Virus record (IMG/VR): IMGVR_UViG_3300025132_000022
Coordinates: 1-64,000 of that record
DNA length: 64,000 nucleotides
Direction: 5' to 3' (one strand)
Source of the DNA: a virus
Of the stretch, positions 1 to 64,000 are shown in pieces. Each line of letters starts with the position of its first letter. Within the stretch, counting starts at the first letter, position 1. The notes beneath the pieces were generated by a model that was not told the DNA's origin, did no database searches, and worked only from the letters and a program-made list of their open reading frames with translations. Position numbers and translations under genes: made by a program.

Positions 1-229
1 GCCAGTTTCTATCACTTCGGTCATAACAAACATGGTACTCGTCGCAAACCTGGACATCTCTCGTCTCATCCCAACAGTAATACCTGTTGCAAACCTCTAC
101 TCGTTCTGCTCGGTAGTAGCAATCATATTCTGTGTGAGAATAATCTCTACTGTATGTGTCGCAATCCTCGTCAAGAAATATCAGACATCCAGACACAGAT
201 AAAGACAAAATAACAAACAATGTTTTCAT
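1..229 (-). CDS. Cys/Tyr-rich lipoprotein, 3' end beyond window
   Basis: Partial gene, cut by the left edge of the window; only about 76 codons are visible. Read on the minus strand from the ATG at 229, it opens with a short hydrophobic signal peptide ending in the lipobox VSGC, so the mature protein should start with a lipidated Cys at residue 15. The visible mature part is rich in Cys, Tyr, Asp and Arg, without a recognisable domain. The ATG overlaps the stop of the preceding small membrane-protein gene (AAATGA), which suggests translational coupling. A GGGGT stretch just upstream is a weak ribosome site. Phage lipoproteins can serve as outer-membrane spanins or superinfection-exclusion factors; nothing here decides between these. 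Confidence 0.6.
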   Translation of the reverse strand, partial: MKTLFVILSLSVSGCLIFLDEDCDTYSRDYSHTEYDCYYRAERVEVCNRYYCWDETRDVQVCDEYHVCYDRSDRNW

Positions 230-372
230 TTCTTACCCCATATCAAAGTTCTCATGGATTTCGCGCCAATCTCTGCTGCGAGCAGAGTGCCATAAAACAC
301 TGTGCCGACGATAAGTGGCGCTGCTAAGACCAACGTATCCAGGCAAAGCAAACTTCTGTCACACCGTCTCAA
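226..372 (-). CDS. Small membrane protein, degenerate DUF2061-like
   Basis: A 48-residue frame that overlaps both neighbours. The proposed TTG start at 372 lies 7 nt after GAGG on the coding strand, and the stop overlaps the lipoprotein ATG. The core has the pattern LDTLVLAAPLIVG, then GTLLAAEIGAK, then TLIWGKK. This resembles the DUF2061 protein at 2844-3050 (GTLDTFLLAWLLTG, GIEILTK, ERVW), so it may be a shortened relative. One hydrophobic segment is clear. The unusual start and small size keep confidence moderate. Confidence 0.45.
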   Translation of the reverse strand: MRRCDRSLLCLDTLVLAAPLIVGTVFYGTLLAAEIGAKSMRTLIWGKK

Positions 373-619
373 GTGTGATCCTCAACTCACTTATGTACTT
401 GCAAAGTTCAGAATATTTTTTCGGAACATGCCCGACTCTCTTTCTCTTGACCATTGAAATTTGTGGTTCTGCCCACTCATTTACAGAGGGTACATAAACT
501 AAATACTTTCCATAAGATGTTGTCTTGTAGTACATTCCCTCGCTACCGTTGCAGTTGTAATCAAACAGATCATAATCTTCGATGAAAATAACTGCTTCCC
601 CTTGTTTAATATCGGTCAT
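359..619 (-). CDS. Small conserved-type phage protein, possible SH3-like barrel
   Basis: 86 residues starting at the ATG at 619. No named family is recognised. The N-terminal half has the look of a small beta barrel: a short basic/acidic start, alternating hydrophobics (EAVIFIEDYDLF), a turn with Asn-Gly, then YLVYVPS. The C-terminal part is basic and helical. It sits among several other small proteins of similar build (721-933, 1141-1374, 2653-2847, 4403-4693), discussed as a family in the findings. Function unknown. Confidence 0.6.
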   Translation of the reverse strand: MTDIKQGEAVIFIEDYDLFDYNCNGSEGMYYKTTSYGKYLVYVPSVNEWAEPQISMVKRKRVGHVPKKYSELCKYISELRITLETV

Positions 620-622
620 TCT

Positions 623-715
623 TTAATCCCTGTAATCATAAATAACAATAGCACAACAAAAAAACAATATCAATACAAAAAATAATTTAAATCCAAGGCC
701 GTCTTCTAACAGCAT
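623..715 (-). CDS. Single-pass membrane microprotein, 30 aa
   Basis: Short frame with ATG at 715, five bases after the stop of the preceding gene, and TAA at 625-623, just before the next ATG at 619. The product has a charged start (MLLEDGLGFK), one strongly hydrophobic stretch (LFFVLILFFCCAIVIY) and a charged end (DYRD). This is the layout of a single-pass membrane peptide, and the position fills the gap between two genes exactly. No family is recognised. A holin-like or host-inhibitory role is possible but untested. Confidence 0.5.
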   Translation of the reverse strand: MLLEDGLGFKLFFVLILFFCCAIVIYDYRD

Positions 716-720
716 CAAAC

Positions 721-933
721 CTATTGCCCTGAGTGCTTTGTGAGTTGCCAGATCCATACGTCCTCCTGCTCGCCCGTTGTCCAAGCTACACGATATTGTT
801 TTTTCGTGATGGACTTGATCACTATGCCAATTCGAGACGAAAGATCTTCTCCAAGGAAACTGGAAAACCTCCTTGCGTCAATGCCGACGAGCATCCCTGG
901 GTGAACTTCTTCTGGTTTAAGTCTGTCACTCAT
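721..933 (-). CDS. Small SH3/KOW-like protein
   Basis: 70 residues. The ATG at 933 overlaps the stop of the upstream gene (ATGA), indicating coupled translation. The pattern HPGMLVGID, then IGIVIKSITKKQYRVAW, then DVWIWQL is typical of small SH3/KOW-type barrels that begin with GDxV, follow with a GxV strand and end with a Trp-rich strand. Its partners are probably nucleic acid or a host protein, but nothing in the sequence fixes the role. Confidence 0.6.
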   Translation of the reverse strand: MSDRLKPEEVHPGMLVGIDARRFSSFLGEDLSSRIGIVIKSITKKQYRVAWTTGEQEDVWIWQLTKHSGQ

Positions 934-1187
934 TGGAGGTGTTTTCGATTTTTCGAAATGTAACGACTAACGTGGTGGCAGACATCGAGACTGTCTCCTT
1001 TGAATCCGCGATCAAGTTGTTTGTAGGACTCCAAAGCCTCCCTGGTAAGGATGAACAATCTCTCAAAAATGTCTGATCTTTCACCCAGGTCAGACAACTG
1101 CTTTGTGTCTAAATTATCGACTGCGTATCCACTACAGTTCTCACTCTTCCAGGCGTACCCTGGTCCCGTCCTCAATTCCTCTGACAT
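930..1187 (-). CDS. Hypothetical helical protein, 85 aa
   Basis: Starts at ATG 1187 inside the 3' end of the neighbouring gene and ends by overlapping the next ATG. The product is mostly helical and mixed-charge, with a Gly/Tyr/Trp-containing start (GPGYAWKSENCSGYAV) and a heptad-like middle (LSDLGERSDIFERLFILTREAL). No family is recognised. The dense overlaps on both sides support it as a real member of the operon. Confidence 0.55.
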   Translation of the reverse strand: MSEELRTGPGYAWKSENCSGYAVDNLDTKQLSDLGERSDIFERLFILTREALESYKQLDRGFKGDSLDVCHHVSRYISKNRKHLQ

Positions 1188-1374
1188 CTTTCTTTCTTAC
1201 CAAACTCCATGATTTAAACGTAACAATCTTCCCTTCATTTAATCCACTGCTCAACATGACATTGTATTGGTCATTTGGCAGAAACCCAACAATCTTTCCG
1301 ATAACATTGAGAGGTCTACCCCAAGGAAAGTCTCTAATAAAAACCTCGTCACCTCTGTCAAACTCCCTGTCCAT
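1141..1374 (-). CDS. Small SH3/KOW-like protein
   Basis: 77 residues from ATG 1374. The sequence shows FDRGDEVFIRDFPWG, then VIGKIVGFLPNDQYNVML, then a Trp-containing strand (FKSWSLVRKK). This GDEV / GxIVG / WxLV layout matches the other small barrel proteins nearby, such as 721-933 and 2653-2847. The highly charged C-terminus overlaps the next gene. Function unknown; the fold call is by pattern only. Confidence 0.6.
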   Translation of the reverse strand: MDREFDRGDEVFIRDFPWGRPLNVIGKIVGFLPNDQYNVMLSSGLNEGKIVTFKSWSLVRKKDVRGIEDGTRVRLEE

Positions 1375-1412
1375 ACAAAGTAATTAGTATTGACAGAGGT
1401 TTAAAGGTTTGC

Positions 1413-1850
1413 TTAGTTGACCTCTACCAACTCGATGTCAAAGTTCAAATTCTTTCCAGCCATTGGATGGTTGAAGTCCACAACAACAAATTCATCCTGA
1501 ATTTCACTGATTATACCTCTTACAGGTTGGTCTTCGACACTCCCCTCAATAACCAATCCCTCTTCAAACTGGAAATCTTGTGGAAACGATTGCTTAGGGA
1601 CTGCCTGGACGCCATCAGGATTGTGACTTCCGTATGCCTCCTCGGGTTCCAATGTTACCTGTTTTGTCTCACCAACCTTCATGCCAGCCACTGCTGCATC
1701 GAAACCTGCGATCATTTCGCCTGCACCGACAGTAAACCCAATCGTGTGTCCTCTGTCGTAAGAACTGTCAAAGATGGTCCCATCATCAAAAGACCCCTTG
1801 TAGTGAACCTGAACTTCTCTGCCTTCTTTCGCGATTACTTTCTTACCCAT
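1413..1850 (-). CDS. slyD: FKBP-type peptidyl-prolyl isomerase, SlyD-like
   Basis: 145 residues, close to the catalytic core of SlyD. FKBP strands are visible: VQVHYKGSFDDGTIFDSS at the N-terminus, then GAGEMIAGFDAAVAGMKVGE, the classic FKBP signature region. An insert-in-flap chaperone domain follows (about residues 65-125, starting EEAYGSHNPDGVQAVP), and the fold returns with HPMAGKNLNFDIELVEV. The His-rich metal-binding tail of bacterial SlyD is absent. It should catalyse prolyl cis-trans isomerisation and help folding. The ATG at 1850 follows GGAGAAAAAA, a good ribosome site. It fits with the other folding factors in this genome (GroEL, GroES-like, Hsp20). Confidence 0.93.
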   Translation of the reverse strand: MGKKVIAKEGREVQVHYKGSFDDGTIFDSSYDRGHTIGFTVGAGEMIAGFDAAVAGMKVGETKQVTLEPEEAYGSHNPDGVQAVPKQSFPQDFQFEEGLVIEGSVEDQPVRGIISEIQDEFVVVDFNHPMAGKNLNFDIELVEVN

Positions 1851-1870
1851 TTTTTTCTCCTATTATTTGG

Positions 1871-2116
1871 TTAAGTTTTTTTCTTTCTTACTTTTTTTTT
1901 GAGGTATTTACCAACCTCTGTGTCTGGGTCGGTCTCGATCTCCTCAAGACCCTCTTCTTCTTCTGGTTCCCATATGTCCCAGAATACATTATCCATATTA
2001 TCACTTCCGTAAATAGAAGTCAAGTGTTTTTTTAGCGTTGCCTCCGTTCTGAAGGGAAAGCACATAGTTCTGTTCTGTAACCCCCCATTGTCAAAATAAT
2101 AAATTGTCGCTTCCAT
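1871..2116 (-). CDS. Hypothetical acidic protein with basic tail, 81 aa
   Basis: Begins at ATG 2116, overlapping the stop of the preceding gene. The N-terminal half (IYYFDNGGLQNRTMCFPF) looks like beta strands; the middle is strongly acidic (EPEEEEGLEEIETDPDTE) and the last dozen residues are Lys/Arg-rich. No family is recognised. The acidic-then-basic tail is the only notable trait. Confidence 0.6.
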   Translation of the reverse strand: MEATIYYFDNGGLQNRTMCFPFRTEATLKKHLTSIYGSDNMDNVFWDIWEPEEEEGLEEIETDPDTEVGKYLKKKVRKKKT

Positions 2117-2553
2117 TATGGTATTATCCTTATTACTGGTGCTGTGTTTGAATTATAAGACTTTTCTTCATAAAATTCAAGAGATAATTCATCAATCTTC
2201 TCAACAACCAACTTTACCTTGGACAGTGAATCCCTTCCGAAGACCACACTGCATGGCAGGTTAACAAAGTTGATAAATTCGTCAAACCTCGACTCGATGT
2301 CGGACAATGGTGTATTCCTAAGATCCAACGTCCTAAACCTCTTCTGAATTCTTCTGTATTTCTTTCCCTCTGCGTACTTTATGTTAATGTTACCACAGTC
2401 TATCATTTGCCACAAGTGTGTTTTTTTGATTCGGTTCATTCTGGTTTTGAACAAATAGAACCAATACGCCCTCGTTTCTCTGACTAGAAAACCTGCTCCA
2501 ATGTCCGTCAAGATCATGTCTCCTGGTTTAACATTGTATCTCTCTTCAATCAA
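2116..2553 (-). CDS. Hypothetical protein with N-terminal SH3-like motif, 145 aa
   Basis: The most likely start is TTG at 2553, overlapping the upstream stop (ATTGATTG), with GGAG about ten bases before it. The first 50 residues contain NVKPGDMILTDIGAGFLVRE and a WxxMIDCG strand, as in the small SH3-like proteins around it. The rest (residues 60-145) is basic then mixed and predicted helical, without a known domain. It may be a two-part protein in which the barrel is fused to a second module. Function unknown. Confidence 0.6.
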   Translation of the reverse strand: MIEERYNVKPGDMILTDIGAGFLVRETRAYWFYLFKTRMNRIKKTHLWQMIDCGNINIKYAEGKKYRRIQKRFRTLDLRNTPLSDIESRFDEFINFVNLPCSVVFGRDSLSKVKLVVEKIDELSLEFYEEKSYNSNTAPVIRIIP

Positions 2554-2666
2554 TCTCTAGTTCTCCAAAAGAGATATGCCTGTAGCACAAACAACACAAC
2601 TACCGCTGCAATGTACCACCATTTGTTCTCTATCGTGACCTGTCCATACCAATCACTTACTTCCAT
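2550..2666 (-). CDS. Single-pass membrane protein, 38 aa
   Basis: ATG at 2666 (an in-frame ATG at 2675 is an alternative); TGA at 2552-2550 overlaps the next start. The product is MEVSDWYGQVTIENKWWYI followed by a hydrophobic run (AAVVVLFVLQAYLF) and a short basic end (WRTRD). The gene overlaps the end of its upstream neighbour and the start of its downstream neighbour, as usual here. It resembles other tiny membrane proteins at 623-715 and 14037-14165. No family is recognised. Confidence 0.55.
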   Translation of the reverse strand: MEVSDWYGQVTIENKWWYIAAVVVLFVLQAYLFWRTRD

Positions 2667-2847
2667 GACGTTCATCTCTCACCATATTTATGTCGCCCGA
2701 CCAGACCCATATCTTCTGAGTTCCGAATAGGACAAGCATCTTTCCTACCTCGTTTGGTTCTTTCAACACTATACCATATCTAATTTCTGGAGTCAACAGT
2801 GGATCGAACTGCCAGTGTGTGTATTCAACAAGTTCCCCAACTCTCAC
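2653..2847 (-). CDS. Small SH3/KOW-like protein
   Basis: 64 residues from a GTG at 2847 that overlaps the upstream TGA (GTGA). The pattern is RVGELVEYTHW, then IRYGIVLKEPNEVGKMLVLFG, then KIWVWSGDINMV. This is the clearest example of the local barrel family, with the GELV, GIV, VLFG and WVW elements in order. Similar proteins are common in T4-like marine phages as unknowns. It probably binds nucleic acid or protein; no catalytic residues are evident. Confidence 0.65.
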   Translation of the reverse strand: MRVGELVEYTHWQFDPLLTPEIRYGIVLKEPNEVGKMLVLFGTQKIWVWSGDINMVRDERHGSK

Positions 2848-3050
2848 TGCCCATCAACGCCCCACTTGGTCCTGTACCAAACTCTTTCGTGAAAGTAGTA
2901 AAGTGCAGTCTTTGTGAGGATCTCGATGCCGCTGAAGGTTGCTCCAAACTCTATACTGCCAGTCAACAACCAGGCGAGTAAGAACGTATCGAGCGTCCCC
3001 ACCAGTCTCCATGTCAACGCCTTAGCAGCATGCCTTTTCTTTTGTACCAT
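2844..3050 (-). CDS. DUF2061 membrane protein
   Basis: 68 residues. I chose ATG 3050 because GGAG lies 8 nt before it; a TTG at 3062 is upstream in frame. The pattern KKRHAAKALTWRLVGTLDT, then FLLAWLLTGSIEFGAT, GIEILTKTALYYFHERVW is characteristic of DUF2061, a two-helix membrane family of unknown function found in marine bacteria and their phages. The start overlaps the 3' end of uvsE by 29 bases. Expected in the inner membrane. Confidence 0.85.
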   Translation of the reverse strand: MVQKKRHAAKALTWRLVGTLDTFLLAWLLTGSIEFGATFSGIEILTKTALYYFHERVWYRTKWGVDGQ

Positions 3051-3981
3051 TCTGTTCTCCAATCTCTTTTAGTATGTTTCTGTATTCCAAGAGTGCTAGT
3101 TCTTTCTTTTTGCACTCCAACATCATATCATAGTTTACACCATAATTATTAACAGGACTGTAAATATAGTCCGAATGTGCCTGTTCTTTAACTTTATTGT
3201 CGCGCTGCTCTTCACGTCTTGACTCTGACAAGTGAACAACTGGAGTGACCCCCTGCCAAGTAGATGCTGCAAGTTGCAATGCTTCGCCCTCGGTTTGACC
3301 ACCAGTACAAAATCTGTGGTGATGATAGTCGAACACGATAGGGATACGAATCACCTTGTGCACATAGTCGTACAAATGACGAGTGGACCACATCGATGCT
3401 TTGTCATCATTCTCCACCGTGATTCTGTTCTGGCAATTAGGAGACAATCTTAGGAAGTTGCGGCACCAACGATCTGCCGTGTTAGAGAAGTCGCCGCCGT
3501 ATGTGCCGCCGACATGTATGTTGATCTTAGCGTAAGGACTGTCAGGCAACCCCAACAGGTCAAATACCTCTGAGTGTGTCTCTAATTCCTTGATGGTCTT
3601 CTCAACGACATCTTGTCTTGGAGAACCAAGAACATTGAACGGACCTGGGTGTGTGGTGATGCGGTGTCCGTGTTTCCACGCATACAATCCTGCCTGGTCC
3701 AACCACCATGCAATGTCTTCATAGTCGGGCAAGTCTTTGAGGTTGTATTCCGAGGACCAGGGAAACAAGTCCGAAGACAGTCGAAAGAACTTGATATCGT
3801 TCGCTTCGTTCCACTGTAGAATGGTAAGCAGATCTTGGCAGTTCTGAAGTCCCAACTTCGAAGCATAGGCAATGCCCTTCTCTTGAAATGTCTTCTTGAT
3901 CATAGAGCGGTTTGTCGTAACGCGCTTGGACTTTGGAAGTGTGGACAGGTTCATGTTGATGCATGCGTATCCAAGATTCAT
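3022..3981 (-). CDS. uvsE: UV-damage endonuclease (UvsE/UVDE family)
   Basis: 319 residues, the normal length of bacterial UvsE. It is a TIM-barrel metalloenzyme that nicks DNA 5' of UV photoproducts without a glycosylase step. Visible family features are NLGYACINMNLS at the N-terminus, FFRLSSDLFPW, the HGHRITTHPGPFNVLGS segment with metal-ligand His residues, INIHVGGTYG, ENDDKASMW, FDYHHHRFC and VVHLSES near the end. It has its own sigma-70 promoter at 4011-4039 with a short leader and AAAGG ribosome site. It would let the phage repair UV lesions during infection in sunlit or desiccating habitats. Confidence 0.93.
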   Translation of the reverse strand: MNLGYACINMNLSTLPKSKRVTTNRSMIKKTFQEKGIAYASKLGLQNCQDLLTILQWNEANDIKFFRLSSDLFPWSSEYNLKDLPDYEDIAWWLDQAGLYAWKHGHRITTHPGPFNVLGSPRQDVVEKTIKELETHSEVFDLLGLPDSPYAKINIHVGGTYGGDFSNTADRWCRNFLRLSPNCQNRITVENDDKASMWSTRHLYDYVHKVIRIPIVFDYHHHRFCTGGQTEGEALQLAASTWQGVTPVVHLSESRREEQRDNKVKEQAHSDYIYSPVNNYGVNYDMMLECKKKELALLEYRNILKEIGEQNGTKEKACC

Positions 3982-4010
3982 AATGCGACCTTTCGTTTGA
4001 TTGTTTATAG

Positions 4011-4039
4011 AATATAACTTAGATTGACTGGAAAGTCAA
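4011..4039 (-). promoter_or_regulatory. Sigma-70 promoter of uvsE with overlapping inverted repeat
   Basis: On the coding strand TTGACT is followed after 17 bp by TATATT, ending about 30 bases before the uvsE ATG. The -35 box lies in a perfect inverted repeat, ATTGACT-TTCC-AGTCAAT (4023-4040), which could be an operator or a coincidence. Confidence 0.75.
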
Positions 4040-4071
4040 TAGTTTTGTTTGTATTTTGTCCATGTTTAATA

Positions 4072-4443
4072 TCATAACACTGGTCTCCCGATGTACTTAA
4101 TCCATGCATATCTCTTCCTCTTTTCTAAGTAGTCTTCTTCGTCGTCACAGTCATATGCCTCTCTTTCGAATACACAATTGTAGTACGCATCTCTACCATT
4201 TCCATATCTGACATATCCTGCTAACCACGATAATCCGTATAATACCCAATGTAGCAAGAATCCGAGTTCTAATTGCTGCTGAAAATGGATCGTCTCATGT
4301 CTCTTTGTCTTCTCTGACAATTCTCCTCTGCACCAAACCCAAATAGCAAATGAGTTTGCCCACACATCTATCGGTGAAATTTTAGATAACCAAACTGGAA
4401 CTTTACTGTTTTCTATTATAATAGGCTTCAATGATTTCAGCAT
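4072..4443 (-). CDS. Putative membrane-associated zinc metallopeptidase
   Basis: 123 residues with a HExxH zinc motif, RHETIHFQQQLE (about residues 48-59), followed by a hydrophobic segment (GFLLHWVLYGLSWLAGYV) and a downstream FEREAYDCD, whose Glu is in the position expected for a third zinc ligand. The C-terminus (YLEKRKRYAWIKYIG) is basic. Proteins of this layout occur in marine phages and Bacteroidetes as unknown peptidases. The motif supports catalysis, but the substrate is unknown; envelope or virion proteins are guesses. Its start overlaps the upstream SH3-like gene by 41 bases. Confidence 0.7.
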   Translation of the reverse strand: MLKSLKPIIIENSKVPVWLSKISPIDVWANSFAIWVWCRGELSEKTKRHETIHFQQQLELGFLLHWVLYGLSWLAGYVRYGNGRDAYYNCVFEREAYDCDDEEDYLEKRKRYAWIKYIGRPVL

Positions 4444-4693
4444 CCCTTCTCCCCCCTTCGAACACCCACAACCACTTTTTTAGAATCCATCCGTATCCAT
4501 TCTCTGATCGCTTCAACTGGGTAAAGTAGTGCTCGTATTTTATGCCTGGTAGCATCTTGACTCTTGCCATGTCATGATATCTGTCTTCTGCTGATTCTAT
4601 CTTTAAAATAATAGCAGTCCACTCATGGCGCGGAAAGATGTAGTGATGAACAAGATCACCAACCCTAACTTCCCTTTTGCTAGATCTTACCAC
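4403..4693 (-). CDS. SH3/KOW-like protein, 96 aa
   Basis: Starts at GTG 4693; no better start is visible. The sequence runs REVRVGDLVHHYIFP, then WTAIILKIES, then a KMLPGIKYEHYF loop, and ends with WLWVFEGG and a short helix. The GDLV, hydrophobic strand and Trp-rich strand pattern matches the other small barrel proteins in this region, with a longer loop and a C-terminal extension. Unknown function; overlaps the metallopeptidase gene. Confidence 0.6.
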   Translation of the reverse strand: MVRSSKREVRVGDLVHHYIFPRHEWTAIILKIESAEDRYHDMARVKMLPGIKYEHYFTQLKRSENGYGWILKKWLWVFEGGRRDAEIIEAYYNRKQ

Positions 4694-4701
4694 ATAATTA
4701 A

Positions 4702-4839
4702 CTAGTCATCACAAATGCAAACCGTTCCTTCTTGTTTCTTTGATTCTGTGTGCTGCTTTACTGCGTGTATAACAAAGGTCAGTATTAGTGACCAAAGAAT
4801 CAGTGATGCCGTTTCCAGGAATTTATGAGATATTTTGAT
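4702..4839 (-). CDS. Possible membrane microprotein with non-standard start
   Basis: An open frame of 45 codons that fills the gap between two genes. It encodes KFLETASLILWSLILTFVIH followed by a charged tail ending CICDD, the layout of a single-pass membrane protein. No ATG, GTG or TTG is available in frame upstream of the hydrophobic part. A strong GGAGGTGA sequence lies seven bases before an ATC codon at 4839-4837, but those bases also encode the end of the upstream gene. A CTG (about 4819) is another possible start. Confidence 0.3.
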   Translation of the reverse strand: MKISHKFLETASLILWSLILTFVIHAVKQHTESKKQEGTVCICDD

Positions 4840-5380
4840 ATCTTGTCACCTCCACCACTTTCGATAGAGCATACTTGTATGTAGAGGCAACATCGCTGCG
4901 ACCTCTACTTTCCGCGTCCTGTATCAGGAACCTCAACCTCTTAAATAAAAGTTCACAATTTATGTAAAATTCAAACGCCTTAACCAAAACACTGACACTT
5001 GTAAAACTCATAGATGTTGTTCTTTCGCTGAAGCACATTCTGTCTTTTGAGTCGTTCCTAAATTCTAGTTTCAACAATGTCTTTGACTTCAGGGAGATTT
5101 GTCTCCTGTCCGTGTGATCTACCTGAAAGTATAAGTCACTCAACTGTATAGTGTTTAGAGATCTGTAGTCATTCTTATAAGTGTCGAGAAGTGCGTTAAA
5201 CCCAGCGTCCACAAGTCCGACTCCAGTCCCAGAGACCTCCTTGATGTCGGGACCCTCACCTATGCTCAACGTAACATTTGTTTGTTCGGGACTCTCGATC
5301 AAGTTGAGCGACACCAACGTCAAGGACACCTTCTCCTTGAGGTACTCGATAAAGTACTGAAAAATAAGATCTTTGTTCAT
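4823..5380 (-). CDS. Stand-alone LeuA allosteric/dimer-like domain protein
   Basis: 185 residues. Residues about 30-95 look like the C-terminal regulatory domain of 2-isopropylmalate synthase: TNVTLSIGEGPDIKEVSGTG, then VGLVDAGFNALLDTY, then IQLSDLYFQVD. In LeuA the equivalent is GxGPVDAAFxAL, which binds leucine and forms dimers. No catalytic TIM barrel is present. The second half (SERTTSMSFTSVSVLVKAFE and a helical end) is unrelated. Similar free-standing versions occur in marine phages. It may sense or bind a small ligand; function is inferred only. Confidence 0.65.
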   Translation of the reverse strand: MNKDLIFQYFIEYLKEKVSLTLVSLNLIESPEQTNVTLSIGEGPDIKEVSGTGVGLVDAGFNALLDTYKNDYRSLNTIQLSDLYFQVDHTDRRQISLKSKTLLKLEFRNDSKDRMCFSERTTSMSFTSVSVLVKAFEFYINCELLFKRLRFLIQDAESRGRSDVASTYKYALSKVVEVTRYQNIS

Positions 5381-5760
5381 ACTGTTGTCTTTTCAAAACC
5401 CTGTGAGATTTTAAATATTTTGCGAACCCCACTAGTCTGCTTGACCATTCTGAGAATCTTCAACTTGGCATCCTCGGGAGATCTCAGGACACCTGGCAAA
5501 CTAGGTATGAACTTTATTCTCAGTCCAGCGATGTAGTCGGTATCTGAAATCTTCTGATTTTTAACCATAATGGTAACAACCGTTACGCTGGGGATAGCGC
5601 GAATGTCTGCGACGATGTCCTCAAGACCACGATAACCCTTCTCGCCCTTGGTCTCGGCATTGTACCCAAGCATCATATAAAACTGATAGACCCCTGTTTG
5701 TCTGGATCGTTCCTGCTTTTCAGTTATTAAGGAATTGAAGTAATCTTGTATTTCGTTCAT
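5377..5760 (-). CDS. Conserved-type hypothetical protein, 127 aa
   Basis: ATG at 5760; the stop overlaps the next ATG (ATGA). A helical N-terminus (EIQDYFNSLITEKQERSRQ) precedes a ferredoxin-like alternating region: LEDIVADIRAIPSVTVVTIMV, then GLRIKFIPSLPGVLRSPEDAKLKILRMVKQ. The pattern resembles unknown proteins of T4-like marine phages. No catalytic motif is seen. It begins a two-gene unit with the LeuA-like protein, downstream of the hsp20 terminator. Confidence 0.6.
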   Translation of the reverse strand: MNEIQDYFNSLITEKQERSRQTGVYQFYMMLGYNAETKGEKGYRGLEDIVADIRAIPSVTVVTIMVKNQKISDTDYIAGLRIKFIPSLPGVLRSPEDAKLKILRMVKQTSGVRKIFKISQGFEKTTV

Positions 5761-5801
5761 GTCACCACCGTTTATAGTAAGTAGTTATTCGCAAAGAGAA
5801 A

Positions 5802-5821
5802 GGGGGAGCAAAAACTCCCCC
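5802..5821 (-). terminator. Rho-independent terminator after hsp20
   Basis: On the coding strand GGGGGAG, a TTTTTG loop and CTCCCCC are followed by TTTCTCTTT. It lies eight bases after the hsp20 stop and separates that gene from the unit starting at 5760. Confidence 0.85.
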
Positions 5822-5828
5822 AGTTTAT

Positions 5829-6263
5829 CTATTTTATCTCGATAGACAGAGGTTGCGCCTCGGGGCGCTGTGGGACTCTAACTGTGAGTAAACCATTCTC
5901 AAACTGTGCTTTTGCCTGAGATAAGTCTAGGTTATCATCGTAGTTAACGTATGTTCTCGTAAAGTTCCGACGAGCAATCCTTTGTCTTTTCTCATTCTTA
6001 TCGTCAACCTGACCAGTGATGGTGATTGTTCTCTTTCCAGGTTGAATGTCTATGGCAAGTTCCTTCTTCTTGAACCCTGCCAAAGCAAACTCCAAAACTG
6101 TAGAACCATCGTCGTCTCGATAAATGTCGGCAACGGGATAACCCTTTGTGGATTGCTTGAGAACATTAGAGAACAGATCCCCATCGTTGAAAAAATTATC
6201 AAACACCTCGTTGATAACTTGGTGACCTAAAAGTCCAGGTCGGTATGTAGTAATTGCATTCAT
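5829..6263 (-). CDS. Small heat-shock protein, Hsp20/IbpA-like
   Basis: 144 residues when started at the ATG at 6263, which follows AAGGAGGAAAACAAC; a longer frame to 6326 has no such ribosome site and would begin at the transcription start. The alpha-crystallin domain is clear: YPVADIYRDDDGSTVLEFAL, AGFKKKELAIDIQ, ITITGQ, then RRNFTRTYVNYDDNLDL and FENGLLTVRVP. A C-terminal IxI-type motif (LSIEIK) is present. It holds unfolding proteins in an ATP-independent way. The gene has its own strong promoter (6333-6361) and terminator (5802-5821), so it is a monocistronic unit. Confidence 0.93.
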   Translation of the reverse strand: MNAITTYRPGLLGHQVINEVFDNFFNDGDLFSNVLKQSTKGYPVADIYRDDDGSTVLEFALAGFKKKELAIDIQPGKRTITITGQVDDKNEKRQRIARRNFTRTYVNYDDNLDLSQAKAQFENGLLTVRVPQRPEAQPLSIEIK

Positions 6264-6332
6264 GTTGTTTTCCTCCTTATTAAGCAAGTTACATTTTATG
6301 ATCAAGTCCCGAAGCAACTCGATCACATCTAT

Positions 6333-6361
6333 AGTATAAACACATCCTACAATGATGTCAA
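6333..6361 (-). promoter_or_regulatory. Sigma-70 promoter of hsp20
   Basis: TTGACA, exactly 17 bp, then TATACT on the coding strand. It lies about 70 bases upstream of the preferred hsp20 ATG, giving a leader of about 63 nt. The -35 box overlaps the end of the upstream gene. Confidence 0.85.
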
Positions 6362-6696
6362 TAGTAAAGTTGAATAAAAATAATCAAAAGCGCCAAACTA
6401 AAACATATCATCGTTTTGGGAGTGAACATGGTTTCGCCCAAAAGATACCAAGTTAGAATAGGGAATATTATGTACCCCATCGAGGATCCAATGAATCGCC
6501 CTGTCCAAGCAGATCCCGTTTCATCCACTATCAACTTCCACGAGTACCAAAAAAACAGCGAACACGGTACGCCCATGAGAAAGGCAGCAGATACTGGTCT
6601 GTCTTTCCACCAGTCTGACAAATACTGTGCGTTAAGTTGGAAGAATCCAATGACCTGAGCAAAGAAAACGAGCAAGATACCCAACCAAAGTTTCAT
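6358..6696 (-). CDS. Four-helix integral membrane protein, 112 aa
   Basis: The sequence holds four hydrophobic segments: LWLGILLVFFAQVIGFFQL, AAFLMGVPCSLFFWYSW, the segment after FIGSSMGYI (FPILTWYLL) and MICFSLALLIIFIQLYY. Conserved-looking loops (DWWKDRP, GSAWTGRFIG) match an unknown family seen in marine phages and Bacteroidetes; the size and layout recall small multidrug-resistance type proteins, but no transport motif is evident. ATG 6696 overlaps the upstream stop (TAATG). Its 3' end carries the -35 box of the hsp20 promoter. Confidence 0.75.
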   Translation of the reverse strand: MKLWLGILLVFFAQVIGFFQLNAQYLSDWWKDRPVSAAFLMGVPCSLFFWYSWKLIVDETGSAWTGRFIGSSMGYIIFPILTWYLLGETMFTPKTMICFSLALLIIFIQLYY

Positions 6697-7046
6697 TAAT
6701 GTATCTCCAAACTAAGGGACGCATCCTTCAACAATTTCTTTGACTCTGATATAGCCAACAGGCACTTCCACACATTCGCTATGTCTTCCTCAAGAAGATC
6801 GACAGATCCCTCTTCTGTAGGTTTATAAGCTTCATCCAACTCGTCTAAATAATCTCTAAATATTAAAGAATTAACTGACAACTTCTGCATCTCGTGAAAC
6901 ACCGTCTCTGATGTCTTCAACCCTTCGCACAAATGTTGCTTGATTAATTCATTGCTAAAGTCCAGAGTCTGGTTTGCATATTTCTTCCAGTCTTTTATAG
7001 CATCAGGTTGGAACTTAAACTTGAACTTCTCATCTTCCTCCGACAA
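6696..7046 (-). CDS. Hypothetical acidic helical protein, 116 aa
   Basis: Starts at TTG 7046, after AAGG. The product is predicted to be almost all helix, with an acidic character (EDEKFKFKFQPDAIKDWKKY at the start, GSVDLLEEDIANVWKCLLAI later). No recognisable family. The start lies within the end of the upstream gene and the stop overlaps the next ATG. Confidence 0.55.
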   Translation of the reverse strand: MSEEDEKFKFKFQPDAIKDWKKYANQTLDFSNELIKQHLCEGLKTSETVFHEMQKLSVNSLIFRDYLDELDEAYKPTEEGSVDLLEEDIANVWKCLLAISESKKLLKDASLSLEIH

Positions 7047-7431
7047 AACCCTTACCCCAAAAGTGCTTACTGTTTCTCTCCGTAGTTATCAACAGTGCGC
7101 TGATAAATACTCCGTTGTCTTTCCTCATCACCTTTGCACTGTGAAGTTCGAGGTTTCCATACCTTGGTTTCCTAATTCTTCTTTGAAACTTCTTTCTGGG
7201 TGGAGGAGTGTTTAAAAACTCCACACAACCACTTACAAGATCTTCATCCTCGATAGAAACAGGTATGTCATCGCTAACCCTTATTCGTGCAGCGATCACC
7301 CATTTCTTACTGGCAAAACCTGGGATGTTCCAAAACATACTTCCATGGTATCTGCCAGCCTTCGTCTTCCCTTTGGAGTACTCGCTGATGCCTTCATGTT
7401 CATAAATCTGTACCAAATCGCAACTAATCAC
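7030..7431 (-). CDS. Hypothetical protein, 133 aa
   Basis: GTG 7431 start, overlapping the glutaredoxin stop. The product has a beta-rich N-terminal half (GRYHGSMFWNIPGFASKKW, VIAARIRVSDDIPVSIEDED) and a basic stretch (PPPRKKFQRRIRKPRYG) followed by FISALLITTERNSKHFWGKG. The basic stretch could bind nucleic acid. No family is recognised. Confidence 0.55.
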   Translation of the reverse strand: MISCDLVQIYEHEGISEYSKGKTKAGRYHGSMFWNIPGFASKKWVIAARIRVSDDIPVSIEDEDLVSGCVEFLNTPPPRKKFQRRIRKPRYGNLELHSAKVMRKDNGVFISALLITTERNSKHFWGKGFVGGR

Positions 7432-7678
7432 TTAATTCGCCTTTCAAGTCGTCACAACCACCAATCAACTTAACAATACCAGATACTCCGTCTATTTTCA
7501 AGACAATTGGTACAGTTGGGTGATTATAAAATTTCTTTGCCTCTTCCAGAAACTCTCTATCATCTTCTAGATCAAAAAAGTCATGCGGAACGCCAGCGAA
7601 TCCAAGCAGTCGCACTGCTTCTTCGCAATATGGGCACGAAGATCTTCCGTAAACCAAATAACTGTTTTCCCTAGCCAT
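7424..7678 (-). CDS. Glutaredoxin-like thiol oxidoreductase
   Basis: 84 residues, the usual glutaredoxin length. The redox site is RSSCPYCEEAVRLL (residues 13-26), a CPYC motif as in classical glutaredoxins, preceded by the strand YLVYG. The cis-Pro region appears as HPTVPIVLKIDG, followed by LIGGCDDL, which matches the GGxDD glutathione-binding end. It likely reduces disulfides such as that of ribonucleotide reductase, encoded at 27348-29210. It is part of an overlapping run of small genes upstream of hsp20. Confidence 0.9.
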   Translation of the reverse strand: MARENSYLVYGRSSCPYCEEAVRLLGFAGVPHDFFDLEDDREFLEEAKKFYNHPTVPIVLKIDGVSGIVKLIGGCDDLKGELSD

Positions 7679-7955
7679 GCAACAACCTCCTCGAATCCCT
7701 CAGTGATCTTAGGACACTGCTGTACTCACCCAAGACTGTGACGGTCTGCGTAGATGATCCCATAGAATACACGATTTCCGTAAATTTCATGTTGTTCGCT
7801 GAGTGTCCGTTTACTTCACTTATTATCTGTGCAGACGGACTAACAGATATTATCGAATCGGTATTAATCGACATTGGTGATGTTCTGAAGTTGTCTCGTA
7901 TCGCTCCATTGTTAAGTGATGAGTCTCTCGATAAGACCTCAAGTTTCACCATCAT
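7671..7955 (-). CDS. Hypothetical protein, 94 aa
   Basis: Two tandem ATGs at 7955 and 7952; GGAGA lies just before. The sequence is beta-rich: MVKLEVLSRDS, then ISVSPSAQIISEV, FTEIVYSM, TQTVTVLGEYSSVLRSL. It resembles small unknown proteins of marine phages in which a start strand, a central variable loop and a TVxG end are conserved. It is translated in overlap with both neighbours. Function unknown. Confidence 0.6.
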   Translation of the reverse strand: MMVKLEVLSRDSSLNNGAIRDNFRTSPMSINTDSIISVSPSAQIISEVNGHSANNMKFTEIVYSMGSSTQTVTVLGEYSSVLRSLRDSRRLLHG

Positions 7956-8223
7956 TCTCCACCTCCTCTTTAGTCTCAGTAGTCATCGCCTTCAAGAAAC
8001 CCGAAAGAATAGATTCACAATCTGAGTAAACTTCTGCTAAGTCTACCGCCAGTTCCTTCATGTCTGAAAGGTGTTTGAGAGAGTTAATCCCATGATCTCC
8101 CTGCTGTAGACCTGAAGACAACTCCGTCAGTCTCTTTAGCGAGTGTTCTTTGTCTCTTATGATTTGTTTAATTTTGTTTGGTATTTGTTCGGTATCTATC
8201 GTATAAGATATCTTTACTTTCAT
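7939..8223 (-). CDS. Hypothetical helical protein, 94 aa
   Basis: ATG 8223 preceded by GGGGGAAGG. The N-terminus is a single strand (VKISYTIDTEQIP), followed by long helices (KIKQIIRDKEHSLKRLTEL, MKELAVDLAEVYSDCESIL) and an acidic end. Similar small proteins are seen in cyanophage-like genomes. No function can be assigned. Confidence 0.6.
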   Translation of the reverse strand: MKVKISYTIDTEQIPNKIKQIIRDKEHSLKRLTELSSGLQQGDHGINSLKHLSDMKELAVDLAEVYSDCESILSGFLKAMTTETKEEVENDGET

Positions 8224-8233
8224 CCTTCCCCCG

Positions 8234-8503
8234 TCATAGAATCTTTATTACTACAGCACTAGCAAGACCTATCACAGCAGTGAACAACGTCCAAATGACC
8301 CTTGATGAAGATTCCTTCCAAGACTCCAGGGCCCTTATGCGGGCATATAATCCTTCGTCTGGATTGTAGACTGCTTCCTTGATCTTGCCTACGTTCTCCA
8401 TCATCTCATCTTGTCGGTCCTTAACTGCTTCAACTGCCAAACACAACTTATCTAGTTTCCTAGTTAACTCAAGTATTAAGTCCCTATCAAGATCATTAGA
8501 CAT
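8234..8503 (-). CDS. XhlA-like coiled-coil protein with C-terminal membrane anchor
   Basis: 89 residues: a helical coiled coil (LILELTRKLDKLCLAVEAVK), the stretch NPDEGLYARIRALESWKESS, then a C-terminal membrane helix (LFTAVIGLASAVVIKIL). This layout is that of the haemolysin XhlA family, which accompanies holins in several phages, so a lysis-associated role is possible. GGAGGGTTTATA precedes the ATG at 8503. The recurrent ACTATTTA motif lies 27 bases upstream of the ATG. Confidence 0.7.
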   Translation of the reverse strand: MSNDLDRDLILELTRKLDKLCLAVEAVKDRQDEMMENVGKIKEAVYNPDEGLYARIRALESWKESSSRVIWTLFTAVIGLASAVVIKIL

Positions 8504-8530
8504 TATAAACCCTCCGCAACGTCACTACTG

Positions 8531-8538
8531 TAAATAGT
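8531..8538 (-). promoter_or_regulatory. ACTATTTA motif, candidate late promoter element
   Basis: Coding-strand ACTATTTA between the groEL stop and the XhlA-like gene. The same octamer recurs before structural genes at 47909, 49646, 52843, 59209, 59682 and 63503. Promoter role is inferred. Confidence 0.4.
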
Positions 8539-8544
8539 TCCACA

Positions 8545-10134
<1,590 letters not shown>

Positions 10135-10151
10135 TCACTTTGTATGGTTAT

Positions 10152-10180
10152 ATTATAATCAAGTGTACACTAGATGTCAA
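10152..10180 (-). promoter_or_regulatory. Consensus sigma-70 promoter of groEL
   Basis: Coding strand TTGACA, 17 bp, TATAAT: a perfect match to both boxes, ending about 23 bases before the groEL ATG. The spacer holds a 10-bp palindrome, AGTGTACACT, which may be chance. Confidence 0.9.
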
Positions 10181-10186
10181 GTGTTT

Positions 10187-11230
10187 TTATAGAAGTTTAT
10201 TCGTTCTTTGTCTTAACTCTTCCGAATCTGAGGATGCTGCTAATCCTGCTGCGGAGTTGTTTTCTACAAAGTATGAGTTTACGTTGTTGGACAGTCTTTC
10301 GATGGTCTGATAAATGCCTGATAGATTTTCTCCGAGTTTACTCGCGTGCCTCTGGGCAACCTCTAGTAAGTCATTTCTTGATCCGAGGTTTATATTAGCA
10401 AAAGGTGCGTGCGCCTTCTTTGCATACTTTAAAGATAACCCAGGACTGTTGAGTGATTTTACATCGTAGTCACCTCTCAGAGAATTTAAATCGAAATCGA
10501 GTTTTCCCATCTTCTCTTGTTGTAGTAAATTACGATAAAAAGCAGATCGCCTATCGTTGATACCAATGCTAAACTGGTGGAAACTCACAGAAATTACAGA
10601 TCCATCATCTGATCTTGACTTCAATCCTAGTAAGTATTGCATAGGTGCCTTGTTTTTTACGATGTCCCTAGCTAAGTTAGCAACTGAACCTTTGATGTAC
10701 TTATTTTCACCATCGAACATGAACTTAAGTGACATAGGTGTGTTACCTACCATTATATCGGTCACGTCCTGTTTTGGGCCACCTTTAGTGTCTATCTGTT
10801 TAGCATCACCTCCAGCAAGAGCAACCATCAAAGACTCAAACAAGAACCCACCCGTCTTGTCATTGTAGTCATCCATGACTGCGGCGAGCGACTCAAGAAA
10901 GACAAGATTCGCTAATGTTTCTCCCACGTCTTTTGAATTTACGCACGCCTTATCACACTCGTTCACAAAGTTAGAAAGACTGTTCAACTTTTCTTGCAAC
11001 GTATTACCAGCAATTCTCTTGGTAAACATCTCGATCACCGCTCTATCCTGAGATTCAGGTTTGCCCCACTTTTCAGATATTCTAAATTTAGGCAAGACAA
11101 CTGCAAATCTTTCTTGACTATCAGTATCCTTCGACAGCACGTCTGGAATCGAATCTCTATTACCGACGCGTTCAGAAATTGGTTTCCCTGCTTTGGCGAA
11201 CAACTCAACTAAAAGATCTAAATCATTCAT
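10187..11230 (-). CDS. Conserved-type phage protein, PD-(D/E)XK-like motif
   Basis: 347 residues. The N-terminus is FAKAGKPISERVGNRDSIPD, familiar from unknown proteins of marine T4-like phages. The central part GGFLFESLMVALAGGDAKQI, then QDVTDIMVGNTPMSLKFMFD, has a Glu, then an Asp, then SLK in the order and spacing of PD-(D/E)XK nucleases, where the last motif is often variant. The C-terminal third is helical. It could be a nuclease or a structural protein. The start overlaps the ClpP-like gene; the stop lies just beyond the groEL promoter. Confidence 0.6.
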   Translation of the reverse strand: MNDLDLLVELFAKAGKPISERVGNRDSIPDVLSKDTDSQERFAVVLPKFRISEKWGKPESQDRAVIEMFTKRIAGNTLQEKLNSLSNFVNECDKACVNSKDVGETLANLVFLESLAAVMDDYNDKTGGFLFESLMVALAGGDAKQIDTKGGPKQDVTDIMVGNTPMSLKFMFDGENKYIKGSVANLARDIVKNKAPMQYLLGLKSRSDDGSVISVSFHQFSIGINDRRSAFYRNLLQQEKMGKLDFDLNSLRGDYDVKSLNSPGLSLKYAKKAHAPFANINLGSRNDLLEVAQRHASKLGENLSGIYQTIERLSNNVNSYFVENNSAAGLAASSDSEELRQRTNKLL

Positions 11231-11964
11231 AGATAATCGTCTGCGATACCGTATTTGATCGCTTCCTCTGCAGATAAATAGGCGTCAACATTGTTTGAAA
11301 GCAGTTTTTTAATCTTGCTTCTGGTCAACTTCGTGCAAGAACATAGGTAATCAAAATACATATCCTGCAATGCTTTTGTTTCTTTCATCTCATTCTCAAT
11401 ATTGGGGAATGATCCATGGTGTCCACTAATCACACTGTGAAGCATTACTCTACAGTTACGTCCGATCTTCCTACTGCCCTTTGTACCGCTTGCAAGTATA
11501 AGTACACCTGCTGACATGACCTTTCCAATGCCGATAGTTTCAATATCACAATCTTGCTTGATCGTTCCCATGATGTCGATAATGGAAAACATGTCGGAAA
11601 CAATACCGCCGTGTGTGGAAATATACATCTTAAATGGTTTCTTGACTTCCATCACGTTGCCATCCTCTGTCTCCACTACATCTCTCTTTGTGTGATCAAA
11701 GTACAACATTGCCTGAACAACCTCGGCTGCCATTCTCTCAGTGATGTCACCGTAGCAATTGATCGCTCTAATGTCATCCTTATCTGACTTGCCGTCGATG
11801 TTGTTTATGATGTAGATCGGTTGCTTACCTGTTTCGGCAATCTCGTCTGCAAAATCTTTTGCCAAATCCTCAAGGGTCTCGCCTTCTTTCTTCTTCTTTT
11901 TCTTTTTGGAGTATTCTCGTATTACAAATTCTCCGAAATTTTGATTAGATAACTTTTTTGGCAT
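11227..11964 (-). CDS. ClpP-family serine protease
   Basis: 245 residues. A Lys-rich N-terminus (EYSKKKKKKKEGETLE) precedes a ClpP/crotonase fold: FKMYISTHGGIVSDMFSIID, then GIGKVMSAGVLILASG with the nucleophile Ser of the MSAG motif, then RVMLHSVISG with the catalytic His, and SAEEAIKYGIADDYL at the end. It may act as the head-maturation protease, as ClpP-like enzymes do in many phages, particularly since an acidic, scaffold-like protein is encoded three genes upstream, or as a general protease. The Lys tract is unlike bacterial ClpP. Confidence 0.88.
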   Translation of the reverse strand: MPKKLSNQNFGEFVIREYSKKKKKKKEGETLEDLAKDFADEIAETGKQPIYIINNIDGKSDKDDIRAINCYGDITERMAAEVVQAMLYFDHTKRDVVETEDGNVMEVKKPFKMYISTHGGIVSDMFSIIDIMGTIKQDCDIETIGIGKVMSAGVLILASGTKGSRKIGRNCRVMLHSVISGHHGSFPNIENEMKETKALQDMYFDYLCSCTKLTRSKIKKLLSNNVDAYLSAEEAIKYGIADDYL

Positions 11965-12241
11965 TGTAGACCCTCTCTTTGTTTGTAGGAGTTTTCTCCA
12001 CGATCCTGAATGGAAACCTTCTAAGGAAAGACTTCCACTTGTTATCGTCTTGAAATTTTCTCTGCAAGATCAAGATCGACTTCTTCTCTCTTGGACTGAA
12101 ACCTTCTGAGCATTCACTCCAATCATTTAATTCCTTAAGGAGTGTCTTAACTTTTCTCCCATCTTTGTACTTGAGTTGTATCCTGCACACAACAGTCTTG
12201 TCATCGTTGCGCGCTTCTCTCCATGCGACTATATCCATCAT
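11945..12241 (-). CDS. Hypothetical basic protein, 98 aa
   Basis: Two adjacent ATGs at 12241 after GGAGTT. Rich in Lys/Arg and aromatic residues: KTVVCRIQLKYKDGRKVKTL, KKSILILQRKFQDDNKW, FLRRFPFRIVEK. The first half looks like beta strands and the second like helices. It may bind nucleic acid, but no family is recognised. The stop overlaps the ClpP-like start. Confidence 0.6.
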   Translation of the reverse strand: MMDIVAWREARNDDKTVVCRIQLKYKDGRKVKTLLKELNDWSECSEGFSPREKKSILILQRKFQDDNKWKSFLRRFPFRIVEKTPTNKERVYNAKKVI

Positions 12242-12246
12242 AACTC

Positions 12247-12597
12247 CTATGGTTTAAAATCTTTAAAATCTGTTTTTTGAAAATATCTGATGTAACTTTT
12301 TGGGGCCCCTTTCAAAATAATGGTTGAACACAAAACTCCCCAGTTCTGAATTATCTCATTCTGTGCGGATTGGTGTTTTTCTATCTCGTCTTCATCCATT
12401 CCAACACCCCGAAGGTGATCACTAGATATCTCAAGAGACTCTTTCAGGTGTCTTTGGAATTCACTGGATATTAGCAGAAAAGAGGCCATGATCTTTACGA
12501 TCATGTCTCTCTGTTCTTTTTGATTGGAGTAAGTGGAGAGTGCTCTCATGAGCACTGCTCCCATTACAAACCAAAATAGTGCGTAGGTTATTTCCAT
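12247..12597 (-). CDS. N-terminally membrane-anchored helical protein, 116 aa
   Basis: A hydrophobic N-terminal segment (YALFWFVMGAVLMRAL) is followed by long amphipathic helices (MIVKIMASFLLISSEFQRHL, DEIEKHQSAQNEIIQNWG) and a short basic end. No known domain. It has a plausible promoter only a few bases upstream (12605-12633), which would give an almost leaderless message; no good ribosome site is visible before ATG 12597. Confidence 0.65.
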   Translation of the reverse strand: MEITYALFWFVMGAVLMRALSTYSNQKEQRDMIVKIMASFLLISSEFQRHLKESLEISSDHLRGVGMDEDEIEKHQSAQNEIIQNWGVLCSTIILKGAPKSYIRYFQKTDFKDFKP

Positions 12598-12604
12598 AGT
12601 TTAT

Positions 12605-12633
12605 ATACTACTATGTCCTTTCCGTGGGGTCAA
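12605..12633 (-). promoter_or_regulatory. Probable sigma-70 promoter
   Basis: TTGACC, 17 bp, TAGTAT on the coding strand; the -10 box ends about seven bases before ATG 12597. The -35 is strong and the -10 is imperfect. Confidence 0.55.
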
Positions 12634-12644
12634 GTAAAAAGTGA

Positions 12645-13355
12645 TTACTTTCTTTTGAGTGACTCTGCGATTCTCTTAGCAACTCTGCTTGCAATTCGCT
12701 CGGCGACCTCTTCAAGTTCTTCTTGGTCCACTTCATTGAGACCTTCTTCATCACCTTCCTCAAGAGCAGGTTCCTCTTCATCCATCTCTGGTTCAGCGTC
12801 CATCTCTGGTTCAGCGTCCATCTCTGGTTCTTCCTCGCCGTCAACTGCGCTCAAGATCTGGTCAAGAATATCACGAGCAGTTCTGAGTGAAGCAACATCA
12901 CCTTCTGGTACGTCAACCTCCACGTCCTGTCCGTCTTCTGGGCCCTCGTCTTCTAGACCTGGTTCTTCTGGCATTGGTTCCTCGGCACCCATCTCATCTT
13001 CTTCGGATGGAGGCATATCCATCTCTTCTTCGAGGTCTTCCTCGTTTACATCTTGAACAGTGGAGAAGTTACCTTTTCCGTCGCCCTTGCCGACTTTCTT
13101 TGGTACGCCAGGTTTCTTCTTGTCCTTATCGTGGTCGCTCATATCGTAAACGCCCTTGATTCCGCTGCCTTGTGGCGCTTTCATTTCGTCGACTTCTTCC
13201 TTGTCGTCCTCTTTCTTACCACGCATACCTTCGTCGAGATCTTCATCTTCCTCGAACATAAACGCTTTCTCGTGAATTGGTCTAAGTCCTGCAAGTTTCC
13301 AGAACCTCTTCGTTGTTGACTCATTTAAGAGTGCTTTCTTCTTATCATTTGACAT
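12645..13355 (-). CDS. Acidic scaffold-like protein with EPEMDA repeats
   Basis: 236 residues. The first 30 residues (LLNESTTKRFWKLAGLRPI) form a basic amphipathic start seen in small virion/prohead proteins of marine T4-like phages. The middle is extremely acidic and low in complexity (EEDLEEEMDMPPSEEDEMG), containing three tandem EPEMDA units. The end is a basic amphipathic helix (RIASRVAKRIAESLKRK). This acidic, flexible, helix-ended form fits a scaffold or internal head protein. A TAAATAG element at 13397-13403, close to the candidate late motif, lies 41 bases upstream of ATG 13355; GGAGAATGAC precedes the ATG. Confidence 0.65.
   Translation of the reverse strand: MSNDKKKALLNESTTKRFWKLAGLRPIHEKAFMFEEDEDLDEGMRGKKEDDKEEVDEMKAPQGSGIKGVYDMSDHDKDKKKPGVPKKVGKGDGKGNFSTVQDVNEEDLEEEMDMPPSEEDEMGAEEPMPEEPGLEDEGPEDGQDVEVDVPEGDVASLRTARDILDQILSAVDGEEEPEMDAEPEMDAEPEMDEEEPALEEGDEEGLNEVDQEELEEVAERIASRVAKRIAESLKRK
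12781..12830. repeat. 18-bp tandem repeat, nearly three copies
   Basis: Plus-strand unit TCCATCTCTGGTTCAGCG at 12781, 12799 and (14 bases) 12817. It encodes the EPEMDA repeats of the acidic protein, so copy number could change by slippage in whole codons. Confidence 0.9.
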
Positions 13356-13426
13356 GTCATTCTCCTTATGAAAAACAAAATTTGTGTTAACAGTAATAAA
13401 TAGATTTCAAATTACCAAAAAGTAAA

Positions 13427-13705
13427 TTAAAATTCATCCTTCAAATCCGATACTTCTTTTTTATTTGATAGTTTTCTAAGCGCGTTTATTTCAATCTGTC
13501 GGACCTTCAAATAATTTATGTCCAATCTCTCCGCACACTCGTGAAGAGTTAGCCCCTTATCAGAACCATCCTTACCCTTTTCCTCAATTGAAATCAGGCA
13601 ACAATTATTCTCTTGCTTGTAGTCTATCCACATCCTACAATCCGTGTTGGGACAAGTCACTCGCTTTTCCTTGCATTTTTTTGCACACTCTGGTAAACAA
13701 CTCAT
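13427..13705 (-). CDS. Zinc-binding protein with sigma-70 region 4-like helix-turn-helix
   Basis: 92 residues. The N-terminal half is Cys-rich (CLPECAKKCKEKRVTC, then CPNTDCRMWIDYKQENNCCL), suggesting a zinc site. Residues about 52-80, GLTLHECAERLDINYLKVRQ followed by IEINALRKL, match the sigma-70 region 4.2 pattern LTLxEIAxxLxxxxxRVRQIExxALRKL, which contacts the -35 box. Similar proteins occur in T4-like marine phages. It lacks regions 2 and 3, so it is not a full sigma factor; it may redirect host polymerase or act as a regulator. The stop sits just upstream of a gap holding the ATAAATAG element. Confidence 0.8.
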   Translation of the reverse strand: MSCLPECAKKCKEKRVTCPNTDCRMWIDYKQENNCCLISIEEKGKDGSDKGLTLHECAERLDINYLKVRQIEINALRKLSNKKEVSDLKDEF

Positions 13706-14040
13706 TATATTTCATCATCTCCTCTTTCAATCAGATCAAAGACAAAGTCAATATCCTGATCGGTGATCCCAAGATCCTGAAGGGTCTGATTTCCTTGTTT
13801 GATTTGTTCGTTTTGTTTAGTGATTTTCTTTTTTCCAATTTTACCTTTCTCCTGTTTGATCTTAGTAATGTATATCAATATGTTTGGGTCATTGTCGATG
13901 TATCCAGTGACCATAGACTTAAAAAAGTCTACTTGACTCAGACCATCTCTCCTAAGTTTGAGTCTCAATTCTGCGTGACGTTTGTCTGTGTCTGCAAAAG
14001 TGATTTTCTTATCTTCCTTACCGTACCTGTAATAACTCAT
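13705..14040 (-). CDS. Small conserved-type phage protein, possible ribbon-helix-helix
   Basis: I start this gene at ATG 14040 (MSYYRYGKEDK), which overlaps the stop of the small membrane protein upstream; the frame stays open to 14151 but that part is better read in another frame. 111 residues: ITFADTDKRHAELRLKLRRD, GLSQVDFFKSMVTGYID, then Lys-rich helices. The first part looks like a strand plus two helices as in ribbon-helix-helix DNA-binding proteins and matches unknown proteins in marine phages. It neighbours the sigma-like gene, which fits a regulatory pair. Confidence 0.65.
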   Translation of the reverse strand: MSYYRYGKEDKKITFADTDKRHAELRLKLRRDGLSQVDFFKSMVTGYIDNDPNILIYITKIKQEKGKIGKKKITKQNEQIKQGNQTLQDLGITDQDIDFVFDLIERGDDEI

Positions 14041-14165
14041 CGAAAATATCGACTCCTGATATACTTGATGAAGTCTTGGAAGCAGTATAGAGTCACAACT
14101 ATTGCTGCCCAAATAACTGCTGCCATGACGGCCGTCGAGAATGTGTCCCAATTGTGTTGGATCAT
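14037..14165 (-). CDS. Single-pass membrane protein, 42 aa
   Basis: ATG 14165 follows a strong GGAGGAAGTAAAT ribosome site; TGA at 14039-14037 overlaps the next ATG. The product begins IQHNWDTFSTAVM, has a hydrophobic helix (AAVIWAAIVVTLYCF) and ends with a basic tail (FIKYIRSRYFR). Topology would place the basic end in the cytoplasm. No family recognised. Confidence 0.65.
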   Translation of the reverse strand: MIQHNWDTFSTAVMAAVIWAAIVVTLYCFQDFIKYIRSRYFR

Positions 14166-14181
14166 ATTTACTTCCTCCACA

Positions 14182-15180
14182 TTACCCCCTCCTTAAGATG
14201 TGAGTGTTGCTCTCAATTTGGGACGCTGAAGATTGAACAATGAACTCAGACTTTGCCTGTAGTTGTGTTATGTTTCTCGCTCCAGAGTAGGACAGTCCCG
14301 ATCTGACATTTTGCAGAAGGTCTTGTACGATTTTGATAACACAACCCTTGTACGGAACTGTGGTAGATATACCCTCTAGAGATCTTGCCTCCCCTCGCCA
14401 CTCCTTCTGAGCTTCGACTGAGGCCATTCCTCTGTATACCTTATACTTCTTGTCGTCATTGCCCTGAAACACCTCTCCAGGACTCTGGTCTGTGCCCGCC
14501 AACATAGATCCGAGCATAACAAAGTCTGCACCTGCGGCGAGCGCTTTAACAATGTCGCCCGCTGTCTTTATTCCTCCGTCAGCAATGATAAGTGCGCCGT
14601 CCTCATAACTACACGTCAAGACGGACTCAAACGTCGGTACTCCGTGACCAGTTTGTATTCTGGTCGAGCAAATTGATCCGCCGCCGATTCCAACCCTTAC
14701 TGCGTCGGCACCCCACTCCGACAAAGCAAGATACCCCTTGGGTGTCGCAACGTTGCCAGCAATAAGATTGAGTCCTCTGCCCCACTTGTCTCTTATTGAC
14801 TTAAGTGCCCTTTCAACCAATGTATGGTGCCCATGGGCAACATCAAGACAGAAGGTGATCACTCCTGCATCGTTGTTGAGAAATTCTATTCTCTGCATAT
14901 AGTCGTCCGTGACTCCGACAGCGGCCGCTGCAGAAAATGGTGTCATTTTTGATTGCTCCACCATGTCGCAGTACCTGTGTGTCACCGCAAGTCCGCCCAT
15001 CTCACCAAAGGTTGATGCCATCTCTAGACCCGTGACGGTATCCATTGGACTAGAGATTATGGGCATGGCGAGACTGCAGGAACCGAGATCCCTAGATAGG
15101 TCTATCTCGGACCTCGACTCTATATCGCTGTATTGTGGCACTAACAACACATCATCAAAACTATACGTCTGCCTTTTCAT
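14182..15180 (-). CDS. IMP dehydrogenase / GMP reductase family enzyme
   Basis: 332 residues, a TIM barrel without the CBS domains of cellular IMPDH. Landmarks: [33 protein letters not shown], the loop [12 protein letters not shown] with the catalytic Cys, [34 protein letters not shown] and [10 protein letters not shown] near the end. It interconverts IMP, XMP or GMP using NAD(P). The [11 protein letters not shown] part is more like IMPDH than GMP reductase, but I cannot decide which reaction it runs. It adds to the purine side of a nucleotide pool that also includes dUTPase, ThyX, TK and RNR. The gene starts at ATG 15180, overlapping its neighbour. Confidence 0.9.
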
Positions 15181-15433
15181 TTATTTCCTTCCCTATTTCC
15201 TTAACGAGATTTGTTGCCTTGCTCCAGCAATCTGGACAATAAAGGTTTACTCGACCTTCTTTCTCTCTGACCACAACATTCCATGTTTTTACTTGTTCTT
15301 TATCCATCTTATCATAGGGCACGAAGCAAGTCAAGCAATGATCTGGCAGTTTGTCAAATAATCCAATCTTTACCTGCATATCCTTTTCAGACTGCTTCTT
15401 TCTCGCCCTCTTCAGTTTTCTCGTGGCACTCAT
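15161..15433 (-). CDS. Conserved-type zinc-binding phage protein, 90 aa
   Basis: A basic N-terminus (RKLKRARKKQSEKDMQVK) precedes HCLTCFVPYDKMDKEQVKTW, NVVVREKEG and LYCPDCWSKA, giving two CxxC pairs that can bind one zinc. The pattern matches a small unknown protein shared by T4-like marine phages. It overlaps the dUTPase and IMPDH-like genes, so it may be co-expressed with nucleotide metabolism. Role unknown. Confidence 0.75.
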   Translation of the reverse strand: MSATRKLKRARKKQSEKDMQVKIGLFDKLPDHCLTCFVPYDKMDKEQVKTWNVVVREKEGRVNLYCPDCWSKATNLVKEIGKEINEKADV

Positions 15434-15879
15434 GTGCCTGTAGATCCAAACCCGCCAGAACCACGAGAGGTAGAACTGCCATAGACATTGTCTTCTTCAA
15501 TTTCCAGCAGGGTGGGCTTTTCAATTCTCACAAAAACTCCCTGGGCGATTTTTTGACCAGGTTCGATATACTGAATTTCCTCACCTATGTTCTGGAGGTT
15601 TACGAAGATCTCTCCATCATACCCTTCGTCCACAACACAAGCACCCGTGATCAACTGTGTCTTGGTTGCGATGCCTGACTTGTTCATAATCTGAAGCATA
15701 CACCCTGGTGGCACCTCAACCTTAACGCCCGTCTCAAGCAATACGCTCTGTGATGGTTTGACCCTCGCAGCAACTCCCTCAGACGGTGCAAAAAAGAAGT
15801 CCATTCCTGCATCAGTTTTGTGTGCCCTTAGAGGTATGCTGGCACCTGGTCTCGTTCTATAAACTTTAACTTGTCTCAT
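15430..15879 (-). CDS. dut: dUTPase (trimeric, Dut family)
   Basis: 149 residues, normal for homotrimeric dUTPases, which hydrolyse dUTP to dUMP and PPi. The motifs appear in order: HKTDAGMDFF (motif 1), MNKSGIATK (motif 2, with Asn-Lys in place of the usual Pro-Arg before SG), GACVVDEGYDGEIFVNL (motif 3), PGQKIAQGVFV (motif 4) and the flexible GSSTSRGSGGFGSTG (motif 5) at the C-terminus. Together with ThyX it directs dUTP to dTMP and keeps uracil out of DNA. ATG 15879 overlaps the HAD gene. Confidence 0.95.
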   Translation of the reverse strand: MRQVKVYRTRPGASIPLRAHKTDAGMDFFFAPSEGVAARVKPSQSVLLETGVKVEVPPGCMLQIMNKSGIATKTQLITGACVVDEGYDGEIFVNLQNIGEEIQYIEPGQKIAQGVFVRIEKPTLLEIEEDNVYGSSTSRGSGGFGSTGT

Positions 15880-16259
15880 CTCATGATCTCCTCTGTGTCT
15901 CCGACGATAACTCTCTTCAGTCCTTCGTCTCGTTTTATACTAAATGCAATCGCTCGCAACTGCTTGGGTTTTGCTGGGTCCATATCGTTCACCAGGTACC
16001 TTGGGCCCCTCTCTATACCCATAACCAATTTATCCCAAGGTACGCCATTCAAGAGCAACTCCTTTACGGTGTGGTCTCTGTACTCCTCTGGTCTCGCAGT
16101 GGTGAGCACGATCATACATCCGTCCCTCTTCCATCTCTTGAGTTGCCCTAGAGCATGTGGCGTGAACTCTGCCTTAGAGGTCTTCAGGGTTTCAAACTTA
16201 CGATACTTGAATATGGTTCCATCTATATCACAAAAAACAGTTCTATTCTTTACAGTCAT
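15876..16259 (-). CDS. HAD-family phosphatase-like protein
   Basis: 127 residues. Motif I is FCDIDGTIFKY (nucleophile Asp and second Asp), motif II is MIVLTTARPEEYRD, and the acidic motif IV appears in LVNDMDP (ND-D). A Lys for motif III is probable in DPAKPKQ. It is a small HAD phosphatase without a cap domain. Related phage proteins act on nucleotides or polynucleotide ends; the substrate here is unknown. Its neighbours are dUTPase and a peptidoglycan-type protein, with overlap on both sides. Confidence 0.8.
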   Translation of the reverse strand: MTVKNRTVFCDIDGTIFKYRKFETLKTSKAEFTPHALGQLKRWKRDGCMIVLTTARPEEYRDHTVKELLLNGVPWDKLVMGIERGPRYLVNDMDPAKPKQLRAIAFSIKRDEGLKRVIVGDTEEIMR

Positions 16260-16906
16260 GCTTTACAGATACCCTCATTTAGGTCGCGCTCATCCAACAA
16301 AGTGTAAGTGAACTTGTTTCCGTACCTTTCGGAGGCGTCCTCGCATGTCTCCATGAACTCTGCGAAGTCCATACTGCTCTGGAACACCTGGCATCCTGCC
16401 GAGGAACCGCCAGTGTTGACTCTAGCGTCCGAACCACGATGTTTGTGAATGTTTATGCCATACCAACCTTCGTCCTCTGGTCCGTGATAGTCTGGTGTTG
16501 CATCCCTATTGTTGTCTCTCCACACACTCACCTTGCCGCCTCTCTGACAGAGTGCAACGTGCCCCTTTTCACTGCTGCCATGCCAGTCGATCTTGTAGGT
16601 GCTTCTGTACTGTCCAGGCACCAAGATTGCGGTTCCCTTATGTTGTACCGCTTTCAGGGGTCGCTTCAAGATAGAGACGCCTGGTTCGGTAGTCACGGGA
16701 TAAATGTCGGCAACCCACTCTCCATCTACCTTGTAGATGACATTGATTGAGTCGTCGAACTTTGACGCGTCACCAGAGTCGTTACGAACTCCAATGATGT
16801 TTAAGTTGAGATCTCCGTTCTCAAAAAATGCATAACCCTTATTGATTAATGCCTGTTTATATTGATCTGCCATCATCTTGGCAGCAAATCCTGTTAATTT
16901 AGCCAT
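16256..16906 (-). CDS. L,D-transpeptidase (YkuD)-like protein
   Basis: 216 residues. The C-terminal half has GWYGINIHKHRG and, about 17 residues on, GGSSAGCQVFQSSMDFAEFM. His followed by a SxGC motif is the YkuD/ErfK catalytic signature, in which the Cys is the nucleophile and the His the base. The N-terminal part (ALINKGYAFF, LNIIGVRNDSGD) looks like a separate beta domain. No signal peptide is visible, so if it acts on peptidoglycan it needs holin release or virion delivery. GGAGGAAACACA precedes ATG 16906. Family call is by motif only. Confidence 0.65.
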   Translation of the reverse strand: MAKLTGFAAKMMADQYKQALINKGYAFFENGDLNLNIIGVRNDSGDASKFDDSINVIYKVDGEWVADIYPVTTEPGVSILKRPLKAVQHKGTAILVPGQYRSTYKIDWHGSSEKGHVALCQRGGKVSVWRDNNRDATPDYHGPEDEGWYGINIHKHRGSDARVNTGGSSAGCQVFQSSMDFAEFMETCEDASERYGNKFTYTLLDERDLNEGICKA

Positions 16907-16917
16907 TGTGTTTCCTC

Positions 16918-19900
16918 CTATGCTAATATTCTAAAAGATTTTCTTACTGATCTCGTACTGAATCCCCATTGTGCATCCCATTGCAACCTTGCCATATAGG
17001 GTCTGTTAACGTAGATCTTGTCCTTGTCTGGATCGACTCCCCAACACTTGATAGTATTTTCCTCAGAGTTTGAATCGATAACCTTAACTACATAAAACAA
17101 TTTACCATTTTTTGTCTTCTTTTGCAAGACTTCTCTCGGAATAAACCAACAAACTTGCAACTCTGTATCAAATTCTGAGATTGCAGGTATCATCAGTTCG
17201 TCAATCCTGTGCTGTAACTGTTCTGTCACCACAGTGCTCATTGGAAATATCCCAACAAGGTCAACGAGGTACTGTAGTTTCTCCCCTTCTGTCAAGTCTC
17301 CTTCATTTTCGAACTTCTCAATATTTTCTAGAAGATTCTTCTCTTTTCGAGGTCTTTCAACCGCCACAGCAGACCAAAAATGCTTGAGTCCCGTAAACCT
17401 CTCGTCCATAAGACAGTTAAGTGCCTGACTCAAACAAAGGGCGGAGACTGCTTTCTTGTTCAACTTGGAGTACTTTATGTTTTCATTAAACAGGAAGTCT
17501 TCTATTTTCTTGAACGGCCTGTGATCCATTATCTGCTCGATAGCGGTTGTACCCAGTCCCTTGATGGAAGACAGTGGTTGAATCAGAGTCTTACCATCTT
17601 CACTAATCTCCCACCTGACCCCAGAAGTGTTAACATTCAGAGGTTCAATTCTGTATCCATAAGACTTAGCAACATTGATGGCCCGCTCCTTGCGCTTATC
17701 AGGTTCCTTGTCGAGGAACGCTGCTAACCAACACTCTGGATAATAGTGTAAAAGATAAGCACATTGAAAAGAAAGCACGCAATAGGAGACAGCGTGAGAT
17801 TTATTAAAACCGTAACCAGAAAAGTACTCGAACTTACCCCACAACTCCTTAGTTTCATGTTGCTTCATTCCTTTCTCTAGACAACCTCGTCTAAACTTAT
17901 CATAGATTTTGTCCATCTCTACTTGGGCAGATCCTGTGCCCTTCTTGGTTAGGAGTTTTCTTAACTTGTTACCCTCATCAAGCGACAGGTTCTTGCCAAG
18001 TTTGTGGGCAAGCATTGCAATCTGCTCTTGAAAGATGAGGAAACCATACGTCTCTTCAGTAATGTCCCTAACGTAATCATTAAGGTACTCTACATCTTCA
18101 GGATTCTCTTTAGCCCCGATGTACATCTTGTCAACGCCTGCAGATAGTGGACCAGGACGGTATATAGAAGTAATGGCAGCAAGGTCTGTAATATTATTCG
18201 GTCTAGCATTCTTACAAAATGACTGCGCTCCACCTTCCGTAAATTGGAAGATCCCTGCCCACTTTCCTTCATGGAATACATTTTCCCATACCTCCTTGTC
18301 ATCGAGATTAATCTTCTCTGGGTGTAGGTTCATCTCGTAAAACGTCTTTATGTCTTCAAACGTAGGATTCTCAAAACCCTCATACCTAACTAGTACGTGC
18401 CTGATTGCATCTTCCATCATGCGCAAAGACGCCAATCCCAAGATGTCGAACTTAATAAACCCCATCGGTTCAAGGTGCCTTACATTCTGACCTTCTGACC
18501 AAGGTGTTTGCCGAACGCCGCCTGAGTTGATAAGAGGCATCCACTCGTTTAAATTCTCACCGACAACGACTCCGCCAGCGTGTCTTGATGCTGACCTGGT
18601 TTGTCCATAAAGAGTGTTGACGTGAGTCTTGACGTCTGGATACTTCTCCAAGAAGTCCTGAAGTGTTTCCGAGTACTCCATCAACTCTTCAAATGTTGGA
18701 TTATATACACCCGCTGTGATGCCATGTGCCTTCTTCGCCAGAGGAGTCGCCTCGTAAACCATCTTGTTAGTGACAGCATTCACCTCTGCAAAGGGTATTT
18801 TATAAAACTTTGAAATGTCTTTAACGAGTGATCTTAACTGTAGTGTGTTCCAGTTTGTAATCGGAACAACAACATCATCGCCCCACTCTTCAATAAGATG
18901 CTCTTTGAGAACCATTGGGTCAGAAACATCGTAATCGATATCAGGATAACCAGATCCGCCTTTTGTCAAAAAACGCTCAAATTGCAGTCCGTAACGGATC
19001 GGATCTACCTGTGTGATACCCAAGGCATAAGCAACCAGAGAACCCGCAGCAGAACCTCTTCCTGCGCCTGTTAACTGCATTCTCGTCGCTTCTTCGGCGA
19101 TCTTCTTCATGGTAAGAAAGTACTTACTAAACCCTCTATCCTCAATTACGTTTGCCTCGTATCTTAATCTTTCAATATAGTGTGGTTTATCAGCAAAACC
19201 CTTCTCTCTCGCGCCCTCGACGCACAATATCGCTAATGCTTGACCTGCAGTCTCTCCCTCTGGAACGACAAAGTCTGGAAGTCGAACTGTATTGTCTGGC
19301 ATGAAAGTTTCAATTCGCTCATGAGCAATGCTGTATGTTCTGGATATAGAGTTCATTATTAGGTTGTCGTCATACTCTACGCCGCACTCTTTTGAATACT
19401 TCTTATAACTCTCCCACATCTGATCTCCGTTCTTGGGGTAAAGTTCGTATCCAATCTCGTCTGTATCGACAGGCAGGTCTTCACTCATCCACTCCACCTT
19501 TCGTCCAAGGAAACCTAACCTCTTATAAAGTTCCCTATCCTTCCATGCGTCGGGAGAGTAGTAATGAGAATCTGCAGTTGAAATCAATTCAATACCAAAC
19601 TCATAATGCATCTGTATGATGAACTGATTCAAAGCGTGTTGCTCTGGTACATTATTCCATTGCAACTCCCCATACCATCTATCGCCAAAGATAGACTGCA
19701 TCTTTTGTGTAGTCTTCCTAAACGCATCGAGTACCGCGTCTTCACCAAATTCTATGTTTGCTCGATAATCAGTCGCATAGACACCACCTAAACAAGCCGA
19801 AGCGGCAATGACTCCCTCGCCATGCTTCTTTAACATGGCGTAGTCAATTCTTGGATAGCGATAGAAGTTATCGCCCGCATAAGACTTGGAGATCATCTTG

Positions 19901-20340
19901 AATATATTTTGAAGTCCTTTTTGGTTTTGCGCCAACAGTATAAGGTGACTCCTTCTGTTCAAAATAGACTTTACTTTTCTCTTGGACGCCTCATCTTCTA
20001 TCGTTGCGCCTGACTGAGTTGATTCAAGTTGCTTCTTATTTTTCGCCTCTTCCTTTATTCTATTGTAGTCCTCTTTCCAGTTTGCAACACTTGGCACGAA
20101 ATATGCTTCACAACCGAATATTGGTTTGAACTCCTTGCCCTCGCTCATCATCTTCTTAGCGTGAATAACCTGATATGCTAAACCGTTTGCGTTGCCGTGG
20201 TCGGTTAGTGCCAAGGCATCCATGCCATTCCCGTAGGCAAAGTCCATATGCTGTTGCGGATATCCTAGCGCATCAAATATCGATCCTGCAACCGAATGTG
20301 CATGCAATCCAACAAATGGGATTTTAGGTTCTTCTCTCAT
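16918..20340 (-). CDS. dnaE: DNA polymerase III alpha subunit, DnaE type
   Basis: 1140 residues, full length for bacterial DnaE. The PHP domain comes first: FVGLHAHSVAGSIFDALGYP, LTDHGNANG, FGCEAYFVPS, STADSHYYS, with its metal ligands apparently kept, so intrinsic Zn-dependent proofreading is possible. The palm has the catalytic pair GYPDIDYDVSD; the fingers include GYGFNKSHAVSYC; GLGTTAIEQIMDHRPFKK is helix-hairpin-helix; an OB-type end follows. No separate epsilon-like exonuclease is in the window. A promoter lies inside the gene upstream (20490-20517). It should be the main replicase, beside the short PolA-type enzyme. Confidence 0.96.
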   Translation of the reverse strand: MREEPKIPFVGLHAHSVAGSIFDALGYPQQHMDFAYGNGMDALALTDHGNANGLAYQVIHAKKMMSEGKEFKPIFGCEAYFVPSVANWKEDYNRIKEEAKNKKQLESTQSGATIEDEASKRKVKSILNRRSHLILLAQNQKGLQNIFKMISKSYAGDNFYRYPRIDYAMLKKHGEGVIAASACLGGVYATDYRANIEFGEDAVLDAFRKTTQKMQSIFGDRWYGELQWNNVPEQHALNQFIIQMHYEFGIELISTADSHYYSPDAWKDRELYKRLGFLGRKVEWMSEDLPVDTDEIGYELYPKNGDQMWESYKKYSKECGVEYDDNLIMNSISRTYSIAHERIETFMPDNTVRLPDFVVPEGETAGQALAILCVEGAREKGFADKPHYIERLRYEANVIEDRGFSKYFLTMKKIAEEATRMQLTGAGRGSAAGSLVAYALGITQVDPIRYGLQFERFLTKGGSGYPDIDYDVSDPMVLKEHLIEEWGDDVVVPITNWNTLQLRSLVKDISKFYKIPFAEVNAVTNKMVYEATPLAKKAHGITAGVYNPTFEELMEYSETLQDFLEKYPDVKTHVNTLYGQTRSASRHAGGVVVGENLNEWMPLINSGGVRQTPWSEGQNVRHLEPMGFIKFDILGLASLRMMEDAIRHVLVRYEGFENPTFEDIKTFYEMNLHPEKINLDDKEVWENVFHEGKWAGIFQFTEGGAQSFCKNARPNNITDLAAITSIYRPGPLSAGVDKMYIGAKENPEDVEYLNDYVRDITEETYGFLIFQEQIAMLAHKLGKNLSLDEGNKLRKLLTKKGTGSAQVEMDKIYDKFRRGCLEKGMKQHETKELWGKFEYFSGYGFNKSHAVSYCVLSFQCAYLLHYYPECWLAAFLDKEPDKRKERAINVAKSYGYRIEPLNVNTSGVRWEISEDGKTLIQPLSSIKGLGTTAIEQIMDHRPFKKIEDFLFNENIKYSKLNKKAVSALCLSQALNCLMDERFTGLKHFWSAVAVERPRKEKNLLENIEKFENEGDLTEGEKLQYLVDLVGIFPMSTVVTEQLQHRIDELMIPAISEFDTELQVCWFIPREVLQKKTKNGKLFYVVKVIDSNSEENTIKCWGVDPDKDKIYVNRPYMARLQWDAQWGFSTRSVRKSFRILA

Positions 20341-20350
20341 ACTGTTCCTT

Positions 20351-21154
20351 TCATTTCTTCATCGCCGCCGAGAAACAATATCTCCAGTCGCTGCTGATCT
20401 TCAAAGGATCTTGCATCATCTCTTGATATCCATTCCACGAGGAAATGTCTTTGTAACTTTCTAATTCCATTGAATCACTATTTTCACTCATTATACCATC
20501 ACCAAAAACCTTGTCAAGAGTATAATTGCTCTTTACATCAATTCTCTTAAATAAATATGAGCAGTGCTTGAATTGCCTAACACTAAAGCTAAATCCCATA
20601 TGATGTCCAGTCAGTGCACTGTCCCCATTGTAGGTGTAAAAGAACGACTCGTTCTGTTTAACTAAGGATCTCGCCTCCGTTATTCTTGGATTGTACACAC
20701 CGTAAGGTGAAGATACATAATACCTGTAAGGAGTGATCCACTTAGATATTTTATCACTCACGGTAAAACTAGCACTAACCCCTTCCATAACAGAGACACC
20801 GATGCCCCTCTTATTCATGTTCTTGTAAGAAAGAGGCACATAAAATATAGGCGTGTGTGTTCTATTATCTGTTGGGAAGTTAGTAAACTTGGCGCGCTCG
20901 TGTTGAGCGAGGTTTAGGACAAAATCCCCACAAATTCTTTTCAGCAGTGGCGCTGTTGATTCATCACAAACAACCCAAATCGTCTTACAACCCATGTAAG
21001 AGCACTCGACAATACTTCTCTGGATTGCATAAAAACTGTTGTCGATAGGTAGGACGCTTGGATGTATGACCAAATCTATATCAGAATCAACTTTAGATAC
21101 TGGAACAATCCCTGCTATGTGTTTTGATAATGTCGCTTCGTTTCTTTCTGTCAT
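20351..21154 (-). CDS. Nucleotidyltransferase-like phage protein
   Basis: 267 residues from ATG 21154 (MTERNEATLS); the frame is open further up to 21280 but that part overlaps another gene. KHIAGIVPVSKVDSDIDLVI, then SFYAIQRSIVECSYMGCKTI, WVVCDES and PIFYVPLSYKNMNKRGIG match a conserved marine-phage family annotated as nucleotidyltransferase (GT-A-like fold). A later part, KISKWITPYRYYVSSPYGVY, is also typical. Substrate is unknown. The 3' end carries a perfect promoter for dnaE. Confidence 0.7.
   Translation of the reverse strand: MTERNEATLSKHIAGIVPVSKVDSDIDLVIHPSVLPIDNSFYAIQRSIVECSYMGCKTIWVVCDESTAPLLKRICGDFVLNLAQHERAKFTNFPTDNRTHTPIFYVPLSYKNMNKRGIGVSVMEGVSASFTVSDKISKWITPYRYYVSSPYGVYNPRITEARSLVKQNESFFYTYNGDSALTGHHMGFSFSVRQFKHCSYLFKRIDVKSNYTLDKVFGDGIMSENSDSMELESYKDISSWNGYQEMMQDPLKISSDWRYCFSAAMKK
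20490..20517 (-). promoter_or_regulatory. Consensus sigma-70 promoter upstream of dnaE
   Basis: TTGACA, 16 bp, TATAAT on the coding strand, inside the 3' end of the preceding gene and about 150 bases before the dnaE ATG. Confidence 0.75.
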
Positions 21155-21854
21155 AAAACCTAACTTTCTTGGTGCTCTTGTATATGATCTCTTCGATCGG
21201 CAAGACCTTTCTATCCAGTACCTCAAGTTTGGGTTTTCTTCTGGAACTGCGATCTTTCGATACCAAAGGTTTGTACACACCTTCGTTATTTTGAAACAAC
21301 TTTTCGACCATGAACCTAACCATCGTATCAGAGTAATCGAAGTTTGTCAACTGTTCTTTGCTCAGGTAGCACAGAGAGAATACGTCTTTTTTGCCAATGG
21401 ACTCGATTCTTGAAATAAACCCCTCCTTTGGGAAAATTGGAACTAAATTAGACGCATCACAAAATTTCAACCTCATAAAATCAACAATTTTGTATTGATC
21501 TTCGTGCTCAGTGTGAGTAATATCTAGATCAGTCTTCACTGCACTGTGCGGAAACATGTGACATCTCTTGAACTCAATCTGCGATTCTCGAATGTGGATT
21601 TTGTCATTCTCCACCCTAACATACTCCAGGTTGTTGGGGTTAATAACTAACCCTCGCATGGCACACAAAAACTTTAACATAGACCATGCTTCGGCATGCC
21701 TGTCTGTTACGAGATGTTCAATAGTTATCTGTTTTTCAAACTTTAGGTCAATAGTTGGTTGAGTATGCCTCGGTATCACTATCGGTATTTCATCCCTGTA
21801 GGATTTCAACAGCGCAGAAACACACCCACCAACTATTACTTGATCAAGGATCAA
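21093..21854 (-). CDS. Conserved-type phage protein with Rossmann-like start
   Basis: 253 residues from TTG 21854, overlapping the upstream TGA (TTGA). The opening ILDQVIVGGCVSALLKSY resembles the first strand and Gly-rich turn of FAD/NAD-binding proteins, though the GxGxxG motif is incomplete. Later parts (AEAWSMLKFLCAMRGLVIN, VDFMRLKFCDASNLVPIFPK) match an unknown family in marine phages in which this gene precedes the nucleotidyltransferase-like gene, as here. Likely works with that neighbour; the reaction is unknown. Confidence 0.6.
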   Translation of the reverse strand: MILDQVIVGGCVSALLKSYRDEIPIVIPRHTQPTIDLKFEKQITIEHLVTDRHAEAWSMLKFLCAMRGLVINPNNLEYVRVENDKIHIRESQIEFKRCHMFPHSAVKTDLDITHTEHEDQYKIVDFMRLKFCDASNLVPIFPKEGFISRIESIGKKDVFSLCYLSKEQLTNFDYSDTMVRFMVEKLFQNNEGVYKPLVSKDRSSRRKPKLEVLDRKVLPIEEIIYKSTKKVRFYDRKKRSDIIKTHSRDCSSI

Positions 21855-23908
21855 TTACAAATTCTCAAAACAAAATCATACCTATTGTTACTAGCGGGCA
21901 TGAATCCTGAATTGTCAGTACTTCTTGCATCTTCTTCAGGTTGGACCAAGCATATCTCATCCAATATGGACATTAGATCATCATACATCTGCTGTTGATT
22001 GGAGGACAATTCGAAGACGCGACCATTACCGTGAGAAGCAAAGTTGTCCCAAACGCGAGAGCGACGTTCGGCGAATGCGTAAAACTTCAGATTGGGAGTT
22101 GCGTCCAGGGCGTCCCAAACTGTGTCCGACTGAATTCTAGGAACGAGAAAAGACTGAGAGTACTCGTCGCTGAAGAGTACAATTATCCTGTCAGCATTAG
22201 ACCTCCAGTTAACCTTGAAGAACTTGAGTTCAGGATGAGACCCGACTCGATTGGCCCATCGAGACTGAGTGAAATCGTATCCAACATTGCCTGAGATGTT
22301 GGCGATAGACAACAATATCGCATCTCTAAGCATCTCTTGTCCTGTCTGATTATCAAACTGTCCCACGTTCGCGAACGACACAAGGAAATCTTCGAAGTCC
22401 GCTATGTCGGACTGCAGTATGAGTATCTCCATGTTCCCTGTAGGGGTCGTGCGATGTTTTGGTCCCACGATCAATCCCCATTTGAGTTTATCCTCGGCCG
22501 AGAAATCCTGTGCGAACCTATTCATCGCCATCCTTACCGCATTTATGTAATTTTCCATAGAACCAGACCAGTCTACGATAAAAAGAATATCCGTCTCTGG
22601 AATTTCTTCACCGTAATCGACTATGCCGTCGCAATCATTATCTGCGCCGTCGCAGATCTCAGCGTTGGGTAAGGTTTCGCCGCCACAAAGGTCAGAGATC
22701 TGCCTACCTGATTGGTCTCGCCCAAACCACTGTCCAGCGTTGCAAACCTGCGATCCCTCTTCACACACTCCAACGTTCAGCGTACCTTCTGGTCCTGTGT
22801 AACACGGGCGGGTTAATTGCTCGTCCACCAGACTGTCGCAGTCTTCATCAAAATTGTTACACAGTTCTGGATTCGTAGGTATTCCGACAAACTGATTACA
22901 GGTAGACTGCTCCTGTTGCTCAAGTTCTGGAACCCAGTGACACAAAGCATAACATTCTGTCATTTGAGTTACCTGACACTCCTCATTCACACACTCGCAT
23001 GTCTTGAATCCCATGCCACAGGTTAAGGGTGGTTCCATACAAGGCACCAAAGCTCCGACAGACTCTGGTGGACACTGGCAATTCAGTCCCTCATCTACAA
23101 GACTGTCACAGTCGTTGTCTTGTCCGTCACACTGTTCGTCTACTGGTCGATCTGCAGTGCACCCTACCCAGTTACCATTACCACAAATCTCCAATCCTGA
23201 ATTGCAGATAGTGGAACACTCTCTTATCAACTGTTCATCGATAAAGGTGTCACAGTCATTATCTAAACCATCGCATATGTCTTCGGGTACCTGGCCGCAT
23301 CCGCCGCAGGCATTCAACTGGTTTTCGTCAATGTTCCCATCGCAATCGTTGTCGATGCTGTCGCAGACTTCCTCTTCCTCGAAGCACGTAACACACTCGC
23401 CATAATAAAGTCTGCCTTTATCGCACCTGACCTGCTGGGTGCCAGAAGTGCCTTCTATTTCACAATCGTAATACATTGTAAAGTCTTCATTTATACCAGG
23501 TGGACAGTCAAAAGCGTGCTGGCACTCAGTCTGTTCGATTATTTCCGCAGGGGGACAGTTCGGGTCTCTGTTCCTATCACAAGGGGTTAAGTTTTCATCA
23601 CAAATATCCAACACGGCATACCTTGCTTGGATCTCTACACCTTGAGGCGGACAGTACCAGGTCTGTTGTTGGCAGCAAGTTGGATTGCAATCGCAAAACC
23701 TAACATGTGTGTTTGAAATGTTCGCGCATGGATCCACCCACGCATCAACTGTGATATCTGGTATTATGACAACTTGAACGTCTTGAGTCCTGGCGTCTGA
23801 TACGAGACTTCTGGACTGTTCCATGTCCGCAGTCCCAACCGTTGTCTCATCGTTGCAACTAACAATCGTTAGAAAGCAAACTGTATATACGCTTAACTTT
23901 TTTAACAT
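21851..23908 (-). CDS. VWA lipoprotein with MopE-type Cys/Asp repeats
   Basis: 685 residues. A signal peptide ends in TIVSC, a lipobox with lipidated Cys at residue 18, so the protein is exported and membrane-anchored. Residues about 40-430 are Cys-rich and hold five MopE-like metal-binding motifs, such as CDSIDNDCDGNIDE, CDGLDNDCDTFIDE, CDGQDNDCDSLVDE, CNNFDEDCDSLVDE and CDGADNDCDGIVDY. A von Willebrand factor A domain follows, with MIDAS motif DILFIVDWSGSMENYI. The end is hydrophilic. Such proteins are common in myxobacteria and relatives, rare in phages. It may bind calcium or copper and adhere at the cell surface. It sits beside the exported transglycosylase. Confidence 0.9.
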   Translation of the reverse strand: MLKKLSVYTVCFLTIVSCNDETTVGTADMEQSRSLVSDARTQDVQVVIIPDITVDAWVDPCANISNTHVRFCDCNPTCCQQQTWYCPPQGVEIQARYAVLDICDENLTPCDRNRDPNCPPAEIIEQTECQHAFDCPPGINEDFTMYYDCEIEGTSGTQQVRCDKGRLYYGECVTCFEEEEVCDSIDNDCDGNIDENQLNACGGCGQVPEDICDGLDNDCDTFIDEQLIRECSTICNSGLEICGNGNWVGCTADRPVDEQCDGQDNDCDSLVDEGLNCQCPPESVGALVPCMEPPLTCGMGFKTCECVNEECQVTQMTECYALCHWVPELEQQEQSTCNQFVGIPTNPELCNNFDEDCDSLVDEQLTRPCYTGPEGTLNVGVCEEGSQVCNAGQWFGRDQSGRQISDLCGGETLPNAEICDGADNDCDGIVDYGEEIPETDILFIVDWSGSMENYINAVRMAMNRFAQDFSAEDKLKWGLIVGPKHRTTPTGNMEILILQSDIADFEDFLVSFANVGQFDNQTGQEMLRDAILLSIANISGNVGYDFTQSRWANRVGSHPELKFFKVNWRSNADRIIVLFSDEYSQSFLVPRIQSDTVWDALDATPNLKFYAFAERRSRVWDNFASHGNGRVFELSSNQQQMYDDLMSILDEICLVQPEEDARSTDNSGFMPASNNRYDFVLRICN

Positions 23909-24335
23909 AACCTAACCTTTTATAAAATCCCTTTTTTGTAATACATTTTGTGCCTGCATTGTAATAGCACAATCCCTTATCAACATTACCAACAGCGTAC
24001 ACTCTGATATGATAAGAGAGTATCTCCGCCCCAACCCTTATTGATGTCTTTGGGTCTTTTAGTTGTTTGCAAGTATACTTTGTAAACATACTTTCTGGTC
24101 CTCCAGTCCATCTAGGTACTACCTGTGTTAACCCACAAGCACCAGCGGAACTGACCGCATTTTTATAAAATCCACTTTCAACATATATAACTGCTGCAAG
24201 CAGTGCGGGATCTAGAGAGTTGCGTTTTGCCTCTGACCTTATTATATCCTCATACTTGCACATGCTACTGTGCTGATAGTCAGTTAGTTCCAAGTTCTGG
24301 TGAGACAATATGCACAGTGAAAGCAAAAATACCAT
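23859..24335 (-). CDS. Exported lytic transglycosylase, SLT/LT family
   Basis: 158 residues from ATG 24335, which overlaps the ThyX stop (TAATG); a longer frame exists but lies in ThyX. A hydrophobic start (MVFLLSLCILSHQN) looks like a signal peptide. The goose-type/SLT fold is clear: LDPALLAAVIYVESGFYKNA with the catalytic Glu of the ES motif, AGACGLTQVVP, then KTSIRVGAEILSYHIR and GLCYYNAG. It cleaves glycan strands of peptidoglycan in the periplasm, for lysis or to insert a large envelope protein. The 3' end overlaps the VWA lipoprotein gene by 50 bases. Confidence 0.9.
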   Translation of the reverse strand: MVFLLSLCILSHQNLELTDYQHSSMCKYEDIIRSEAKRNSLDPALLAAVIYVESGFYKNAVSSAGACGLTQVVPRWTGGPESMFTKYTCKQLKDPKTSIRVGAEILSYHIRVYAVGNVDKGLCYYNAGTKCITKKGFYKRLGYVKKVKRIYSLLSNDC

Positions 24336-25039
24336 TACTTCTCCATCTTGTTTTGTATAAACGAATGTACGGAGTGGGGAAAGTACTCCTCCGCTATCTC
24401 CAGACACGCTTCAGCAACTTGCTGGATTTCCCACTGAGCACCTTCGTGAGATCTCAATTGGATGAACTTCAAAAGGTTGTGCAGATTGACAGTGCCATAA
24501 TACTTTGTATACAAGTTTTGAGGTAGGACACCCCTTGCCTGCTCGCGACAAACTCCAGACTTTATGAGTTCGTTGAACAGTTTCAAGCATTCGTTATTGT
24601 GTGTCCTGACCATACTAGATGCAACTCCAGACACTGGCAGTCCCGATCTATTGTACTCGACAATTGGATCAATCAACTCATTCTTGCTTGCCTGCCTGTT
24701 GCTTTCGTGCTGAGTCCTGAACTCTCTTGGTTCATAAAACTGCATATCTATCGCAGTATATCTGCGAGAAATTTCATTATATGCCCAAGTGCGATGCCTA
24801 TGGTGCTGACTGCGAATAAACAGAGGCACGGTGAACCGAAAAGTAATAGCACAGTGCTCAAAGGGGGAAGAGTGGTTGTGTGCCATAAGGTAGTTGATAA
24901 GTTTAGTATCCTTTTCATCTACTTCCTCTTTTTCTGTGCCGAACGAAACTCGTGCGGCATTAACAACTGACAAATCCGAACCCATATGCGAAATGTACTC
25001 AACCGCACCGATGTCGTCTCCAAATAATTCAACCCTCAT
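24335..25039 (-). CDS. thyX: FAD-dependent thymidylate synthase ThyX
   Basis: 234 residues from ATG 25039, which has CAGGAGACCGA just upstream; seven extra residues upstream lie in the GroES-like gene. The ThyX signature RHRTWAYNEISRRY (RHRx7S) is intact and is followed by YEPREFR. Other conserved parts are NHSSPFEHCAITFRF and ARGVLPQNLYTKYYGTVNLH. It makes dTMP from dUMP using methylene-tetrahydrofolate and FAD/NADPH. Common in large phages; it pairs with TK, dUTPase and the B12-dependent RNR here. Overlaps both neighbours. Confidence 0.96.
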   Translation of the reverse strand: MRVELFGDDIGAVEYISHMGSDLSVVNAARVSFGTEKEEVDEKDTKLINYLMAHNHSSPFEHCAITFRFTVPLFIRSQHHRHRTWAYNEISRRYTAIDMQFYEPREFRTQHESNRQASKNELIDPIVEYNRSGLPVSGVASSMVRTHNNECLKLFNELIKSGVCREQARGVLPQNLYTKYYGTVNLHNLLKFIQLRSHEGAQWEIQQVAEACLEIAEEYFPHSVHSFIQNKMEK

Positions 25040-25349
25040 TCGGTCTCCTGTATATACCAACCACGTAGTTTTCCAAAATCATGTAGTGGGTCTTCCCACC
25101 GATGTCTACTTCCTCTATCATGGTCTTGTCGACAACGATCTCCTTGGGTCCGACCGTGCCGTACTTGAGATCATGAAAATCCCTTTTACAATCTGATGCA
25201 ATATCAATTACGGTCGCCTTTATAAATCGAGATTCCTCTGTCTTAAAGTTGTTGGGTAAAATAACCCCAGTCTCAGTCTTGTCCACTTTGTAGTGGGGCA
25301 CGATACAAATGTGCCTGTTGACTGGTTTTAGTCTTTTTACCTCAGTCAT
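25029..25349 (-). CDS. GroES-like co-chaperonin
   Basis: 106 residues from ATG 25349, placed five bases after GGAGG; ATG also overlaps the preceding stop (ATGACTGA). A GroES fold is suggested by RLKPVNRHICIVPHYKVDKT, the mobile loop KTETGVILPNNF with the hydrophobic V-I-L for GroEL binding, and ILENYVVGIYRRP at the end. Like T4 gp31 it should cap the chaperonin, probably the phage GroEL encoded at 8545-10128. It is unusual that the two are 15 kb apart and not in one operon. Confidence 0.85.
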   Translation of the reverse strand: MTEVKRLKPVNRHICIVPHYKVDKTETGVILPNNFKTEESRFIKATVIDIASDCKRDFHDLKYGTVGPKEIVVDKTMIEEVDIGGKTHYMILENYVVGIYRRPNEG

Positions 25350-25614
25350 CAGCGCCTCCAAAGTTCTGCTTCAGGTGGTTAAAGTAATCAGTAATCATCT
25401 CAAGGTCATCGCCTTGCTTTAACATTCGATATACTTTGACTGCCATTCGCATGTCTTCCTTGGTCAACCAATCATTTTCAGCATAACTGGATCGTAAATC
25501 TCTTAAATGCTCCTTGAGTGGTTGCATCTCCTCTTCAATGGCGACAAACGCCTTGATAAATTTGACGATGTGCTCGTCCTTTGTCATATGATCTTCTTCT
25601 CTATCACCAAACAT
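25342..25614 (-). CDS. Helical DUF2312/GapR-like small protein
   Basis: 90 residues when started at ATG 25614, which follows AAGGAG by five bases; an upstream ATG (25629) lacks a site. Nearly all helix: HIVKFIKAFVAIEEEMQPLK, HLRDLRSSYAENDWLTKEDM, MAVKVYRMLKQGDDLEMI. The heptads and the SYAENDWLTKEDMRMAVKV region recall DUF2312 (GapR-type DNA-binding dimers), but the match is loose. A promoter lies just upstream (25641-25669), so it heads the operon with the GroES-like protein and ThyX. Confidence 0.6.
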   Translation of the reverse strand: MFGDREEDHMTKDEHIVKFIKAFVAIEEEMQPLKEHLRDLRSSYAENDWLTKEDMRMAVKVYRMLKQGDDLEMITDYFNHLKQNFGGADD

Positions 25615-25640
25615 AGTAACTCCTTTCAATTGGTAGAATA

Positions 25641-25669
25641 ATAATACTAAATTATATCAATTAATGCAA
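25641..25669 (-). promoter_or_regulatory. Probable sigma-70 promoter
   Basis: TTGCAT, 17 bp, TATTAT on the coding strand, 27 bases before ATG 25614, in an AT-rich gap. The -35 is imperfect. It would drive the operon of the helical protein, the GroES-like gene, thyX and the transglycosylase. Confidence 0.55.
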
Positions 25670-25696
25670 GTGTTTTTTTAACAAAATGAAATAAAA

Positions 25697-26005
25697 TTAC
25701 TCAAGTTTGAAACTGAGTTGTGCGCCGAATTGGTGATCAGTCTGCCAGTCATTTCTCAAAGAGTTGTTCAAAAGGTAGAATGTTCTGTAACTAATCTTCT
25801 GTGATAGTCTAAAGTTGAACCCGACACTAACCCTGTTCCTAGTGACCCGACTCTCCCTGATGGTGAAACTCTCCCTTATGAACATCTTGTCATATCCAAT
25901 CTCAACCCTGTTTTCAAACCAAAACTTTTTATTAGCGTTTGCATGCGGTGGAAACAGGAACCATACGTAGATAATGACCGCCTGTAAGAGTAGCAACCTT
26001 GGCAT
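25697..26005 (-). CDS. Small exported beta-rich protein, possible outer-membrane type
   Basis: 102 residues. The N-terminus is a signal peptide, LLLLQAVIIYVWFLFPPHAN, with a likely cut at ANA/NK. The mature part is a series of amphipathic strands (KKFWFENRVEIGYDKMFI, RVSVGFNFRLSQKISYRTFY, HQFGAQLSFKLE) that ends in a Lys-Leu-Glu. This strand pattern recalls DUF2490-type outer-membrane proteins but the protein is very short. GGGAG precedes ATG 26005. It follows the phosphate permease gene and may work with it. Confidence 0.6.
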   Translation of the reverse strand: MPRLLLLQAVIIYVWFLFPPHANANKKFWFENRVEIGYDKMFIRESFTIRESRVTRNRVSVGFNFRLSQKISYRTFYLLNNSLRNDWQTDHQFGAQLSFKLE

Positions 26006-26008
26006 TTC

Positions 26009-26944
26009 TCATGACACTCCCTGTACCAATAGTACTATAACAATCGACACAGACAGTCCCAACATCATTTTCATAAAGTCCCTCGCTACAAGAGGAAACA
26101 CCTTCTTCACTTTCCTGTCCATTCTTGTAGCGATTGCTAGTTCTCGACCACATAGGAGTCCTACGAACACCCAGGTCGTGCTCATTGGAATGTTGTTCAT
26201 CTGCTTGAGGTACAATAAAATAAAGGCATAAACGGCATCAATAATTGTTGCTGATCTAACGTAAGACGTGGAGGATTTCTCGATCACTATCTCCTGTATC
26301 TTGCCTCCCTTGGTATAGAACACGTACCCCAATACAGATACCAACAACACGATAACACCTGACAAGAACCCTGCGCTCATCTGTCGTGGTGCGAAAACTG
26401 CTATGTTTGCAAGGTCGTGACTTAACCAAGTGAACCACAGGAACCCCGTCGTGCCCCACTGGGCGATCCTCCAGGCGCGTTCATGATCTGGTTTGACTTT
26501 CTTCTTTTCATTCAAGTATTTGGATAAAATCATCCAAAATGCGTAAGCTACTGTTGCTGCAATGGCATACCCCATCACACTCTTCAGTAACATCTTTTCA
26601 AAAACAACAGTACTAGCAAAGGCAGACAGCACTAAAAATGTTGTGGAGACTGGGATGCCGTACCTTGTCAATAGCAACAGTACGCCTGGTGCCAAGGCGT
26701 GATACCACTCAACTGTGACAAAGGGTATCTTCTCTAAGCGTCCGAAGGATATATCTCCTCCGTACGAAAACCAACTATAAAGAACCGTAGCAACAAGAAC
26801 CGAAGAGGATGCTGCCCACAACTTCCACCAGGGTGTCTTTTTATTCGACACCATAAACGTTCCCAGGGTCTGTACAGCGTCGTTGCTCATAACAGCAGCG
26901 CCCGCAAGGGCAAGACCAACAAGGGGATAAACCATCTCTAACAT
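26009..26944 (-). CDS. PiT-family inorganic phosphate permease
   Basis: 311 residues, about eight to nine membrane helices. The PiT signature is present in both halves: AGAAVMSNDAVQTLGTFMV near the N-terminus and TWLSHDLANIAVFAPR in the middle. IPVSTTFLVLSAFAST and IPMSTTWVFVGLLCG are the paired repeats typical of the family. It is shorter than most cellular PiT proteins (around 400-500). It would import phosphate during infection, an auxiliary metabolic role seen for phosphate genes in marine phages. AAAGGAG precedes ATG 26944. Confidence 0.88.
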   Translation of the reverse strand: MLEMVYPLVGLALAGAAVMSNDAVQTLGTFMVSNKKTPWWKLWAASSSVLVATVLYSWFSYGGDISFGRLEKIPFVTVEWYHALAPGVLLLLTRYGIPVSTTFLVLSAFASTVVFEKMLLKSVMGYAIAATVAYAFWMILSKYLNEKKKVKPDHERAWRIAQWGTTGFLWFTWLSHDLANIAVFAPRQMSAGFLSGVIVLLVSVLGYVFYTKGGKIQEIVIEKSSTSYVRSATIIDAVYAFILLYLKQMNNIPMSTTWVFVGLLCGRELAIATRMDRKVKKVFPLVARDFMKMMLGLSVSIVIVLLVQGVS

Positions 26945-27032
26945 TATTATAAACTCCTTTTAACTGGGGTAAGTATAGACCATATTAGAGATGTTGTTGT
27001 GCCATTTGTGTGAAGTGTTTGAGACAAGTGGG

Positions 27033-27347
27033 TTATATTGAAAAACTCTCCCCGCATCCGCAGGTTCTTTTTGCATTGGGGTTAATGAACTTGAATCCAG
27101 ACTGGTTTAGTTCGTCCACAAAGTCAATCATTGTCCCCATCAAGTAGAGGAAACTCTTACGATCAACGTAAATCTCAACCTCTCTGTCTGTTAGTACTCG
27201 GTCACCGTCATTCTTGTTGTCAAACAACAATTTGTAGGTGAAACCAGAGCATCCGCCGCCTTGGACGGCAGCGCGGACGCCTGATTCTTCCTTGTTTTCA
27301 AGCATGTCTTTCATCTTTTTTGCAGCGGATTCGGTTAGAGTTATCAT
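27033..27347 (-). CDS. A-type iron-sulfur carrier, IscA/ErpA family
   Basis: 104 residues. The three conserved Cys are present: GGGCSGFTYKL (Cys about 33) and TCGCGESF near the end. Starts with LTESAAKKMKDML, as in IscA. It binds and passes on Fe-S clusters. It directly follows the RNR gene; class II RNR needs no Fe-S cluster, so the client is unclear, perhaps a host or phage reductase. Such genes occur in several marine phages. Starts two bases after the RNR stop. Confidence 0.92.
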   Translation of the reverse strand: MITLTESAAKKMKDMLENKEESGVRAAVQGGGCSGFTYKLLFDNKNDGDRVLTDREVEIYVDRKSFLYLMGTMIDFVDELNQSGFKFINPNAKRTCGCGESFSI

Positions 27348-29210
27348 CTACACGAAACTCACTTCACACGCACCACCAGCGCAGGCAACCTCACCTTTCA
27401 GGTCCGTATTGTCTTCTTCCTCCACAACCTTGGAGAGGTCAACCTTTGTAAGCGAAGACATCATTGCCTCATAAGTCTCTTCGGCGCAGTCCTCAAATGG
27501 AGCCTGTGTATATGTACCGCCATCATACGGAAGAACTGACAGACCATTGTAACTCTCTCTGTTGTCCCACATCCATTCTCCAACATCAACCCACTCGGCA
27601 TCCCTGATCGACACAGTAGCGGAGATGTTGTGAGTGTTCTGACCCTTTCGAAATCCAGGTTTTACCCACTCATCAGTGACCTGTTTTACCCTCTTCAGCA
27701 ACTGAAGTGCTGACTCCGTTCTCATTATAGCGCCCTCTGGAGCACTCTGTGGTATTGAAATAACTGCCGTACTGTGTGGACTGAAGTACTCGTCCTCAAC
27801 CAACTCTGGGTGATTTTTTACCAGGTACGAATAAATTGGTTCATTTTTTCCAACCCGAATACGACGAATATAAAAGTCATTATGCCACGCGTGAATACCA
27901 GAAGAGGTACCAAGGGCAAGACTGGTAGTGCCTGCGGGTTTAACACAAGTCGTTCTCGCCGCTTGCTTGATACCAATCAACTCAGCGACTCTTGCGTTTT
28001 CTTTTTTTACTGCCTGGGCCGCCTCTTTCATGTCCAGTAGTAAAACCTTGCCAGATGCAATACCCGTCATGGACACCCCAATGAGTGCATCCTTCTCTGT
28101 GGTTCTCCTCCATACATCCCTCAGATAATGAAAGTCAGTGTAACTCGCCTGAAGCGTTCCGATGAAGGTAGCCGCTCGAACCCTATCATTGAGATCCTCC
28201 TGACTTTCAAGATCAGATACGTTGACTTCAGTTAAATTACAAAACTGGTAAGGGCGGAGTCCGATTTCGCAGCAGGGATTGGTGCCCCAGTCTTTGTCAT
28301 TCGAAAAATAAAACCCAGGTTCTCCTGCGCCTGATGCCTTTACCCGATCCCATAAGTTCATAAAATATTCTTTATCAATCTTGTGTCTCAACAGCACAAC
28401 TGAGTTATTTGCTCGACCTCTTTGAGGGTTGGTCTCCCACCAATTGCCAGTCTTAGCAGCAATCATCTCCTCGTCGTCGGCGGAGAATAGCGAAATCAAT
28501 GCTGCCCTGCGAATGCCTCCCGCAAGTACAGCATCTGCGATATGGCAAACCATGTCATGAACCTCAATAGAAGAAAGTTTGTCACCATTCTCCTTTTCAG
28601 ATAACATACCCTCTAATTTCACAAGACACTCTCTGAGTGGTTGTGGTCCAGGTGCTTTGCCACCCGATGTCACGAGTGCAGCACCCTTTGGACGTATGTC
28701 CGTATAATCAAATCTAAGTCTGGATCCTCCATTGAAATAGGAACGAACCAGTGCTTTTACAGCATCTGCCCAACCTTCAATAGAGTCGTTGACCAAAAAC
28801 CTTCGTGTTCTATTCATGTTTGGTCTAGTAATTTCTGGTAGTTTTTCGACGTGATGCTTTTGAACACTGTATCCAACACCCGTACCACCGAGCAGCAAGA
28901 ACATCGCCTCGCCGAATGAACGCCAATCGTCGATTGGCATGAAGGCACAGTTGAAAATCCTGTTTGGAGCAACTTCAATAGGTTTGCCGCCGAACTGCAA
29001 GGACCTCATAGAGGGCAGTACCTTCTTGTCAAAAACTAACTTATAGTTCTTTCTAATTTGTAATTCTAATTCTGGAAACTTCTTTAGATGCATTTCCATA
29101 TTTCTTGTAACCAGTTCGTGCCAAGTCTCTCTCCTATTTTTTTCTGGCACATACTTGGCGTACTTCATGTGCACAGTTATTTCTGACAAAATGTCATTTG
29201 ATAAACTCAT
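27348..29210 (-). CDS. nrdJ: Class II (B12-dependent) ribonucleotide reductase
   Basis: 620 residues, a monomeric ribonucleoside triphosphate reductase type. NPCCEIGLRPYQFCNLTEVN carries the radical Cys and Glu and the downstream Cys of the active site. Other landmarks are KKVLPSMRSLQFGG, FLLLGGTGVGYSVQ and KPAGTTSLALGTSSGIHAWH. The C-terminal CAGGACE holds the re-reducing Cys pair. It needs adenosylcobalamin, so the host must make or import B12. It supplies dNTPs and is coupled to the helicase gene (TAATG overlap). The glutaredoxin at 7424-7678 may reduce it. Confidence 0.95.
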   Translation of the reverse strand: MSLSNDILSEITVHMKYAKYVPEKNRRETWHELVTRNMEMHLKKFPELELQIRKNYKLVFDKKVLPSMRSLQFGGKPIEVAPNRIFNCAFMPIDDWRSFGEAMFLLLGGTGVGYSVQKHHVEKLPEITRPNMNRTRRFLVNDSIEGWADAVKALVRSYFNGGSRLRFDYTDIRPKGAALVTSGGKAPGPQPLRECLVKLEGMLSEKENGDKLSSIEVHDMVCHIADAVLAGGIRRAALISLFSADDEEMIAAKTGNWWETNPQRGRANNSVVLLRHKIDKEYFMNLWDRVKASGAGEPGFYFSNDKDWGTNPCCEIGLRPYQFCNLTEVNVSDLESQEDLNDRVRAATFIGTLQASYTDFHYLRDVWRRTTEKDALIGVSMTGIASGKVLLLDMKEAAQAVKKENARVAELIGIKQAARTTCVKPAGTTSLALGTSSGIHAWHNDFYIRRIRVGKNEPIYSYLVKNHPELVEDEYFSPHSTAVISIPQSAPEGAIMRTESALQLLKRVKQVTDEWVKPGFRKGQNTHNISATVSIRDAEWVDVGEWMWDNRESYNGLSVLPYDGGTYTQAPFEDCAEETYEAMMSSLTKVDLSKVVEEEDNTDLKGEVACAGGACEVSFV

Positions 29211-30589
29211 TAATTCGACCCTCCTTTAAACTCTTTGTACTTTTCATTTAACAATTTTTTCTGTCTCTTTGCAGCATTTTTGACAAAATCCTCCATGTCT
29301 TCTTGGGACATTGGTTTGGGCAGGACCTTGATCTTCACATTGGACGTATCCATAAATATGGGGTAAATTAACCCATCGGGACCATTTCTGTTCTTTGCGA
29401 CAAAAATTCTCCCAGTGTTGCTGGTCTTGTCTTCTACTGTTCTGGAGACGGAGAAAATAAAATCTGCAACGAAACACTTGTTGAATGCTTCAGAAATTGA
29501 CTCCATAGTGATAACCTCTGCATTTAGACCAGACCTATTTGTTTGGGAAGCAGTCCATATGGGGCAACCCACCTCTTGCGATATGCCTCGCAATTCCTCA
29601 TAAATAGATTCAAGTTGGTGTCTTTTCTCTTCTTTCGAAGATCCCTCTGGTTTTAACAGGTCTGCATAATCAACAATAATGACGTCTGGTACGAAGTCTT
29701 GATTCCTCATCTTCTCGATATGGTTCTTTATCGTCTGTACAGATGCAGATCTTGTTGGATACTCCTTCACTATCAGTTTGCCTGGAAGATCTTTTAATTC
29801 GTCATATATTTGCTCTTTGAACGCTTGGATATTGTTAAGATCATACCCTGTGATGCAACTGTCGTACCTATTTGCAACCACTGTGTCGGCTAACTCTAGC
29901 GTATAGTGTACAACATTCTTGCCGTCCTGCAGTGCTCTTGATCCGAGGTGCACAAGAACCATAGATTTTCCTGCACCTGTTGGTGCTATAACAACGCCAA
30001 GTTCCCCTTTACCGAGTCCACCTTTCGATATTTGATCCATAGGTGTCCACCCAGTTGTGACAGGATTTCTTGCCTTCTTTTCAAACCTTACTTCGAAATC
30101 CTTCATGTAGTCATACCCAAGGTCATTAGATGTGCCTAGTTTGATAGCATCGTTAATAACCTTGGCGATGTCGTCGAAGGAAGACTTCTTCAAAAGAGGG
30201 ACACACCTGATCATCGCCTCTTGTAATTTTTGCTTCTTACAAAAGTCAAGTGCAGTGTCCTTAATATACCCAGACTCCGAATTGTCAATCCTTTGAGATA
30301 AGACTCTGGCATAGTAATCTCTCAACAGTTTCTGTACGGAATCCTGCTGTTCAGATATGCCAGTTCTGAGAATGCTTGTCATGGTATTTGTAGTTGGATG
30401 TACACCATACTTCTTTTTGTATTGCTTGATCTTTTCGACGAAGACTCTGAGATAGGTCAATTCCAAAAAGTTGACGTCCAGTACTTCAAATATCTGATCA
30501 GCGAACGGTCTGTCGACTAAAATTAAATGGCATAAGTTTTCCTGAAAGTTCTTTCCGAACTTTGAGAAGTCCTGTTTAGTTTTATCCAT
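29210..30589 (-). CDS. Replicative DNA helicase, DnaB/gp41 type
   Basis: 459 residues. The N-terminal half is helical. The RecA-like ATPase follows: GGLGKGELGVVIAPTGAGKS with Walker A, DVIIVDYADLL with Walker B, and WTASQTNRSGLN, the H3 region with the sensor Gln and Arg. It unwinds the fork ahead of the phage polymerase. The final basic stretch (AKRQKKLLNEKYKEF) may contact other proteins. It is coupled to FEN and RNR by TAATG overlaps. No primase domain is fused and none is identified in the window. Confidence 0.93.
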   Translation of the reverse strand: MDKTKQDFSKFGKNFQENLCHLILVDRPFADQIFEVLDVNFLELTYLRVFVEKIKQYKKKYGVHPTTNTMTSILRTGISEQQDSVQKLLRDYYARVLSQRIDNSESGYIKDTALDFCKKQKLQEAMIRCVPLLKKSSFDDIAKVINDAIKLGTSNDLGYDYMKDFEVRFEKKARNPVTTGWTPMDQISKGGLGKGELGVVIAPTGAGKSMVLVHLGSRALQDGKNVVHYTLELADTVVANRYDSCITGYDLNNIQAFKEQIYDELKDLPGKLIVKEYPTRSASVQTIKNHIEKMRNQDFVPDVIIVDYADLLKPEGSSKEEKRHQLESIYEELRGISQEVGCPIWTASQTNRSGLNAEVITMESISEAFNKCFVADFIFSVSRTVEDKTSNTGRIFVAKNRNGPDGLIYPIFMDTSNVKIKVLPKPMSQEDMEDFVKNAAKRQKKLLNEKYKEFKGGSN

Positions 30590-31557
30590 TAGTTATAATT
30601 TACCCCAGACTCAACCATCGAGTTAAATGTCGTCTTCAGGCAGTCCATGTTTAATGACGTCAATCCGTCGATGGACAACATCTTGTTAATCTCGGTTCGG
30701 TTGAACGTTGGTTGATACCCCTCGAAGGTCGAGTTTATGTGATTGGCACACTGAACAGAAATGAGAGGTGTACTTAACTGCATGATAGAGTAATTATCGC
30801 ACACTTTCTTATAGTCCTGAATTACCTTGTTGTAAACTGAAAGTTTTGACTCCTGTCTTTCAGAGTGCTCCTTAAGATCACTAAGGTAATAATCCTTGTC
30901 TTCGGCAAGAAATGGGAATGCCTTGGCAACTGTCTTAAGTCCGACGCCCTGCAGTCCGTCAATGTTGTCACTCTTATCACCAACCATGGACCTGGCCAGA
31001 GCAAAGTTCGTTGGGTGGATTGAGTGCTCTTCTAGGACCCTATTTGTATTCAAGATTTGATCCTGAGTTGGTCGCATTAGCAGGGTCTTGCTGTCCAAAA
31101 GTTGGATGAAGTCCTTGTCACTCGATATGATAACCTTTTGCCAATCGGTCAAAACTGGTAAAGATTTTACATACGATATAACATCATCTGCCTCAACACC
31201 TGGTTGTCTAAACTGGATGATGGGCATCTGGTTGACATACTCAATACACCTCACTTGTTGCCAAATTCTGTTTGTATGAATTTGAGCAGGATTTAAGGAT
31301 TGCGACCACCTGTTCAACTTTGGAGGTTTTCTTCCAACCTTGTAATTCTTGTTCTGCTTCCTTCTTTTATTGGACCCGCCGTCACCGTCCCACACCACTA
31401 CAAAAAGGTCAGGTCTCACTTGACGACATAGTTTGTTCATAGTTTGCAAGAATCCCACTACGCCGCCAACGGGGTCGCCGTTTGGTGACATGGTAGGATT
31501 AACAATATAAGACCTCATAAACTGGTTCTGTGCATCCACCAGCATCAACCTTTTCAT
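30589..31557 (-). CDS. 5'-3' exonuclease (FEN / RNase H-like)
   Basis: 322 residues, flap-endonuclease/T4 RNase H fold. Acidic residues for the metals are in LMLVDAQNQFMRSY, VVVWDGDGGSNKRR, GVEADDVISYV and SSDKDFIQLLDS. GLQGVGLKTVAKAF is the helix-hairpin-helix. It should remove RNA primers or flaps on the lagging strand and could supply the 5' nuclease activity absent from the short PolA-type polymerase. ATG 31557 has a poor ribosome site; the upstream membrane protein gene ends six bases away. Confidence 0.92.
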   Translation of the reverse strand: MKRLMLVDAQNQFMRSYIVNPTMSPNGDPVGGVVGFLQTMNKLCRQVRPDLFVVVWDGDGGSNKRRKQNKNYKVGRKPPKLNRWSQSLNPAQIHTNRIWQQVRCIEYVNQMPIIQFRQPGVEADDVISYVKSLPVLTDWQKVIISSDKDFIQLLDSKTLLMRPTQDQILNTNRVLEEHSIHPTNFALARSMVGDKSDNIDGLQGVGLKTVAKAFPFLAEDKDYYLSDLKEHSERQESKLSVYNKVIQDYKKVCDNYSIMQLSTPLISVQCANHINSTFEGYQPTFNRTEINKMLSIDGLTSLNMDCLKTTFNSMVESGVNYN

Positions 31558-31563
31558 AATAAC

Positions 31564-31662
31564 CTATCCCTTCTTTCTGTATTTGTGTAGCGCCAGACCT
31601 ATAATCAACATGCTAATTGCTGAATATAAAAATTCTTTGTCGCTGAAGATGCCTTCAAACAT
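31564..31662 (-). CDS. Single-pass membrane protein, 32 aa
   Basis: I start it at ATG 31662 because AGGAGGGGGAA lies immediately before; the frame is open further upstream within the next gene. The sequence MFEGIFSDKEFLYSAISM leads into a hydrophobic part (LIIGLALHKY) and ends RKKG. A tiny membrane anchor at the head of the exonuclease gene; no family recognised. Confidence 0.6.
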   Translation of the reverse strand: MFEGIFSDKEFLYSAISMLIIGLALHKYRKKG

Positions 31663-32071
31663 TTCCCCCTCCTCTAGCAATCTCAACAGCCTCGGTGAAA
31701 CAGATAACTCCGTCCAGTCCATGCAGAAGAACTGGGTTTTTTCTCTTATTGAAGTTCTTATCATCGTCTGGTACTACGACATAAAACTTACACTCTTTTT
31801 CAGAGAAAATCTCGGACTTATAACAAAGGGCGTTGTATGCTTTCTGTTTTGCTCTATCGGTTCTAAGCGAAGTTGTTAGATCAAAAAAAACTATGCTTGA
31901 CTCGGTCTCAAGACAGAAGTCAGAATCTATTTTTTGTGAGTTTCCGTGTTCATTCTTGAACTGAGGTTTTAGTTTTGCCTCCAACTTGCCAATTCCAGTC
32001 TTTTCAGAAAACAATTTTTCAAAACTGTTCCCTGCTCTCGCTCTTTTTCCATTTTCTATAACAGCACTCAT
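31655..32071 (-). CDS. Hypothetical protein, possible nuclease fold, 138 aa
   Basis: ATG 32071 follows AAGGAGTTACTC. The central part KIDSDFCLETESSIVFFDLT, then TSLRTDRAKQKAYNALCYKS, then CKFYVVVPDDD has an acidic residue before a strand, a second Asp and a helix, which is vaguely like PD-(D/E)XK enzymes without the Lys in the usual place. Starts downstream of the RecA terminator (32095-32114), so it needs read-through or another promoter. Unknown function. Confidence 0.55.
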   Translation of the reverse strand: MSAVIENGKRARAGNSFEKLFSEKTGIGKLEAKLKPQFKNEHGNSQKIDSDFCLETESSIVFFDLTTSLRTDRAKQKAYNALCYKSEIFSEKECKFYVVVPDDDKNFNKRKNPVLLHGLDGVICFTEAVEIARGGGNV

Positions 32072-32094
32072 GAGTAACTCCTTAGTAAAAAAAA

Positions 32095-32114
32095 CCCCCT
32101 GCTTTCACAGGGGG
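32095..32114 (-). terminator. Rho-independent terminator after recA-like gene
   Basis: Coding strand CCCCCTG, TGAAAG loop, CAGGGGG, then eight T. It lies 15 bases after the recombinase stop. Confidence 0.92.
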
Positions 32115-32129
32115 CGACCGAACACTGTG

Positions 32130-33269
32130 TCAGTCTTTGGTGGGTGTTTCATCTGGATCGTAAAAATCAGAGGCATTCCCTGTTTTATTACTGAACTTCA
32201 TGATAACATCTTCGTCCATGATTTGCAACACTCTTTTTTGGAATTTTTCGTCTTGCAATTTCTTCAACCAGTGTGCTCTCTGGAACTTCTCTCTTGTCCC
32301 ATCCTCGTGCACAAGAGAATACCAAGCACCTGATTGCTCTAGGTTTTCAGATATCTGAATCGCATCAAACCAACTTTCCTTATCCTGTACGCCAACACTT
32401 TCTGCGTCGCCCCAGAGGATTTTAAAGTTGCAAGTTCTTCCTGTAGAACCGAATCTGGACTTTTCGATTTTACACTTAACCTCAGAACCAATCCTGAACC
32501 CATTCTCATCCGTGACAAAAGACGCCTTAGCTTTTCTCCCTGTCAACCATATCCTCAAGGAATAGGAGTACGGCAACGTCTTCCCTCCTGGAGTCATGTA
32601 TGGCGTAGTCATTGCTTCAGACGGTGACCGAGTGATGTTAGTCTTCAGTTGATTAAGGACTAGCAGTGTAGCGCCAGCGTTGGCAATCGGTTGAACCAAC
32701 TTAGGCATACCCTTCGACAACACTCTCGCTTTCATTGCCATAGACGACTGGGGATCAAAGTCTGACTCAAGATCGTGCTCAGATGGCGTGAGTGCAAGGG
32801 AATCCCAAATAAACAACCACTTTTCTGGCATTTTCAACAAGTTTTCGATTGTCTCCATAACCATCTCGACAGAGTGTGCCTGGATATAAACCAATCCATT
32901 CTCTTCATCGTCGACGTCACACCCTGTTCTTCGAAGGAAGTCTGGATCAATGGCAGACTCTGAGTCGAAGTAAGCAACTCGACACCCCATCTTCTGAGCG
33001 TTGGCGGCGACTTGGGCTGCCATAAATGACTTACCTGTCGCCTCCAGACCTGCAATCTCGGAGATCTTACCCACTGGAATTCCCGCATACCTGCCCTTGC
33101 AGGTAATAGAGTCCAACCAACGGGAACCAGTCGGAATCCACTCCTTGACTTCCGTTGGGTTCTCTTCTCCAAGATTGTAGGCAACCACACCACCTGACGA
33201 CTTGTTAAGTGATGCGATTATGTCCTTGGTGGAAAGTCCACCTGGTTTAATTTTTCTTATCTTCCCCAT
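32130..33269 (-). CDS. RecA/UvsX-family recombinase
   Basis: 379 residues. Walker A is GLEATGKSFMAAQVAANAQK; CRVAYFDSESAIDPDFLRRT is the strand with the catalytic Glu; WLFIWDSLALTPS is Walker B; LLVLNQLKTN contains the sensor Gln. It forms filaments on ssDNA and drives strand exchange for repair and recombination-dependent replication. The length lies between bacterial RecA and T4 UvsX. It sits just downstream of the ssDNA-binding protein gene and shares its promoter, ending at a strong terminator. Confidence 0.95.
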   Translation of the reverse strand: MGKIRKIKPGGLSTKDIIASLNKSSGGVVAYNLGEENPTEVKEWIPTGSRWLDSITCKGRYAGIPVGKISEIAGLEATGKSFMAAQVAANAQKMGCRVAYFDSESAIDPDFLRRTGCDVDDEENGLVYIQAHSVEMVMETIENLLKMPEKWLFIWDSLALTPSEHDLESDFDPQSSMAMKARVLSKGMPKLVQPIANAGATLLVLNQLKTNITRSPSEAMTTPYMTPGGKTLPYSYSLRIWLTGRKAKASFVTDENGFRIGSEVKCKIEKSRFGSTGRTCNFKILWGDAESVGVQDKESWFDAIQISENLEQSGAWYSLVHEDGTREKFQRAHWLKKLQDEKFQKRVLQIMDEDVIMKFSNKTGNASDFYDPDETPTKD

Positions 33270-33280
33270 TCGACACTACC

Positions 33281-34045
33281 TCAATTCTGAAGGAGACCGT
33301 TAAAGGCTCTGTCTACAGCGGACTCTTCAGACTCTCCACTGCTTGTGGTGATACCACCGCGAGTAATTTCAGAACTATCTTCCGTATCTGCACTCAAGTG
33401 CGAGTCCAGAATTGCCTGAACCTCTTCTGTCGTGCGTCTCTCGAAAACAGTGTCGAGATTTGGCACCTTCTCAAGGAGTTCGGCACATCGCTCGTCACCG
33501 CCCACGGCGTCATCACAAAGAACTGACTTTCTTGGGCGAGGTCGAATATCCGTTGTTGGATATGATGCACCTGGCTGCTTGCCATACATTAATTTGAGAT
33601 CGTTACCGTCCTCTGGATCGGTAATATCCCCGTAATCAGGGTCGAGAACAATACCAAGAAGTTTCTGGTATGCCAACTTGCCATAACCCCAAACCTTAAT
33701 TCCTTCGGACTCTTCACCTCGCACAAGCACAGGTGAAAAGAATCTCTGTTTTGCAAACATGCCCTTTGCAAGTTGCTTACTCTCTTCTGTCCCTTCGTTC
33801 CAAAGTTTGTTCCCAAAGTCACAAACTGGACAACTGTCTCCAAAGTTTCGCTTTGGGCACAGGAACGATTGCTCTCCCACGCCATAGTGGAAAAACTTCT
33901 CCTTGAACGGGTCTCCGTCCGCTGTCGGAACAATACGAATATTGTTCTCGCCATCTTGTGGACGCCAGAAGTTATTCTTTTTACCGTCGCCCTTTCCTGA
34001 TAAAGAAGCCATCTTTTGCTTCATGAGATCTAAATTCAGTGCCAT
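33281..34045 (-). CDS. ssDNA-binding protein, gp32-like
   Basis: 254 residues. N-terminus MALNLDLMKQKMASLSGKGD is basic and probably mediates cooperativity. A zinc-site region follows: YGVGEQSFLCPKRNFGDS, then CPVCDFGNKLW, as in T4 gp32-type proteins. The middle FFSPVLVRGEESEGIKVWGY and KLMYGKQPGASYPTT fit an OB fold, and the end is Ser/Glu-rich. It should coat ssDNA and recruit other proteins. GGAGG precedes ATG 34045. It has a strong promoter and a hairpin in the leader (34081-34103), which may control it. Confidence 0.85.
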   Translation of the reverse strand: MALNLDLMKQKMASLSGKGDGKKNNFWRPQDGENNIRIVPTADGDPFKEKFFHYGVGEQSFLCPKRNFGDSCPVCDFGNKLWNEGTEESKQLAKGMFAKQRFFSPVLVRGEESEGIKVWGYGKLAYQKLLGIVLDPDYGDITDPEDGNDLKLMYGKQPGASYPTTDIRPRPRKSVLCDDAVGGDERCAELLEKVPNLDTVFERRTTEEVQAILDSHLSADTEDSSEITRGGITTSSGESEESAVDRAFNGLLQN

Positions 34046-34080
34046 TATATTACCTCCTTATGGTATTGTTTTTTGCACAC

Positions 34081-34103
34081 TTGTCGGTAAAACTTCCGAC
34101 CAA
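34081..34103 (-). promoter_or_regulatory. Leader hairpin before the ssDNA-binding gene
   Basis: Coding strand TTGGTCGG, AAGTTTTA loop, CCGACAA: seven pairs with one bulged G, in the 5' leader. T4 gene 32 is autoregulated by a leader structure, so this may be a translational operator. Confidence 0.45.
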
Positions 34104-34111
34104 CTTTCTAT

Positions 34112-34140
34112 ACTATACTAAATGTTTATTTGTTTGTCAA
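34112..34140 (-). promoter_or_regulatory. Sigma-70 promoter of the ssDNA-binding/recA unit
   Basis: TTGACA, 17 bp, TATAGT on the coding strand. It overlaps the 3' end of the thymidine kinase gene and gives a leader of about 60 nt. Confidence 0.85.
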
Positions 34141-34680
34141 CTGTTTTTTGTAATGTCTGAAACATCTTGGTTCATACATTTCTGATCCGCCAATCAATAA
34201 CTCTCTGTCATCATCAAACTTTCTGAACGTAAAGTAGGCATCCTCTTGGCATTGTGCGCAAACTGATGGACACTTTACAATCTTTGTCGCCCAGGGCATC
34301 ATCTTGGCGACCTCGACAAATGGCTCTGCCTTGGAAGACAAGTCCAGACTCGATACTAACACAGACACTCCCGACTTGTAAAGACTTATTACAACATCAG
34401 ATGCGCCTTCGATCATAAACGCTTCATCTATGGCAACAACTTCAGCAGGAGTGTCTTCTAGAAACTCAAGGATGTCTGTCCCAGAGGTGACACATTTCGC
34501 CTCGATGCGGCCGCCATTGTGAGTCACGATCTCCCCAGTGGAATATCTGTCATCTATCATTGGTTTAAAAGCAGATATGGACTTTCCTTGGTACTTGTAC
34601 CTCTCTAGTGCTGCAATGAGTCTCGTTGTCTTGGACCCGAACATGGGACCAACGAACATGATTAAATCAGGGTTCCTCAC
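34126..34680 (-). CDS. tdk: Thymidine kinase, type II
   Basis: 184 residues from GTG 34680. P-loop GPMFGSKTTRLIAALERYKY at the start, EVVAIDEAFMIEG with the catalytic Glu, and CPSVCAQCQEDAYFTFRKF, IGGSEMYEPRCFRHY with the four Cys/His zinc ligands and substrate lid. It phosphorylates thymidine (salvage) and complements ThyX. The 3' end carries the next promoter. Confidence 0.94.
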   Translation of the reverse strand: MRNPDLIMFVGPMFGSKTTRLIAALERYKYQGKSISAFKPMIDDRYSTGEIVTHNGGRIEAKCVTSGTDILEFLEDTPAEVVAIDEAFMIEGASDVVISLYKSGVSVLVSSLDLSSKAEPFVEVAKMMPWATKIVKCPSVCAQCQEDAYFTFRKFDDDRELLIGGSEMYEPRCFRHYKKQLTNK

Positions 34681-35517
34681 TCAAAACTCCTGAACTTTTG
34701 AAGAATACTTCTTTATGTAACAAAAGTCTGATTCATACTGTGTCTGATAGACTCCGTAACTGTATTTGCACAATTCCTGATTTTTTTCTTTGATTAATTT
34801 AATAATATTTCTCTGTAGGTTTCTGTCCTGCTCCAAACTTACCTTGGATATACCGTAGTAAAGTCTCGCATCCATAGTATCCGTCATCGGGAAAAGTAAA
34901 CTTTCAGAACCGTCCTCTATCTTTAACACGCCGAGTGTACAAATTCGCCTTGATTCATTGATAATTGAAAAATTGCTGACCTCCGAATCCTGATGATCAA
35001 AAACCATCACCATATGAAACATAGAAGCAATTAAGTTGTTTATCGCTGGATAGTATTCTTTAATACTTGCATCTTCAACCATACTATCCATTTCAGAATT
35101 ACTTGTCAAGTAGATATTTTTAAAAAGTCCAGACCTAGCATATTCCTGCAAGATAGAGAAAACCATCTTTTCGTGCATTGCTTCAGTCTCGTCCAGAAGG
35201 TCTTGCTCAGGTCTGACGCAAACGACAGTTATGGTCTTGTCTCGAATCTGGTGTAAAAATTTGAGAGCAATAGAGGAAACGAGACTTGATCCACTAAGCA
35301 CAAAAATAACATCTTGCTTAATCTTGTCTTTTATTCGCTTGGGTATGGTCTTGAAACTTTCTTCATATTGTTCTGGTGAACTTTGCTTCTTTACCACCAA
35401 CTTATCTTTAAAATCCATTGGTTCGTCATCAACACACACGACGTTGTATTGAGAATAGTTTTCAAAACACTGGGCAACCTTGCATCCGACACCGCCCAAT
35501 CCAATAACTGTATACAT
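34681..35517 (-). CDS. Nucleotide-binding fold protein, possibly tubulin/FtsZ-like
   Basis: 278 residues. YTVIGLGGVGCKVAQCFENY at the N-terminus is a Gly-rich Rossmann turn as in FtsZ or ThiF families. Next, QDVIFVLSGSSLVSSIALKF is where tubulin/FtsZ proteins have their GGGTGSG loop, here degenerate, followed by DKTITVVCVRPEQD. A later stretch, VFSILQEYARSGLFKNIYL, matches an unknown marine T4-like phage family. No T7-loop catalytic Asp pattern can be named with certainty. It could be a degenerate tubulin-like, nucleotide-binding protein. Overlaps the PolA stop by TAATG. Confidence 0.5.
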   Translation of the reverse strand: MYTVIGLGGVGCKVAQCFENYSQYNVVCVDDEPMDFKDKLVVKKQSSPEQYEESFKTIPKRIKDKIKQDVIFVLSGSSLVSSIALKFLHQIRDKTITVVCVRPEQDLLDETEAMHEKMVFSILQEYARSGLFKNIYLTSNSEMDSMVEDASIKEYYPAINNLIASMFHMVMVFDHQDSEVSNFSIINESRRICTLGVLKIEDGSESLLFPMTDTMDARLYYGISKVSLEQDRNLQRNIIKLIKEKNQELCKYSYGVYQTQYESDFCYIKKYSSKVQEF

Positions 35518-36626
35518 TAAACCTCTTTCATATCTCTAAAGTTCTTGCCTATGCTGGAATTAACAACGTAATTGCCGAACCTAGTTTCGCCGAAGATCCT
35601 CTTTGCCTCTAGAAACTTACCCCGATCTTCTTTGGCATAATCTAGTATAACAGAGTCGTGCAACAAATAACAAATTTTTGTCCTACAATCTTTAAATAAT
35701 TCTCTTAATTTGTACGCCTGCTCAATGCAAATGTCACTGCTTGTGCTTTGGACAATATAATTCAAGGACCTTCTTTCGTCCGTTTCAATAAATCGAGAAA
35801 AGGGGGTCTGTACGCCATCTTTATACCTATACTTGTCTTTGACAAGATCCCTGTCATAAAACCCCTCTAATAGCGAATCTCGCGCTTCAGGGTTATACAA
35901 CCAAGCAAAAGTCCTCTTCTTCATATCCTCGCGAGACAGTTCAGTTTTTGCCCTTGTCCACTCGTGTATATCCATGCCAGGTTGTTCATTACCCGATAGT
36001 GCCAAGAGTGTTCTCAGTTCCGCTGCGTTGAAGTCGAATTCAACAAAAAGATCATTGGATGGTTCCAGAAAGGCGCGCTCATCCTTTTTCATCGTTAGTA
36101 TAGGGATGCCAGACTGTTTATTTGATAGTCTGCCAGTCCTTGTGCCGAAGACACTGTAGTTTGTGTTCTTCAATTCTGACTTGTAGATGTTTTCTCTGGC
36201 GTTCATCTCCTCAGTCAAAATGTGCGCCTTCTTCAAGATGTCATAGTGGCCTGGTTTTGGAACATTGTCAAATACATTCTTTATAATATTTTCTTTGTCC
36301 TGCAAAAACGACGTAAGTATATCTAGCGGTATGTAATCATAAATGCAGTAGTCTCTAATATTACACTTTGCAGTCAAAACAGATTTCATGATCGCCGAAA
36401 TCTTGTTTGAGTTGTTTTTCCAAGAATCTTCAATAAAAATAGGACACACAGACTCCAATGTTCCATCGGAATACAAGAACGCGTAATCGACGTCCTCTCT
36501 AGAGGTTAGGTGTACTGAATGCTTCCAAGTTCTGTTCATCTCGGGCGCATCGCGATAATCTGCAAAATCACCTGTCCTGTAGACCTTTAAGCATTCGCTA
36601 TTGTTATCAATAATTTGAAAATACAT
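35517..36626 (-). CDS. Short family A DNA polymerase
   Basis: 369 residues, palm and fingers only. Motif A EFDFNAAELRTLLALSG (DYSQIELR in Pol I), then motif B as RxxxKxxxFxxxY in REDMKKRTFAWLY, and motif C LLHDSVILDY, where Ser replaces the Glu of VHDE. GTRTGRLSNKQSGIP is the conserved T-GRLS loop. No 3'-5' or 5'-3' exonuclease domain is present; the first 130 residues match nothing I recognise. It coexists with DnaE, so may be a repair or gap-filling polymerase. ATG 36626, tight junction with the preceding gene. Confidence 0.88.
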   Translation of the reverse strand: MYFQIIDNNSECLKVYRTGDFADYRDAPEMNRTWKHSVHLTSREDVDYAFLYSDGTLESVCPIFIEDSWKNNSNKISAIMKSVLTAKCNIRDYCIYDYIPLDILTSFLQDKENIIKNVFDNVPKPGHYDILKKAHILTEEMNARENIYKSELKNTNYSVFGTRTGRLSNKQSGIPILTMKKDERAFLEPSNDLFVEFDFNAAELRTLLALSGNEQPGMDIHEWTRAKTELSREDMKKRTFAWLYNPEARDSLLEGFYDRDLVKDKYRYKDGVQTPFSRFIETDERRSLNYIVQSTSSDICIEQAYKLRELFKDCRTKICYLLHDSVILDYAKEDRGKFLEAKRIFGETRFGNYVVNSSIGKNFRDMKEV

Positions 36627-37705
36627 TATATGTAATAGTCTGTCTTTGTGTTTAAAATTTTTCTTTCCAAGTAATCCAAGGATCTTTCTATTCCATGTTT
36701 TATTAGCAAACTATAACAGATCTCAAAATGCCTGTCAAGCTTTGATTCAGGAATATATATGTTTTCTTCTATCGCCCGTACATTCACATAGAACCTGTAC
36801 CAATCCTTACTAAAAAAGGAATTCATGGCATCGTCGACAGCGCGACGGTCAACTGAATATCTTTTTGCTTTTATAGTTCCATCGTGACAAACATTGTAAG
36901 CAACATCCTCATCCTCTGCAAAGTACAAGAGTTCATAGTACTCTCTTATTTTACCTCTTAATTTGTCGAGATCGTAACCTCTGCAGTGATAGTAAAAACC
37001 GTCATTACCATATCGACCAGAATAATCCGTCATAGGACCCGTATTGTTGGCCACCAAACACCAGGGGGCGTGTTTTAAAAGTACAAAACCAGTTGAGGTC
37101 AACATTTCTGTAAACGCTGGAAACGACGGACTGTCCAATATCTTCCTTTTCAGATTCAGGGTCGAGGTTCCATGACTGACATCCAGGAGATCTATCACTA
37201 GTCCCGAAGCGTGCATCGGACACAGCCTAGACTTAACAAAACCAGAATAAGTTATCGGTGTTTGGTTAGAGAATTGAACCAACCCTTGCAAGACAAAATT
37301 AGTAAAATCGCCCATTCCCTTTATTTTTTTCTTGTTCGGTAGTATGAAATTGGCATATATGGCAGTAAACAGGAACTCCAATTGTATGTCGTAAAGTTCT
37401 AGAGGGTTGACATACCCTTTCTTTGCATGAAGTATGGGCAAACCGTTAATTGGGTTTTCTAACCTTTCATATTTCGCCTTCAGATCCGTAAAGGCATCAA
37501 CAACGTAACAGAGTGCACTCGCGTCAGTACCTGGAATTTGTTCTATGGCTGTTTTGTTCAGTGGCGCGATAGCGCGTCTATCTCCATCCACGCGACCATA
37601 GAGAGATTGACGCAAATCCCTATTATCGAATGCCAAGACTTTAACTGGGTTTGCATCATTCACTATGTATTTAAATGAGTCTATTAGGGTCTTCCTCGTT
37701 GTCAC
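36626..37705 (-). CDS. Conserved-type phage protein, 359 aa
   Basis: GTG 37705 start, overlapping the hub gene stop. Conserved-looking parts are NPVKVLAFDNRDLRQSLYGR, then PITYSGFVKSRLCPMHASG, LVIDLLDVSHGTS and APWCLVANNTGPMTDYSGRY. This family is familiar from T4-like marine phages, usually encoded near baseplate genes, with no known function. The gene lies between the baseplate hub gene and the PolA-type polymerase, so it may be virion-associated or involved in assembly. Confidence 0.6.
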   Translation of the reverse strand: MTTRKTLIDSFKYIVNDANPVKVLAFDNRDLRQSLYGRVDGDRRAIAPLNKTAIEQIPGTDASALCYVVDAFTDLKAKYERLENPINGLPILHAKKGYVNPLELYDIQLEFLFTAIYANFILPNKKKIKGMGDFTNFVLQGLVQFSNQTPITYSGFVKSRLCPMHASGLVIDLLDVSHGTSTLNLKRKILDSPSFPAFTEMLTSTGFVLLKHAPWCLVANNTGPMTDYSGRYGNDGFYYHCRGYDLDKLRGKIREYYELLYFAEDEDVAYNVCHDGTIKAKRYSVDRRAVDDAMNSFFSKDWYRFYVNVRAIEENIYIPESKLDRHFEICYSLLIKHGIERSLDYLERKILNTKTDYYI

Positions 37706-40700
37706 TTCTTCGCCCTCTTTTTCAATTGCTCTTTTATCATTTGTATGTCTTCTTCCGACTTGCCTTGCTTCCTTAGAGGTTCAACCTGAGAATCTATTCT
37801 TTTCTCCGTCGCGATGGCCTGAGCTTTTGCTCGCGCCTTTTTAGATTCCGTCTTTTCATATTTGAGTTTCCTGGATTGACGCTTGTCGTATCCAGGTCTC
37901 AGTCTGTCAATCGCTTCCGACCAGTCTATCGTCGCTTCATTGTAACATTTGAAGACCGTCTCAAAACCGTTAGGACTTAGTTTGTGTTCCACATTGATTA
38001 CGTTGTATAATCCAGTTATTCCAACCTCTTTAAATATTGGAGAGTTGTTAATGTCATCCACTCCGATCAGGGACGGTTTGATGAAAAAAGACAAACCAGG
38101 ACAAAAGTCCAACAGTCCATAACTCGTTACGTCGACATTGTACAACTGTGGAATCATGACAAGTCCCTGTTCGGAATTGTATGCCTTGATTATGTTATCG
38201 TCTTGCTTTGCTTTCATCGACTGATTCTCAACTTGCTTGAATACAATCTTCTTTATTATGCTCCTGTCTTGTCCAACTTCCCACTTGGATAGTTTCTGGG
38301 CATCAATTAATTTCAATTGCGTGGATGCCTGGGACATCGTGTAATAAAATACTGACTGGTCTGTCGACTTTGACTCCGTACCGTATCCTCTGGCATAAAG
38401 TTGTGCAACCGTGGGTTTGAGTTTTAAATATTCAACGCCCTTAGCATCTGTTCTGAATTGTCCGCACTTTACACTATATGCAGAATTATAGCGACCCGAA
38501 TCTAAAACATAATCACCCTGATTAAAATATCTCTGCACCTCCATTAGAAAGGCAGTAATCAACCTCTGTAGAGTAAGTCTTCGAGAAGTCGAATTTTCAA
38601 AATCACTCATGACCTTTTGGTATACCTGCATCGCAATAGGAACACCATATAAATTTTGAAACTTACCATCAAGATTTATATTACCAAGCATGATGTGCAC
38701 CTTTTCTCCCTTTAGATAAGATTCAGACTCACTAACCTCCAAAAAAGCATTGATAATGTCACCAAGTCTAAAATAATAGACTGAATGCTCGCTATCACTT
38801 ATGGCGGCCGCTTCTTTCTTTTCGTTTGCGTCGGCATCGGCAACGGCGGCGTCTGATTCTTTCTTCGCCTGGTTCTCTCCAGTGCTGTCGCCCTTCTTTA
38901 TCTTTGCATTGGCCACTGCGCGAGCGTCATCCGCCTTTTGTTTGTTCTCTTTCTGTTGTGCGTCTTTGCTTGTTGTGGAACTTGAATCGGACTTTTCGAT
39001 TGTCTTTGCGACTGCCTTTGTCTTTCCTGATTTGTCCTTTTTTGTCTTGGCGGTATCAACCTGGTCAGTTATGTCCCTTGTCGTACCGTCTGGCAGTTTA
39101 ACACTCAACCCTGGTAGTTCCTCACCTTTCGAATCGCGAGTTACGATTAGTCTTTCAATTTTTGGAGGTTGCATCGGCGTTGCACCTGCTTCGATATCTG
39201 TTGATATGTACAGTCTAACTCTACACTTCTGCTTGAAAGGTCCAACCTTCATCTTTGGTGAGATCTTGGCAGGCATTGTGTCAGTGTCTTTTACGGTATT
39301 TTTCGCTACTGTTGGGTAGTGAGGCGCAATAACTCTATCGAATGCCTTTTTGAACATCCTCTCCTTCACGGTGGATCCCATAACTGCGAATCTGTACATC
39401 TCGCTTCTTTCTACCAACTTATTCAAACATCTTTTGATTTTTTCACTCTTTTTGTCTTGGAAGTACTGTGTGTGACGATTTATAAATTCTGGTACTTTCT
39501 TTTGGTCCTTTACTCTTGTAAAGAATTCTACAATGTTGTTTTTCGTGTTGAGTCCAACTGTAGGGTGAACCCTGTTTATGTATTCATGAACCATTTTTTC
39601 AGATTCTTTTGGTAGAGTTTTTCGATAGGATCGATCTTTGAATTTCTTGTTCAGTTCCACGTAGTGCTCATTAACTAGAGTGTCGCCCTCTGACATCACA
39701 TCCGTATCTTGCAAAGTTTCACTAACTCTGGAAACGTAGTCTGCTTGAAGTATAAAGGATCCATCATCATTGAAGTTGAAGGTGTGCTTGTAATAGGACA
39801 TAACAAAAGTCTTCATCTGCTTTTTGATCGAATCCACCTGAATTTTAGTAAACCCAAGTGCCTTTTGGGTGCTTTCGCTAGGTGTTGCCCACCCTATTCG
39901 CATTAACAAATCCTTTGGTCCAAATATTGACCCACCGAGGCCTTCTGGTTGTATTAACGGCACATAGTGCTTCCGACCCCTTTCTCCACTAAAAACAGAT
40001 AAGTTAGATCCATAGAAAGTTACTGTTGAGTCTATATCTCGTTTAGCAGTCTCTGGGGTATCGCCCGCCAAACGAATAGTCAAGTCCTGTAAACCAAGCA
40101 CGCTTTGAAAGTTGTTTATTGCTGCGACGCCTGTTTGTCCTTTAGTAGAAAGTCCTCTGTTTTGAAGAGGTATTGAGGTCAATTTGGGTGTAGGACCGCG
40201 AGTTCGAATAAAGAACTCCACTTGAGGTGTGAGCGCAGATAGCTGAGCATTGTTCAGCGTGACCAATGGGTTGACCAAAAAACCTTCATAATCTTTGCTT
40301 TTTACGTTATTCATCCTAAAATTAAAAATGTTTGTTAATCTATTTGTATTCATGCCTTTCGGTAAAGAAAAGACGCGTCCCGTGTCTTTAGATCCGACCT
40401 TTTTGCGCCTAGTCTTGCTGTGCGCTGGTGAATCTATGATTTGGTTTGCGTACATGCTTAAAAGGTGCTGGTCCTTACTACCCTTTCTGAGTGAAATATA
40501 TTTGTCCTGTATCTTGTCAAATGCTCGTTCGGCGGATTCAGGAATAAAAGCTTGCACCATTAAACTTTCACGACGTTCTGATTCGTCGATAGTCTTCTTT
40601 GCAACCTCTGTGGCAATTGCCCCATCTGCGCCCATGAACCCTGACTGGTATGCGCGTTCATCGACGAGTGCAATTCTTTTATCTAACTGTGTCAACCTCG

Positions 40701-41457
40701 CCCTCAAAGAAGGTATATTCGCATTGGAGGGGTCTCTTTTATATTTGTCACTGTTAAGGAGCGCTATGATCGCTGACCTTTCGTTTAGCAGTTTTTCATT
40801 TTTCCATTCTTTAATCGTGTTGTCCCACCAAGCAGTGAAGTTCTTGATGTTTCCAATTTTGTCTTGTGTTTCTTGGTCTTTTGTTGCGTGGTCGTTGCTT
40901 GACCTTGTTTGGGCGCTGCCGATGATACCGCCGCTGTTTATGTACTTGCCTGTAAAGGGGTCTCTCCCGTAAATTTGACTCCACGCATTGGGTTCTGCGG
41001 AGCGAGCGCGGGCTACTATGTCCGCACCAACTTCCAAATCTTTTTTTGATTTACGCAGGATAAGCTGGTCTGCGCTGAATGAGTTTCTCTCGACCACGTA
41101 TCTTTCAAACCCCTTTATGCGTAGTGTCTCTCCTAATTCGTACATCTTAAAGAATGTGTCGAGTTTTTTATTGTTCTGGCCATTACCATGGTAGAAGGCA
41201 GAGATTGCGCCTTTGGTGTAGTTGCCGACGCGGAGAAGGCGTTTATTATCGAACACGAATTTTGCTTCGGACAAGCAGCGCTTGAAGACGCGGTTAGCGA
41301 TTTTAACCATATCGTCTTTGATTGTTTTATATGTTGCTTTTTTATCCTTTTCGTCTCTTTCAACATCGAAGGCGGTGCGCTTGTATTCACTAATGAACTT
41401 CTGATCTTCTGGTGATGTGACCTTTTTTTCACGATCTCTAGGGAGTAAATCCACCAT
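37702..41457 (-). CDS. Large baseplate hub-like protein
   Basis: 1251 residues. No catalytic motif. Residues about 760-900 are low in complexity and rich in Lys, Ala and Ser (DTAKTKKDKSGKTKAVAKTI), resembling a linker. The C-terminal 350 residues resemble gp27/VgrG-type hub barrels: SYGLLDFCPGLSFFIKPSLI, then GITGLYNVINVEHKLSPNGF, ETVFKCYNEA. The end is basic and helical. T4 gp27 is under 400 residues, so this is a strongly expanded version or a fusion. Neighbours are LysM baseplate and tape-measure genes. Confidence 0.7.
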   Translation of the reverse strand: MVDLLPRDREKKVTSPEDQKFISEYKRTAFDVERDEKDKKATYKTIKDDMVKIANRVFKRCLSEAKFVFDNKRLLRVGNYTKGAISAFYHGNGQNNKKLDTFFKMYELGETLRIKGFERYVVERNSFSADQLILRKSKKDLEVGADIVARARSAEPNAWSQIYGRDPFTGKYINSGGIIGSAQTRSSNDHATKDQETQDKIGNIKNFTAWWDNTIKEWKNEKLLNERSAIIALLNSDKYKRDPSNANIPSLRARLTQLDKRIALVDERAYQSGFMGADGAIATEVAKKTIDESERRESLMVQAFIPESAERAFDKIQDKYISLRKGSKDQHLLSMYANQIIDSPAHSKTRRKKVGSKDTGRVFSLPKGMNTNRLTNIFNFRMNNVKSKDYEGFLVNPLVTLNNAQLSALTPQVEFFIRTRGPTPKLTSIPLQNRGLSTKGQTGVAAINNFQSVLGLQDLTIRLAGDTPETAKRDIDSTVTFYGSNLSVFSGERGRKHYVPLIQPEGLGGSIFGPKDLLMRIGWATPSESTQKALGFTKIQVDSIKKQMKTFVMSYYKHTFNFNDDGSFILQADYVSRVSETLQDTDVMSEGDTLVNEHYVELNKKFKDRSYRKTLPKESEKMVHEYINRVHPTVGLNTKNNIVEFFTRVKDQKKVPEFINRHTQYFQDKKSEKIKRCLNKLVERSEMYRFAVMGSTVKERMFKKAFDRVIAPHYPTVAKNTVKDTDTMPAKISPKMKVGPFKQKCRVRLYISTDIEAGATPMQPPKIERLIVTRDSKGEELPGLSVKLPDGTTRDITDQVDTAKTKKDKSGKTKAVAKTIEKSDSSSTTSKDAQQKENKQKADDARAVANAKIKKGDSTGENQAKKESDAAVADADANEKKEAAAISDSEHSVYYFRLGDIINAFLEVSESESYLKGEKVHIMLGNINLDGKFQNLYGVPIAMQVYQKVMSDFENSTSRRLTLQRLITAFLMEVQRYFNQGDYVLDSGRYNSAYSVKCGQFRTDAKGVEYLKLKPTVAQLYARGYGTESKSTDQSVFYYTMSQASTQLKLIDAQKLSKWEVGQDRSIIKKIVFKQVENQSMKAKQDDNIIKAYNSEQGLVMIPQLYNVDVTSYGLLDFCPGLSFFIKPSLIGVDDINNSPIFKEVGITGLYNVINVEHKLSPNGFETVFKCYNEATIDWSEAIDRLRPGYDKRQSRKLKYEKTESKKARAKAQAIATEKRIDSQVEPLRKQGKSEEDIQMIKEQLKKRAKK

Positions 41458-41460
41458 TGT

Positions 41461-41799
41461 CTACCCTCTCACGTAGTCGTATATGACTTCCCAGTTAATC
41501 GGAATATAGACGGTATCTCCCAGATCCAGGTGCGCTTCGGTTGGTGCCAAATTGAAACTTGCAATAACCCACCACAATTCTGGGTTTCCGTAGTGTTCGC
41601 TTGCTAATTTAAAATACTTATCACCCATTTGCCAAAGCACTATCTCGTACTGTATTAGATCTCGGACTCTATCAGGAATCGTGATGTATCTAGGAGTGAC
41701 GTACTGTTCAATTTTTTTCACCCCACGTCCTTTAAGAACATTTTTATATCTCACACTTTGATTAATTCTCAATAACCTATTAGAGTATCTGCTTTCCAT
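41461..41799 (-). CDS. Baseplate wedge protein, gp53-like with LysM end
   Basis: 112 residues. The N-terminus is basic (SNRLLRINQSVRYKNVLKGR); the C-terminal half has a LysM-type fold: YFKLASEHYGNPELWWVIA, then AHLDLGDTVYIPIN. T4 gp53 has the same LysM-type end and joins baseplate wedges. ATG 41799 overlaps the upstream stop. A clear structural protein by position and sequence. Confidence 0.8.
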   Translation of the reverse strand: MESRYSNRLLRINQSVRYKNVLKGRGVKKIEQYVTPRYITIPDRVRDLIQYEIVLWQMGDKYFKLASEHYGNPELWWVIASFNLAPTEAHLDLGDTVYIPINWEVIYDYVRG

Positions 41800-42731
41800 T
41801 ATTTCTTCCCGTTCCCTGTCGCTTGATTCAAACTCTTCTTAGCGGCAGATCTATTCTTGGAGGACTTTGCACGCTGATTTTTTCTACCTGCACTGCCGCC
41901 AGTAGCTACGGCAACTTGACCACCTGTTTCCGCATCTCTGACCCTATTGAGAGGTGAATTATTGACCGTTGTAGATCCTCTTTCTACGTCGTGAGTCTTT
42001 CCGCTCTGCAATTCATAACCGTAGGGGAATCCTGATTTTGCTCCGCCCAACCAGGTACCGCCGCTCCAACCCAAAGAGTGTTCATGCACAACAACAAACG
42101 AAAAGTTGAGTTCAAAAACTTTCGGAACAAAGGTGTGACTCCTGTTTGTTGTCTTTCTTACGCCGTTCTCGATTCTATTGTATGCCTTCACTGCCTGATC
42201 TGACATTCCTGGACTCATGTGGTGAAATCCTGCTTCCAAATCTGGTGTAAAATCAACATTCTCGATCCATCCAGTCAGTCCGCCCTTCAATACACTTCTA
42301 GCGTTCTCTTCTATTGTAGCATTTTTTATAAAATTTGCAAACTTTACTTTTAGTAAAGGATAAGCGTTCATTGTGTTGGTGGTGCCGTTTTGTTTAAAAG
42401 ACGGGTATAAGAATGCCACAAGATGCTCAAATTGATGCATGTTGGCATATGCCTCCTCTGGAGTATATGAAGGAATGCCCAGACTAATGGAAATCCTTCT
42501 TGTGGTATTGTTCCAGGATCCGATCGGGTCAGCACGGCCGAAGACGTTTTGAGTGTTCCATGTGCTGGTGAAGTTTTCACTATAACTCGTCAACCAAGCA
42601 GGAAACACACACGCCTTGCCAGAAGCGACATGCATAATCTCGATGCTAAAACCTGCTTTTTCCAATCCAGATATATTAGGGTCTGCATTCGCTGCGTCTA
42701 CTGACCAAAATCCATCATTACTACCGCCCAT
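41799..42731 (-). CDS. Tail-tube/baseplate junction protein
   Basis: 310 residues. AWLTSYSENFTSTWNTQNVF, then GRADPIGSWNNTTRRISISL, then the EEAYANMHQFEHLVAFLYPS segment form a pattern of virion proteins that join the tube to the baseplate, as gp48/gp54 do in T4; no direct sequence identity to those is claimed. The last 60 residues are Lys/Ser/Ala/Asn-rich and disordered. Position between tape-measure and LysM genes supports the role. Confidence 0.65.
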   Translation of the reverse strand: MGGSNDGFWSVDAANADPNISGLEKAGFSIEIMHVASGKACVFPAWLTSYSENFTSTWNTQNVFGRADPIGSWNNTTRRISISLGIPSYTPEEAYANMHQFEHLVAFLYPSFKQNGTTNTMNAYPLLKVKFANFIKNATIEENARSVLKGGLTGWIENVDFTPDLEAGFHHMSPGMSDQAVKAYNRIENGVRKTTNRSHTFVPKVFELNFSFVVVHEHSLGWSGGTWLGGAKSGFPYGYELQSGKTHDVERGSTTVNNSPLNRVRDAETGGQVAVATGGSAGRKNQRAKSSKNRSAAKKSLNQATGNGKK

Positions 42732-42732
42732 T

Positions 42733-44955
42733 TTATAACCTCTTAACTGCGTTCAGTCCATCAGCAACCATTTGACCAGCCGCCCTCTCACTCATAGATA
42801 GTTTCAAATTTGACTTTTTGGCTGCGATTTCATCAACTATACCTGTGATCTGCTTTATCATTTTTGCCAGAGCACCGTCCGCTTTAGCAGCGTAAAATTG
42901 ATCATCTTTGTTAAAAACTGGAGTTATGTAGTTGTTGGCAGTCTTTGGTCTCGCCATAACTGGTTGTGTAGATCCTGGTGATCCGAACCCGTCGTTTGTT
43001 TCTTTGGGAACGTATCTTGATTGACCCTGTGCTTGGACGTTCAGGTTGTAGGAACTATTGAGTCCAGGTCCTTCGGTCTTTTTTGCGCTGCCTGAAGAAG
43101 ATCCACCTGCGAACTTCATACCACCTCCACTCCCTCCGCCGAGGTCCTTGGCAAGGGCCCGTTGCACACGCGGACTAACTGCAGCGCCACCAGCGTCGGG
43201 AGTTGTCCTTGGGGCGGCGTTCTGTTGCATTTCCATTCTTTCTTGCTCCATACGAGGACCTTCTCTCTCTGAGATGCCACCCTCAAAAGCATTGAACGCT
43301 GCAATACCTCCTGTAGTGCCAACTATAGTGGCAATTGTGCTTGCTCCTGCGCCAAACTTGCCCGCTGCCATTGCGAACATGAGTCCTGCAAAAACTATCA
43401 AGTTATCTGAAAAGAAGTCGATAATCCCAACTACGTAATCGGTCAATTTTATAAGTCCTGTCGGGCCGCCGATCAAATCAGTTAATTGACCCGCTACCTC
43501 TTCCAATTTTGACATCAACTTTGTGCCCACATCTAACTGCTGTGCAACTAGCGCTTGAGTGTCCTGCATCGAAACCGCAACGTCGTCCAGGCGGGCTCGA
43601 TCTTCATCCATTATATCAACTTCTTCGTTAAAATATTGTTTTAATTGCGCCACGTCACCGCCGAAACCCAGATCGAAAGACATTCCTCTAAGTCGCCTTT
43701 CACTCATCTCGCCAATCGAGCGGCCCTCTCTTTTCAAGGAGTCCATTATGAGTTTTCTCTTCTCCGCAGGTGACTCTGCTGCTAGTAACGCTTGAGCGCT
43801 CACTATCGGTGCGCCGAATGCAACGTGTATACTTTGAGCGAATTTTGCTGCTCCTTCAAAAGTATCCATGTTTTCGTTCATCTGCAAGAGTTTGTTTACC
43901 TCTATGCCCAACTTACTAGACATCAAGGCAGTGTCTTTAAAGATCTTTTGTGACATTTCTGCTTCGAATCTTGCCAGTATCGGCATTGCGTTCTTAAAGT
44001 CTGACAGCATTTCATTTGCAGGTCGACCTAACTCTCTTGACACGCCTGTAAGATTGAAAAGAAGGTCTTTTGCCGCTTCGGGTGTTTGACCAAATGCCTT
44101 TACTTGTGTTCCGATAATCTGTGACTGAGTGTTCATATCAACGCCCAACTTACTAATCACACCCATGCCTGTCGCAAGTGCTTTCAGTTGTGAGTCTGGA
44201 CCTGTAGTTAGTTCTGAAAATGATAAAAAGTTTTGTTTTAGAGATGAGGCGGCCTCTGCGGCGACGCCCTCAAGATTGGTACCTATCGCACCCATTGCTC
44301 TTGCAGTCTCACCAACGTCTAACTGGTCCCTGGTGATTTGTGCTGTTGAGAACAACTTCGCTCTCGCCTTGTCTCCCCTAAGCATCGTCTCAAACATTTT
44401 CGTGGTGATTGAAACCAATATGTTCGAAAATGTTAGTGTTTGAGATATCCCTTTCGCAAACCCCTCGATTAATCCTTTCTTACTTAAGTCCCCGAAACCC
44501 TTTGATATGCCAAACGTCGCCTGAAGCAACCTTTCCGCTGCTGCTTCTCCTTTTTGCATAGATGCACGAACATTCTCTTCAAGTTTGATCGCATCCCTGA
44601 GCGCCTTGAATCTGGACCTTGCTGCTTCGAGTTGTTCTTCATCCAACTCCTTTTGAGTCACCATGAACTCTATCTTTCTTTTAAGATCAGATGCTTCCTG
44701 GTTCAATAATTCAAGTTTTTTGTCCTCAAGATTAATGACTCCCTCAAACTTATCAGACTGTTCATTGAAGAGTTTTCTTATGTCGTCGTATCTTTTTGAA
44801 ATTTCTTCGACGGGCATGCCGCGTATGTCCATGACAGACTCGCCGAGGACTTCTTTGATCGCGATAAGAAAACCTTCAATTAATTTTGGATCTATATTTG
44901 AGTTTTTTGCCGCCTCGATGAGTTGTTCGGTCAGTTTCTTACTATCTTCACTCAT
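42733..44955 (-). CDS. Tape-measure protein, second copy
   Basis: 740 residues. Helical with coiled-coil start (NLEDKKLELLNQEASDLKRK), then ATFGISKGFGDLSKKGLIEG, FAKGISQTLTFSNILVSITT, a long helical middle, a hydrophobic segment (LIVFAGLMFAMAAGKFG) and a low-complexity end. It is homologous to the next upstream gene product over much of its length (see findings). Tape-measure proteins fill the tube and set tail length. ATG 44955 overlaps the upstream stop by four bases. Confidence 0.85.
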   Translation of the reverse strand: MSEDSKKLTEQLIEAAKNSNIDPKLIEGFLIAIKEVLGESVMDIRGMPVEEISKRYDDIRKLFNEQSDKFEGVINLEDKKLELLNQEASDLKRKIEFMVTQKELDEEQLEAARSRFKALRDAIKLEENVRASMQKGEAAAERLLQATFGISKGFGDLSKKGLIEGFAKGISQTLTFSNILVSITTKMFETMLRGDKARAKLFSTAQITRDQLDVGETARAMGAIGTNLEGVAAEAASSLKQNFLSFSELTTGPDSQLKALATGMGVISKLGVDMNTQSQIIGTQVKAFGQTPEAAKDLLFNLTGVSRELGRPANEMLSDFKNAMPILARFEAEMSQKIFKDTALMSSKLGIEVNKLLQMNENMDTFEGAAKFAQSIHVAFGAPIVSAQALLAAESPAEKRKLIMDSLKREGRSIGEMSERRLRGMSFDLGFGGDVAQLKQYFNEEVDIMDEDRARLDDVAVSMQDTQALVAQQLDVGTKLMSKLEEVAGQLTDLIGGPTGLIKLTDYVVGIIDFFSDNLIVFAGLMFAMAAGKFGAGASTIATIVGTTGGIAAFNAFEGGISEREGPRMEQERMEMQQNAAPRTTPDAGGAAVSPRVQRALAKDLGGGSGGGMKFAGGSSSGSAKKTEGPGLNSSYNLNVQAQGQSRYVPKETNDGFGSPGSTQPVMARPKTANNYITPVFNKDDQFYAAKADGALAKMIKQITGIVDEIAAKKSNLKLSMSERAAGQMVADGLNAVKRL

Positions 44956-47573
44956 GCGAGTCCTCCATTAGTAGCAGCATAGGTTTTCCCCCCGACTTCA
45001 AGAGAAACGCTGGTCTCTGAATCCCTTAGAGTAATTAGTCCCTTCCTTAAATTGTCTAATCCTTCTAGAAGCGCGCCGTCATCTCTTGCTGTTTGGAAAT
45101 CCTTCTTTTTCATCGGCACAGCCTTCATTGCGGTGGGGGAGTCATTGATACTCAAAAGTTCACTGGATCTGTCTTTTGCTCGGTAACTTGGCTCAGTGAC
45201 GACATTCGTCTTTCCTCGCGCCAGAGCGTTGTTTTGCAACTTGGCGGCCTTGCCAACAAGTTTGCCGTCTGAGAATCCCATACCCTTCATGAGAGGTAAA
45301 ATTATATTATCCGAAAATGCCTGACCTATGGCAGATGCGCCTAACAATCGTCCGAGATATTGCCCCAACATACTACCAGCAGCGCGCAGGACCAGTCCAA
45401 CAATGAATCCTAAACCAGGCGCTGCAATGTTCAGCGCGTTGCCGATCACTGCGCCTCCAAGACCACCCAACCATCCGCCAAGGGCACCCGTCAATGCCTC
45501 AACTATAGCTCTTGACTTTGCTTTTAGGTCCAAATCGTCTCGACTCATTATAAGAGCAGTCTCACCTGCAGCGAAAAGAAACTCTATAATGGGAAATTTA
45601 GAAATCGTTTTCAAGATCTTGCTGTTGCTCAACGCTGATCCGATTTTGCTTGCGTACCTGGACAATATACCGCCGCTGGACTGCGCTGCTGCTCCGCCAA
45701 GTGCTTTAGTTCCCTCTTTGACTCCCATTTCGGTTACTTCGCCCGCAACAGTTGATGTGGCTACGGTTCCAAAGATCGTTTTTCCTATTTGTTTCAAGCA
45801 CCCACCAGCGCCGAGGGCGTTGTTTGCGGTGTTAACTGCTTTTTGGGCATTTATTGTTGCCTTGAGTGCTGTGATTTCCATCTTAAGCGCGGGTATTCTG
45901 ATCGTTTCGTCGACTTTAGATTTAAGATATGCTGCGCTGGCAGCGGCACCTGCAGCTAAGATAAGAGGTGCAGATATTTTCGAATGATCTGCCAAAAACG
46001 AGACTGCTCGGGTTATCGCAGGCATTGCCCTATAGATTGCAGAGTTTAGTCTCTGAACCAACTTCGCCATTGCTGCATCTATTCTGTCCGCTTGGGACAA
46101 GGATTCTCCAACATCTTTTATTATCTCTTCATCAGTCGCTGGACCTTCTTGGTTGGCGACGGCCTCATTAAAATCCGTGAACTGCCCTCTTACTATCTTC
46201 TGGAAGTTCTCAGCACTGACCCCTGCGGAACCCATATATCCCTGCATTGCCCTGATGACTCTTTGGTTAGGCGTTCCAAACTGTGCCTCCGCTTTCTGAT
46301 ATGCGTCGGCAATCATCTTAACCTTACCTGAAGCGTCAGCAGCGAGCAAGGCGACTCCATTTATAAAAGAACCTCCAAGTAAAGAATTCAACTTTGCTGC
46401 GGTCTTAAGTGCGTTTTCAGAAGTATCCAAATCCTCTGTCATTGCCATCAAGTCTTCCACTTTGATGTTTGCTTGTCTTGCCGTCGCAGCGAGTCTGGAG
46501 AACATCTGCGGTGCCTTACGCCCAAAACGAGCATACGTGGGCAAGGTTTTTGCAAAACTATCAAACGTCTCCTGTTGTGTCATTCCAGATTCTTTACCCA
46601 TCTTATAAAGAGTTTTAACCGTGGTATCCATCTCTTTTGATCCCATTCCGATACCCACCGACAAACTCTGATATATACTTCCCATTGCGGTTGTGGAAAC
46701 ACCCAGTTTTTTAAGTCTTCCAGACATCTTTGACATTTGAACAATTTCACCAGAATCTTTAAACTGCCTAAAGACCTTCATCTCTGACTGTAAGTCCGCT
46801 ACCACTTCAGCAGAGGCCATCAGACTACCTGGTCCGTATGCCGACGTAAGATCAGAACTTATATCAAGCAGTTCTTGTGTAAAATCACTCATCCCAGATC
46901 TTCTGAAGAGTTCACCTCTTGCCTTATCAGCAGTAACTGCCTGTTCTAGCATCTTTTTGGTGAGAGACATCAATATATTGGTCGCGGTAAGTGTCTCTTT
47001 CATCCCCTTGGCAAATCCTTGCACCGAAGCGAGGATACCGCCTGGACCGTCGAACGACTTACTGATACCAAGTGTGGACTGTAGCGTCTTTTCTGCAATG
47101 GCAGCGCCCTTACTCACGCCTTTCTGAAATCTGGCCTCTACTTCGAGTTGCTTCTTGAGTTGCTTATATATTTCTTGTGCGCGTTTAGCGGCGTCTGATG
47201 CCAGTTCACCTGCGACGGCGTATTTCTCTATATTATACTTAATTCTAGACATCTGCTGTCTAATAATTTGAGACTTTACCTGACTTGCTTCTTCCGTATC
47301 GTATGAGAGGTATTTTTTTGCATTTTCAAATGCCTCGGCATCCTTTTTAAATTGTAAAAGTATTTTACTGAAAAAGTCATTGGAATCCTGTAGTCCAGAA
47401 CCCCCTTTTTCGCGCCGTGCAATAATCCTTTCATACTCAGAAAAAATCGACTTAATAAGCGCTTGATCTGACTCGCTTATCTCAGGGGGTTCGCCGTCTT
47501 TGGGATTGTATTCACCACCTGTCTGGAACTTTCTAAATAGTGCGTCTAATTTTTGCGGATCTATGAAAGCCAT
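44952..47573 (-). CDS. Tape-measure protein, first copy
   Basis: 873 residues, helical. Conserved blocks shared with the following gene: TLGISKSFDGPGGILASVQG, FAKGMKETLTATNILMSLTK, DKARGELFRRSGM, TLPTYARFGRKAPQ. Near the middle are hydrophobic, Gly/Ala-rich segments (APLILAAGAAASAAYL and GGWLGGLGGAVIGNALNI) that may insert into the host membrane during DNA ejection. ATG 47573. The octamer ACTATTTA lies at 47534-47541, but inside this coding region. Confidence 0.88.
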   Translation of the reverse strand: MAFIDPQKLDALFRKFQTGGEYNPKDGEPPEISESDQALIKSIFSEYERIIARREKGGSGLQDSNDFFSKILLQFKKDAEAFENAKKYLSYDTEEASQVKSQIIRQQMSRIKYNIEKYAVAGELASDAAKRAQEIYKQLKKQLEVEARFQKGVSKGAAIAEKTLQSTLGISKSFDGPGGILASVQGFAKGMKETLTATNILMSLTKKMLEQAVTADKARGELFRRSGMSDFTQELLDISSDLTSAYGPGSLMASAEVVADLQSEMKVFRQFKDSGEIVQMSKMSGRLKKLGVSTTAMGSIYQSLSVGIGMGSKEMDTTVKTLYKMGKESGMTQQETFDSFAKTLPTYARFGRKAPQMFSRLAATARQANIKVEDLMAMTEDLDTSENALKTAAKLNSLLGGSFINGVALLAADASGKVKMIADAYQKAEAQFGTPNQRVIRAMQGYMGSAGVSAENFQKIVRGQFTDFNEAVANQEGPATDEEIIKDVGESLSQADRIDAAMAKLVQRLNSAIYRAMPAITRAVSFLADHSKISAPLILAAGAAASAAYLKSKVDETIRIPALKMEITALKATINAQKAVNTANNALGAGGCLKQIGKTIFGTVATSTVAGEVTEMGVKEGTKALGGAAAQSSGGILSRYASKIGSALSNSKILKTISKFPIIEFLFAAGETALIMSRDDLDLKAKSRAIVEALTGALGGWLGGLGGAVIGNALNIAAPGLGFIVGLVLRAAGSMLGQYLGRLLGASAIGQAFSDNIILPLMKGMGFSDGKLVGKAAKLQNNALARGKTNVVTEPSYRAKDRSSELLSINDSPTAMKAVPMKKKDFQTARDDGALLEGLDNLRKGLITLRDSETSVSLEVGGKTYAATNGGLA

Positions 47574-47584
47574 TTAGCAGTCCT

Positions 47585-47893
47585 CTACTTAAATGGCCAA
47601 ACTAATCCTGTATCTCTTTCAAAAGATTTGATTGACCTATCTAACTTAAATTTGTCTCGAAACGTTTTAGGATTGTTCAGTCCGTACTGGGACAACGACG
47701 AGATATATCTTTTCTCTCCTGCCAGCGTCTTAACAAACGAATCTACTTGCTGTGGTGACCCCTTGACGGAGACTGGAAAGTATTCTCCAGTAAACAGAGC
47801 ATCCAGAATTAGTCTCAATCTTGCGCCCATAGCAACCAAGAAACTTTCGTCTATCTTGCTAAAGTCAATTACAATTGGTTTTCTTTTGTTCAT
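47585..47893 (-). CDS. Conserved-type T4-like virion/assembly protein, 102 aa
   Basis: Start ATG 47893 follows GGAG by seven bases; a GTG at 47905 is upstream in frame. KPIVIDFSKIDESFLVAMGA, then FPVSVKGSPQQVDSFVKTLA, GEKRYISSL and FERDTGLVWPFK match a family found in T4-like marine phages near tail genes. Role not known. An ACTATTTA motif (47909-47916) lies 15 bases upstream, the shortest spacing of the set. Confidence 0.7.
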   Translation of the reverse strand: MNKRKPIVIDFSKIDESFLVAMGARLRLILDALFTGEYFPVSVKGSPQQVDSFVKTLAGEKRYISSLSQYGLNNPKTFRDKFKLDRSIKSFERDTGLVWPFK

Positions 47894-47908
47894 AGGGGTC
47901 TCCACCAG

Positions 47909-47916
47909 TAAATAGT
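47909..47916 (-). promoter_or_regulatory. ACTATTTA motif, candidate late promoter element
   Basis: Abuts the stop of 47917-48078, 15 bases before ATG 47893. Confidence 0.4.
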
Positions 47917-48078
47917 TTACTTCTTTGCCTTTTCCATTTCTTTGTTCCTTTCTTCAAAGTATTTAGAAAGTCTCTCAACAAACCACCTTCTGATGGTAAC
48001 AGGTAAGTCGTAAACATCGAAATAGTTCCAATTGCCGTGCTGAACAAGATAGAATATCTGTTCATGAACGTGCAACAT
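47917..48078 (-). CDS. Small assembly protein, gp51/tail-chaperone-like
   Basis: 53 residues from ATG 48078: MLHVHEQIFYLVQHGNWNYF, then DVYDLPVTIRRWFVERLSKY, ending EKAKK. The pattern resembles small assembly proteins that follow gp26-like hub genes in T4-like phages (T4 gene 51). No ribosome site is seen. The frame is open upstream into the previous gene, crossing a seven-base T run (48097-48103), so it could also be made as a frameshift extension of that gene. Confidence 0.65.
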   Translation of the reverse strand: MLHVHEQIFYLVQHGNWNYFDVYDLPVTIRRWFVERLSKYFEERNKEMEKAKK

Positions 48079-48082
48079 ATAG

Positions 48083-48940
48083 TCAGATGTCAGGCCAAAA
48101 AAACGTGGCCTCCAGGGGAACCTCCGTTTCGGTTTCCGCACCGCAATACATACACTCAAAGTCCTCTCTGAGTCTAACCGCTGGAACTAACTGGGAGTAG
48201 TTCTTTCTAAGGAATCTGGAATCCCTTGCTGGCATGTCGCCGATCATGTCGTTTAAATCCGAAGGATCAGATGTTCCATCAACCGAAACGATGATCGACT
48301 TTAAAAAATCAGTAGTGTTGGTTTCTGCTAATTTGTTCTTCTTTTTTGTGTTGATCCTGTTGGACATTCGAGTCTCATCCCTAGACGTCATAAGTCTAAC
48401 AGTAACCTGAAGACCTGATGTCGGAAGTGTGGTGTCAAAGTTACCATCTCTGTTTAGGGTGAAGTGCTCTGACTGTTCAAACTTTTCAAAATACTTATGA
48501 TAGTCTGTAAGGTCTACCGTTACATCACACTCTGTACTGCACTCTGGGCAAACAATCTTCACCTCATACTCGGGTCCATATCCCGTCACTCTTGCGGCAA
48601 CCATAATTGCCGACTTGTCGCCAATCAAGAGATCAGGAACCCTGATGTTCTGATCGACAAGAATATTTTGAATAAATTTATCAATCGCTACACCTTTTCT
48701 CAAAAGAGAAGGAGAAGTAAGAATATCTTCATCCCTTGCGGTCATGAATCTTATTTCCACCGTCTCTTGTCGGTGTAAGGGATGATTCTGGGGATAGAAC
48801 AGTCCCTTTGATGGTAGTTCGACAAATTCCGTGTTTGCTGTTCTTCTGACTGTTTGTACTGTCTGGTCCAACTGTCGGGGAGTTGGTTCTGTTTTTTCAG
48901 GAGGCGCTTGTTGCGCCATCCTATTTGAATTTCTGCTCAT
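48083..48940 (-). CDS. Baseplate hub protein, gp26-like
   Basis: 285 residues. FVELPSKGLFYPQNHPLHRQ, then TARDEDILTSPSLLRKG, a zinc-type pair (VCPECSTECDVTV and CMYCGAE), and RFLRKNYSQLVPAVRL fit the gp26-like hub/assembly proteins of T4-like phages. Ends EATFFWPDI, where GTTTTTTTGG in the message could allow a frameshift into the small downstream frame. ATG 48940; the next gene starts only five bases after the stop. Confidence 0.8.
   Translation of the reverse strand: MSRNSNRMAQQAPPEKTEPTPRQLDQTVQTVRRTANTEFVELPSKGLFYPQNHPLHRQETVEIRFMTARDEDILTSPSLLRKGVAIDKFIQNILVDQNIRVPDLLIGDKSAIMVAARVTGYGPEYEVKIVCPECSTECDVTVDLTDYHKYFEKFEQSEHFTLNRDGNFDTTLPTSGLQVTVRLMTSRDETRMSNRINTKKKNKLAETNTTDFLKSIIVSVDGTSDPSDLNDMIGDMPARDSRFLRKNYSQLVPAVRLREDFECMYCGAETETEVPLEATFFWPDI
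48097..48103 (-). other. Seven-base T run at 3' end of the gp26-like gene
   Basis: Coding strand ACG TTT TTT TGG. A -2 (or +1) slip here would join the gp26-like frame to the 53-residue frame downstream. Confidence 0.35.
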
Positions 48941-48992
48941 TAAAACCTCACTTTACTAAAACTATTATAAACTAAAATAAATATCTTTTTTA

Positions 48993-49622
48993 CTAATTCG
49001 TTCCTGGTGCTAATCCAGAAAGTCCTGCTGCAGCACCGATTCCAGAGTTCTGTACCTGGGCAAGTGCACCTCTATTTGATTTCGATGGATCTTTTAACTC
49101 AAGATTTGCCCAATCGTATCTCATTGTAAGTTCCACGTTTACAAGGTCATCTGCCTCGTAGTCCAAGTCGCCGAAGTTCACACTCTTAATCCATGGATTG
49201 TACAAAGACCACGTTTCGATTGGTTGTCCAATCTCATTGATCGTGTGAATATAAACTCTCCCTCCAACAGCACTCGTTGCTGCCTTCTTGGAGAAGGTAA
49301 CAACCTTACTGTCCTGACCTCTAGAGTCATTTAAGAAGTTGTGTGGTGGAACGTACCCAGACAACTCAATAAGATCAAGCATCGTCTTTGAGGCATCTGG
49401 ATCCACTGGGTCGACAAGAGTCATACTAATCTCTTCCCATTCTAATCTACCAGGGTAATAGAACTTATAGTTGATGAAACTGTGTTCAGATTCTGAAACT
49501 GAAAAGTTCGGTTTACCTGTAGTCTTTACAATCCATTGCGGAATGCCGTTAAACGATAACAAAAATCTATATTTTCTCTTTGGCTCAATTGAAGCATCGG
49601 ACCAAAATTTCTGAATTGCCAT
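48993..49622 (-). CDS. Tail tube protein (gp19-like)
   Basis: 209 residues. The tube fold: KYRFLLSFNGIPQWIVKTTG, EHSFINYKFYYPGRLEWEEI, SMTLVDPVDPDASKTMLDLI and NVELTMRYDWANLEL. Hundreds of copies stack into the inner tube of the contractile tail. It has a strong ribosome site (GGAGGATTTTTATA before ATG 49622) and an ACTATTTA element, fitting high late expression. The C-terminal 40 residues are Gly/Ala/Ser-rich. Confidence 0.9.
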   Translation of the reverse strand: MAIQKFWSDASIEPKRKYRFLLSFNGIPQWIVKTTGKPNFSVSESEHSFINYKFYYPGRLEWEEISMTLVDPVDPDASKTMLDLIELSGYVPPHNFLNDSRGQDSKVVTFSKKAATSAVGGRVYIHTINEIGQPIETWSLYNPWIKSVNFGDLDYEADDLVNVELTMRYDWANLELKDPSKSNRGALAQVQNSGIGAAAGLSGLAPGTN

Positions 49623-49645
49623 TATAAAAATCCTCCTAACACTAT

Positions 49646-49653
49646 TAAATAGT
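49646..49653 (-). promoter_or_regulatory. ACTATTTA motif, candidate late promoter element
   Basis: 23 bases before the tube ATG; forms part of the palindrome CACTATT-A-AATAGTG (49640-49654). Confidence 0.45.
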
Positions 49654-49665
49654 GTCTATTATTTT

Positions 49666-52600
49666 TTAATCTTCAAATGATGCGCCAGAGTTGGTAATCA
49701 CAAAATCGATTGCGATGAACTCAATTGCTCTAGCAGGCTTCAAGAAGATCTTTGCGTACATAATGTTTCTATCAATCAGGTCTGGGGTCGTTGTTGTGCC
49801 GTCAAGAACAACCTTAAACTCGGTAAGACCAAATCTAGATTTAACGCTATCTAAGAACGGTTCTACTGAACCACGGAATCTATCCCAAGTTGCCTGAACG
49901 TTCTGGTCGAACAACAAGGTCGCTGCTCTTCTGGAAATCTCTTTCTTGACGAAAATCATCAAGCGACGGACGTTAATTCTATCCAGTGCTGAAGGTGTCG
50001 CCTGAAGAGTCTTCTGACCGAAGACAACAATACCCTCTGCTGGGAACTGTGCGATTGGATTGATATTTGCTTCGTACAGTTCGTCTCTTTCTCTTGAAGA
50101 AACTCTCTGTGATACAGCAAGAACTGGCAATCCGCCCGCTCCGTCAGACAACCCACCTCTGGTGAATCCCGCTGGTGCGAACCAAAGTTCAGACTTGGCC
50201 TGAGTGCTGCCAAAAGTTCCAAGAGCGGTTACAGATGGTGGTACCCACACTTGTCTACCATTGATTTGATCTGAGATCTTTACCCATGGGTAGAATGCAC
50301 AAGCGTAACTTGTATCAAGACCTCTGTTTTCTAGGGAGTCTACCGCGTTTCTGACCTTAGAGTTTTGTACTCTTGTCTTGAAATCATCCTTGTTTTCAGT
50401 TGATGGAATGTACCCACCATTTTCGATATCAATAACCGCGAGGGCGTCTGCTCTGTCCTCACAAGTCCTGATAGCGTGGTTTGTAACCCTAGTATTGGTG
50501 ATGCCAGGAAGTGCTAGAGAATTCATCTCAACAACCTCTGGGTCTGACACTGAATCGATCGCTCTCTTGAGGGATGCAATTTCATAAGAAGTTGTCTCAT
50601 CGCCAGATGAGAACTTGGAATTTCTAAAAGGTTCTTTTTCCGTGATATCAAATCCGTCAAACCCACCATACACTGGAACTGTGAATTTTGCAAACCCTGC
50701 CTTGACAAGATCCTTATATCCACCTCTTTTCGCCGTGTAAGATCTATCATTTGCTCTTGAACCACTCACGTAAACTGCTGTACCAACATCCGCTGGTGCA
50801 ATTGACCCCTGACTCTTTCCAAGTGCAGATCCTACGGACCCTGACTTACTAACAATCACGAGGTCATCCAGTGTGAACATGAAAGATGTCTCGATCGTTG
50901 TCGAGTTTGCTGAAGCGTCGTAGTTGCCCTTGGAGAGGAACCCGCTACCCATTCTCCTGGTTACGTCAACAAAAGATGGATCAAACTTAGTGTCCGTTGG
51001 TGTCCTGTATGTAGAAACGCCAAAGTAGGAGTTTTTAGCATTTGACAGACCTTCTGATGAAGCCGTGAGTCGAAGTGGTAGTGTTGGGTATAACAAAGAT
51101 GCTGTGGTATGGGTTGGAAGTCCCAAAACAATCATGTTCGTATGTGCTGCAGACTTTGCACCCTTGTGACAATCTGTAGTCTTAAAGACAACATCTGAAG
51201 ATTCTGCAGTTGTTACTGACCCAGATGTTGCGGTTATATATTTACCCCCGACAGCACTTGCAGTAACTTGCACGGTAAATGCGCCGTATCCAGTGCCGAC
51301 TTTTTGATCATGAGTAATGAGATTACCTGTCTTGTATCTAGGCGGACCATAGAAACCAAAAGGTATTAGCGCTGGATCTGTTACGCCGTTGTCGACATCT
51401 TGATCAACCAACACTCTAAAGAAGGAAGACTGGTTTGGGTAGTTTCCATAGACTCTGTATCTCTTGTCTACATCATCCCATTCTCTGTACTGGTCACCAA
51501 CTTTTCTACCAACATAGTTATTTGAGTTTGGATTTAAACTGCACTGAGAAAATCTCTCTAGAACAAATGGTCTCGCGTCATTGTCTGATATTCTTCTGAC
51601 CAAGATAGAGAAAGTTCCATAGGGATCTATGTCATTGCCAGGTTTAACATCCGTTATTGAGACTTTTAAGTATCTGGTGTTCCACCCGCCATCGTTAATG
51701 CCACAAAATCTAAACAACTTCTGCATGGCAGCAGCTTTGTACCCTGCGCCAGTAGCGTTCAAGTCTTGACCGAAGATCCAAGGTGTTCTAGAATCCTGGT
51801 TTGGCAATTGTCTGACTAGTCCGTTTGCAGTTCCATGCAATGGTACGATCATTGCAGAAAGTGAGTTGTCTGCGGACAGGGCACCTTGGTGCAGTGTCCC
51901 ACTTACTCCTGAAAATCCATGATGATCTCTAACAAATCTATCAAACGTCTCTCCCAAGAAGTACTTATGCATACCTGCTGTCTGGGTTGTATCGCTGTTA
52001 GTTAAAGTAGGATTGGTATTAAAGACCTTTCTAATGTACTTATCTGAATTTCTGTCAAAGTTGAAGGTAACCTTCCTCTCTGCCTTAGTTCCATCAGTCA
52101 ACAAAGCATTGAACTCCATCTTTGAAGCATCGGATGACTCTATCAGTACGTGTGATCCAGTACCATGCACTCTGCCTGCTGGAAAGTTTCCTCTGGTGCC
52201 TCTAAGGTGCGCTAAGTTACCTGAAAGTGCCATTGTGCCTGCTTGTAGATAAAAAATTGCTCCAAGAGTCCCTGACATCGTGCCGAAGTGATCGAGTGCA
52301 AACTGCGTGCTGCTCACAAGGTTATGTTGACCGTGCATTGATTCTCGTCTGTCTACGCCACCTGTAGAAAAAAGGTATAAACCGTAAACTGAGGACAAAG
52401 TTGAATCTTTCGCATCCAAACTACTATCTAGCGTCCACCCTGCAGAACCCGCAGAGGTTGCTTGGGCATCCTCGGTACCAAGAAGTCTTACGACATTAAC
52501 TGGTCCACTGTTTCTTAAAAATGCTTGTGCAGCATAAGCAGCATACGTTGGTGCTGTCTCATTACCTTCACGCCAAATATCGCCACCTTTTCCACCTGGA

Positions 52601-52788
52601 ACTGGGTTACCAAAAACCTCAATGAATTGTGACATGCTATCTACCCTAAGAGGGACTAGACCTGGACCTTTTTGAAGGCGACCAATGATGGTAGGACCTA
52701 CTGCCTCTGGTTCTCGTGCCAGTTGAGAGTTATCGATCTCGTTGAGAAAGATACCTGGGGATACGAATTTAAACTTCTTTACAGACAT
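49666..52788 (-). CDS. Tail sheath protein (gp18-like)
   Basis: 1040 residues, much larger than T4 gp18 (659). N-terminus KFVSPGIFLNEIDNSQLARE is typical of sheath proteins; the C-terminal portion has APAGFTRGGLSDGAGGLPVL, RDELYEANINPIAQFPAEGI, VVFGQKTLQATPSALDRINV, RRLMIFVKKEISR and FEFIAIDF-like RAIEFIAIDFVITNSGA at the end. Central inserts of several hundred residues are surface-domain-like. It contracts around the tube on infection. AAGGAG precedes ATG 52788. Confidence 0.94.
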   Translation of the reverse strand: MSVKKFKFVSPGIFLNEIDNSQLAREPEAVGPTIIGRLQKGPGLVPLRVDSMSQFIEVFGNPVPGGKGGDIWREGNETAPTYAAYAAQAFLRNSGPVNVVRLLGTEDAQATSAGSAGWTLDSSLDAKDSTLSSVYGLYLFSTGGVDRRESMHGQHNLVSSTQFALDHFGTMSGTLGAIFYLQAGTMALSGNLAHLRGTRGNFPAGRVHGTGSHVLIESSDASKMEFNALLTDGTKAERKVTFNFDRNSDKYIRKVFNTNPTLTNSDTTQTAGMHKYFLGETFDRFVRDHHGFSGVSGTLHQGALSADNSLSAMIVPLHGTANGLVRQLPNQDSRTPWIFGQDLNATGAGYKAAAMQKLFRFCGINDGGWNTRYLKVSITDVKPGNDIDPYGTFSILVRRISDNDARPFVLERFSQCSLNPNSNNYVGRKVGDQYREWDDVDKRYRVYGNYPNQSSFFRVLVDQDVDNGVTDPALIPFGFYGPPRYKTGNLITHDQKVGTGYGAFTVQVTASAVGGKYITATSGSVTTAESSDVVFKTTDCHKGAKSAAHTNMIVLGLPTHTTASLLYPTLPLRLTASSEGLSNAKNSYFGVSTYRTPTDTKFDPSFVDVTRRMGSGFLSKGNYDASANSTTIETSFMFTLDDLVIVSKSGSVGSALGKSQGSIAPADVGTAVYVSGSRANDRSYTAKRGGYKDLVKAGFAKFTVPVYGGFDGFDITEKEPFRNSKFSSGDETTSYEIASLKRAIDSVSDPEVVEMNSLALPGITNTRVTNHAIRTCEDRADALAVIDIENGGYIPSTENKDDFKTRVQNSKVRNAVDSLENRGLDTSYACAFYPWVKISDQINGRQVWVPPSVTALGTFGSTQAKSELWFAPAGFTRGGLSDGAGGLPVLAVSQRVSSRERDELYEANINPIAQFPAEGIVVFGQKTLQATPSALDRINVRRLMIFVKKEISRRAATLLFDQNVQATWDRFRGSVEPFLDSVKSRFGLTEFKVVLDGTTTTPDLIDRNIMYAKIFLKPARAIEFIAIDFVITNSGASFED

Positions 52789-52842
52789 ACTGGAATTCTC
52801 CTTATAACAAAAAATTTACAAAAAATATTATTTTCTCTCTAT

Positions 52843-52850
52843 TAAATAGT
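52843..52850 (-). promoter_or_regulatory. ACTATTTA motif, candidate late promoter element
   Basis: 54 bases before the sheath ATG, in the context GGACTATTTAATAG, very close to the tube-gene copy. It lies 46 bases downstream of the terminator at 52896-52913. Confidence 0.45.
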
Positions 52851-52895
52851 CCTTGGAAATTGTAAAAGTTGGGAAAAGAAATAAGAAAAGGAATA

Positions 52896-52913
52896 GGGGG
52901 GCAAACGCCCCCC
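52896..52913 (-). terminator. Hairpin terminator after first fibre-like gene
   Basis: Coding strand GGGGGGC, short loop, GCCCCCC, followed by a T-rich stretch (TATTCCTTTTC). Ends the gene at 52929-56534. Confidence 0.8.
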
Positions 52914-52928
52914 ATTTAGGTGGGTTTA

Positions 52929-55900
52929 TTAGAACTGATGTGATCCAGACAAGTACTGTATAGTCAATACATCATCACTATCCATTGCAAGAGACTCGTG
53001 CAAGAATATCTCAGTTCCAGCAATTGGTGTTGAACCAGAGGTCACGATTGTCACCTCACCACCAGAGACATCTGGTTCGCCTGACTGCTTGTAGTCATGG
53101 TTCTGACCTGCCTGTAATCTAGACTCAAGAGGTGCTGGGTAATTCGATGCAGGGAATTGCTCACTGCCATAAGTAGATGTGAATTTACCAGACTGACTAG
53201 ACCTAGTAAAACCAGTACCAATCTGAACACTACCCTCTATGGTGCCTGCCTTGTACGTTACCTCAATTGACGCAGTACCATTGATACTGGAGGTAGCGTT
53301 CAAAGTTACCGTCGCAAGATCTGCCTGAGTGTTGAGTGCTGTGTTCATCGCAGTAGCGAGGTTTGCAACAACATCTCTCCAGTCCTGAATGCCCGATCTT
53401 GCTTCAACAGGAATGTCGAATCTCTTTGCACCAGGGTTGTGATCACTGTAGTTGAGGTTAATACTAGCACTTACTGGCAACGGTGAAGAACTGCCGTCTG
53501 CTAAGTGAAAGATATAAGTCTGACTACTAGTACTCTGAACAAGTATAAGTTGCGCTAAACCAGATGAAATAGGCGCATATGTATTGTTCTGCGGATTACT
53601 ACCACCAGATGCTTTACCTGTAACGGTGGAATTGGTTGACCCAGAAGTGAACACAAGTCTGAAAGTACCTGGTTGTAATCCACCACCGCTATTGTAATCA
53701 ATGCGATAGTCGCCGTCATTCTTGTAACTTGCCTGCTTCGCGTTACTCTTAACAAGCAAGAGACCGTTGAAGTAAACCATTTCAGAACCTGAAACCATTC
53801 TGATCTCCGATAAAGAACAGGTAGTATACAGTGAACCAGAACCTTGCGTTGGCTGGGTTCTGTTAACAATCTTCTTGGAAGATCTGGAAAAGATTCTCCT
53901 CTTCCAACCTACACTTAGTTGTCCATTGGCAAACACGATACCTCCGTGAGAGTTGCTTGTATTGTTTACAATGTCGCTGTTAAGATTCGCTTTCTTAACG
54001 ACGTCAGCACTCACAATCTGACCTACCTCTAGTTTATCCACGTCGAGCGTGTGTGTATCTACAGCAGAACCAGACAATGCATCAGATGTAACCTTGTGGA
54101 TCGTAGCAGTTGCTGATCCTGACAGGTTAGTGAAATCAAGTTTTCTAATTTCCAACTTATCTACATCTATTGTGTGTGCGTCAACAGTTGAACCAGATAT
54201 AATCCCAGTCATTGTCATCGATGTACCATCAACATCATTAGCAGTCAACTTATCTGTATCCAGAGTGTGTGCCTTTACCGTAGACCCTGTCAGCGTCGTA
54301 TAATTCATTGATGTACCATCAACGTCCCTGATGTTTGCCTTGTTAGAGTCAATCTCAAAGACTGTTGCCAAAGTACCAGTTACAAGTTGTGCTCTGAAAG
54401 TCGATCCGCTAAAGATAGAATCTTGTGCTCCCATTGATTTCGCAATTGAAATGTCGTGGAATATACCGACTGAAGCAGAGAGTGTACCAGAGACACCAAA
54501 TCTTTGTCCCTTGTCGCTCACAGATCCACTCAACGATGCGCCCTGAGTAGTTCCGATCTTAAATAGAAGATCTTTACCAGCACCAGATCCAGCATCGCCC
54601 AAGATTACGCTTGCGACACCCGCCGAACCAGAACCTGCTGTACCACCAATCTGAAGACCAGCGCCTTCGGCGTCTGCTCCCGACGATCCGCTTGCAAACG
54701 GAATATACTGCTTTTGAGGAACCTCAAAGTTTTCAGAAGTAGATACACCAGATGTTATCTTTCTAGCAGAAAGGTCATCCACAACCAACTTGTGAAACTT
54801 ACCAGATGATCCTGATATATCATTACCTGTAAGTACGTGCAAGTTAGAAGTTCCAGAAGATGTAACGTTAGTTACCACTACCTTGCGGAAGTCGCCTTCG
54901 TCACCATCAATCTTGTGAAGCAGTGAGGTTCCAGAACCAGATACAACTGGTGCTATCACCTTGTTGAAAGTACCTTCGTCAACATCAACTTTGTGAATTG
55001 TTGCAGTGCCAGAACCCGTAAGAGTCGTAGCGATCAACTTATTGAAAGTACCTTCGTCAACATCAAGTTTGTGTGCTTGCGCCGTTCCTGATCCACTGAT
55101 CATGTACGAGGCGGCCGCTCTTACAGAAGAGAACTTGACACTGTTAAACGTACCCACGTCAACGTCCAACTTGTGTAAGTTTGCAGTTGAACCTGTGATT
55201 GTGCCGTTACCAAGTCTTGCTTCTAGTAATCTCACGTCTACTTCGTCAGCATCCAACTTATCAAAATAAGTATTTCTACTTATGTTGGACTGAGAAACAG
55301 AGGTAGCATAGATTGTATTAAATCGGTTATCATTGAACACACCGAGATCTAACCACTGTTCTACTCTCGCAGTCGATGTAGAACCTGATGAAACAGTTTC
55401 AACGAACACACCAGTGTTTGAAGATTCTCCTGCCTGACCCTTTGCATCATTACCAGCATTGTTTGCAATTGGATGATTAGCACCTGATGCATCACCAGCA
55501 ATTCTAAGAGCAAGGTTGGTACCCAGTCTGTGAGTGGATGTTGGTGAACCCATATTAGTGAACTTACCACCACCTACTGCGATACCGCCAGGAGCGGCCG
55601 CTGATTGCTTATAGGTAACTGTAATACTCGCTGTGTGACTTAACTGACCTGCACCACTCAATGCGATAGTTGCTAATCCTGAAGGTATATTTGTGTTTAT
55701 ACTGTTGTAAAAATTGGTAACAACTGTTCTCCAATCGGTGATGCCAGAAATTGCCTCTACTCTAAACTGATATATATCATCACTAGAGAAGATACTTAGA
55801 TCGTTTGCTGTTGGCAAATTCGTACTGGTGCCATCGGACAAGAAGAAAAGGTAACCTTCACTACCAGAACCTCTAATTTCCAAAAGTTGTGCCTTGTACT

Positions 55901-56534
55901 GCGCCGCTGGTCCGTAGGTTTTGCCTCCTGCACCAGTAGACCCAGATGTGAATATAAACTTATACGTTCCTGCCTGCGCTGGAACAAGTGGTTTAGCAGA
56001 TGGTCCGAATGCATCTGCGCGAAGTTCCATTGAACCTGACTGGTTTCCTTGAACCGCTCCACTTGAATGAAGTGAAATTCTTGTCTTCGCGTTGATCGTA
56101 AGACCAGTCTTTGAATCTGCAAAGATCTCACCAGTAGAACCGCTTATGCCTGTAAAAGCAAACACCACCTTACCTGCGTTTGAAGCAGTGAGATGCACGC
56201 CGTCAGTTCTTATTTTTGCGATACCATCGAATCCAGTGCCATTGTTATATTGTACAGCACCTTCATCGCCTCTCGCGGCATTCGAAAGGGACAATGCAGT
56301 TTTCAGTTGACTGAAGTTGAATCCTCTCGCATTGTTGTTCGTCGCATCACCAGCAATGAAAAAGTCGCCATCAATAAAATCGACGTGGCCACTGTTACCC
56401 TGTGTCACATCTAGGTGAGTAACCTGGACTGACCCTGACTGGATATCTGCTCTCGTAACTGCACTTGAACCTAACTTAACTGTTGTTATTGCACCATCTA
56501 CAATGAGTTTGGTGCCTATTTTTGTTAATGCCAT
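52929..56534 (-). CDS. Fibre-like virion protein with about 22-residue repeats
   Basis: 1201 residues. N-terminal block MALTKIGTKLIVDGAITTVK is shared with the next upstream gene product. A repeat array at residues about 445-590 has units such as SGSGTAQAHKLDVDEGTFNK and TGSGTATIHKVDVDEGTFNK; a second array at about 715-845 has units of the type STVKAHTLDTDKLTANDVDG. Between them lies GAGLQIGGTAGSGSAGVASV. Such regular Asp/Gly/Thr/Ser repeats fit beta-helical fibres or spikes. The last 60 residues, ESLAMDSDDVLTIQYLSGSH, match the end of the paralogue. GGAGATATGCGAA is before ATG 56534. Confidence 0.75.
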   Translation of the reverse strand: MALTKIGTKLIVDGAITTVKLGSSAVTRADIQSGSVQVTHLDVTQGNSGHVDFIDGDFFIAGDATNNNARGFNFSQLKTALSLSNAARGDEGAVQYNNGTGFDGIAKIRTDGVHLTASNAGKVVFAFTGISGSTGEIFADSKTGLTINAKTRISLHSSGAVQGNQSGSMELRADAFGPSAKPLVPAQAGTYKFIFTSGSTGAGGKTYGPAAQYKAQLLEIRGSGSEGYLFFLSDGTSTNLPTANDLSIFSSDDIYQFRVEAISGITDWRTVVTNFYNSINTNIPSGLATIALSGAGQLSHTASITVTYKQSAAAPGGIAVGGGKFTNMGSPTSTHRLGTNLALRIAGDASGANHPIANNAGNDAKGQAGESSNTGVFVETVSSGSTSTARVEQWLDLGVFNDNRFNTIYATSVSQSNISRNTYFDKLDADEVDVRLLEARLGNGTITGSTANLHKLDVDVGTFNSVKFSSVRAAASYMISGSGTAQAHKLDVDEGTFNKLIATTLTGSGTATIHKVDVDEGTFNKVIAPVVSGSGTSLLHKIDGDEGDFRKVVVTNVTSSGTSNLHVLTGNDISGSSGKFHKLVVDDLSARKITSGVSTSENFEVPQKQYIPFASGSSGADAEGAGLQIGGTAGSGSAGVASVILGDAGSGAGKDLLFKIGTTQGASLSGSVSDKGQRFGVSGTLSASVGIFHDISIAKSMGAQDSIFSGSTFRAQLVTGTLATVFEIDSNKANIRDVDGTSMNYTTLTGSTVKAHTLDTDKLTANDVDGTSMTMTGIISGSTVDAHTIDVDKLEIRKLDFTNLSGSATATIHKVTSDALSGSAVDTHTLDVDKLEVGQIVSADVVKKANLNSDIVNNTSNSHGGIVFANGQLSVGWKRRIFSRSSKKIVNRTQPTQGSGSLYTTCSLSEIRMVSGSEMVYFNGLLLVKSNAKQASYKNDGDYRIDYNSGGGLQPGTFRLVFTSGSTNSTVTGKASGGSNPQNNTYAPISSGLAQLILVQSTSSQTYIFHLADGSSSPLPVSASINLNYSDHNPGAKRFDIPVEARSGIQDWRDVVANLATAMNTALNTQADLATVTLNATSSINGTASIEVTYKAGTIEGSVQIGTGFTRSSQSGKFTSTYGSEQFPASNYPAPLESRLQAGQNHDYKQSGEPDVSGGEVTIVTSGSTPIAGTEIFLHESLAMDSDDVLTIQYLSGSHQF
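54740..55270. repeat. Tandem protein-coding repeats in fibre-like gene
   Basis: Repeats of about 66 bp encoding HKxDxDEGTFNKVxATxxTGSGT units. A related array lies at 57790-58300 in the paralogue. Confidence 0.7.
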
Positions 56535-56585
56535 TTCGCATATCTCCTTTTTGTTAGTTTAACAACAAAACAATGTATAAAATAA

Positions 56586-56606
56586 GGGGGGAGAGGAACT
56601 CCCCCC
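56586..56606 (-). terminator. Hairpin terminator after second fibre-like gene
   Basis: Coding strand GGGGGGAG, five-base loop, CTCCCCCC, then TTATTTT. It lies 15 bases after the stop of 56621-58897. Confidence 0.8.
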
Positions 56607-56620
56607 AAAATAACCTAAAC

Positions 56621-58897
56621 TTATGAAATCGTACCAGATAGATACTGAACGACCAAAATATCATCAGAATCCATGGTAAGACTCTCGTGCAACTCGATTG
56701 TTACAGGACCATTGCTACTGTTGTAGTCAATGGTATAGTCACCGTCGACTGGTGGGCGCTGCGCTGCTGGAGCAGGGATCAAAAGTACACCATTTAGATA
56801 TACCATCTCAGAACCAGACATGATAATCGTTGGATTACCAGCAGATGTTGCAAGTGATGCTGTCGTGTAGAGAGAACCAGAACCCTGAGTAGGTGCTGCT
56901 GCTCTGTTTGCCACTGTTGCATCTCTAGAGAATACCTGCCTCTTGTGACCTACACTCAAAACACCGTTGGCGAAGTTCAAACCACCATGACCATTGTCAA
57001 TATCATAAACAATGTCTCTGTTCAAGTTAGCTGCCTTTACAACGTCTGTTGTAACGATAACACCAACTTCAAGTTTGTCTGTGTCTACGGTGTGTGCATC
57101 AAGGATCGAACCTGAAATAACATCAGAAGTTACCTTGTGAATCGTAGCGGTTCCAGAACCTGAAATTGCTGACGTAACGTCAAGGTCTCTAACCTCTGCC
57201 TTGTCAGTGTCGAGCGTGTGCGCATCGACGGTCGATCCAGAGATAACACCAGTGAATGTCGCCGATGTACCATCAAGGTCGTTCACAGTTGCCTTATCTG
57301 TATCTGTGGTATGTACCGAAATGGTAGAACCAGAGATCGTTGTAAAGGCAGCAGATGTACCATCAAGATCAAGAATGCTTGCCTGATCTGCGTCAATTTC
57401 ATGATACTGAACCAAGGTACCTGATAGGTTGTGGAATGTACCTTGAGAACCAGAGAACGATGTCGCTGTCAATCCCTTAGCAACGTCCAATTCCTGGAAA
57501 ATACCTACTGACGCTGAAAGCGTACCAGATACACCAAAGAGGACTGCGTCATTCTTTCTACCACCGTTAGTTGAAAGCGAAAGACCTTGTGTAGATCCAA
57601 TCTTGAAAAGAAGATCTGCACCTGCGCCTCCGCCTGCGTTACCTAAGATCACGCTTGCGACGCCTGCTGAACCAGATCCTGCCGTACCACCGATTTGAAG
57701 ACCAGCGCCCTCAAGAGCGTCGCCTGCTGAACCTGATGCTGCTGCAATAATCTGCTTATTAGCAATTTCAAAATGCTCTGAAGTTGTAATACTAGATTTG
57801 TAAGTTCTTGCATCGAGTTGATCTACAACCAACTTGTGGAACTTACCAGACGAACCAGAAAGATCATTAGCAGTCACAACATGAAGATTTGACGTACCTG
57901 ATGATGTAATGTTTGTAGCAACCACCTTACGGAAATCACCTTCATCACCGTCAATCTTGTGAAAGAGTGACGTGCCAGAAGACGTAACTACTGTTGCAAT
58001 TGCCTTGCGGAAATCACCCTCGTCAGCATCCAACTTGTGGATTGTTGAAGTTCCTGAACCAGTGAATACAGTTGCAATCGCCTTGTTGAACGTACCTTCA
58101 TCAACGTCTGCTTTGTGAACATGAATATTGTTTGAAGCAGAAAGATTAGTTGTCTTGATTACGTTAAAAGTACCCTCATCTACATCCACTTTGTGAATTG
58201 ATGCTGTACCAGAACCAGTGATTGTAGTAGCAACAAGTTTTCTAGTGTCTACTTCGTTTGCATCCAACTTGTGAATTGTTGAAGTTCCTGAACCAGAAAT
58301 TTGATTTGCATATACATACTGGAATCTTCTACCTGCTGCACCAAGATTTAGTCCCAAATCTGTTGCTGGTTGAAGTGCTGTTGCAGTGAGTTCCAACTCG
58401 TCAGAACCATTGATATTGAATGAAAGTGTTGTCTTAGCATTCACTGTAAGTCCAGTTTTAGAGTCTGCGTAGATCTCGCCCGTAGAACCTGAAATAGCAG
58501 TGTATGCGAACACCACCTTACCACCATCAGACGCAGTCAGGTGTACACCGTCAGTCCTGATTTTAGAAATTGCATCCATTGCGTTGGTACCGCCTGCGCC
58601 GTGGAACTGAATGTGCCCCTCGTCACCGACTGCTGCGTTTGACGCAGATACTGCTGCCTTGAGATGTGCGAACGTTACCGTCCTCATACCACCGCCGTCG
58701 CCCTTTGATGCGGAAACGATCAAGACGTCCGCATCTTCAAGATGTGCAACGTCGTTTCTTGCCTGAAACAGGTCTAAGTGACCAACTTGAACTGAACCTG
58801 ATTGAATTTTGTCTCTCGTGATTACCGACGTGCTAAGTTTTGCAGTGGTAATCGCGGAATCGGCCAAGAGTTTTGTGCCTATTTTTGTTTTAGCCAT
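56621..58897 (-). CDS. Fibre-like virion protein, shorter paralogue
   Basis: 758 residues, clearly related to the 1201-residue protein: MAKTKIGTKLLADSAITTAK at the N-terminus, SKIRTDGVHLTASDGGKVVF, repeat units such as TGSGTSTIHKLDADEGDFRK (residues about 190-365) and STVDAHTLDTDKAEVRDLDV (490-620), and the end ESLTMDSDDILVVQYLSGTI. It lacks the 230-residue insert and the longer C-terminal region of its partner. Probable tail-fibre or whisker protein, each gene with its own terminator. AAGGAG precedes ATG 58897. Confidence 0.75.
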   Translation of the reverse strand: MAKTKIGTKLLADSAITTAKLSTSVITRDKIQSGSVQVGHLDLFQARNDVAHLEDADVLIVSASKGDGGGMRTVTFAHLKAAVSASNAAVGDEGHIQFHGAGGTNAMDAISKIRTDGVHLTASDGGKVVFAYTAISGSTGEIYADSKTGLTVNAKTTLSFNINGSDELELTATALQPATDLGLNLGAAGRRFQYVYANQISGSGTSTIHKLDANEVDTRKLVATTITGSGTASIHKVDVDEGTFNVIKTTNLSASNNIHVHKADVDEGTFNKAIATVFTGSGTSTIHKLDADEGDFRKAIATVVTSSGTSLFHKIDGDEGDFRKVVATNITSSGTSNLHVVTANDLSGSSGKFHKLVVDQLDARTYKSSITTSEHFEIANKQIIAAASGSAGDALEGAGLQIGGTAGSGSAGVASVILGNAGGGAGADLLFKIGSTQGLSLSTNGGRKNDAVLFGVSGTLSASVGIFQELDVAKGLTATSFSGSQGTFHNLSGTLVQYHEIDADQASILDLDGTSAAFTTISGSTISVHTTDTDKATVNDLDGTSATFTGVISGSTVDAHTLDTDKAEVRDLDVTSAISGSGTATIHKVTSDVISGSILDAHTVDTDKLEVGVIVTTDVVKAANLNRDIVYDIDNGHGGLNFANGVLSVGHKRQVFSRDATVANRAAAPTQGSGSLYTTASLATSAGNPTIIMSGSEMVYLNGVLLIPAPAAQRPPVDGDYTIDYNSSNGPVTIELHESLTMDSDDILVVQYLSGTIS
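57790..58300. repeat. Tandem protein-coding repeats in shorter fibre-like gene
   Basis: Repeats of about 66 bp encoding units like SGTSTIHKLDADEGDFRKAI, similar to the array at 54740-55270. Confidence 0.7.
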
Positions 58898-58970
58898 TTT
58901 AATTGCTCCTTAAATGTATTGTTATTTTTTTACACGAACAAAAACCAAACAGCATATAAAACGGACTGGT

Positions 58971-59186
58971 TTATGAGAAGAGAACCTTCTTTAAATTTCT
59001 AACGTTATTATCAAACTTACAAAACTCAGAATTCAAAAACTCTAACGAAAGAGCTTGGCACTCACCCAACCGATCATCAAACTCAAAATGAAACTTTCCT
59101 GAATCTAACCGCCTACATCTAATCAGGTTAATACCCTTCAACTGTAAGTAAGCGGCGATCCCTATATCAGATGTTGTAAAATTCAT
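58971..59186 (-). CDS. DUF5659-like small phage protein
   Basis: 71 residues. MNFTTSDIGIAAYLQLKGIN, then GKFHFEFDD, then LSLEFLNSEFCKFDNNV match the DUF5659 pattern, a small phage protein of unknown role. ATG 59186; an ACTATTTA element lies 22 bases upstream. Its placement between fibre and connector genes suggests a structural or assembly role. Confidence 0.75.
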   Translation of the reverse strand: MNFTTSDIGIAAYLQLKGINLIRCRRLDSGKFHFEFDDRLGECQALSLEFLNSEFCKFDNNVRNLKKVLFS

Positions 59187-59208
59187 ACTATATTATACCT
59201 CTCTCACC

Positions 59209-59216
59209 TAAATAGT
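59209..59216 (-). promoter_or_regulatory. ACTATTTA motif, candidate late promoter element
   Basis: 22 bases before ATG 59186, in the context GGCACTATTTAGGTG. Confidence 0.4.
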
Positions 59217-59218
59217 GC

Positions 59219-59650
59219 CTACTGCTTAACAAATGCTAGATTTCCTGACCCAGCTTCATCTAATTCTAGTGTATATCCTGCATTTGGGTCCAATGAGTAC
59301 CTTTCTCTGAGTTCTTGGACAAATTTTTCGTTATTTTCACGAACATTTTCAATTTCTTCAAGTTTTAAGAGTTTCTGCACTTCATGATCCCTCATGTAAA
59401 CACCGTATTCTGTGAGTCTTGAGTTGAGCAAATCCCTGTTTGCGAAGAACGTCTTCGTATCTGATGGTTCCAAAACAACATAAGAATCGTCAATCTCCTC
59501 CTCTTCAGTATCTGTCCACTCTTCCTCGATATCTTCTGGGTTTACGCCCGACTTCAGTGTCTCTGCGGCAAGCAATGCCTTATTTGCCAACTCTGGATTT
59601 TCTTCCTTTAACTCGTCCAGCATCCCTAATAATTTATTCAAAACTGACAT
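59219..59650 (-). CDS. Acidic hypothetical tail-region protein, 143 aa
   Basis: Mostly helical: VLNKLLGMLDELKEENPEL, ANKALLAAETLKSG, an acidic patch (EEEWTDTEEEEIDDSYVVLE), then EVQKLLKLEEIENVRENNEK and a C-terminal strand pair (GYTLELDEAGSGNLAFV). No family is recognised. AAGGAGGTAGAGA precedes ATG 59650; an ACTATTTA copy lies 31 bases upstream within the preceding gene. Confidence 0.65.
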   Translation of the reverse strand: MSVLNKLLGMLDELKEENPELANKALLAAETLKSGVNPEDIEEEWTDTEEEEIDDSYVVLEPSDTKTFFANRDLLNSRLTEYGVYMRDHEVQKLLKLEEIENVRENNEKFVQELRERYSLDPNAGYTLELDEAGSGNLAFVKQ

Positions 59651-59664
59651 TCTCTACCTCCTTA

Positions 59665-60894
59665 TTAATCAGCAATATAACTAAATAGTATGTTTGCACC
59701 ATTTGCTGGCGCTTCTTCGAAAGTAACTGTTCTACTACTTAAAGTATAGTCGTTATCTGCTCCGACTCTCATCAATATTCCCTGGTTGAACACCATCAAA
59801 GTACCGTCAACAAACTGATCTGGTACAGTAAACTGCACTCTGTTGCCGTCTGCTGTTTCTGCTGGTACCTGGGCGACTTTATAGTTTGTCTTTGTCACAG
59901 CATCTGCGGAACTAACTCCACTCCCTCCCCCACTGCTTGCGCCGCTTGACACGGCAGATGTGGTCACTGCTCCTGGGTTCCTTCTTTGAGGATAATTAGC
60001 AATGTTGTCATCAATTCTGGATGTCAACAAGTCTGACTTTAATCCTTCCAGCCCGTACAATCTTCCATTGGCAGTATCTAGATCATCAGCAGTAACTATC
60101 CTCTCTCTTGGTATTTTGACCTCTACTATATTCTCTCTAATGGATAAATTTGGTTGCAATCGATTTGCACCCTCGCCTGTCAACCAACCAAGGACTTCAA
60201 TATTTATTTTAGTTTCAAACTTTCTCTCCTCGTTAGAGAAACTACTGATATTGTTGCTTTGTGAAAAACTTTCCTGAACGAATGCTTCGTATCTTAATCT
60301 GCCTTCTTCTATGATTACATAGTTTATGCCACCTGGTCTCGTTATGAACGGGGTGACGACCTGGTTCATTTGTTGTTGATACTCTGTTCTTAGTGTTATT
60401 TCATACTCGACTGTCACATAGACTGGCAGGGGTATCGTTAAAGTCTCATAGACTACTTTGCTGTTTTTGCGTGGAAAGTTTAGTTGCCCCGCTCGCTTCA
60501 TCATTGATGAGTTTGCAAAGTTGGCAGTCTTATCCTGCTTTATTCTCCTGGATACGGATATCGAACCTCCTCTAACTCTGTCAATTGGAGGAATGTTTGC
60601 ATAGACAGTTCCTTTGCGGGACGGATCCTTAGTTACATTGGTTCTCTCTATTGTTATGATCGGTAAAATTAGCGTTCCTTCGGCATCCCTGAATCTGCTG
60701 TCCTTCTTACTTAGAAACATTCTCTCAGCAGATGTCCAGACAACTGGCACTTTCTTGAACCCATTCGAAGTTATACACCTGATGTCCAACGTTTCGTTAA
60801 TAAACTTGTGCATCGCCAAATCTACAGTCTCAATCGTAGATGGAGGAAAGGGTATGTCTTCAATTCTGCGAGATTTTGTTACTGATAATACCAT
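59665..60894 (-). CDS. Tail-associated protein, longer paralogue with C-terminal domain
   Basis: 409 residues. The first 280 residues match the next upstream protein: KKVPVVWTSAERMFLSKKDS, PIITIERTNV, EITLRTEYQQQMNQVVTPFI, SNNISSFSNEERKFETKINI. After a Gly/Ser linker (SSGASSGGGSGVSSADAV) a C-terminal domain follows (ADGNRVQFTVPDQFVDGTLM, VFNQGILMRV, NDYTLSSRTVTFEEAPANG), a small beta-sandwich type seen on phage tail appendages. The gene family is familiar from marine phages as a structural protein; position suggests the tail-neck region. Its end carries the ACTATTTA motif. Confidence 0.7.
   Translation of the reverse strand: MVLSVTKSRRIEDIPFPPSTIETVDLAMHKFINETLDIRCITSNGFKKVPVVWTSAERMFLSKKDSRFRDAEGTLILPIITIERTNVTKDPSRKGTVYANIPPIDRVRGGSISVSRRIKQDKTANFANSSMMKRAGQLNFPRKNSKVVYETLTIPLPVYVTVEYEITLRTEYQQQMNQVVTPFITRPGGINYVIIEEGRLRYEAFVQESFSQSNNISSFSNEERKFETKINIEVLGWLTGEGANRLQPNLSIRENIVEVKIPRERIVTADDLDTANGRLYGLEGLKSDLLTSRIDDNIANYPQRRNPGAVTTSAVSSGASSGGGSGVSSADAVTKTNYKVAQVPAETADGNRVQFTVPDQFVDGTLMVFNQGILMRVGADNDYTLSSRTVTFEEAPANGANILFSYIAD
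59682..59689 (-). promoter_or_regulatory. ACTATTTA motif, candidate late promoter element
   Basis: Inside the last codons of 59665-60894, 31 bases before ATG 59650. Confidence 0.35.
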
Positions 60895-60897
60895 GCC

Positions 60898-61743
60898 TTA
60901 CAACCCATACCTTGCCAACTCGTCAGGATCAACTATTGTCCTTTCTCTGGGTATCTTGACTTCTACCACTGTTTCGTTTATCGCCTTGTGTGGCGTTTCT
61001 TGATTTATGCCACTGCCGATCAAGTGTCCCAAAACTTTTATGTCGAATTTGGTCTCAAACTTTCTTTCCTCGTTGGAGAAGTTGCTTATGTTATTCTCAT
61101 GAGAATACTCCTGCTGAATAAACCCTTCGTACCTGTGGTTCTGATCTCTGATAATTATGTAGTTTATGCCGCCTGGAACTGTCATAAAGGGTACCACAAG
61201 GTCGTTCATTTGCTGCTGGTACTCCGTTCTAATGGTGATTTGATACATCACCGTAATGTAGATTGGCAACGGAATAGAGACCGTCTTATACACGGTTTTT
61301 TCAGTTTTATCTGGAAAGTTTAGTTGTCCCCTTTTTCGCAAAGCATGAGCGTTTTTATAATTCGAGGTCTTACCTTGAACGATTTTCTGCATAACTGGAA
61401 TCGTGCCACCCTTAACCTGGTCGGTTGATGGGATGTTTGCCCAAACGGTCCCCTTTTCGTTAGGACTCTTGATCATCGAAGTCCTCTCTATCGTCATGAT
61501 GGGCATAATCAGTGCGCCTTCATCGTCTCTAACTCTATTGTCTTTCTTGCTGAGTGCTGATCTTTCCGCTGAGACCATTAGGACTGGGACTTTTTTCATG
61601 CCGCTGGGACTATTCGTGTGCAAATTCATCTGTTCGTCCACAAACTTATACATCGCAGCGTCTATGTTCTCTATCCTAGAGTCAAACACTCGCTTTCCTT
61701 CGTATTCATTTAACGGTTTGCTAAAAGGTTTATGACGTTCCAT
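60898..61743 (-). CDS. Tail-associated protein, shorter paralogue
   Basis: 281 residues, related to the preceding entry from end to end: KKVPVLMVSAERSALSKKDN, PIMTIERTSM, QITIRTEYQQQMNDLVVPFM, ENNISNFSNEERKFETKFDI. It lacks the C-terminal appendage domain. Tandem duplication followed by gain of a domain in one copy is the simplest reading. The start overlaps the connector gene end. Confidence 0.7.
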   Translation of the reverse strand: MERHKPFSKPLNEYEGKRVFDSRIENIDAAMYKFVDEQMNLHTNSPSGMKKVPVLMVSAERSALSKKDNRVRDDEGALIMPIMTIERTSMIKSPNEKGTVWANIPSTDQVKGGTIPVMQKIVQGKTSNYKNAHALRKRGQLNFPDKTEKTVYKTVSIPLPIYITVMYQITIRTEYQQQMNDLVVPFMTVPGGINYIIIRDQNHRYEGFIQQEYSHENNISNFSNEERKFETKFDIKVLGHLIGSGINQETPHKAINETVVEVKIPRERTIVDPDELARYGL

Positions 61744-62221
61744 TGAATAGTCCCTCTCTCGCCTTTATGCACTCTGCGGTTATCTCCATCATGTGCTCTC
61801 TTTGACCAAAAATCTGCCTTGGTTCGTTCAAGGTCGCAATCTCATAATACGTTTCGCCATATAGGACGAAATCACCCTCCCTAACAAACAAGTTCTGATC
61901 TTCGGTCAGTCTTCTCTTATGAAAGTGGACCATGATCTTTGATTTTCTATCTACCCCAAGATTGGTTGTCTCTGTCTCGTAACCTTGCCACTCCACAAGA
62001 GCGTGAACCATGATTGGATTTAAAAAAGTCTTGTTCAGTGCTTCGCCATAGATGGGATGAAAGTTGGTCTCTTCAATGGAAACGGGATAGTAGACAATCT
62101 GCTGCCCAATCACTCTTTCGACGACTTCGTCACTAACCTGCTTTACAAGATCGCGTTCTTTTTTACCCGTAAAAAGAGGTGGTGGTGGTGCGTCTGGTTG
62201 GTTCCATTTGTTATCACCCAT
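61730..62221 (-). CDS. Neck/head-tail connector protein
   Basis: 163 residues. Pro-rich start (DAPPPPLFTG), a helix (RDLVKQVSDEVVERVIGQQI), then beta strands IMVHALVEWQGYET, FVREGDFVLYGETYYEI and AECIKAREGLF. The GDFVLYGETYYEI segment resembles head-completion/neck proteins (SPP1 gp16-like or T4 neck types). Position next to another connector gene supports this. Confidence 0.6.
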   Translation of the reverse strand: MGDNKWNQPDAPPPPLFTGKKERDLVKQVSDEVVERVIGQQIVYYPVSIEETNFHPIYGEALNKTFLNPIMVHALVEWQGYETETTNLGVDRKSKIMVHFHKRRLTEDQNLFVREGDFVLYGETYYEIATLNEPRQIFGQREHMMEITAECIKAREGLFNGTS

Positions 62222-62227
62222 ACTTTA

Positions 62228-63481
62228 TCACCCCACGTATACCGAATATGGTATCCTTTGTAAAACTTTTTCTGATGCGTCAACTGCTGCTGCTTCTTGT
62301 TCCGCTATCTTCTGATAGGTTAATTCAGCGAGTGTAGACTTCAACTCTTCTCTAAGTGAGTTCTGCTCTTCTTTTCCTTGCGATACTAGGTCTGAACCAT
62401 TTAGTGTCACACTGTCACCTGGAATCGGTAATGATGCAAATTTCGACCTAACCTGTCCCAAGGTTTCCTTGGATAGCGCCAGTGCAAACCTTCTAATCCA
62501 TTGCTTACCTATCGAATTTATAGTATCGTACGGCAAATTAGAGAATGGCAATGTATTCATGTTGTTGACGCCTTCCAACTCACCTCGACCATTGCTGTCA
62601 TCCTCTAGGTTTGACGAAGGCACAGAGAACTCAACCCACATCTTCGTGGGTCCTCCAGAATACGGACATGGAAAAAGTCTTATTTTATTATTCCTTAACT
62701 CGTATGACCAGTGGGACATTCTAGTGTATATCGCATCCTCAAAAGCAAGCGCTTGAGACTTGTTTTGCCATGATGGTACAAGTTGAAAAGTGGAATCATC
62801 TGAAAATTGTCCATAATTGTGGAAATTACCAACCACATTCAGTCCGCCGTAGTACCCATAGAATCTCCACATTGCACTGGGCGTCTTGTAATACACTTTC
62901 TTGATCAGTACTCTTTTGCCATTGATCTTGCCAGTGTATGGTTTGCCCGTCTCAGAAGAAATTATGTCTTGTAAATCATAGTCCTGCTGTCCCACAGTGA
63001 CATCAAACGACGCGGAGTACTGTACGGAATCTTTAAGTCCTATCTCGGAACCCATCCTCTCTGACACTCTTCTTGACATACCGTAATCGAACTTTGGATA
63101 CTTAAGACTACCAGATGCTGCGCCAGAAGTTAATTCACCCTTGTGATCGAAGGTTCCCGTTGCATGACCCAAGAAACTGGGTAAGGCGTTGTTTGCCTGA
63201 TGTACATTGATAAGATATGAATACTCAAGCACCGCTTCTTCATATGAAGCGTAAATATTCCCGTCCGACAATTCAATATCTAAAACGTCGCCGCCTAATT
63301 TCTTATACGTATATGCAACCTGGTCTACTGCACCAGATACAAAATTGCCTGAAAAGAGCGTACTGGTGTTGTCAGAATAAATTTTATATGGTAATAGTCT
63401 GTTTACGTTACCGTGACTTCCAGTTTCTGGTAAGATGCTCTTACTAGAATTACTAGCAGGTCTCAAATTTGGTAAAGCCAT
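62228..63481 (-). CDS. Neck/connector protein, gp13-like
   Basis: 417 residues. N-terminal disordered, then EEAVLEYSYLINVHQANNAL, KRVLIKKVYYKTPSAMWRFY, and a helical C-terminal domain IGKQWIRRFALALSKETLGQ, VRSKFASLPIPGDSVTLNGS, DLVSQGKEEQNSLREEL. This last pattern occurs in neck proteins of T4-like phages, which join the portal vertex to the tail. GGAGGACTAATA precedes ATG 63481, and an ACTATTTA element lies 21 bases upstream. Confidence 0.65.
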   Translation of the reverse strand: MALPNLRPASNSSKSILPETGSHGNVNRLLPYKIYSDNTSTLFSGNFVSGAVDQVAYTYKKLGGDVLDIELSDGNIYASYEEAVLEYSYLINVHQANNALPSFLGHATGTFDHKGELTSGAASGSLKYPKFDYGMSRRVSERMGSEIGLKDSVQYSASFDVTVGQQDYDLQDIISSETGKPYTGKINGKRVLIKKVYYKTPSAMWRFYGYYGGLNVVGNFHNYGQFSDDSTFQLVPSWQNKSQALAFEDAIYTRMSHWSYELRNNKIRLFPCPYSGGPTKMWVEFSVPSSNLEDDSNGRGELEGVNNMNTLPFSNLPYDTINSIGKQWIRRFALALSKETLGQVRSKFASLPIPGDSVTLNGSDLVSQGKEEQNSLREELKSTLAELTYQKIAEQEAAAVDASEKVLQRIPYSVYVG

Positions 63482-63502
63482 TATTAGTCCTCCGTGCTTA
63501 AG

Positions 63503-63510
63503 TAAATAGT
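63503..63510 (-). promoter_or_regulatory. ACTATTTA motif, candidate late promoter element
   Basis: 21 bases before ATG 63481, in the context GAGACTATTTACTT. Confidence 0.4.
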
Positions 63511-63546
63511 CTCAAACTTAACAAAACGCTAGGACTTCAAATTTCT

Positions 63547-63945
63547 TTATGCTTCTGCAGTCTTCTTTGCGGACCTTTTTCTCGTAGTTGTTTTGCGAGC
63601 AGGGGTAGTGCTTTTGGTAGTCGTAGTTGTTTTTCTACGTCTAGTCTGTTTCTTCTTGGGAGGCGGCGGAGCAACTTCTTGCACCTCTGGTTCCTCTACT
63701 TGAAGAAGTTCTAGTTCTGGTTGTGGTTCCCAGGGTGGAGTAATTTCTTTCTTCTCCACTGCGGGTTCGTTTACAACAACCTGTACCTGCTCTTCCTCTT
63801 TAACTTCCTCACTGGTGTTCATGTCAATTGTAACAACACCATTTGTGACATTGTGGCGAGCATTAAAACCCAAAGTCTCCCTCTTGAGAGCATACTTTCT
63901 AGCATACTTGCCTTTCATCATTCTTTTTTTACGTTTACCCATCAT
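63547..63945 (-). CDS. Lys/Arg-rich histone H1-like protein
   Basis: 132 residues from tandem ATGs at 63945 and 63942, following AAGGAG. The start is basic (GKRKKRMMKGKYARKYALKR), the middle acidic and Pro-rich (PPWEPQPELELLQVEEPEVQ), and the end a Lys/Thr/Ala tract (KKKQTRRRKTTTTTKSTTPA). The tail is like histone H1, as in DNA-compacting proteins of large phages. It may bind packaged or replicating DNA. The upstream 52 bases to the window edge hold no clear promoter. Confidence 0.65.
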   Translation of the reverse strand: MMGKRKKRMMKGKYARKYALKRETLGFNARHNVTNGVVTIDMNTSEEVKEEEQVQVVVNEPAVEKKEITPPWEPQPELELLQVEEPEVQEVAPPPPKKKQTRRRKTTTTTKSTTPARKTTTRKRSAKKTAEA

Positions 63946-64000
63946 TAAACTCCTTTAACTAAAACGATCATACTATAACTAGGTTGAAAATATAGAAAAA

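Follow-up and report, generated by a model that had tools for sequence, protein, structure and literature searches.

Phage genes known to alter the surface of the infected cell code mostly for small lipoproteins or for glycan enzymes, and the lipoproteins known to act in superinfection exclusion are small. Outer-membrane lipoproteins of phages, among which Llp of phage T5, block receptors; phage lipoproteins have been described as small, and Llp was found to be periplasmic (PMC9586334). In MopE of Methylococcus capsulatus the copper site is formed by two His residues and a Trp-derived kynurenine (PMC3423442).

The gene described here (Table 1) is located in a window (the whole stretch of 64,000 nucleotides that was analysed) belonging to a virus record of 121,518 bp. 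The record harbours tail sheath, tube and baseplate genes of a contractile tail, and the label phage is therefore right. An earlier note on this DNA had described a lipobox, five MopE-type motifs and a VWA domain in one phage gene. This was confirmed except for one detail, as the fifth motif ends in DY, not DE; all five follow CxxxDxDCDxxxD. The signal peptide and the lipobox (I15-V16-S17-C18) were assigned by eye and by rule, without a trained predictor. Cys18, the putative lipid-bearing residue, is invariant in 43 non-redundant relatives, and the +2 residue following it is mostly Ser, Ala, Asn or Thr (Asp in only 1/43). Complete family members contain about 48-57 Cys residues each, a number that would be consistent with an oxidising compartment. 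An exported, lipid-anchored protein of the host-surface class is the likely assignment.

Table 1 Features of the lipoprotein gene and its neighbours (positions in the window; residues of the 685-aa product)
Feature	Position	Strand	Basis or remark
MopE/VWA lipoprotein gene, 685 aa	21851..23908	-	ORF list, Pfam and relatives
Signal peptide and lipobox, residues 1-18 (IVS-C18)	23855..23908	-	Read from the sequence
Disordered tether, residues 19-57	23738..23854	-	pLDDT < 50 over 17-55
N-terminal Cys-rich domain, residues 58-175, without known family	23384..23737	-	
MopE motif 1, CDSIDNDCDGNIDE, residues 182-195	23324..23365	-	Conserved in relatives
MopE motif 2, CDGLDNDCDTFIDE, residues 212-225	23234..23275	-	Conserved in relatives
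MopE motif 3, CDGQDNDCDSLVDE, residues 260-273	23090..23131	-	Conserved in relatives
MopE motif 4, CNNFDEDCDSLVDE, residues 350-363	22820..22861	-	Conserved in relatives
MopE motif 5, CDGADNDCDGIVDY, residues 419-432	22613..22654	-	Conserved in relatives
VWA / integrin I-like domain, residues 436-655	21944..22603	-	Pfam, AF2 model and fold search
MIDAS core DWSGS, residues 446-450	22559..22573	-	D446, S448 and S450 invariant
Exported SLT transglycosylase, optional neighbour	23859..24407	-	Pfam SLT 1e-18, 67.4 bits (cut-off 21.3)
ThyX, conserved upstream context	24335..25060	-	
Conserved downstream gene without assigned function	21093..21854	-	4-nt overlap with the lipoprotein gene
DnaE-type DNA polymerase III alpha, conserved downstream context	16918..20340	-	

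The Pfam family Cu-binding_MopE matched the lipoprotein with an E value of 1.6e-10 (41.5 bits, cut-off 27), and the VWA match in the window's own protein (E 0.002) was below the cut-off. Among the family members a MopE match was found in 43/43 and a VWA match in 31/43. The AF2 model of the lipoprotein has a pLDDT of 78.5 and a pTM of 0.44. A Foldseek comparison of the modelled VWA domain with the PDB gave integrin I domains at E ~1e-6, the top matches being integrin beta I, the CD11b I domain, mussel-byssus PTMP1 and the pilus adhesin SpaC. A Cys-rich stalk that bears an integrin I-like domain with a MIDAS conforms to the plan of an adhesin, and with these best matches it could be speculated that the protein serves spread or survival, infected cells sticking to cells or particles or being grazed or preyed upon differently, rather than exclusion of other phages. 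This reading is considered less likely, the exchange of alleles described below being explained equally well by exclusion. The N-terminal Cys-rich domain matched no Pfam family, and a fold search of residues 58-175 against the PDB gave nothing below E 0.1. Searches of PADLOC, which covers defence systems, PHROGs and NCBIfam with the lipoprotein gave no match.

A scan of IMG/VR with the single protein revealed 76 loci, and roughly 90 contigs were obtained after scans with alignments. The relatives on these contigs, all of them metagenomic, share 41-89% identity and are mostly full-length. Residue conservation was counted over the 43 non-redundant members. The lipid Cys, the Cys and Asp residues of the motifs, DxSGSM, D581 and E582 are invariant, and because the first three are so in all 43 the five-motif/VWA architecture is not due to chance. 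At the aligned position of the MIDAS Thr, Thr occurs in 27 and Ser in 4 of the 43 members (T/S 31/43), next to the invariant D446, S448, S450 and D581. Selection is strongly purifying, with dN/dS values not exceeding about 0.13 in those comparisons where synonymous sites are unsaturated. Longer family members carry one or more additional MopE motifs; locus L040 harbours two such lipoproteins in tandem, both with motifs and VWA domain, and L376 a tandem pair of profile matches. A tblastn search of plasmids and of the genomes of cultured phages gave no match, and no report on the lipoprotein was found in the published literature searched. The lipoprotein is a real and widespread viral family.

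The motif D-x-D-x-D-G-x-x-D suits a calcium loop. The MopE motifs of the phage family resemble such DxDxDG loops, and to judge from these residues calcium is likelier than copper, because the copper ligands of MopE are missing here: no His is invariant in the 43 members. The name Cu-binding_MopE of the Pfam family would fit a metal-acquisition gene supplying copper to the benefit of host or phage, but with a motif that looks like a calcium loop and without an invariant counterpart of the two His residues in the His-kynurenine site such a role is very improbable. An absence of conserved metal ligands on alignment, which the earlier note had named as evidence against its reading, did not occur, the ligands being invariant.

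The architecture had been ascribed to myxobacteria. This holds for the MopE repeats, a hallmark of Myxococcota found hundreds of times per genome among the matches listed (up to 371 matches in a single genome), but not for the whole protein. When 84,980 species genomes were scanned, the cellular matches, among those listed, covered mainly MopE repeats at mostly 30-36% identity and came mostly from Myxococcota; a full-length cellular homologue was not found among the matches listed. Locus L081 (46%) appeared to be one and was rejected as a chimeric MAG contig of GC-rich bacterial DNA with a phage-like end. The N-terminal domain was found in 0/331 genomes of Myxococcota, the phylum of MAG G001, in which a positive control for this domain does not exist; this search was done with alignment A3, and matches of alignment A2 were dominated by an extra MopE repeat. 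VWA matches in Myxococcota genomes were weak and generic, and in cellular MopE proteins the VWA domain stands ahead of the repeats wherever the order is readable, the reverse of the phage order. With an N-terminal domain lacking a counterpart in Pfam, among PDB folds and in Myxococcota, the architecture is viral, partly assembled from modules common in Myxococcota. The earlier note had considered that the gene may reveal the host lineage, but no lineage emerged: the phage has a G+C content of 42.6%, and its tetranucleotide signature singled out none of the cellular MopE loci (best r 0.42). A Bacteroidetes host, an idea derived from the mature protein beginning with C-x-D-E, was put aside because many of the phage genes have strong AGGAGG-like ribosome sites.

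In most loci the gene order is RNR, two small genes, thyX, an optional SLT gene, the lipoprotein gene, g21093, g20351 and dnaE. The lipoprotein slot is thus flanked by thyX and by the g21093-g20351-dnaE block, frequently with overlaps of 4 nt, and is apart from the tail module. Overlaps this short point to a single transcript, and with nucleotide and replication genes (thyX, dnaE) as neighbours, not the tail module, the lipoprotein is probably made early or midway in infection. According to the locus table, it is present in 29/29 loci whose DnaE reaches 72% identity or more and whose upstream sequence is long enough, and absent from that slot in 32/32 loci of a sister group (DnaE 64-68%), a count of the locus only, as absence at the slot is not absence from the genome. 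The lipoprotein is core in its own DnaE lineage. It is also carried in other phage contexts (L015, L016, L018, L019, L020, L030, L031, L040 and L045). A structural protein of the virion, for decoration or receptor binding, could be considered since VWA-domain proteins of unassigned role occur in other phages. However, the lipobox, the early-type gene context outside the head and tail modules and the lack of a PHROG match argue against it, and little credence is given to this explanation. Homologues found only as virion structural proteins, also named beforehand as counterevidence, were not encountered, and no tie to virion genes was seen.

Several other genes of the window and of related contigs deserve mention. 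The products of 21093-21854 (-) and 20351-21280 (-) are conserved in sister phages and belong to no Pfam or PHROG family; the former begins with a VIVGG motif and is possibly dinucleotide-binding. A PHO4-like phosphate permease (26009-26944 (-), below the Pfam cut-off) recurs in L007, L028, L072 and L077 and is adjoined by a short exported protein that matches DUF2490 weakly (25697-26005 (-)). The tail sheath (49666-52788 (-)) is unusually long, with 1040 aa and about 500 extra N-terminal residues, its C-terminal half matching tail sheath families. Three protein-folding genes, GroEL, Hsp20 and FKBP, occur in this one phage (8545-10128, 5829-6326 and 1413-1850 (-)). Small Cys-rich lipoproteins are encoded at 2-229 (-) of the window, in L016 (7667-7963) and in L068 (7722-8009); the latter two look homologous and directly precede the large lipoprotein in different contexts. 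By eye, phage contig L045 carries an apparent cysteine synthase and phosphoenolpyruvate carboxykinase (4998-5843 and 11166-12614), and L018 encodes a cytochrome c-like exported protein with CxxCH (2742-3158).

The exported SLT transglycosylase gene shares 50 nt with the lipoprotein gene (23859-23908). The gene pair was found in 23/70 loci only; the SLT gene is missing beside the lipoprotein gene in the other 47/70. In eight sister loci without the lipoprotein the SLT gene fills the slot, and there it probably preceded the lipoprotein. The proposal that the lipoprotein is exported through a wall opened by the transglycosylase fits neither the 47 loci nor these sister phages, and is unsupported. 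The two proteins might act together at the envelope during lysis: the SLT gene, where present, is directly upstream, also in differing contexts (L020, L030, L031), and SLT identity tracks the lipoprotein gene alone (Mantel r 0.38, p 0.03, n 15). The same 47 loci and sister phages count against such a lysis accessory, as do loci L002 and L004, which share 98% identity on either side and yet differ in SLT and in the initial 132 nt of the lipoprotein gene. By inspection, moreover, a series of genes for small membrane or exported proteins, located separately at ~76.6-77.6 kb of genome G000 (L078 12603-13629), looks like a holin/spanin lysis cassette, without Pfam support. A role in lysis is therefore judged improbable.

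The overlap of about 50 nt implies that a swap of the SLT gene carries the signal peptide of the lipoprotein along. Exchange was also apparent from pairwise identities. Those of the lipoprotein correlate poorly with those of the downstream genes (Mantel r 0.21-0.26) and better with thyX (r 0.51), while the downstream genes correlate among themselves with r 0.77-0.93, 20351-21280 and 21093-21854 co-varying tightly with DnaE and DnaB. A DnaE clade of seven must be split in the lipoprotein tree (AU test, p 2.7e-6). Without L021 the p value was 2.8e-67, and with the five closest members only the rejection was weaker (p 0.03). L021 itself was set aside as clean proof of recombination, since the assembly could have joined its L017-like and L023-like halves into a chimera; with relatives that are all metagenomic contigs, individual recombinants may be artefacts of assembly. 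Lipoprotein alleles are exchanged among phages and lineages, as expected for a host-facing gene.

The best reading of these data is a lipid-anchored, calcium-stiffened surface adhesin or receptor-blocker, with superinfection exclusion as its most likely function. We infer export, lipidation, outer-membrane display, calcium loops and a binding role for the lipoprotein. To judge from gene order and overlaps, the gene would be transcribed with the nucleotide and replication genes; given the lipobox and the +2 residue, the product would be exported by Sec, receive its lipid at Cys18 and be delivered to the outer membrane. There, a disordered tether would be followed by the unique disulfide-rich domain and by a stalk in which disulfides, and probably Ca2+, hold the DxDxDG-like loops. 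Next would come the VWA domain, integrin I-like and with a metal site of the MIDAS type; it would bind a component of the host surface, and the N-terminal domain may do so as well. The likeliest benefit would be superinfection exclusion by covering or jamming a receptor, with adhesion or surface remodelling of infected cells as a close alternative. For a surface protein made early, core in one lineage and swapped between phages, receptor blocking fits best by analogy with T5 Llp. As a whole, a lipoprotein specific to phages that belongs to the infected cell rather than to the virion, and would bind the host surface, is the best explanation and is held at nearly even confidence; superinfection exclusion as its purpose, argued from analogy, is put forward tentatively. 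The marine phage clade probably rebuilds the host surface during infection. It is more doubtful that a new lipid-anchored, allele-exchanged family of phage-encoded integrin-like adhesins on infected marine bacteria controls contacts with competing phages, neighbour cells or predators.

If true, a lipid-anchored protein of 75 kDa with several domains, which belongs to the core genes of a lineage of marine phages and is swapped among phages, would represent a large new class of surface-remodellers and offer a concrete gene for studying superinfection or adhesion in uncultured ocean hosts, together with a new domain (residues 58-175) so far found in viruses only. Its parts are shared with several known systems. 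Surface proteins of Myxococcota with MopE repeats (PF11617) have the same CDGxDNDCDGxxDE units and some carry a VWA domain, but the latter precedes the repeats in those where the order is readable, the N-terminal domain of the phage protein is lacking (0/331 genomes) and identity, among the matches listed, is mostly about 30-36%, mainly over the repeats. MopE of M. capsulatus is not known to have a VWA domain. This name-giving member of the same Pfam motif family was stabilised by calcium during purification (PMC3423442), while its copper site of two His and kynurenine is not conserved in the phage family. Integrin I domains and the MIDAS adhesin SpaC share the VWA fold with DxSGS and an invariant Asp, but their identity to the phage protein is low (10-17%) and the MIDAS Thr is not invariant in the phage family. 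VWA domains have been noted in phage genomes, in ORFs of Aeh1 and RB43, with weak VWA scores and, in the passages concerned, without mention of MopE repeats or a lipobox (PMC1524935). As is proposed for the present protein, T5 Llp and similar proteins are lipoproteins of the outer membrane that the infected cell makes from phage genes (PMC9586334), but these are small and Llp is periplasmic, whereas the phage lipoprotein described here is a multidomain protein of 685 aa with a VWA domain.
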